Virus record (IMG/VR): IMGVR_UViG_3300037264_001589
Location: 1-22,865 of that record
Reading direction: 5' to 3' (one strand)
Length of the DNA stretch: 22,865 bases
Source: a virus
The notes below the pieces were generated by a model that did not search any database, was not told where the DNA came from, and saw only the letters and a program-made list of their open reading frames with translations. Below are positions 1-22,865 of the stretch, piece by piece (position 1 is the first letter of the stretch; the number at the start of each line of letters is the position of its first letter). A program made the translations under genes and the position numbers.

Positions 1-3000
1 GGCTCGGTTTGGTCGGCCAAATGGCACCCTGTTCAGGCGCATTGCGTTCTCCCTTTCTCGCGGCGGCCTCGAGGAAGTTGATCGGGTTCAGATCGGCCGG
101 CGGCAGCATGGAGACCTGGTCGGGATGGCCCACGGCCGCATCCACGCGCTCGAGGTAGTCCATGAGCACCTGCTGGATACGCTTCGCGCTTCCGCCCTTC
201 GCGTTGTAGAGGGCGAGGAGATTCTTGCCCATATCGGACAGCGTCTCGTCCGGGAAGAGCCCAGCCTGAGAGAGGTAGGTGTTGACGGCATCCGGCTGGC
301 CCGAAGCCCGGAGCGAGGCGAGCTTCGTCGCGGCGTCCGCGGCCGGCTTGGAGAGCATCAGATCGGGGTATCGGCCCGCGATCAGGCTCTCCACCTCGAC
401 GATCTTCGGCGCGATGTTGCGGAGGGCCACGATCACGTTCTTGATGTTGGCGTCGGTCGCCTCGGCCAGGAGCGCGTTGAGCTTCGGGTTACCATAAGCG
501 CGCGCGAAGAGCATGTTGCCGATGCGCCCGAGCCCGTCCTGGTTGATGTCCCCATCGGCGGTCATGTAGCGGTTATGCTCCGACTTCGGGATCACCTTTT
601 CGAAGACAGCCCGGATGAAGCCCCGGTTCTGCGCCGTGTTGAGTTGCCCCGTCTCGGACGGCTGGAAGAGCGCCAGGACGTCGGGAGTCAGGTTGCCGGC
701 GTCGATCCCGGCGAGCTCGGAGGCCGACATGGCGCTAACGCTCGGCACGTTGGCTTCCTGGGCGAGTTTGACCAGGTCGAGCCCGCTATCGTCGATCTGC
801 CGGACCAACATCGGGGCCCCGGCCTTGTCGAAGTCGGCCTTGGAGATCCCAAACCGCTCGTGATTCGCCTTGAGCCATTCGTAGTACCGCTGGCCCGGCG
901 CGCGGTCTCGGGCGCCTGGCCCAAAGGCTTTCTTGAGCGCCTCCGTGCGTCGATTGCCGGAGATGATGTTGCCGTAGGGATCGACCATCGGCGCGCCCTG
1001 GCTCGCCAGTCGGCTCTCGCCGAGCAGTTCCGGGTCGATCTGGCCGGCGATCCGCCATTCCTGCGCCTCGTAGTCGGCCCGCTCGCCGACCGCGCGCGGC
1101 TGGTACTGAGCCGGATAGCCAGGCATCCGCGAGGTCCGGGCCTCCGGCACCTCAATCAGCCGCCAGCGGAATGGCACCCTGGTCCCCGCTTCCGTGACCG
1201 CTTCCCCTGTCTGTCCGATGGCCCCGCGCATCTTCGGCTGGGGCGGCATGACCTCGGGTGTCACAGGTCTGGCTGGTTCCTCTGGGGCCGACTTTGGTTG
1301 CCGCTGCCGGAGAAGGTCTTCGGCGCCCATGTTCTTGATGCGGAAAAGATCGCCCGAGCGGCCATCTTCCTGACCATTCAAGTACGTTTCAATCTCCCAA
1401 TCCTTGAGCGTCGGATACTTCTCGCCTAGCTCTCGTGCGGTATTGCTTTCGCCTCTCTGTCCTGAGAGGAATCCGTCAACGAAGACACGGTTACGGTGGT
1501 CGGCAATAGGCCGAGGCGCCGCAGGTGGTGCTGGCGGGGCTACTGGCGGCTTGCCAGCGGCCTGCGCCTTGGCGATCTCCTCGTCGATGAAGATCATCCG
1601 GGGGATGGCCACTGAGCCCGAACCCCGAGCACCCAAGTACGCGCGCAGGTAGGCTCTCGCCATCTGGCCGAGCTTTCGGATCTCCGGTGCCGGGAGCCCG
1701 GTGTGCGCTTCGAGGGCAGCCATGTAGTCGGCATCGCGCTTCGACGGCACCTGCTGGGCGATGATGTAAAGGCCCTTGTCGAGGTCGCGCGCGAAGCCTA
1801 GCTCGTATGCCTTGTCCTGGATGTTGTACCGCGGCTTGGCCCCTGCAAGATCGTGTGGTAGGGTGAACTCGCCCTTGAGTGGGGCAGCAGGAGATGCAGG
1901 TGCGCCCGGTGCTTCAGCGGCCGGCGCGGCAGGTGGCTCGGCAGGGAGCGGGGCGGGGGCCTCTGGGCCTGTACCCCCTACAGCGGGCGAGGCTGCGGGG
2001 GCCTCCGCCGGGGCGGGACCAACCACATCCCCGATCGGCGGGAGGTCCAGCGGACCAGCGGGGGGCCGTCCTGTCGCCTCGCCAGCGGGACGTGGCGGGG
2101 CCTCTGGGGCGACTTGCACCGCCGGGGGGCGTACCACCTCGGCGGTGCCCGTGGGTGCCTCTGGCGGGCGGCCAGCGGTCTCAGGGGCGGGTTCTTGCGG
2201 CGCCACGGGGGTCTCAGGTGGGCCTCCGGGCTCCTGGCCGCGCGCCGCCATCCTATCCGAGGCGGCACGAACACCCCCGATGCCACCCCCGAGGATCGCC
2301 CCAACAGCCGCGGCCTGAAGGTATCGGTCCAGCCTCTCCTTCGTGAAGACAGGCTCCGCGAAGATCGAGTCGATGTCTTCCTGGCGGGCCTGTATGACCT
2401 CCTGGCCGAACTCTTGCGCGCCCTCCATGGCGGCGCTCATCAGGATGCGCTTGGGGATCCCGCCACCCTGCCCGTAAATGCCGAACTTATTGGTCACCGC
2501 AAGAAGGACCATGTTCTGCCAGAACACCCTGTTCGCTCGCCGCGCCGCTTCTGGCTCTGAGATTCCGCTCTGCTGTAGCTCATCGTAAGAGCCGCCCGCT
2601 TCCGTAGCGGCCTCAAGGACCGTGTGGACCCCAGAGCCGGCCCAGAGAGCGAGCGTCGGCGATGCCTTGGCGACGGCTTTCAGCGCAACCGCGGTCCCCA
2701 TGCCTGGCACGAAGAATGTCGCCATGGAGCCGATACCCGAAGCGAGCTGATCCATAAATACTGGGTCATCCACCGAGAGTTGCTGGTCGATGATCTCCCT
2801 CATGCGGGGGAGCCACGTTTCCTTGGCGAGCTTCCCGACCGGGGTCTCAATCCCCGTGAGACTCTCTAGGAGCGGCTCAACGGCTACGAGATCCTTCGCG
2901 GTATTCCAGACCCCTTTGGCGAACCCCATCGCGGATCGGGTTAGGAACTTCTGTGCGGTCTCTGACGTGGTATCAAAGACCGTGTAGCTCGACTCTGGGT

Positions 3001-3421
3001 GTCTCGGCTTTCCTGCGCCAGGCCGCGGCGGTTCTTTGCCCTCTGGCACACCTGCCACTAGGCGCGCCCCCCTCAGGATGCCTTCGGCGCCTTCCATCTC
3101 CGCTGGGCGCTGAACGATCGGCTGGGCCGCCATCTCGGCCGTAACGTCTCGCTTCTCAGCGGGGGCCTTCTTCTCGCGCTTGATTGGGGGACTCGTGGCA
3201 ATCGACAACGCCGTGCTGGCGGCTTCGCCAACCGCGCCGGCCACCTTCCCGGCTCCGCTGACGATGTCGCGCCCGGTCTGGGCGGCGCCCTCTAGGAGTG
3301 TCCGCCCGAAGGACTCGTACTGCGGAGACTCAGGCCAAGGAGGAATCTCAAAGCGCCCCGCAGGCGTCGGCGCGGCTGGTTCATCTAGAACATCAGTGGC
3401 AGATGGAATCTCAAAGGCCAT
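1..3421 (-). CDS. Giant polyvalent-type virion protein with ddrB-type ParB domain (partial, C-terminus beyond window)
   Basis: The frame is open for 1,140 codons from an ATG at 3421 (TAATG overlap with the upstream gene's stop) to the left edge. Residues about 150-400 are helical with hydrophobic stretches, ending in a Gly-rich segment (GAILGGGIGG) near residue 380. A Pro/Ala-rich linker covers about 395-525, with a second short one near 630-650. Residues about 749-1097 resemble the ddrB-type ParB-superfamily domain of phage polyvalent proteins: a QGAPMVDPYGNIISGNRRTEAL motif split as QGAPMVDPYG and NIISGNRRTEAL (about 811-828), then PMLVRQIDD, a Met-Ser-Ala-Ser-Glu segment, LTPDVLALF and a helical tail. 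The family motif is usually GNGR; here it reads GNRR. Known family context: such multidomain proteins are thought to enter the host with the DNA. The N-terminal region could be an ejection or pore part (inference). Domains beyond the left edge are unknown. Confidence 0.8.
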   Translation of the reverse strand, partial: MAFEIPSATDVLDEPAAPTPAGRFEIPPWPESPQYESFGRTLLEGAAQTGRDIVSGAGKVAGAVGEAASTALSIATSPPIKREKKAPAEKRDVTAEMAAQPIVQRPAEMEGAEGILRGARLVAGVPEGKEPPRPGAGKPRHPESSYTVFDTTSETAQKFLTRSAMGFAKGVWNTAKDLVAVEPLLESLTGIETPVGKLAKETWLPRMREIIDQQLSVDDPVFMDQLASGIGSMATFFVPGMGTAVALKAVAKASPTLALWAGSGVHTVLEAATEAGGSYDELQQSGISEPEAARRANRVFWQNMVLLAVTNKFGIYGQGGGIPKRILMSAAMEGAQEFGQEVIQARQEDIDSIFAEPVFTKERLDRYLQAAAVGAILGGGIGGVRAASDRMAARGQEPGGPPETPVAPQEPAPETAGRPPEAPTGTAEVVRPPAVQVAPEAPPRPAGEATGRPPAGPLDLPPIGDVVGPAPAEAPAASPAVGGTGPEAPAPLPAEPPAAPAAEAPGAPASPAAPLKGEFTLPHDLAGAKPRYNIQDKAYELGFARDLDKGLYIIAQQVPSKRDADYMAALEAHTGLPAPEIRKLGQMARAYLRAYLGARGSGSVAIPRMIFIDEEIAKAQAAGKPPVAPPAPPAAPRPIADHRNRVFVDGFLSGQRGESNTARELGEKYPTLKDWEIETYLNGQEDGRSGDLFRIKNMGAEDLLRQRQPKSAPEEPARPVTPEVMPPQPKMRGAIGQTGEAVTEAGTRVPFRWRLIEVPEARTSRMPGYPAQYQPRAVGERADYEAQEWRIAGQIDPELLGESRLASQGAPMVDPYGNIISGNRRTEALKKAFGPGARDRAPGQRYYEWLKANHERFGISKADFDKAGAPMLVRQIDDSGLDLVKLAQEANVPSVSAMSASELAGIDAGNLTPDVLALFQPSETGQLNTAQNRGFIRAVFEKVIPKSEHNRYMTADGDINQDGLGRIGNMLFARAYGNPKLNALLAEATDANIKNVIVALRNIAPKIVEVESLIAGRYPDLMLSKPAADAATKLASLRASGQPDAVNTYLSQAGLFPDETLSDMGKNLLALYNAKGGSAKRIQQVLMDYLERVDAAVGHPDQVSMLPPADLNPINFLEAAARKGERNAPEQGAIWPTKPS

Positions 3422-4872
3422 TAGGGGGCCAGCAATAACGCTTTCGCGCGATCCGCTTCCCGTTGGGTCATATTGCCCTTGCGGACATTGTGCCCAAGAA
3501 TGTGCCCGATCTGCTCCTCTCGCTTCATGGTTTTCATATGCTCAGGCACGGACTGAAGCGCCCTGCGCGTCGCTGCCACCGCTTCGCTGATGACCACCTG
3601 CCGTTCGGCGCCCGCGGGCGTCCCCGCCGCAGGCGTCCCGCCCGGCCCTGGCTGTGGCGAGGGCGCGCCAGTCGCCGGTGGAGGGCCGCCCTGGGGGCCC
3701 CGCCCCATCGACCGCACCTGCATCTCTGCGAGGAGGGGACCGAGCGCGTCCTGGTCGGCGATGAACTGCCGTTGGGCGGCGGCCTTGTCCTCCGACGAGG
3801 TGATGAGCGACGTGATGATGTCCTTATTGGCCGTGATTCGCTTCGCGAGTACGTCGGCCTGTACCTTGAGGTCCTTGTCGTCCACCAGACGCAACTTCTC
3901 TCTGTTCTGGCCCTTGATGGTTTCGAGTTTCCGCTGCTCCTCGCCCCTGACCCGCTCGACCTCGATGTTCCCCTTGGTCTGGGCTCCGATCTTCACCAGA
4001 TCGCGCTGCTGCTGGGCTTCGGACTTCGCCTCCTCCTTCGCGCCCGCCAGCTTCAGTGCCCGATCATCCCTCACGTCCTGCGGCGTCATGGCGTTCCATT
4101 CGGGCATGAAGTCGGGATCGACGCCTTCCCCAGCACGAGACCACACCTCAGACGGCGAGAGCGAGATATTCGCGGCCCCGATCTGGATGTACTGTGTAAA
4201 CGCCTGTTTGAGCGGCTCGGGCATCTGTCGCGCGAGCTTGAACATATTGGTGGTGAGTTGCTTCATCTCTGAGCCCCCAGCGGCCAGCGGGTACCGCGTC
4301 CGCACCTCGCCATAGCCCTGCATCAGAATCGCGGCCCGATCACTCATGGTGCCCGCCTGCCCCGCCTTCTTCTCTGTGTCCCAGATGTGCAGGAGCGCCC
4401 CGTCGAATTGCTTGGCCGTCTCGTCATCCGTTAGACTCCGCTCATACGCCTTGAGCGCGTCCTTCATCTGGGTGCGATCCCCGCCAATCGCGACGCCCTT
4501 GAAGATGTCGAGGCGTGCTTCTTTGGCGTCCGTGTACCCGTGCTCCATCTTGGGTCCCACCACGCGCTGAAAGTATTCCCGTTGGGCATTCTCTCGCGTG
4601 ATCTGGTCCCCGGCCTCCTTCAGCACGAGCGCACGCTGGTCATTGCCGAGGTCCTGCGCCCGCACCTGTCCCGGCTGGAGTTGCGCGGCCATGTCCAACC
4701 GCTGCTGGCTCCGTGCGCCTTCTTCCTCGCCCTGGCGCACTCGCGAGACAGCCGTGTAGGCCCCAATGCCCTGATCCACCATGCCGGCGATGCCTTCGCC
4801 GAGCCGCTTTCCCGGACCTCCCGCGACCGATTCGTAGCCTTGTAACCCTGCCAGAAGACCGGAGCCGGCCAT
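3421..4872 (-). CDS. Helical internal-virion-like protein
   Basis: A 483-residue protein with an ATG at 4872, one base after the stop of the upstream gene. I recognise no named family. It starts with a small-residue segment (MAGSGLLAGLQGYESVAGG), followed by about 300 residues rich in Glu, Lys, Arg, Gln and Ala with long predicted helices. The stretch at about 275-360 looks like a coiled coil. A Pro/Gly-rich linker lies near residues 392-427, before a short helical C-terminus ending ALLLAP. The position between another helical protein and the giant polyvalent-type protein matches the place where podoviruses keep internal core or DNA-ejection proteins, so that role is inferred from order and composition. 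It could equally be a chaperone or another structural protein. Confidence 0.7.
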   Translation of the reverse strand: MAGSGLLAGLQGYESVAGGPGKRLGEGIAGMVDQGIGAYTAVSRVRQGEEEGARSQQRLDMAAQLQPGQVRAQDLGNDQRALVLKEAGDQITRENAQREYFQRVVGPKMEHGYTDAKEARLDIFKGVAIGGDRTQMKDALKAYERSLTDDETAKQFDGALLHIWDTEKKAGQAGTMSDRAAILMQGYGEVRTRYPLAAGGSEMKQLTTNMFKLARQMPEPLKQAFTQYIQIGAANISLSPSEVWSRAGEGVDPDFMPEWNAMTPQDVRDDRALKLAGAKEEAKSEAQQQRDLVKIGAQTKGNIEVERVRGEEQRKLETIKGQNREKLRLVDDKDLKVQADVLAKRITANKDIITSLITSSEDKAAAQRQFIADQDALGPLLAEMQVRSMGRGPQGGPPPATGAPSPQPGPGGTPAAGTPAGAERQVVISEAVAATRRALQSVPEHMKTMKREEQIGHILGHNVRKGNMTQREADRAKALLLAP

Positions 4873-4873
4873 A

Positions 4874-5740
4874 TCAGTTCACTCCTTCATAGGTGCCGCC
4901 AGGCGTCGGGTTCATGCCGGTAGAGGAGGGGCGATAGGCTCGCTGTCCACCCTGACCCGCTCCGTAGAGTGCCCCCGCCCCGCGCATCAGGCTCGACCCA
5001 ATATCCACCAGCCCCCTCGACTTGCCCATGTCAATCCCGTACTGCCGATCCATCATGGCCGTCGCATAGGGGTCTTGCAGACTCGCCCCGAGGAGCCCGG
5101 CGGGCACCCCGCGCAAGAGACCCTGCGCCGAGTTCTGCTCGAATTGCGCGTTCTGTCGCGCGGCATTCGCAATCGCCTCGGCCGCCGACATCTCGCCACG
5201 CCGCAGCGCCGACTCCTGAATGTTCCGGCTCTCCTGCCCACGCTCGATCTGGGTCGCCCCCGCCGTCCCGAGCTTGTAATCGGGCCCCTGCGTCCGCAAC
5301 AGATATTCTGTCCGCTGCGCGTCCTGCTCGTTCAGGCTCCGTGTGGCACCCGGATCAATGTCCAACTCGCCCTTGAGGCCCTTGAGCACCTTCTCGTCGG
5401 CCAGCGCCCGGATCTCCTCCTCGCGCTTCTGGGTCGTCGTGAGCGGCTTCTTCTGGACACCCGTGATCTTGCCATTGGTGTAGACGGGCTCCAGTCCCGC
5501 CGCGTCCAACTGGTACGGCAAGAGCATCTCCGCCATCTCGTAGGCCCGGTCGGCGCGGGCCCGGTCCTCGGCCATGCGGGCGCGCACGGCGGTGGGCACC
5601 TTCCCGCTCGGCTGGCTGAGATAGCCATAGACGGCCGTGCCGATGCCGACGACCGCCATCGCCGCCGCGAAGTAGTGGCGCTCGCCCTGGACATGAATCG
5701 GCACCGGCCCGGCGATGCGATGGCCTCGGACTCTGTTCAT
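4874..5740 (-). CDS. Internal-virion-like protein with N-terminal hydrophobic segment
   Basis: A 288-residue protein. The ATG at 5740 is preceded by AGGGGG about 9 nt upstream, which favours it over the internal Met at residue 28, where no ribosome-binding site is visible. Residues 23-42 form one hydrophobic, Gly/Ala-rich stretch (AAAMAVVGIGTAVYGYL) that could insert in a membrane. The middle (about 45-210) is charged and helical, with many Arg, Glu, Gln and Ala. The C-terminus (about 215-288) is Gly-rich and low in charge. This resembles small internal core proteins of podoviruses (T7 gp14-like position and composition), but no specific family signature is visible. It sits directly downstream of the tail-fibre-like gene and 1 nt before the next helical protein, so the two probably share a function. 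Confidence 0.7.
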   Translation of the reverse strand: MNRVRGHRIAGPVPIHVQGERHYFAAAMAVVGIGTAVYGYLSQPSGKVPTAVRARMAEDRARADRAYEMAEMLLPYQLDAAGLEPVYTNGKITGVQKKPLTTTQKREEEIRALADEKVLKGLKGELDIDPGATRSLNEQDAQRTEYLLRTQGPDYKLGTAGATQIERGQESRNIQESALRRGEMSAAEAIANAARQNAQFEQNSAQGLLRGVPAGLLGASLQDPYATAMMDRQYGIDMGKSRGLVDIGSSLMRGAGALYGAGQGGQRAYRPSSTGMNPTPGGTYEGVN

Positions 5741-5753
5741 GGTCTGTATCCCC

Positions 5754-6977
5754 CTAGTCGGGCCATTGCATCTCCCAGCCAGTCAACACAAAGCCGTTTG
5801 CGAACCCCGTCGATGTGGCGTAGTAGATCGTCGCGCGTGGTGTGCCATAGGTCGGCAGCCGCACGGGCATCCCGGTCGAGAAGTTATTCAAGGCGAAGAT
5901 CGGGGTCAGGAGCGCCGTCGGCGCCCCGGACCATGACTGCCAGTGGAGACCCATGTCGATCTGATTGCCTGGAGAGCTGAGCGTCAACCATGCGGCTCTC
6001 ACAGTGGCCGCCGGGACTTTGCCAACGAGACTTACTGCTGTTGCCGACGTCACCGTCACCCCAGAGACGACGGTGATGGGCACGCTATAAAAGAAGATGT
6101 TGTCTCGCTGGTACCCATCCAGGAACAGTGTAGCCCCATCCGTAGCGAAGGCGCCGAGAAGGCGCTTCTGAGTATAGCCAATCGGCATCGTCGGAGCCGT
6201 TTCGGAGAGTGACAGGAGGCCCGCGAAGGTGTTGGACGACGGGTTGACGATCGCCCACACGTAGTAGAGTGTGCTGGCGCTCAACGTCCCAGTATCGAGG
6301 GCGTTGGCCCCCGTGGTCGTCGCGTCGATGGTGGCCGTAAACGCCGCCTTGATGAATCCGGCCACACTGATCCGATCCGCCGAGAGATCAATTTTCGTGT
6401 TCGGCGTCCCTGGGTTCCTCCGCGCAAGGAAATTGATGGTGATCGCGCTGCCGTAGGACGTGGACGGGCCGGTCAGGGTATTGACGATCCCGTTGGGGTC
6501 CTTGTACGCCAGCACGGTCACACCGAAACCGTCGTCCTTGGCGTAGAGGGAGAGGATATTGGGCCCCGGCGGGGAGGGATCGGCGATCTCGTAGAAGTTC
6601 GTGTAGGTCGCCCCCCAATGCTTCGCGACGTCCTTGGCCAGCGAGTTGTCGATAACCTCGTACCACTGGCTTTTGCCCACGACCGCCTTGAGCTGATACC
6701 GGAGCCGCTCCAGTTCCCCCTGCACCGTGGTCGCCAGGGACTCCGAACTGGCTGGATAGGGGTCCACGACGACCTGCATCTGGCCGACTGAACCGGAATC
6801 CCCGGCCGTGCAGGAGGCGACGTTGGCGGTGACCGTGCGCCCAAAGGCGCCGTTGAGGTCTGCGGATTCTAGGACCTCGTTGAGCGTCCACGTCTTGAAC
6901 ACGCCGCATTGTGCCCATGCCGGCACCGCCCAGAGACACAGCGCCCCCGCGAGTCCGATCCGTGCCCATCGCCCCAT
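5754..6977 (-). CDS. Tail-fibre-like protein with N-terminal signal peptide
   Basis: A 407-residue protein. The first ~23 residues look like a Sec signal peptide: basic MGRWAR, hydrophobic IGLAGALCLWAVP, then AWAQ as a probable cleavage site. Right after it comes WTLNEVLESADLNGAF (30-45), the pattern that commonly opens phage tail-fibre and appendage proteins. ILSLYAKDDGFGVTVLAYKD (about 141-160) and the segment around 220-285 (LDTGTLSASTLYYVWAIVNP, then GLLSLS, TMPIGY, KRLLGAF) are typical of phage fibre shafts and receptor-binding regions. AGGAGG at 6984-6989 sits 6 nt before the ATG at 6977 and decides the start; the ATG at 6992 (overlapping the upstream stop as ATGA) would add five residues. 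The fibre role is well supported. The signal peptide is unexpected for a virion protein. Confidence 0.82.
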   Translation of the reverse strand: MGRWARIGLAGALCLWAVPAWAQCGVFKTWTLNEVLESADLNGAFGRTVTANVASCTAGDSGSVGQMQVVVDPYPASSESLATTVQGELERLRYQLKAVVGKSQWYEVIDNSLAKDVAKHWGATYTNFYEIADPSPPGPNILSLYAKDDGFGVTVLAYKDPNGIVNTLTGPSTSYGSAITINFLARRNPGTPNTKIDLSADRISVAGFIKAAFTATIDATTTGANALDTGTLSASTLYYVWAIVNPSSNTFAGLLSLSETAPTMPIGYTQKRLLGAFATDGATLFLDGYQRDNIFFYSVPITVVSGVTVTSATAVSLVGKVPAATVRAAWLTLSSPGNQIDMGLHWQSWSGAPTALLTPIFALNNFSTGMPVRLPTYGTPRATIYYATSTGFANGFVLTGWEMQWPD

Positions 6978-6983
6978 GCCGAG

Positions 6984-6989
6984 CCTCCT
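6984..6989 (-). promoter_or_regulatory. Ribosome-binding site AGGAGG of the tail-fibre-like gene
   Basis: A perfect AGGAGG on the minus strand lies 6 nt upstream of the ATG at 6977 and overlaps the end of the upstream nozzle-like gene. It selects 6977 over the ATG at 6992 and over much earlier in-frame starts. It also shows that the hydrophobic signal-like stretch is the real N-terminus rather than an internal segment. Confidence 0.8.
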
Positions 6990-9019
6990 CATTTGTTCCC
7001 GAAACTGTAGCCGCCTATGGAAAAGGCGGTCTGGATCTGTGCGATGCGGAAGTAGTTGGGGGAGGACAAGAATCCCCGGTAGCTGATCCGGTGGCCCCGG
7101 CCCCGGAGTCTCCGGGAGACAAAGAGCGACTTGATCGCCCCGAGCGCCTGCTGATCGAGGCGTGACTGATCGAGAATGAACTGGGACCCCTTCCCCTTCA
7201 TGGGGATCGACAACACGGTCGGTTGGAGGACCCCGTCGAGGTAGACCCAGATCGTCAGCGCCCAGTCGCCGACCGACACGCCCTCGACGATGAGAAAGTG
7301 GTAGTTCTTCTGGGATATTTTGTACTCCTCCCCAAGGTGCTGGAAGTTGTCGTCCCAGGTCGTGAACTCGCTCGTGTACGGGACGTCCGCATCGGAGTAG
7401 AGCTTCTGATAGGCGACCTTGATGAGGCCCCCGGAGCCCGCTGCCACCGGCGTCCGCGTCAGATCCGTGTTGATGTGGAGGGCCAGGGCCTCGCACTCCG
7501 GAAACGTCGAGTGGTGGAAGCGGATGCCGACCGCGGGCAGCCGCTTGATGTTCATCTTGATTCGGAGGTTGTTGATCTGAGAGCCGATGCGCGTGAATCC
7601 GCCCCACAGCTCCTCAATCTGATCGAAGTAGATCACCTGACAGAACGGCAACCGGGCTTTGTCCACCTCGTCTCGGATGAATTGCCCATACGTCTCTTCC
7701 GAGATGGACGAGGCGTTGACGTCGCCCAACTGGTAGGCGGCCGTTTTGGACATGCGGTGCCACGAGCCGTCCGGGGCGACAAAGACCACATCATCGTAGA
7801 ACTGGCTCTGATCGGACCCCTGGATGAGGGCCAGCGCCATGGGCCCGACCCCGCCCACGGCGTCGCTGTGCTCATGGACCTGCCACGAGACCGGATCAAT
7901 CTCGGAGCTGTCGATCCGGTAAATGCCGCGCGGGCTCTTGAGCACCCAGCCCTGCGACCGCCAATAGAACCCGGCGCTGATGGCATCCGCCTTGCCGGTG
8001 AAGACCGGGATCGTGATCGGAGATGAGAGGAAGTCTTCGTGGTCCACCCGAGAGGAGACGTAGAGAAAGTGCTTGTTGTTGTTGTTGCCGAAACACGCGA
8101 GGCGACCTTCGAGGATAAACCCGGCCGTGGGCTGGTTGCCCCCCGACCAGTCCCGCGGAGGTCGCGTGATGGTCCGCACGGTGCGCGTGCCGTTGGAGAT
8201 GGGCGCCACGCGATGGGGTGTCGTGCCGTCATTGCCGATCTGCCCATCGGAGAAGGCGTCCGTATAGTCGGCCGTCATGTTGTCAGGGATCGTGTGCAGG
8301 AACAGCGGAGAGGGCGTGATGGTGACCGTCGCCGGATCGTAGGCGATGGTGCGATAGATGCGTCGGTACGTAGTCCCCGGAGGGCCGAACGGAACGGTCA
8401 GGAGCGCCTTGGCCTTATTCCCGTTGGCGATGACGAGGCTCGTCAGGGGCGCTGGGGCGGTCTCCCCTACGAGGCTCCCGAAGACATAGGTATAGTCATG
8501 CTGGCCAACGTTGATGGCCCCGGACACATCTTGGATCACGGCCGTCAGGGGCACGGTCGGGTCGGCCAGTCCCAGCGCAGTCGAAGGATCGCCCGAGAGC
8601 ACCTGCGGGCGACCGCCGCCGAAGAGAAAGAGCTTCTTCGAGTTGCCCGCGATCTCCGCGCCGCCCTCGACCGGCACCATCAGGGCCCCAGGCGTGAGCC
8701 CCGAGACCACCTGCTCGTACACGCGCCCGTCGTCCTGGCTCACCCAGATCGTGCCGTCACGCCCGCACGCGACCATCCGGGAGACGGCGGGATACGGGAA
8801 ATACTGCCGCACCGTGCCGATGACCGGCGCCCCAGGGAGTGGATCGGTAATCATCTGCCGCGTGCCGGGCTCGGTCTCCCAGAGATCGTTCTCCAGCGTG
8901 CAGTTGATGAGATGCTTGACGAAGCTCGGGCCACCCAGATTGACGGCGTTGGGGTTCAGGGTGGCGTACTCCGCCCCCTGGCCGGCGCGTTGCGGAACTA
9001 GCAGTTCCTTGTAGCCCAT
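6989..9019 (-). CDS. Probable tail nozzle / tail tubular B-like protein
   Basis: A 676-residue protein starting at ATG 9019, which overlaps the adaptor stop by 1 nt (TGATG). It is beta-rich, with repeated short strands and WxS, GRV and DGxW segments (for example DGTIWVSQDDGRVYEQV near 88-103 and PDGSWHRMSKTAAYQLGD further on). This suits the beta-propeller proteins that close podovirus tails (T7 gp12 or P22 gp10 type). Residues about 175-258 contain an Ig/Fn3-like module with GPPGTTYRRIYRT and TIPDNMTADYTD. The same module appears in the upstream adaptor-like protein. Length and position directly after the adaptor support a nozzle role, but this is fold-level inference; a stabilisation protein or another tail-hub component is the alternative. 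Confidence 0.7.
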   Translation of the reverse strand: MGYKELLVPQRAGQGAEYATLNPNAVNLGGPSFVKHLINCTLENDLWETEPGTRQMITDPLPGAPVIGTVRQYFPYPAVSRMVACGRDGTIWVSQDDGRVYEQVVSGLTPGALMVPVEGGAEIAGNSKKLFLFGGGRPQVLSGDPSTALGLADPTVPLTAVIQDVSGAINVGQHDYTYVFGSLVGETAPAPLTSLVIANGNKAKALLTVPFGPPGTTYRRIYRTIAYDPATVTITPSPLFLHTIPDNMTADYTDAFSDGQIGNDGTTPHRVAPISNGTRTVRTITRPPRDWSGGNQPTAGFILEGRLACFGNNNNKHFLYVSSRVDHEDFLSSPITIPVFTGKADAISAGFYWRSQGWVLKSPRGIYRIDSSEIDPVSWQVHEHSDAVGGVGPMALALIQGSDQSQFYDDVVFVAPDGSWHRMSKTAAYQLGDVNASSISEETYGQFIRDEVDKARLPFCQVIYFDQIEELWGGFTRIGSQINNLRIKMNIKRLPAVGIRFHHSTFPECEALALHINTDLTRTPVAAGSGGLIKVAYQKLYSDADVPYTSEFTTWDDNFQHLGEEYKISQKNYHFLIVEGVSVGDWALTIWVYLDGVLQPTVLSIPMKGKGSQFILDQSRLDQQALGAIKSLFVSRRLRGRGHRISYRGFLSSPNYFRIAQIQTAFSIGGYSFGNK

Positions 9020-10251
9020 CAGTACGCAGGCTCCTCACGGGTCTGGAAGCGGTTGCCAGACACCCCGAGGAGCTTCTGGTCCTCATCGGAGGCCATCAGG
9101 TCCCGCCCCTCTTTCCACTTGCGCTCCCAGGTGGACGCTCGTGAGTCGTTCTTCATCTCCAGCAGATGAAAGAGCACCCCGTCCGCCAGGAGCCAGCGCC
9201 AGTTGCGCGGCACGAGGATCTCCGACACGCCGAGGGTGAGGGACAGATCCCGCGGTACGATCGTGTGGTATATCTCCACGAAGCCATCCTGGCTCGGGTA
9301 ATGGGAGAACCGGACGCGCGTGTCGTTCACGCGGGCGTATCGGTACGGGGGCCATGTGGGCGTGGGCGGGTCGGGATAGTGCTCCAGGAGCCACGCGACC
9401 GTCATGGGCCCGCCGATCTCTCGGCTGGAGGAGGGGCCCTTGGGTTGCATGGTGATGATCTGGCGCACCCCGCCGGCCGTGTCGAGTTGGGGTGGTCGTT
9501 GCGCCGCCGTGATCGGCCCGGTAGCGTCGGACACGTTGTAGACGTAGGTGGTGGTGATGTTGTCGGCGAGGGTGGCGACGAGGTACAAGATCGAGCCATC
9601 GGCCGCCGTCGCGTAGAGATTCCGATACGTCGTCCCCGGAGGCCCGATGGCGATCTGGCTGATATTGATCCTGAGCAGGGCCCCCCAGATGATGGCCGTC
9701 GCCGGGCCCACCATGTTCTCGCCCGCATCGTTCCCGAACGACACCGCGAAGCTCCGGGTGGTCGGTTCCACAAGGCCCGGCCCGCCGTTGAAGAGAAACG
9801 GTGCCGTGGGCGTCTCCTGGATCGCTGTCAGGTCGTACTCATCCCGGTAGATCGTGACGTCGATAGCACCAAAGGCGGCGATCAGGAAGGGCGCTTCGAG
9901 CGTGACGGTGGCAGAGCCAGGAACATGCGTGACGATGCGGACCCCGTAATTGACCCCCGGCACCCGGATCTTGGAGCCGGTGAGGTTCCTGGCGACTGTG
10001 CCCCCGAGCGTGGCTGTGTAGCCGCTGGCCCACGTCAGCGTGGTCTCCAGCGGCCCATAGAGCCGGAGCATGAGGGGCGTCGCCATACGGGTGAAGAGCC
10101 AGGGGCGGTAGTCGAGGAGTTCCTGATACGCCCGGTCGGCCGCACGAGCCACCAGACCCGAGAACTCGCTGACCCCGAGCCCCGTTTCCTCTTCCGCCCG
10201 ATCAAGGGCGTCGAGCCGTATGAGAGGATACGTGTCATAGGAGCCTGCCAT
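9019..10251 (-). CDS. Probable head-tail adaptor (tail tubular A-like) with Ig/Fn3-like insertion
   Basis: A 410-residue protein. ATG at 10251, with GGAGG a few bases upstream. The N-terminus (about 11-55) is helical with AYQELLDYRPWLFTRMATP, as in the helical cores of podovirus adaptors that dock under the portal. The C-terminus (about 330-410) returns to helix: NWRWLLADGVLFHLLEM, then WERKWKEGRDLMASDEDQK. Such split N- and C-terminal helices flanking a beta region are usual for gp11/gp4-type adaptors. The middle is beta-rich and holds a module at about 165-240 with GPPGTTYRNLY and LVATLADNITTTYVYN, closely resembling one in the nozzle-like protein. It lies directly upstream of the nozzle, in the expected order. 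Assignment rests on architecture and order rather than on a diagnostic motif. Confidence 0.68.
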   Translation of the reverse strand: MAGSYDTYPLIRLDALDRAEEETGLGVSEFSGLVARAADRAYQELLDYRPWLFTRMATPLMLRLYGPLETTLTWASGYTATLGGTVARNLTGSKIRVPGVNYGVRIVTHVPGSATVTLEAPFLIAAFGAIDVTIYRDEYDLTAIQETPTAPFLFNGGPGLVEPTTRSFAVSFGNDAGENMVGPATAIIWGALLRINISQIAIGPPGTTYRNLYATAADGSILYLVATLADNITTTYVYNVSDATGPITAAQRPPQLDTAGGVRQIITMQPKGPSSSREIGGPMTVAWLLEHYPDPPTPTWPPYRYARVNDTRVRFSHYPSQDGFVEIYHTIVPRDLSLTLGVSEILVPRNWRWLLADGVLFHLLEMKNDSRASTWERKWKEGRDLMASDEDQKLLGVSGNRFQTREEPAY

Positions 10252-10289
10252 GCACCCTCCGGGTGGCCCGTGCGGGGCCGGTTATTCGG

Positions 10290-10361
10290 CTACTTCTTCC
10301 TCTTCGCCTTCTTCTTCTTGGTCGGCCGCTTCTCGTCCTGCATGTAGTCGTCGTAGGCCAC
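10290..10361 (-). CDS. Lysine-rich 23-residue micro-ORF
   Basis: A GTG at 10361 opens a 23-codon frame ending in TAG at 10290. It encodes an acidic/aromatic start (VAYDDYMQDE) followed by a strongly basic tail (KRPTKKKKAKRKK). GGAGGGGG lies roughly 10-13 nt upstream, straight after the stop of the 162-aa gene. It fills an otherwise empty gap before the adaptor gene. The basic tail would suit binding to nucleic acid or an acidic partner inside the capsid, but function is unknown. It may also be a chance open frame, though the ribosome-binding site and strict fit between neighbours argue for a real gene. Confidence 0.5.
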   Translation of the reverse strand: MAYDDYMQDEKRPTKKKKAKRKK

Positions 10362-10379
10362 GCCCTATCACCCCCTCCG

Positions 10380-10868
10380 TTAGTCGGCGACAGCCCCCGT
10401 CACCGTCCCCTTGCCACCGCCGCTCGCCGGCTCCCCTGCCATCGGGTAGCCCGGCTTCTCGATGTCCACACTGCCCGTCTTGATCCCCTCGTAGGCGGAC
10501 TTCTTCTGCATCCCGCCCCACGCGCCCATGGCCCCAGCGTCCACCACGGCCCCGCCCGTCTCCTTGAGGTTCACGGATGACGCGATCTGGCCGAACTCAG
10601 AGGCATCCTTCGTCTGCCCCGACCCCGTGGCCGAATGCACCCCGGCCGGGTCGTTCCCGTAGCCCACAGGCGAGACGTAGTCCCGCGCCTGCTTGTTGTT
10701 CAGTGACTCCGGGCCGCTGTCTCCACCGGACTCCGAGGTCTTGTGCGCCCCGGACACGCCGGACCCCGACCCGGCGAGGCTGTCATGCCCGGCCTTGTCG
10801 TGCGTCAGCGTCCCGCCCTTGCGGCGATCCGGCGTGGTACCCTGCCCGCCCCTGACTGGCTCGTCCAT
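10380..10868 (-). CDS. Gly/Ser-rich unknown protein (162 aa)
   Basis: The ATG at 10868 is preceded by GGAGAG about 3 nt upstream. The protein is rich in Gly, Ser, Asp, Lys and Ala, with no hydrophobic core until about residue 105. The first 90 residues look disordered (for example GSGSGVSGAHKTSESGGDSG), and the last 60 contain VVDAGAMGAWGGMQKKSAYEG. I do not recognise a family. Its position between an unknown virion-type protein and the adaptor suggests a minor structural or assembly role, which is only contextual. Confidence 0.65.
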   Translation of the reverse strand: MDEPVRGGQGTTPDRRKGGTLTHDKAGHDSLAGSGSGVSGAHKTSESGGDSGPESLNNKQARDYVSPVGYGNDPAGVHSATGSGQTKDASEFGQIASSVNLKETGGAVVDAGAMGAWGGMQKKSAYEGIKTGSVDIEKPGYPMAGEPASGGGKGTVTGAVAD

Positions 10869-10886
10869 GGTCTCTCCTTCTGCCCG

Positions 10887-11381
10887 TTAGCCGGGCAGGT
10901 TGAGGAATGCGAGGTCTGGGTCCCCGTCGATGAAGTCCACGTCTCCCGCATCCAGGGCCGTCGTGCCGGGGATGAAGGACGGCGGCTGAATGATGAGCCC
11001 GACCGTGACCATCGCCGCCGACCGGGTGGGCGGATTCGCCTGCGCCTCGGCGGCCCCGAGGAACATGCCGCTCTGCTTTATCGAGACCGTCCCGTTCTTG
11101 TTCAGCTCGACGCGGAGGCAGGCCCACTGGAGGGCCGCCGTGGTGGCCAGATTGAAGCCGGTGAGGACCTGGGCCGAGAGATCGGCCTTGAGGTACTTCT
11201 GCCCGTTGAGTCGGAAGACGATGCCCCCGCTTGGGACCACCGTCGTCTTGAACGTGGCCTGCCCGCCGCCGTTCACCGCCAAGACTGGCTGCCCCTCGAT
11301 GCTGTTCGCGAGGGCGACCAGCACCACATCGAGCGCCCCCTGATTCATCCCCCTGCCTGAAACCACCGCCTGTGGTGCCAT
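10887..11381 (-). CDS. Small beta-rich virion-type protein, unknown (164 aa)
   Basis: ATG 11381 is chosen because AAAGGAG stands 7 nt upstream. In-frame starts further up, within the end of the preceding gene, have no such site. The protein is beta-rich and low in charge: an N-terminal helix (GRGMNQGALDVVLVALANSI), then strands around GGIVFRLNGQKYLKADLS and WACLRVELNKNGTVSIKQSG. A C-terminal part containing VGLIIQPPSFIPGTTALDAG follows. The GTTALDA ending with a preceding mixed-strand domain is seen in small phage fibre or capsid-appendage proteins, so a virion surface role is plausible. No definite family was recognised. Confidence 0.68.
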   Translation of the reverse strand: MAPQAVVSGRGMNQGALDVVLVALANSIEGQPVLAVNGGGQATFKTTVVPSGGIVFRLNGQKYLKADLSAQVLTGFNLATTAALQWACLRVELNKNGTVSIKQSGMFLGAAEAQANPPTRSAAMVTVGLIIQPPSFIPGTTALDAGDVDFIDGDPDLAFLNLPG

Positions 11382-11406
11382 GCGCGACTCCTTTCGTGCG
11401 TGTCGG

Positions 11407-11976
11407 TTACTTGGTGTCGAGAACGTCCGCCATTTGACTGACCAAGCCGGGACCCTGTTCAACCAGACCCTGGCCGGTGGCGACGGTCGTGATGCCGCTC
11501 ATCCGGCCCTTCCGCCGGTCCCGGTAGCGCACGAGCACTTCGAGCGCATCGGGCTCTCCTCGCACTTCGTAGATCGCGGTGCCGTCCCGATCATCCCGGA
11601 GACGGTAAAAGTAGAGGATGTGGTCGAGGTGCTCGCAGGTGACGAACCGCTTGCCGTCCGCCGTCCAGCCATCCCGCCGACGCCGGCCCTTGTTGTCCAC
11701 GGCCGCGAAGTCGTAGTCCGTGTATCCGGAATCCGACTTCCGTTTGTTGAGATGCACGATCTCGACCTGATCCGGGACCGGCTCGTCCTTGTCCAGTCGT
11801 TGCCCCACGGTCTCCATGAGCATCGTGCCCTTGACCCGCTGGGTCTTGTGCGGATGGTTCTGGAGGTAGACGATCCGGACCTCGATAGTCGGGAAACTCT
11901 CGCCCATCGCCTCCGAGGACAACGCCTGCTCGGTGACCAATGCCTTCTCTTCGGATTCTGTCGCCCGCCGTGCCAT
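11407..11976 (-). CDS. Unknown protein in phage late operon (189 aa)
   Basis: ATG 11976 has GAGGAG about 8 nt upstream and starts 2 nt after the O-antigen-ligase-like gene. The first ~30 residues are charged and Ala/Glu-rich (MARRATESEEKALVTEQ). Residues 30-160 form an alternating-strand, strongly charged domain with IEVRIVYLQNHPHKTQRVKG, then a basic run GRRRRDGW, and HILYFYRLRDDRDGTAIYEV. There are no membrane segments and no cysteine cluster (one Cys). I recognise no family. The close spacing suggests co-translation with the ligase-like gene, but a functional link is not shown. Confidence 0.65.
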   Translation of the reverse strand: MARRATESEEKALVTEQALSSEAMGESFPTIEVRIVYLQNHPHKTQRVKGTMLMETVGQRLDKDEPVPDQVEIVHLNKRKSDSGYTDYDFAAVDNKGRRRRDGWTADGKRFVTCEHLDHILYFYRLRDDRDGTAIYEVRGEPDALEVLVRYRDRRKGRMSGITTVATGQGLVEQGPGLVSQMADVLDTK

Positions 11977-11978
11977 GG

Positions 11979-13172
11979 TTAGCTCTCCTCAAGGGCCGCC
12001 TGCAAGCGTCCCGCGGCAAAGAGCGCCACGACGGCTTGCTGCGGCATGTGGAACGTGGGACTGCCCAATGAGTTGACAGCGGCGACGATCGCCACCCCCA
12101 CCCACATGCGATCACGCATCTGCCCGGTGCCCAGCATGACCCTGGCCCCTCGCCCCAACGTCACCACCCACCACCCGACCAGCGCCACGCCAATGAGGCC
12201 GAACTCAAACCAGAGCTGATAGGGCTCGTTGTGCGCCTGCATGGTCGCCGGGGTTGAGCCTGGATGCGTGGCCTGGGCATGGGCGTTCACCATCACCGAC
12301 CAGATCCGCCAGGTGCCAGGCCCATTGCCGACCAGCCAGTGCTTCGTCACGTCCGGCCAGGCATTCGCCCAGACTGCCGTCCGTCCGGATGTCGCCGTCG
12401 AAAGCCACGTGTCCCCATGGCTGTCCGGCCGCTGGATGTGCTGGACGCTCACCGCCAGGACGACCGCGAGCACGGCCACCACCACCCCCAGCCGCATCAC
12501 GCGCGACAGGTCCCGCCACGCCATGACGACGAGCCCGGCCACACCAGACACCACGGGCCCGATGTTCCCCGTGGCAACCGTGCCAGCGAGGAGTCCGAGC
12601 GCCCACCACTTCCCGCACAGCGCGTACACCACCGGGATGCCGAGGGCCAGATACGCGCCCCAGAAGTTCGGATGGGTCAGCCAGCCAAGCGGGCGACCCA
12701 CAAAGCTCGCGAGGATGGTCGGGCTCCCTGGATCGGTCGCCACCCCGAGCCAGTGCAGCGGAGCGGCCAGAACATTCGGACTCGGGTAGACCTGGAGCAG
12801 ATTGAGACCCCCGAGCACCGCCTGGATGCCAATGCCCGCGACCAGTGCCCAGGCGCACCGGATCGCTGCGAGGTCAGACAACGCCGACGCTTCGAGGAAC
12901 AGCACCCCGGCCATGAAGAGCACCACGAGGACCTGAAACCCCCGCATCGGCACACCGGCCCACAGCACATGGGCCAGGGTCCAGACGAGGAGACAGGCCG
13001 CAGGCGGACTGGTACGGCCGACCCGCCACGCAAGCAGCAGGCCGGCCGCCACCAGCACGTAGGCGAGGATGGCGCCGCGCTCGGGCACCACCAGGCCACG
13101 GAATGGCAGGGGCAGGGCGAGGCTCGCCAGGAGCCCCACCCAGACCCACGTCGAGAGCGCCGGACCCCGCAT
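11979..13172 (-). CDS. O-antigen ligase-like (Wzy_C / WaaL superfamily) membrane protein
   Basis: A 397-residue polytopic membrane protein with roughly ten hydrophobic helices, several between residues 8 and 125 and again at 172-245, 322-342 and 356-390. The segment between helices, about 246-320, is the large periplasmic loop expected of the O-antigen ligase / polymerase superfamily. It carries SGRTAVWANAWPD (R264), HWLVGNGPGTW (G282, G284) and HNEPYQLWFEFGLIG (H314), matching the family's conserved Arg, Gly-x-Gly and His-(x)n-Glu-x-Gly-(x)-Gly pattern. THPNFWGAYLALGIP (167-180) is also typical. Such enzymes transfer or join undecaprenyl-linked glycans at the periplasmic face of the inner membrane. 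It is flanked by capsid and tail genes and overlaps its upstream neighbour by 1 nt (TGATG). A phage copy could change host LPS; whether it ligates, polymerises or only blocks the host enzyme cannot be told. Confidence 0.82.
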   Translation of the reverse strand: MRGPALSTWVWVGLLASLALPLPFRGLVVPERGAILAYVLVAAGLLLAWRVGRTSPPAACLLVWTLAHVLWAGVPMRGFQVLVVLFMAGVLFLEASALSDLAAIRCAWALVAGIGIQAVLGGLNLLQVYPSPNVLAAPLHWLGVATDPGSPTILASFVGRPLGWLTHPNFWGAYLALGIPVVYALCGKWWALGLLAGTVATGNIGPVVSGVAGLVVMAWRDLSRVMRLGVVVAVLAVVLAVSVQHIQRPDSHGDTWLSTATSGRTAVWANAWPDVTKHWLVGNGPGTWRIWSVMVNAHAQATHPGSTPATMQAHNEPYQLWFEFGLIGVALVGWWVVTLGRGARVMLGTGQMRDRMWVGVAIVAAVNSLGSPTFHMPQQAVVALFAAGRLQAALEES

Positions 13173-14101
13173 CAGTTCCCGAGGCCGAGTTCTTCGCCGA
13201 CCAGATAGAGGTAGCCCACGCCACAGTTGGCATTACAGTTCTTGTTGTTGGCCGAGCCCATATGATAGACCACGGTCTTGTTGGTCCCATCGCCGACAAA
13301 GGGGAACTGGAAATACGTGCCCGCGTGGACGCTTACCGCGCCAATCGCCCCGTAGGAGAGCAAATGTCCCGAGTGGAAGGAGGCCGCGTAGGCGTCGAGG
13401 TTTTGGGTGATGTCCGCGACGAAGGTTGCGCCGCATCGGAGCCACCCGGCATTGGCCATCGTGATACCGCCCGTAGTGCTATCCGCCACCCTGGCGATGC
13501 CAGCAGCGCAGAAGCCCTTGGGGTCATTCTCAAGAATCCCCGCAACCACGTGCGCGCCCGCCGTCCCGACGGTCGTCACCTCGATGAACGCATCACGGAC
13601 GGCGAACCCCTTGGGGATGGTCACGCCGGTATTGACGTAGGACGTCCCGACGGAGGAAGCCGCCGGTGTCAGCGGAATCTTGATAATTTTGGACGTCATC
13701 TGCTCATCGAGAATCAGCGTCTTGCCGCCGCTACCTGTCGGCGTCATGCCAGACACGCGCGAGCGCGCCCGCTTGCTCCAGGCCACGACATCCACGGAGG
13801 TCACCGAGCGTGCGGTGTAAAACGCGCACGAATTACCGGGCGAGTTGAAGAGTGCCGCGCCCGTGATCGGGTTACTCGCGGCCGTGGTGAGTTGCTGGGT
13901 GGTGTACACGGTGGCGAGCGTGTCCGTGCCGGCCGTGTACACCGCGCAGGTCGCGGCGGCTGTGAGCGGCTGGTTGCGCTCGTCGCGGAGCTGGAACCAC
14001 CAGAAGGTCACGCCCGGTACCGGCTGGGCGGAGACCACCGCAGGGACCAGCGGCAGCGCCACGAACAGTAGCGCCAGAAGGCCCGTCAGGATCTTCGTCA
14101 T
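13172..14101 (-). CDS. Signal-peptide protein resembling head decoration/fibre proteins
   Basis: A 309-residue protein with ATG 14101 and AAGGAG about 11 nt upstream. The N-terminus is a clear Sec-type signal: MTK, hydrophobic ILTGLLALLFVALPLVPAV, then VSAQP with probable cleavage near residue 25. The following ~110 residues (FWWFQLRDERNQPLTAAATC, then VYTTQQLTTAASNPITGAALF and LILDEQ) look like a small beta domain with the 'what-follows-a-default' pattern seen in phage appendage proteins. The second half (about 140-309) contains AFIEVTTVGTAGAHVVAGIL, GFCAAGIARVADSTTGGI and YFQFPFVGDGTNKTVVYHMG, resembling phage capsid-decoration or fibre beta-sandwich domains. It sits just after the major capsid protein. 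The combination of a signal peptide and a decoration-like body is unusual. It may be displayed on the host surface rather than on virions. Confidence 0.68.
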   Translation of the reverse strand: MTKILTGLLALLFVALPLVPAVVSAQPVPGVTFWWFQLRDERNQPLTAAATCAVYTAGTDTLATVYTTQQLTTAASNPITGAALFNSPGNSCAFYTARSVTSVDVVAWSKRARSRVSGMTPTGSGGKTLILDEQMTSKIIKIPLTPAASSVGTSYVNTGVTIPKGFAVRDAFIEVTTVGTAGAHVVAGILENDPKGFCAAGIARVADSTTGGITMANAGWLRCGATFVADITQNLDAYAASFHSGHLLSYGAIGAVSVHAGTYFQFPFVGDGTNKTVVYHMGSANNKNCNANCGVGYLYLVGEELGLGN

Positions 14102-14157
14102 GTGCGCCTCTCCTTGTGATGCTCGTTATGTATAGTCAAGAGCATGACTCTACGACC

Positions 14158-14220
14158 ACGTGACCCACTCGATACCATCGGCCTCACCACATGCGCCACA
14201 CGATACCGAGGGGGTCACGT
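14158..14220. repeat. Imperfect inverted repeat between capsid gene and the signal-peptide gene
   Basis: Arms at about 14158-14174 and 14204-14220 share ACGTGACCC-(A/C)-CTCG-(A/G)-TA in inverted orientation, with about 29 nt between them. Internally the motif CGATACC occurs twice in direct orientation. The stem is GC-rich but is not followed by a T-run on the minus strand, so it does not look like a classic Rho-independent terminator. It fills half of the only gap (130 nt) around the capsid gene. It could be an attenuator, an RNA processing site or an operator. Confidence 0.55.
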
Positions 14221-14231
14221 AAGTCATTGAT

Positions 14232-15323
14232 CTAGTTGTTAGTCCTGTAGGTGCGAATGGAAATCATCGCGTGGTCCACGGAGTCGAATACCGCCTTCTT
14301 CACCCCGTAGATCGCGCCAATCGCGAATCCTACTTTGTTACCATAGTCGAACTCTTTCTCGACCCACCGTGGCCGCTCGCCCCACGCAAAGGCCCCCGCC
14401 TGCCGGGCGACGAACTGCGCGTTGGCACCCGGCAGGTTGCCGCCGGCACCGTAGGTCGTGCTGACGGCGATGTCCTCGTGGACGTGGCAGATGACGCCGT
14501 CCCAGATCCCGACCGACCCCTCGAAGAGCGGGTTGTCGTCGCCGCGGGTCTGCGCCTCGCGCTGCGCCTGAATCCACGCCGCGTCGAAGGTCTTGAGATC
14601 GGATTCCTGGTCAGGGTGCATGATGAGGACGTAGTATTCCTTGCTGCCGATCTTGACCGGCCAGAGCTTCGGCGCGGCCTTCTTCGCTTTCGTCTTGGCC
14701 TTGGTGATGAGCGCGGTCGTCAGGTAGTCCCCGACGCCGAGGGTGGCGGTCGAGGTCGCCGACCCGCCGTAGACGGAGGTGGACGGCGAGGTGTCGATCG
14801 CCGCGAAGATGTCCGCGTCGATGGTCTCAGCCAACCAGGTCGTCAGGAGTTCCTTCGCCACCATGCGCTGGTTGTACGCGGTGCGGCGCTCGGACATGCG
14901 CCCTATGAGCCGGACAGCGTTGCGCTTCTGGTTGATGGTCACCGAATCGGAGTAGGAGGCGATGGCCTCTTCTGCGGTTTCCATGTCGCCGTCGCCCGTC
15001 ACCCCCGCACCCTGGAGCTTCCGGATGAAGGAGTACGTGACCTTGTCGCCGGGCTGCCCGGTCAACTCGTCTTTGACCTGGATGATGTTGTTCAGGCCCA
15101 TGCCCATGAACTTGTTCCAGTAGATGAGCTTGGGCAATTCCACCCACGACTCGCGACTCCACCGCTTGACCGTCTCGACCGAGCCGGTCGCCCACTCGGA
15201 ATCCGAGCCGCCCGAGATGGGCAGCAGCCCAGCCTTCGCGAGGAAGAATGCCTCCGCCCACGACAGCCCCGCCTCACGCCAGAGAGTGAAGGCGGTGAGA
15301 TACCGCTGGATGTGCTGGATCAT
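14232..15323 (-). CDS. Major capsid protein, N4-gp56 family
   Basis: A 363-residue protein. ATG 15323 is chosen because AAGGAG (15331-15336) stands 7 nt upstream; the frame stays open further upstream but without a site. The sequence carries several hallmarks of the N4-gp56 capsid family: ELPKLIYWNKFMGMGLNN, QPGDKVTYSFIRKLQGAG (about 92-109), YSDSVTINQKRNAVRLIGRM, SERRTAYNQRM, the DADIFAAIDTSP segment, KEYYVLIMHPDQESDLKT and, near the C-terminus, RQAGAFAWGERPRWVEKEFD and YGNKVGFAIGAIYGVKK. Length is normal for the family. The HK97-type fold builds the head shell together with the scaffold encoded just upstream. This is one of the most certain calls in the window. Confidence 0.96.
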   Translation of the reverse strand: MIQHIQRYLTAFTLWREAGLSWAEAFFLAKAGLLPISGGSDSEWATGSVETVKRWSRESWVELPKLIYWNKFMGMGLNNIIQVKDELTGQPGDKVTYSFIRKLQGAGVTGDGDMETAEEAIASYSDSVTINQKRNAVRLIGRMSERRTAYNQRMVAKELLTTWLAETIDADIFAAIDTSPSTSVYGGSATSTATLGVGDYLTTALITKAKTKAKKAAPKLWPVKIGSKEYYVLIMHPDQESDLKTFDAAWIQAQREAQTRGDDNPLFEGSVGIWDGVICHVHEDIAVSTTYGAGGNLPGANAQFVARQAGAFAWGERPRWVEKEFDYGNKVGFAIGAIYGVKKAVFDSVDHAMISIRTYRTNN

Positions 15324-15348
15324 TGCCGTACTCCTTCTGCCGTGCCGC

Positions 15349-16275
15349 TTAGACTCGGCCCCCCGCCAGGTACGCCTCCCGGACGTGCTTGGGCAACGCG
15401 CCATACTCCGACTCGGACATCTTCTCAATATCCGAATCAGACAAGCGGCGCGGCTCACGCCCGGCCGAGGGTGCCAGACGACGGACTCCGCCAAAACGAT
15501 CGGCGGTGGGTCGCATTTCGATGACGGGGCGCACCGAGGTACTGGCGGCCACGTCGGATTGGTGTGTGGGGGTTACAGAGACGCCGCGCTCGTCCAGAAT
15601 CGAGAGCCCGAGCGAGTAGGCGTCTTCCCCTGGGTCTTCCGACATCAGGATGATCTTCTTCCACATCACGGGGTCCTTTGGCTTGCCGGTACTCGGGTCG
15701 ATGGCGATCCCATCGGCCACGCCCGACTGGGTCAGCACGTCGTCGTAATCGACGTACTCCTTGCGGGCGAACTTCTGACTCATGCGGATCACGCCGCGCC
15801 GTGCCGCGATGATGCCGGGCTCCAGCTCGGCGGCGATTTCATTCTTGATAGCCGGGAGGGCCTCGGTGAGATCCTGGGCATCTTCGAGTTTCTTGCGGTT
15901 GTCCGACCGAGTCTGCTCGTGGCGGAGTCGCGTGGCCTCAGCTTCGGCCCGCTCGCTCTTCTCACGCTCCGAGCGTAACTCGTCGCGGAGCCGTTTCCCA
16001 TGCTCGCGTTCGTGCTGGAGGGCGGTGCCGAGATTCTTGGCCTTGGTCGCGTCATCGACCTTGGGCTTCGACTCGTCGGCCGGGAGGACGGCCTCCTTCG
16101 GCACATAGACGACTTCGGGCATCTCCTCGGCCGGCTGTTCCGGCTCAGGATCGGCCTTGGAGTCCGGGAAGATAGGCGTCTCCTCGACACCCTGCTCCTC
16201 GACCTCGTCGCCCAGCACCGCTGTCGCCGACTGTTCGGTCGGCGAGTCTGCTGCTCCGCCCTTCCGCCTTGCCAT
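15349..16275 (-). CDS. Scaffold-like protein
   Basis: A 308-residue charged protein upstream of the major capsid gene. ATG 16275 has AAAGGAG about 10 nt upstream, partly formed by the end of a 31-bp repeat. The first ~75 residues are acidic and Pro/Glu-rich (DPEPEQPAEEMPEVVYVPKE). Residues about 80-150 are a strong coiled-coil candidate (ALQHEREHGKRLRDELRSER, then RAEAEATRLRHEQTRSD). A Gly/Asp-containing middle follows, and a basic C-terminal part ends with LSDSDIEKMSESEYGALP and REAYLAGGRV. This organisation (acidic start, long helix, small basic C-terminal tail) and the position between portal and capsid genes fit a scaffolding protein that is lost during head maturation. Confidence 0.78.
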   Translation of the reverse strand: MARRKGGAADSPTEQSATAVLGDEVEEQGVEETPIFPDSKADPEPEQPAEEMPEVVYVPKEAVLPADESKPKVDDATKAKNLGTALQHEREHGKRLRDELRSEREKSERAEAEATRLRHEQTRSDNRKKLEDAQDLTEALPAIKNEIAAELEPGIIAARRGVIRMSQKFARKEYVDYDDVLTQSGVADGIAIDPSTGKPKDPVMWKKIILMSEDPGEDAYSLGLSILDERGVSVTPTHQSDVAASTSVRPVIEMRPTADRFGGVRRLAPSAGREPRRLSDSDIEKMSESEYGALPKHVREAYLAGGRV

Positions 16276-16286
16276 GGTTTTCGTCT

Positions 16287-16352
16287 CCTTTGTGGTTCAC
16301 GGGAGAAGCCCGACGCACCTTTGTGGTTCACGGGAGAAGCCCGACGCACCTT
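16287..16352. repeat. Two tandem 31-bp repeats upstream of the scaffold gene
   Basis: Two identical 31-bp copies stand head to tail at 16287-16317 and 16318-16348, followed by the first bases of a third (cctt). Each copy contains a small hairpin, CGGG-AGAAG-CCCG (first copy at 16300-16312). On the minus strand each copy ends in ACAAAGG; in the copy nearest the gene this contributes to the scaffold ribosome-binding site. Only two copies and no spacers are present, so it is not a CRISPR. It may be a recent duplication or a tuned mRNA leader. Confidence 0.85.
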
Positions 16353-16357
16353 GATGA

Positions 16358-16437
16358 CGGGGTGGTGCCCCCGGCAGTCCCCATCGGGGACCTTCTACTG
16401 AGGGTGGCGCTGTCGCAAGGATCGGGGTCACACCCCG
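16358..16437. terminator. Cluster of three GC-rich hairpins after the portal gene
   Basis: Three short perfect stems follow the portal stop on the minus strand. They are CGGGGT-CAC-ACCCCG at 16423-16437 (its loop overlaps the stop codon), GTCCCC-ATC-GGGGAC at 16377-16391, and CGGGG-TGGTGC-CCCCG at 16358-16373. None is followed by a run of T on the minus strand, so classic intrinsic termination is uncertain. The series is more likely to attenuate, process or protect the mRNA between portal (low need) and scaffold/capsid (high need). The third stem is close to the tandem repeats. Confidence 0.5.
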
Positions 16438-18623
16438 GTGGCGCTGGCCGGCAAGTCCGGCCGCTCCGTGAGCTTCTGCCCGCCGGTGGGGATCTGCCCG
16501 CTTGGATTCTGGACGTTCCCGGCATCCGCGCCCATGGGGTTCTGCGCGTTCCGGGGGTCCTCCTCGTTGAGGGCCTTGTAGGCGAGCGCCACACGGGCCT
16601 CTTCGGGAATATCTTCGCCCTTGAGCGCAATGGACGTCTTGGGCGGTGGCGAGGGCCGGGGCTCGCTCTGGGCCTTGACGAAGCCCTTGATCCGGGCCAC
16701 GACCTTGTCCCGATCCGGAATCCCGTCGGTCATCTCCACGATCACGTCGATCAGGAGCGGGGCGGCAGCCGGGACCTTCTGGATGAGTTCGAGGAGGGTC
16801 GCGAGCGCACCCTGCCGGTGGGTCGGTGAGATCGGCGTCTCCGTCAACTGGATGTCGTAGCGGAGCGTGCTGATGTCGTTCAGGACCTTGCGCCGCAACC
16901 CCGCCGAGGGCATCTCTGAGGCCCCCTCGTTGGTCTCCTTGTTGATGTCGATGAAATCGTACCCGCCGGTCTCCGGGTTGAAGAGGCGAACCACGTCCTC
17001 GTCACTGTACTTTTCCTGGATGCGCCGGGCCATCTTCTTCCAGATCAGCCGCTTGGTGAACCGGAAGTTATCGAACAGCTCGTTATTGCCGATGTTCCCC
17101 TGCTGGACGAGGAGCTTCTTCGCCACACCAGAGATGGCCTGCCCTTCCCCGCCCTGCATCTCTGTGTTGACCATGGAGATCGCCCGGATCTCGTTGACCG
17201 CGGCAGAGAGAATCTCGAAGAGCCCCTGCGGGATGTTTGGCGCCGGCATCCGGCGGGGGTCCTTCTTGTTCGCCTTGACCATGTACACGCCCTTGGGGTC
17301 CCGGCTCTCCCGCTCGAAGGCGTCGAGGTTCGTGAGCGAGTTGTCGTCTGCGAACCACCCATCGCCCGTGGCCTTCGTCAGCCACGATATTTGCGACCGG
17401 CGGGCATTGACCTCATCCTGCGGATCGCGCAGGTTCCGCACGACCCCGTAGACCTCATTGCCCCGCCAGTACGCGAAGAACGGGACGATGGGGTAGCTCT
17501 CCTCGTCCTTGGAGAACGGGATGCCCTCTTCGAGCACATAGTCGATGGCCGGCAGCGAGCAGAGGGCGTGGATCTTCCGATGATACCGCTCGATGAGCTG
17601 CCACGCCGTCGCCCCCTGGGTGCGATCCACCACGGCCTGCATATAGCGTTTCATCTTCACTTCGCTGGTCGAGCTGTAGGTCTTCCTGGCGTCCTTGTCC
17701 GTGAGCAGCCACACCGGGTAGAATTCCGGGTAGTAGACGTCCATCACGCGCACCCGGTTCCGGGTCACGTCAAACCAGAAGTCCATATCGCGCTGGGGGC
17801 TGGAGTAATCGCTCGCCTCGTAGTGGTCCTTGGGGTTGCCTTCCGTCAGGAGGGCCCCCTCCCGGCTCGCGTCCTGGGCGATCGTCTGATGCTTGATCTT
17901 GGACAGGGCCGCGACGATGCCCGCTTTGTGATCCGGGTACTGCGCGACGAGGAGATCCACGTCCACCCAGCGGTGCCGGAACATCCCGCGCACGTCGGAG
18001 AGATCGTACTTGTTCCACGGGGTACACCAGATCCACTCCTCGGGACACTTGACGACGCTGAAATCAATCGTGCCTTTGAGCGGGTCGTCCAGATAGTCGA
18101 TCGGCATCTCAAACCCGCACACGCCCCCGATGCACCCGTCGGCGAACCCCTGCGAGAGGATGTATTCCCCGTTGGCCTCGTCCATCGACTGCTTGAGGAG
18201 CCGCGTGAAGAGTTCCGCCACGTCTACGTCGGCCTTGGTCTTGGGCGCCGCCACCGGATCGTAGCGGTGCATCCGTTCGATGCCGAAGAGCGCGTTACAC
18301 GTCGGCTGGATGTGGTTGATGGTCAGCGTCGGGCGCTGTTTCTCCTTCGCGGCGCTCTTCTGGTTCTCGCTCCACTGGCCCGACCCCGTGTAGTAGCCGA
18401 AGTCGATGGGGATCTGCTCCCGCAGGTCCTTCCAAAACGGCTTGTCCCACTCTTCACGGAAAAGCTGCTTGAAGTACCGGACCCGCTCGTCGCCGCCGCC
18501 GTCCGCGCTCGCGGGTCCCGCCCGCTCCCCTCCGGGGCCCGACCCTGACTGCGAGCGGACCATGGCCGTCTCGCCGAGCGCCTGCTCAACGGACGGTTTG
18601 CGAAGGGGCCGGGCGTCGGCCAC
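16428..18623 (-). CDS. Portal protein, P22-like
   Basis: A 731-residue protein, close to the usual ~725 of P22-type portals. It starts at a GTG (18623), 3 nt after the stop of the preceding gene, with GAGAGGG about 6 nt upstream. Recognisable P22-portal-family segments include FWKDLREQIPIDFGYYTGSGQW (positions about 63-84, written here in parts: FWKDLREQIPIDF and YYTGSGQW), RPTLTINHIQPTCNALFGIE, AELFTRLLKQSMDEANGEYI, ILSQGFADGCIGGVCGFEM, WIWCTPWNKYDLSD and, later, VRNLRDPQDEVNARRSQIS. The dodecameric portal sits at the capsid vertex, works with terminase during packaging and later docks the adaptor. The last ~100 residues are Pro-rich and probably flexible. Family assignment is firm. Confidence 0.93.
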   Translation of the reverse strand: MADARPLRKPSVEQALGETAMVRSQSGSGPGGERAGPASADGGGDERVRYFKQLFREEWDKPFWKDLREQIPIDFGYYTGSGQWSENQKSAAKEKQRPTLTINHIQPTCNALFGIERMHRYDPVAAPKTKADVDVAELFTRLLKQSMDEANGEYILSQGFADGCIGGVCGFEMPIDYLDDPLKGTIDFSVVKCPEEWIWCTPWNKYDLSDVRGMFRHRWVDVDLLVAQYPDHKAGIVAALSKIKHQTIAQDASREGALLTEGNPKDHYEASDYSSPQRDMDFWFDVTRNRVRVMDVYYPEFYPVWLLTDKDARKTYSSTSEVKMKRYMQAVVDRTQGATAWQLIERYHRKIHALCSLPAIDYVLEEGIPFSKDEESYPIVPFFAYWRGNEVYGVVRNLRDPQDEVNARRSQISWLTKATGDGWFADDNSLTNLDAFERESRDPKGVYMVKANKKDPRRMPAPNIPQGLFEILSAAVNEIRAISMVNTEMQGGEGQAISGVAKKLLVQQGNIGNNELFDNFRFTKRLIWKKMARRIQEKYSDEDVVRLFNPETGGYDFIDINKETNEGASEMPSAGLRRKVLNDISTLRYDIQLTETPISPTHRQGALATLLELIQKVPAAAPLLIDVIVEMTDGIPDRDKVVARIKGFVKAQSEPRPSPPPKTSIALKGEDIPEEARVALAYKALNEEDPRNAQNPMGADAGNVQNPSGQIPTGGQKLTERPDLPASATGV

Positions 18624-18626
18624 GCG

Positions 18627-18944
18627 CTACCCTCTCGGGTCCGCCGCCGCATCGAGGAGCTGCCGGCCCTCGACCTGGCGGGCCAGCTCGGCGGCGGCCT
18701 CCCGGTGGGCCTGGGCAACGGCCTTGGCGTCCTGGGCCTCGCGGAGGCGCTTCAGGTCGATCTCCTCCACCGTCGGCAGACGGTCCTTGTCTTCGCGCAC
18801 GTCCGCCCGGTCGAGCGACTGGCGCGTGATCGAGACCCGCTCGCCGCCGATGTCAAGCACCGGATGCCCGGCGTCGCGATCCTCGCTGATGACCCCGATC
18901 AGAGTCACGCGCTGCCCCTTCACGTACCGGAATGGCTGTGGCAT
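18627..18944 (-). CDS. Unknown small protein between terminase and portal (105 aa)
   Basis: ATG 18944 is chosen because AAGGAGG stands 5 nt upstream, whereas in-frame starts further up lie within the terminase gene. The first ~45 residues form a beta-rich domain (FRYVKGQRVTLIGVIS, HPVLDIGGERVSITRQSL). The rest is a charged helix rich in Ala, Arg, Glu and Gln (RLREAQDAKAVAQAHREAA). No family was recognised. Its place between terminase and portal suggests a small assembly or packaging accessory; that is context only. Confidence 0.68.
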   Translation of the reverse strand: MPQPFRYVKGQRVTLIGVISEDRDAGHPVLDIGGERVSITRQSLDRADVREDKDRLPTVEEIDLKRLREAQDAKAVAQAHREAAAELARQVEGRQLLDAAADPRG

Positions 18945-18954
18945 GACGGCCTCC

Positions 18955-20412
18955 TTAGCTGACCATCCACGCCCGCGCGGCGTCAGCCAGTGGTCGTGAG
19001 CGGTCGTATTTCGGGCCCCGAGGCCGCTCAACGAGTTTGGGGATCGGGAAATGGACGCCCATGCCGTAGCCCCAGGCGTCGCCGTGTTCCGAGTGCTCAT
19101 CCTTGACGATGTCCCCGATATTGCCCGACGGCGTCTTCTTCCGATGCCAGCCGCCGTTCAGGGCACGGATCATGGCCGTCGCCTCCGGATCGACCTGCAC
19201 CGTTGGCTGACCGCCCTTGAGCGTCTTTTCAAGTTTGGCCCGGATGGGTCCCACGCGATCCGGGATGGGGATCGGCCCGCCCTCGAAGCTCGCAGGCTTC
19301 TTCGGGGTCGAGGTCAGCATCTCCTCAATCGCGGTCACGGCCGAGACCTCGTTGTTTCGGGCCTCCGGCGTGAGCCCGTTCGGGTCGCCGATGTCCTGGA
19401 ACGTGAAATCGGTGATCCGCTTCCGCCCCTGCCAGGGCAGCACGTTCTGCTCGATGTGCTGCTGACACCCCAGGTTGGCGCCACGGATGGACATGAAGAC
19501 ATTGATCCGGCCGAGCGGCGTGATCTGCCACCACACGGTCGTCGGGTTCAGCCCGAAGTCCCAGGATCGCTGCACCGGCACGCTGCGGAGGATCGGCAAC
19601 TCGACAGCAGACCGATGGACGTCTCCGAACTCCGGCGTGACCCCCACGCCCAACTGAATGTACCCGACCTTGCCTTCCACGAGGCGAGCGATCAGGTCGA
19701 AGCGTCCCATGGCTTCGAGAATGGCTTTGTTGTGCATCCGGTACTCAGTCGTGACGCCAGGGTTCTCGCCCTTCGGGATCTCGAAGAACTTGACGGTGTA
19801 CCCGTAGAACTTGAGGCGCTCGATGGTGTCCAGATTGTCCCGGTACTTGATCGTCCAGTGCTCCTGGTCCGGCGGGTTCATCGTGATCTGGACCCGTGGC
19901 TTGACGCCGGCCGCGCCGCCCTGGCGCAACGACGTCACGGCGAGGAGCGCGTCTTCCGGGATGCCGGAGGAGATGTCGGCGGCCGGGGCGGGTTCCTCGA
20001 TCCACGCGCCAGCGCCCTCAAACCCCTGCAAGCGGTTGGCATCGTCCGGCGTGTCCAGACCGAAGAAGTTCATCTCGACGACGGGCCGGAAGAACCCCAT
20101 GGTGGTCCGCATCCCGATCTTGACGACCTTCGGCTCCAGGCGATCGAGGCCCTCGTTGGGCAGCCCGTACTCCCGGCACGCGCGCCGGATGGACTCGATG
20201 GTCGTAATCCGCAGATTTTCCCACGTATCCCGGATGACCGCCCAGCGGATCGGCCATTGACTGGACGGTTGGCGAAGGGCGTGCGCGATCGTGGCGAACA
20301 GGCCGGTCGTCGTCTTGCCCTCGCCACGGGGCCCCATCAGAAAGATCATATTCTCCTGGGCCTCGATGAACGCCCGCTGCGTCGGCGTAGCCGGGAAGGT
20401 GATCTCAGGCAC
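18955..20412 (-). CDS. terL: Terminase large subunit
   Basis: A 485-residue protein starting at GTG 20412, overlapping the preceding gene by 8 nt, with GGAGG 6 nt upstream. Walker A is GPRGEGKT at 27-34. The acidic Walker B region is GAGAWIEE at 133-140, and QITMNPP near 175-181 fits the coupling motif. The RNase-H-like nuclease domain shows three acidic positions: D285 in SWDFGLNP, D340/D343 in FQDIGDPNG, and D445 in SEHGDAWGYG. It packages DNA into the prohead through the portal, cutting with the nuclease domain. All motifs look intact and the length is standard. The packaging mode (cos or headful) cannot be decided without phylogenetic comparison. Confidence 0.96.
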   Translation of the reverse strand: MPEITFPATPTQRAFIEAQENMIFLMGPRGEGKTTTGLFATIAHALRQPSSQWPIRWAVIRDTWENLRITTIESIRRACREYGLPNEGLDRLEPKVVKIGMRTTMGFFRPVVEMNFFGLDTPDDANRLQGFEGAGAWIEEPAPAADISSGIPEDALLAVTSLRQGGAAGVKPRVQITMNPPDQEHWTIKYRDNLDTIERLKFYGYTVKFFEIPKGENPGVTTEYRMHNKAILEAMGRFDLIARLVEGKVGYIQLGVGVTPEFGDVHRSAVELPILRSVPVQRSWDFGLNPTTVWWQITPLGRINVFMSIRGANLGCQQHIEQNVLPWQGRKRITDFTFQDIGDPNGLTPEARNNEVSAVTAIEEMLTSTPKKPASFEGGPIPIPDRVGPIRAKLEKTLKGGQPTVQVDPEATAMIRALNGGWHRKKTPSGNIGDIVKDEHSEHGDAWGYGMGVHFPIPKLVERPRGPKYDRSRPLADAARAWMVS

Positions 20413-20755
20413 CCGCGACCTCCGCCAAGGCGAGCGGGGTCTCGCCCTCCGTCACGTCGATCTGCTTCGCCATCCCGTCGCCGTCCACATGGAGCTCGAC
20501 AATCTGCTTCCCGCCGATGTTGAGGATCAGCGTGCCGTCGCCGCCGCTCTGGAGCGCCAACGTCTCCTTCGGCTTGCCGTAGACCATGTGGTGGAGCAGG
20601 ATCTCCATGTGGGCGGCTTTGCCCTTGGTGATCCGCGCCATCAGGCCGTCACGGTAGTCCTCGGACTCGAAGAACGTCTTCCAGAAGTGCTGCATCTCCA
20701 ACGCCTGGGCGCGCCCGAGGTAGTTCGGCAGATCCATGTGGACGGTGGTCTTCAC
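20405..20755 (-). CDS. Small protein preceding TerL, possible terminase small-subunit-like
   Basis: A 116-residue protein starting at GTG 20755, 3 nt after the preceding stop, with GGAGGAG about 12 nt upstream. The N-terminal half is helical (LGRAQALEMQHFWKTFFESE, YRDGLMARITKGKAAHMEIL, HHMVYGKPKE). The C-terminal half turns to strands (GTLILNIGGKQIVELHVDGD). Small proteins with the 'KG-A-HMEILL--YGKP' pattern are common just before TerL in phages of this type, so it may be a small terminase subunit or a packaging helper. No classical helix-turn-helix is obvious, so the assignment is weak. Confidence 0.6.
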   Translation of the reverse strand: MKTTVHMDLPNYLGRAQALEMQHFWKTFFESEDYRDGLMARITKGKAAHMEILLHHMVYGKPKETLALQSGGDGTLILNIGGKQIVELHVDGDGMAKQIDVTEGETPLALAEVAGA

Positions 20756-20758
20756 GGC

Positions 20759-21046
20759 TTACTTCTTCTCCTCCGGCTTCGGCGTGGTCTTGGCGAGCGC
20801 CGCCTTGGCGTCGTCCCGATCCTTGGTCAGGACCCGCACCTGCTCGCGCGCGATAGCGAGCTGCTGCATGAGGGCCCCGGCCTTGAACACTTCTTCGTTC
20901 ACCTGCTGCTCGCAGGGCGGCGGCGCTTGGGCCGCGGGCCCTGGGGGGGCAGGGCGCGGCGGCGCCTGTGCAAACACGCTCATTTCCCCCAGCCCAATCC
21001 CCACACCAATCACGACGCCGACCAGAAACCACAGGATGCGTTTCAT
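20759..21046 (-). CDS. Membrane-anchored or exported Pro-rich coiled-coil protein (95 aa), spanin-like candidate
   Basis: ATG 21046 has GGGAG about 5 nt upstream. The first ~25 residues are a hydrophobic segment (MKRILWFLVGVVIGVGIGLG) followed by SVFAQA, which could be an uncleaved anchor or a signal cleaved near residue 26. A Pro/Ala-rich linker (27-44) follows, with one Cys at 45, then a helical charged region (about 47-86) and a Lys/Glu tail. This layout, an N-terminal membrane anchor plus periplasmic helix, is what inner-membrane spanins look like, but no partner outer-membrane lipoprotein was seen. The role is an inference. Confidence 0.6.
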   Translation of the reverse strand: MKRILWFLVGVVIGVGIGLGEMSVFAQAPPRPAPPGPAAQAPPPCEQQVNEEVFKAGALMQQLAIAREQVRVLTKDRDDAKAALAKTTPKPEEKK

Positions 21047-21120
21047 CGTTCTCCCTTTCCCGGCGCGATCAGCGCCATGCGTGTGAAGACCCAGAGCACG
21101 AGTAGAATGGATCGGATCAT
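21043..21120 (-). CDS. Possible 25-residue membrane peptide
   Basis: An ATG at 21120 opens a 25-codon frame whose TGA overlaps the next gene's ATG as ATGA. It encodes one hydrophobic segment (MIRSILLVLWVFTRMALIAP) and a charged end (GKGER). It occupies the gap between the hydrolase and the next gene. The ribosome-binding site is weak, so it may be a leader or a chance frame. Confidence 0.3.
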   Translation of the reverse strand: MIRSILLVLWVFTRMALIAPGKGER

Positions 21121-21134
21121 GGGGCTCTGGGCCG

Positions 21135-22256
21135 TTAGGGTGCCACGGTGTCCAATATCTCGGCGTTGAGATTGAAGAAGTAGGTGCCTTTCCCGAGGCC
21201 GTAGGTCGCCGTCGAGGGCCACCGATGGCCGCCGCCGTCAAAGTTGGTGCCCGCCACACCGTCGTTGACGAAGCACCCGCCGTCCGGGCGCGTCCCAATA
21301 AGAAACGGCGCAATGACGCCAGGCCCGATGGTACGCACGGAGACTTTCGCCCCCAAGTGATGGGTGGTCGAGAAACAGTTGCCATCCTTTCCGTTGGCGC
21401 TTTCTGGATTCGCCGCATTCAGCGAAGGGGCCCACGACACGGTCGCGGACCACGCGGACGCCTCGTTGCGGCTCCCGCCACGCGCGCCCAGCGCAATCAC
21501 CTGATACGCCCCGTATCCCACGGGCAACTGCTTGACCCCGGAGGTATCGGTACAGATGCTCGGCAGGCCGAACCCGCAGGGCATCCCCGCGCCTGGGGCC
21601 GGCGTATAGGGCGCGGCGGTGTCCTGGGTCCCGTTGATGATGTAGAGTTGCGTCGTCGTCGCATTCGTGCAGGTGCTCACGGAATTAGGCGTCAGAGTGG
21701 CCGCGATCGCCCACCCCACGGTGGCGTGACTGTTCCCGCTCGGTTCGCACAACATCCGTAAGACCTGCGTGCCGCCCCCGGACATCCCCGCCAGCGCCAC
21801 CTTCGTCGCGTCGGTGGAAAAGGTCGCCTTGATGTCCGTGATAACGGCATTGACGAACACGACATCGTCGGAACACAACCCCAGCACAGCGCACGTCCCG
21901 GTCGGGTCAGGCGCAAAGTTCCACTGGTACGTGCCGCCTGGGCCGCACGGATTACAACTCGACCGTGGGTAGGCCACCATGATGTTCAGGCTGTCCGCCG
22001 TGGTTTCCATCGGCGAGGTCGCGGCATTGACGGCTGCCCGGATCTGCGGCGGGACGGTCACGTCCACGGCCAATTCGCCCCCATGCAAGAGCACCACAAG
22101 CGGTCGCGGCCCGCTGCCAGAAGACGGCACATGGAGCCAGTAGTCACGGCCGCTCACCGTACACTGGCGAATACCGCCGGACTCCGCCCCGCACGACGCC
22201 CACGCAAGCGCCGGCGTGCCCACTGTCAGCAGGACCGCCAGCGCGAGCCTCAGCAT
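21135..22256 (-). CDS. Secreted alpha/beta hydrolase, PHB depolymerase / feruloyl esterase-like
   Basis: A 373-residue protein. Residues 1-20 look like a Sec signal peptide (MLRLALAVLLTVGTPALAWA), with cleavage near 20. The catalytic set of the polyhydroxybutyrate depolymerase / LpqC-type esterase superfamily is present: oxyanion-site HGG at 58-60, nucleophile S159 in GMSGGGTQ, acid D212 in IINGTQDTAAPY, and H344 in DGGGHRWP. Twelve cysteines suggest disulfides and extracytoplasmic action. The substrate is unknown: polyesters, feruloyl or acetyl groups on polysaccharide are all possible. The start overlaps the tail-fibre stop by 7 nt with no clear ribosome-binding site, so translation is probably coupled. 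A phage-borne esterase could modify capsule, surface glycans or storage polymer. Confidence 0.85.
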   Translation of the reverse strand: MLRLALAVLLTVGTPALAWASCGAESGGIRQCTVSGRDYWLHVPSSGSGPRPLVVLLHGGELAVDVTVPPQIRAAVNAATSPMETTADSLNIMVAYPRSSCNPCGPGGTYQWNFAPDPTGTCAVLGLCSDDVVFVNAVITDIKATFSTDATKVALAGMSGGGTQVLRMLCEPSGNSHATVGWAIAATLTPNSVSTCTNATTTQLYIINGTQDTAAPYTPAPGAGMPCGFGLPSICTDTSGVKQLPVGYGAYQVIALGARGGSRNEASAWSATVSWAPSLNAANPESANGKDGNCFSTTHHLGAKVSVRTIGPGVIAPFLIGTRPDGGCFVNDGVAGTNFDGGGHRWPSTATYGLGKGTYFFNLNAEILDTVAP

Positions 22257-22865
22257 GTGGTCGAAGTCACGATGCCCGCGACCACGGTAATCGTGCCACC
22301 GCAGAGCACAATGGTTTGCGTGATCCCCGGCGTGCCATTGATGTAGTAGCCCGTCTTGACGTTGAGCGTCCCAACACCCTGCGTTGACACATCACCGACG
22401 GAAACCCCCTGCGCCATAACCATCTCGACGACGGCGTTCGAGAAATCCGACCGTGCCGTGTGGAACAACAATGCGCCATTCGTCGCGGCATTCTGCCCCC
22501 ATGCCACAAGCCGGCTCTGGCTCGTGCTCTGTTGGTCAATCGTCAGCCGACTGGCCCCGGTCGGCGTGATGTGGTCAATGCCAGACGTTCGGAAACTCTG
22601 CGCCGTCACGTTGCCCACCACGTCGAGCCGATTGTTGCCCGAGTCCCAGGTGAGGTCAGCATCGCTCGACACCGTATCGGACGAACTCCAGAATGTCACC
22701 CGCATCTGAGTCCCACTGCCGCTGACAGATCCACAGGCGCCGATCGAGAGCACACCTGCGCCGCTGCTTTGAAGACACCCAGACGCATCGGCCGTCGGCA
22801 GCGTCCAGATCACGTTCCCTGCGAGCGCGTTCGGGGCCTTGAAGCCGACATAGTTCGTCCCATTG
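22250..22865 (-). CDS. Tail-fibre-like protein, C-terminal part (continues beyond right edge)
   Basis: The frame is open from the right edge to a TGA at 22250; its start lies outside the window. The visible ~204 residues begin NGTNYVGFKAPNALAGNVIW and continue with TLPTADASGCLQSSGAGVLS, the standard 'NYVGF-AP---A---W-LP--D----CL---G-G-LSW' block of phage tail-fibre and appendage proteins. Repeating short strands rich in Thr, Ser, Gly and Val follow (SSDADLTWDSGNNRLDVVGN, then AQSFRTSGI), as in trimeric fibre shafts. The C-terminus (GTITVVAGIVTSTTC) ends in a cysteine. It overlaps the secreted hydrolase gene, so fibre and hydrolase are probably made together. A receptor-binding role is inferred. 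Confidence 0.82.
   Translation of the reverse strand, partial: NGTNYVGFKAPNALAGNVIWTLPTADASGCLQSSGAGVLSIGACGSVSGSGTQMRVTFWSSSDTVSSDADLTWDSGNNRLDVVGNVTAQSFRTSGIDHITPTGASRLTIDQQSTSQSRLVAWGQNAATNGALLFHTARSDFSNAVVEMVMAQGVSVGDVSTQGVGTLNVKTGYYINGTPGITQTIVLCGGTITVVAGIVTSTTC

Follow-up and report, generated by a model that had tools for sequence, protein, structure and literature searches.

By its sequence, the gene at positions 11979-13172 on the minus strand of the window (the whole stretch of DNA analysed here, an IMG/VR virus contig of 22,865 bases) is a member of the Wzy_C superfamily, and comparison with related phages indicates that, far from being a stray conversion gene, it belongs to a conserved cassette of two genes. 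We favour, at slightly below an even chance, the reading that it encodes a dedicated O-oligosaccharyltransferase whose acceptor would be the exported protein encoded by its upstream neighbour. This reading is founded on the Wzy_C family membership of the enzyme, its conservation, its fixed pairing with the exported gene, and the glycan-synthesis genes present in relatives. The family, topology, motifs and location described in the initial annotation hold; the roles that it proposed, namely a change of O-antigen chain length, decoration of the envelope or exclusion of sibling phages, presuppose LPS or the envelope as acceptor, and it did not mention the exported partner.

A Wzy_C-superfamily gene in the late module of a podovirus

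The minus strand of the window is the late module of a Bcep22/P22-like podovirus. From high to low coordinates, we recognised a terminase large subunit (18955-20412; phrog_2, E = 6.1e-14), a P22-like portal protein (16428-18623; Pfam P22_portal, 7.7e-100), the major capsid protein or MCP (14232-15494; Phage_capsid_3, 5.9e-43; phrog_334, 9.1e-70), the 309-aa partner protein predicted to be exported (13172-14101), the Wzy_C protein, a conserved 189-aa protein directly downstream of it (11407-11976), an SU10-type adaptor (9019-10251; Pfam SU10_adaptor, 3.6e-6), and a second late protein predicted to be exported, 412 aa long and tail-fibre-like (5754-6992). The MCP open reading frame reaches 15494, and its homologues begin near 15323-15338 in the corresponding alignment (A5). 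In L003, the terminase open reading frame (2-1807) was seen by eye to contain an apparent intein-like insertion, CVDMKTEMLTCRGWKTATDLSVGE ... NGHVFITGNSEHG.

The placement of the gene between the capsid region and the adaptor, as first annotated, is thus borne out by Pfam matches to the flanking MCP, portal and SU10-type adaptor. The overlaps of 1-2 nt described for both neighbours are correct upstream, where the genes share 1 nt (TGATG at 13172), but the downstream junction is a 2-nt gap (TAA-CC-ATG). The record is a single metagenomic contig of 22.9 kb, as an assembly chimera joining bacterial and phage DNA or a chance match might also be; however, the same gene order recurs in independent contigs of up to 92 kb from several samples, and because of this recurrence we regard such an origin as excluded for all practical purposes. 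Homologues of the 189-aa protein, which had no Pfam or PHROG match, lie downstream of the Wzy_C gene in L011/L001, L016, L021, L022 and L024 (25-74% identity by blastp), and a similar open reading frame occurs in L018.

The 397-aa product, a predicted integral membrane glycan transferase, matched Pfam Wzy_C (PF04932) with an E-value of 1.5e-11 and 44.8 bits, above the curated cut-off of 31.7, so that the profile search bears out the assignment to the Wzy_C/WaaL superfamily; a Wzy_C match was also obtained for 11 of 11 aligned relatives. Searches of the window protein against PHROG and NCBIfam returned no match. Alternating loop charges, together with the helices in an AF2 model (pLDDT 74.6, pTM 0.78), fit about 12 transmembrane segments with both termini inside, and they place R264, R289 and H314 in a predicted periplasmic loop (residues 247-315), in agreement with the WaaL-like topology initially proposed. 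A Foldseek search of this model against PDB and BFVD gave nothing at an E-value of 0.001.

The Arg, Gly-x-Gly and His motifs noted at the outset are present and invariant in the 11 relatives, as S-G-R264-x3-W, G282-x-G284-x-G286, Q-A-H314-N-E and LTH167-x-N169, with the exception that, of three residues conserved in WaaL and PglL, the Arg of the R215/R224 slot (WaaL/PglL numbering) has given way to Gly-Pro in the main clade. Invariant positions in the 11 aligned members include R32, R77, H167, N169, R227, H245, R264, R289, H314, N315, E316 and E323. Between the window gene and its counterpart in G001 (62.7 kb, the closest long relative of the window), dN/dS is 0.21, in the same range as in neighbouring structural genes, which indicates that the gene is under purifying selection. 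Since its codon-position GC also resembles that of its neighbours, it appears to be functional and long resident, and on these same features we rejected recent capture from a host.

Contigs of uncultured viruses yielded relatives with 32-73% identity, together with the more divergent L109 and G059, the latter weak by Pfam (0.0035) and clear with the phage profile (4e-21). Counting near-identical contigs once, 14 distinct uncultured phages carry a member of the family. The gene lies in the capsid module in 13 of them and elsewhere in G059; it is near the partner gene in all, and, unlike WaaL, in an LPS biosynthesis locus in none. When several members were compared by tblastn with 50,697 phage records, no match was obtained, and a peptide-pattern search through 84,980 genomes of bacteria and archaea gave no confirmed relative of either the enzyme or the MCP.

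Comparison with known ligases and oligosaccharyltransferases

Enzymes of the Wzy_C superfamily use glycan donors linked to undecaprenyl pyrophosphate and differ in the acceptor, which is a glycan for Wzy, lipid A-core for WaaL and a protein for the O-oligosaccharyltransferases. Simple sequence comparison cannot separate WaaL from PglL and other O-oligosaccharyltransferases; diagnostic residues have been listed, and PglL genes often adjoin the gene of their target (Schulz et al., PMC3643930). TfpO and TfpM are devoid of the PglL_A and Wzy_C_2 domains, and TfpO, TfpM and PglS are often encoded beside a dedicated substrate (review PMC12645811).

Using the published reference residues (PMC3643930), R264 is the equivalent of WaaL R288 and PglL R298, and H314, within QAHNE, that of WaaL H338 and PglL H349; both are invariant in the 11 aligned members and in L109 and G059, and H314 aligned with the corresponding His of an oligosaccharyltransferase in the PDB. 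The slot of WaaL R215 and PglL R224 is occupied by G205-P206 in the window and the main clade, and by Arg only in L109 and G059. In an alignment limited to a distant oligosaccharyltransferase, PglL N180, G316 and G318 correspond to N169, G282 and G284, and PglL Q178 to H167. Wzy_C was the sole domain found in the 11 members, with no Wzy_C_2 detected and no match to PglL_A (PF15864) at an E-value of 0.1. The NCBIfam model of the TfpM O-oligosaccharyltransferase (NF058641) was matched weakly by 3 of the 11, at best with E = 0.003 and hence below normal significance, and not by the window protein; WaaL models of NCBIfam were matched by none of the 11. In the PDB profile library, which includes WaaL (7TPG), the best match was instead a 610-aa oligosaccharyltransferase (9rmk; E = 0.028, below normal significance), and hhalign with a single E. 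coli WaaL sequence was not significant and is uninformative. Because of these residues, the presence of Wzy_C alone, and the weak profile matches to O-oligosaccharyltransferases and not to WaaL, we prefer a protein acceptor over LPS.

The phage enzyme resembles each known group in part. With E. coli WaaL (7TPG) it shares the Wzy_C domain, a length of about 400 aa, the predicted 12 transmembrane helices and the R288 and H338 equivalents, but it differs in the replaced R215 equivalent of the main clade, its non-LPS locus, its exported partner and the lack of a significant pairwise profile match. With PglL and PglS it shares, in the main clade, the equivalents of Arg298 and His349, tentatively those of Asn180, Gly316 and Gly318, and the weak 9rmk match, whereas the Gln178 slot holds His, the Arg224 slot Gly-Pro (main clade), and PglL_A was undetected, for which reason we rejected PglL proper. 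The likeness to TfpO/PilO and TfpM lies in Wzy_C without PglL_A or Wzy_C_2 and in the adjoining gene for one exported protein (PMC12645811, PMC3643930); these enzymes, however, modify a type IV pilin on a C-terminal Ser/Thr, whereas the phage partner is decoration-like and encoded in a capsid operon, and the phage activity is a prediction. We therefore also rejected filing the enzyme as TfpO/TfpM, the partner being no pilin and having no C-terminal Ser/Thr.

A conserved cassette with a predicted exported protein

In all 14 distinct phages, a gene for an exported protein lies closely upstream of the Wzy_C gene. The partners share 19-68% identity with that of the window in our alignment (A4), and a Sec signal peptide, usually ending in AQ, was predicted at 14 of 14 loci (MTKILTGLLALLFVALPLVPAVVSAQ in the window). 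A search with the partner alone recovered the very divergent L109, in which a Wzy_C gene (5.9e-12) lies directly downstream. Among relatives with an MCP at least 48% identical, every contig long enough to hold the pair has it at the capsid locus, except L127 and L128, where both cassette genes are absent from this locus. In G059, the genome to which L128 belongs, both genes are found together about 60 kb from the capsid locus, 2.2 kb apart, and an MCP tree nests L127 and L128 within the pair-carrying clade. Such joint loss or relocation of both genes is as expected of a functional unit. Variations in the arrangement were also observed: a methyltransferase-like gene stands between the partner and the Wzy_C gene in L018 (9304-9966) and L022 (9303-9953; Methyltransf_23, 3.2e-4, under the cut-off), and L020 has a second partner copy downstream of the Wzy_C gene (3308-4177).

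The arrangement with an exported partner would, by analogy, fit dedicated protein O-oligosaccharyltransferases better than WaaL or Wzy, and this genomic context points away from the LPS or envelope acceptor assumed in LPS-based roles. The fixed pairing suggests that these phages glycosylate a protein of their own in the bacterial periplasm, though gene pairing can also stem from shared inheritance. At most, enzyme and exported acceptor would be organised in the manner of TfpO or TfpM and their pilins.

The partner itself had no significant Pfam or PHROG match. Its middle part resembles a tailspike head-binding domain and its C-terminal domain a decoration or cement protein, the A4 profile giving weak PDB matches to the head-binding domain 7eeq (E = 0.07) and the phage cement protein gp16 (7dou; E = 0.14). 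In a sister phage group, with an MCP about 40% identical, a 152-aa protein with no signal peptide is encoded upstream of the MCP at a distance of 13 nt; its match to A4 covers the C-terminal half (1e-6 to 1e-8 in a small set; 2.5e-6 to 6e-4 when all open reading frames were searched). One protein of this 152-aa type weakly matched phrog_8455, a virion structural protein (E = 0.004), which is the family of BcepMigl gp52, annotated as virion-associated and encoded directly after the MCP; a direct hhalign comparison of the partner with the single gp52 sequence was not significant and is uninformative. The AF2 model of the partner is weak (pLDDT 67.6, pTM 0.49), which makes its PDB matches to viral jelly rolls unusable. 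Each of these homology links is weak alone, and together they indicate that the partner probably carries a decoration-type domain. It resembles capsid cement and decoration proteins (the gp52 family phrog_8455; gp16, 7dou) in this probable C-terminal domain and in its site next to the MCP, and differs from them in its Sec signal peptide and additional N-terminal domain. The partner is not a pilin by profile, and the C-terminal Ser/Thr of the TfpO/TfpM sequon is missing from each of the 13 partner sequences in the alignment.

Glycan-synthesis genes and other exported proteins in related phages

NeuB-type nonulosonate synthases were identified in G007, G010, G012 and G057, and GT1 glycosyltransferases in the same four phages. 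NeuB was absent from five other cassette phages searched alongside, from the eight relatives without the cassette in that comparison, and from each of ten MCP relatives, of which G059 carries the cassette. Among contigs of at least about 60 kb, NeuB is present in 4 of 7 cassette phages vs 0 of 9 others (Fisher p = 0.019). By Pfam, G012 also encodes a Polysacc_synt_2-type dehydratase, a DegT aminotransferase and an acetyltransferase. Nonulosonate-type clusters span 19453-35413 in G012 (L085, L086) and 1904-6904 in G007 (L076), with 2-3 NeuB homologues, a Polysacc_synt_2 dehydratase, a GNAT acetyltransferase and a possible cytidylyltransferase, and with DegT in G012; these contents were assigned by Pfam in G012 and by similarity of reading in G007.

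On the late-gene strand of the 73.7-kb G057 contig (L120, 2433-18315) there is a near-complete lipid-linked glycan gene set. It encodes an initiating phosphoglycosyltransferase (7.7e-40), glycosyltransferases of the WecG (3.6e-41) and GT1 types and an epimerase, and its NeuB gene is followed by that of a 576-aa ABC exporter. Judging from these matches, the set is likely a lipid-linked glycan pathway, in which the exporter could be the flippase; Wzx (PF01943) was not found in any genome searched. G001 gave no NeuB or GT1 match and would rely on host glycan.

Of 64 late genes examined in cassette phages, 17 were predicted to begin with a Sec signal peptide, vs 0 of 121 in relatives without the cassette, counts for which independence is overstated since the phages are related. 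They were obtained with a strict heuristic; a relaxed version gave false positives, the Wzy_C protein included. A single genome may have as many as five late proteins with such a signal, and L127, a contig fragment, has exported late proteins and no cassette at its capsid locus. In the window, the signal peptide of the protein at 5754-6992 ends in AWAQ and is followed by CGVFKTW...LNGAF, and related exported proteins occur in the late regions of G001, G004, G007, G009, G010 and G012. Sec signal peptides on large tail-fibre-like proteins of this type, with their CGVFKTW...LTxxxLNxxF pattern, lack an explanation, given that tailed phages are put together in the cytoplasm. The third exported late protein of the window (21135-22256) had no Pfam match; by eye it has a nucleophile-like GMSGG motif and resembles a secreted esterase or depolymerase.

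Alternative explanations

The main alternative, which we consider possible but somewhat doubtful, is that the protein is an O-antigen ligase or polymerase of the WaaL or Wzy type, which late in infection would transfer a phage or host glycan onto host LPS and keep sibling phages off infected cells or debris, the exported neighbour being a separate surface or virion protein. Wzy_C is common to WaaL, Wzy and O-oligosaccharyltransferases, the length, 12-helix topology and freedom from extra domains are WaaL-like, and the glycan-synthesis genes of the four relatives would serve this role as well. There is also phage precedent, as phage epsilon15 encodes a Wzy-beta with a Wzy_C domain for seroconversion and phage D3 has a Wzy-beta too (PMC4815439). 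These phage-encoded glycan polymerases are lysogenic conversion genes, however, whereas the new family is conserved within the capsid block and tied to an exported protein of virion-like character. Against LPS as acceptor stand the invariable pairing and joint relocation with the decoration-like protein, the failure to recognise a Wzz- or Iap-like partner or a Wzx, and the outcome of the WaaL comparisons in NCBIfam, PDB and hhalign.

A different target in the periplasm, such as several of the other exported late proteins, might also receive the glycan, with the partner acting as a chaperone, tether or surface lectin. The signal-peptide counts agree with this, subject to the relatedness of the phages compared, but one exported family alone is tied to the enzyme in every genome, and the L127 fragment combines exported late proteins with the lack of a cassette at its capsid locus; we rate such a role for the partner as improbable. 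Still less credible, and in our view very improbable, is a Wzy_C-derived membrane protein that has lost glycan transfer and serves as a structural superinfection-exclusion factor. The Gly-Pro in the Arg215/Arg224 slot of the main clade would fit inactivity, but five residues, R264, H314, N315, E316 and E323, do not vary among 11 proteins with identities as low as about 32%, dN/dS is low and glycan-synthesis genes co-occur.

Proposed mechanism and significance

The course of events that we infer for a dedicated O-oligosaccharyltransferase, with regard to catalysis, donor, acceptor, and the site and role of the product, builds on the predicted membrane topology and export signals. Late in infection, the enzyme would reside in the inner membrane of the host, its active site turned toward the periplasm, and the partner, with its C-terminal half akin to a capsid-decoration protein, would be exported through Sec by its predicted signal. 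Ser/Thr residues of the partner would then receive, en bloc, a glycan that the enzyme draws from an undecaprenyl-pyrophosphate donor, following the O-oligosaccharyltransferase logic of TfpO or TfpM with an adjacent pilin. Phages like that of the window would use the lipid-linked glycan of the host, whereas larger relatives would bring nonulosonate synthases and glycosyltransferases, and one of them also a phosphoglycosyltransferase and an ABC exporter. The resulting glycoprotein may coat virions at lysis, or else the surface of the infected cell.

Tailed-phage virions are assembled in the cytoplasm, and the route by which a periplasmic protein would reach cytoplasmic capsids before lysis is unexplained and counts against the partner as acceptor; we considered mechanisms for this and found no evidence for any of them. 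Also against the favoured reading are the Gly-Pro of the main clade, the undetected PglL_A and Wzy_C_2, the missing C-terminal Ser/Thr of the partner, the low significance of the TfpM and 9rmk matches, the fold search, and the lack of Wzx in any genome and of NeuB and GT1 in G001. Taken together with cytoplasmic assembly, the conserved link of a periplasmic glycan transferase to an exported protein with a probable capsid-decoration domain suggests a step not yet described, in which a phage protein would be glycosylated outside the cytoplasm. A more far-reaching version, which we regard as rather unlikely, is a phage clade with its own periplasmic en bloc protein glycosylation, comprising the Wzy_C enzyme, an exported decoration-type virion acceptor, a lipid-linked pathway in the larger members, and a sialic-acid-like virion coat.

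A cassette of Wzy_C and exported decoration-like genes in a phage capsid operon was not described in the open-licence literature that we searched. Capsid glycosylation has been proposed for mycobacteriophages such as Maravista, where phage-encoded glycosyltransferases would likewise modify a virion protein; those systems consist of glycosyltransferases, and the paper describes no en bloc transferase of the membrane paired with an exported protein (PMC11256854). The phage cassette would represent something categorically new should its partner protein receive a glycan in the periplasm and then become part of the virion. If the favoured reading is true, it would show how phages could obtain virions coated with glycan or shield the cell surface late in infection, and provide a new set of O-oligosaccharyltransferases for glycoengineering. 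The cassette also makes testable the question of why a whole phage clade puts Sec signal peptides on its late proteins.
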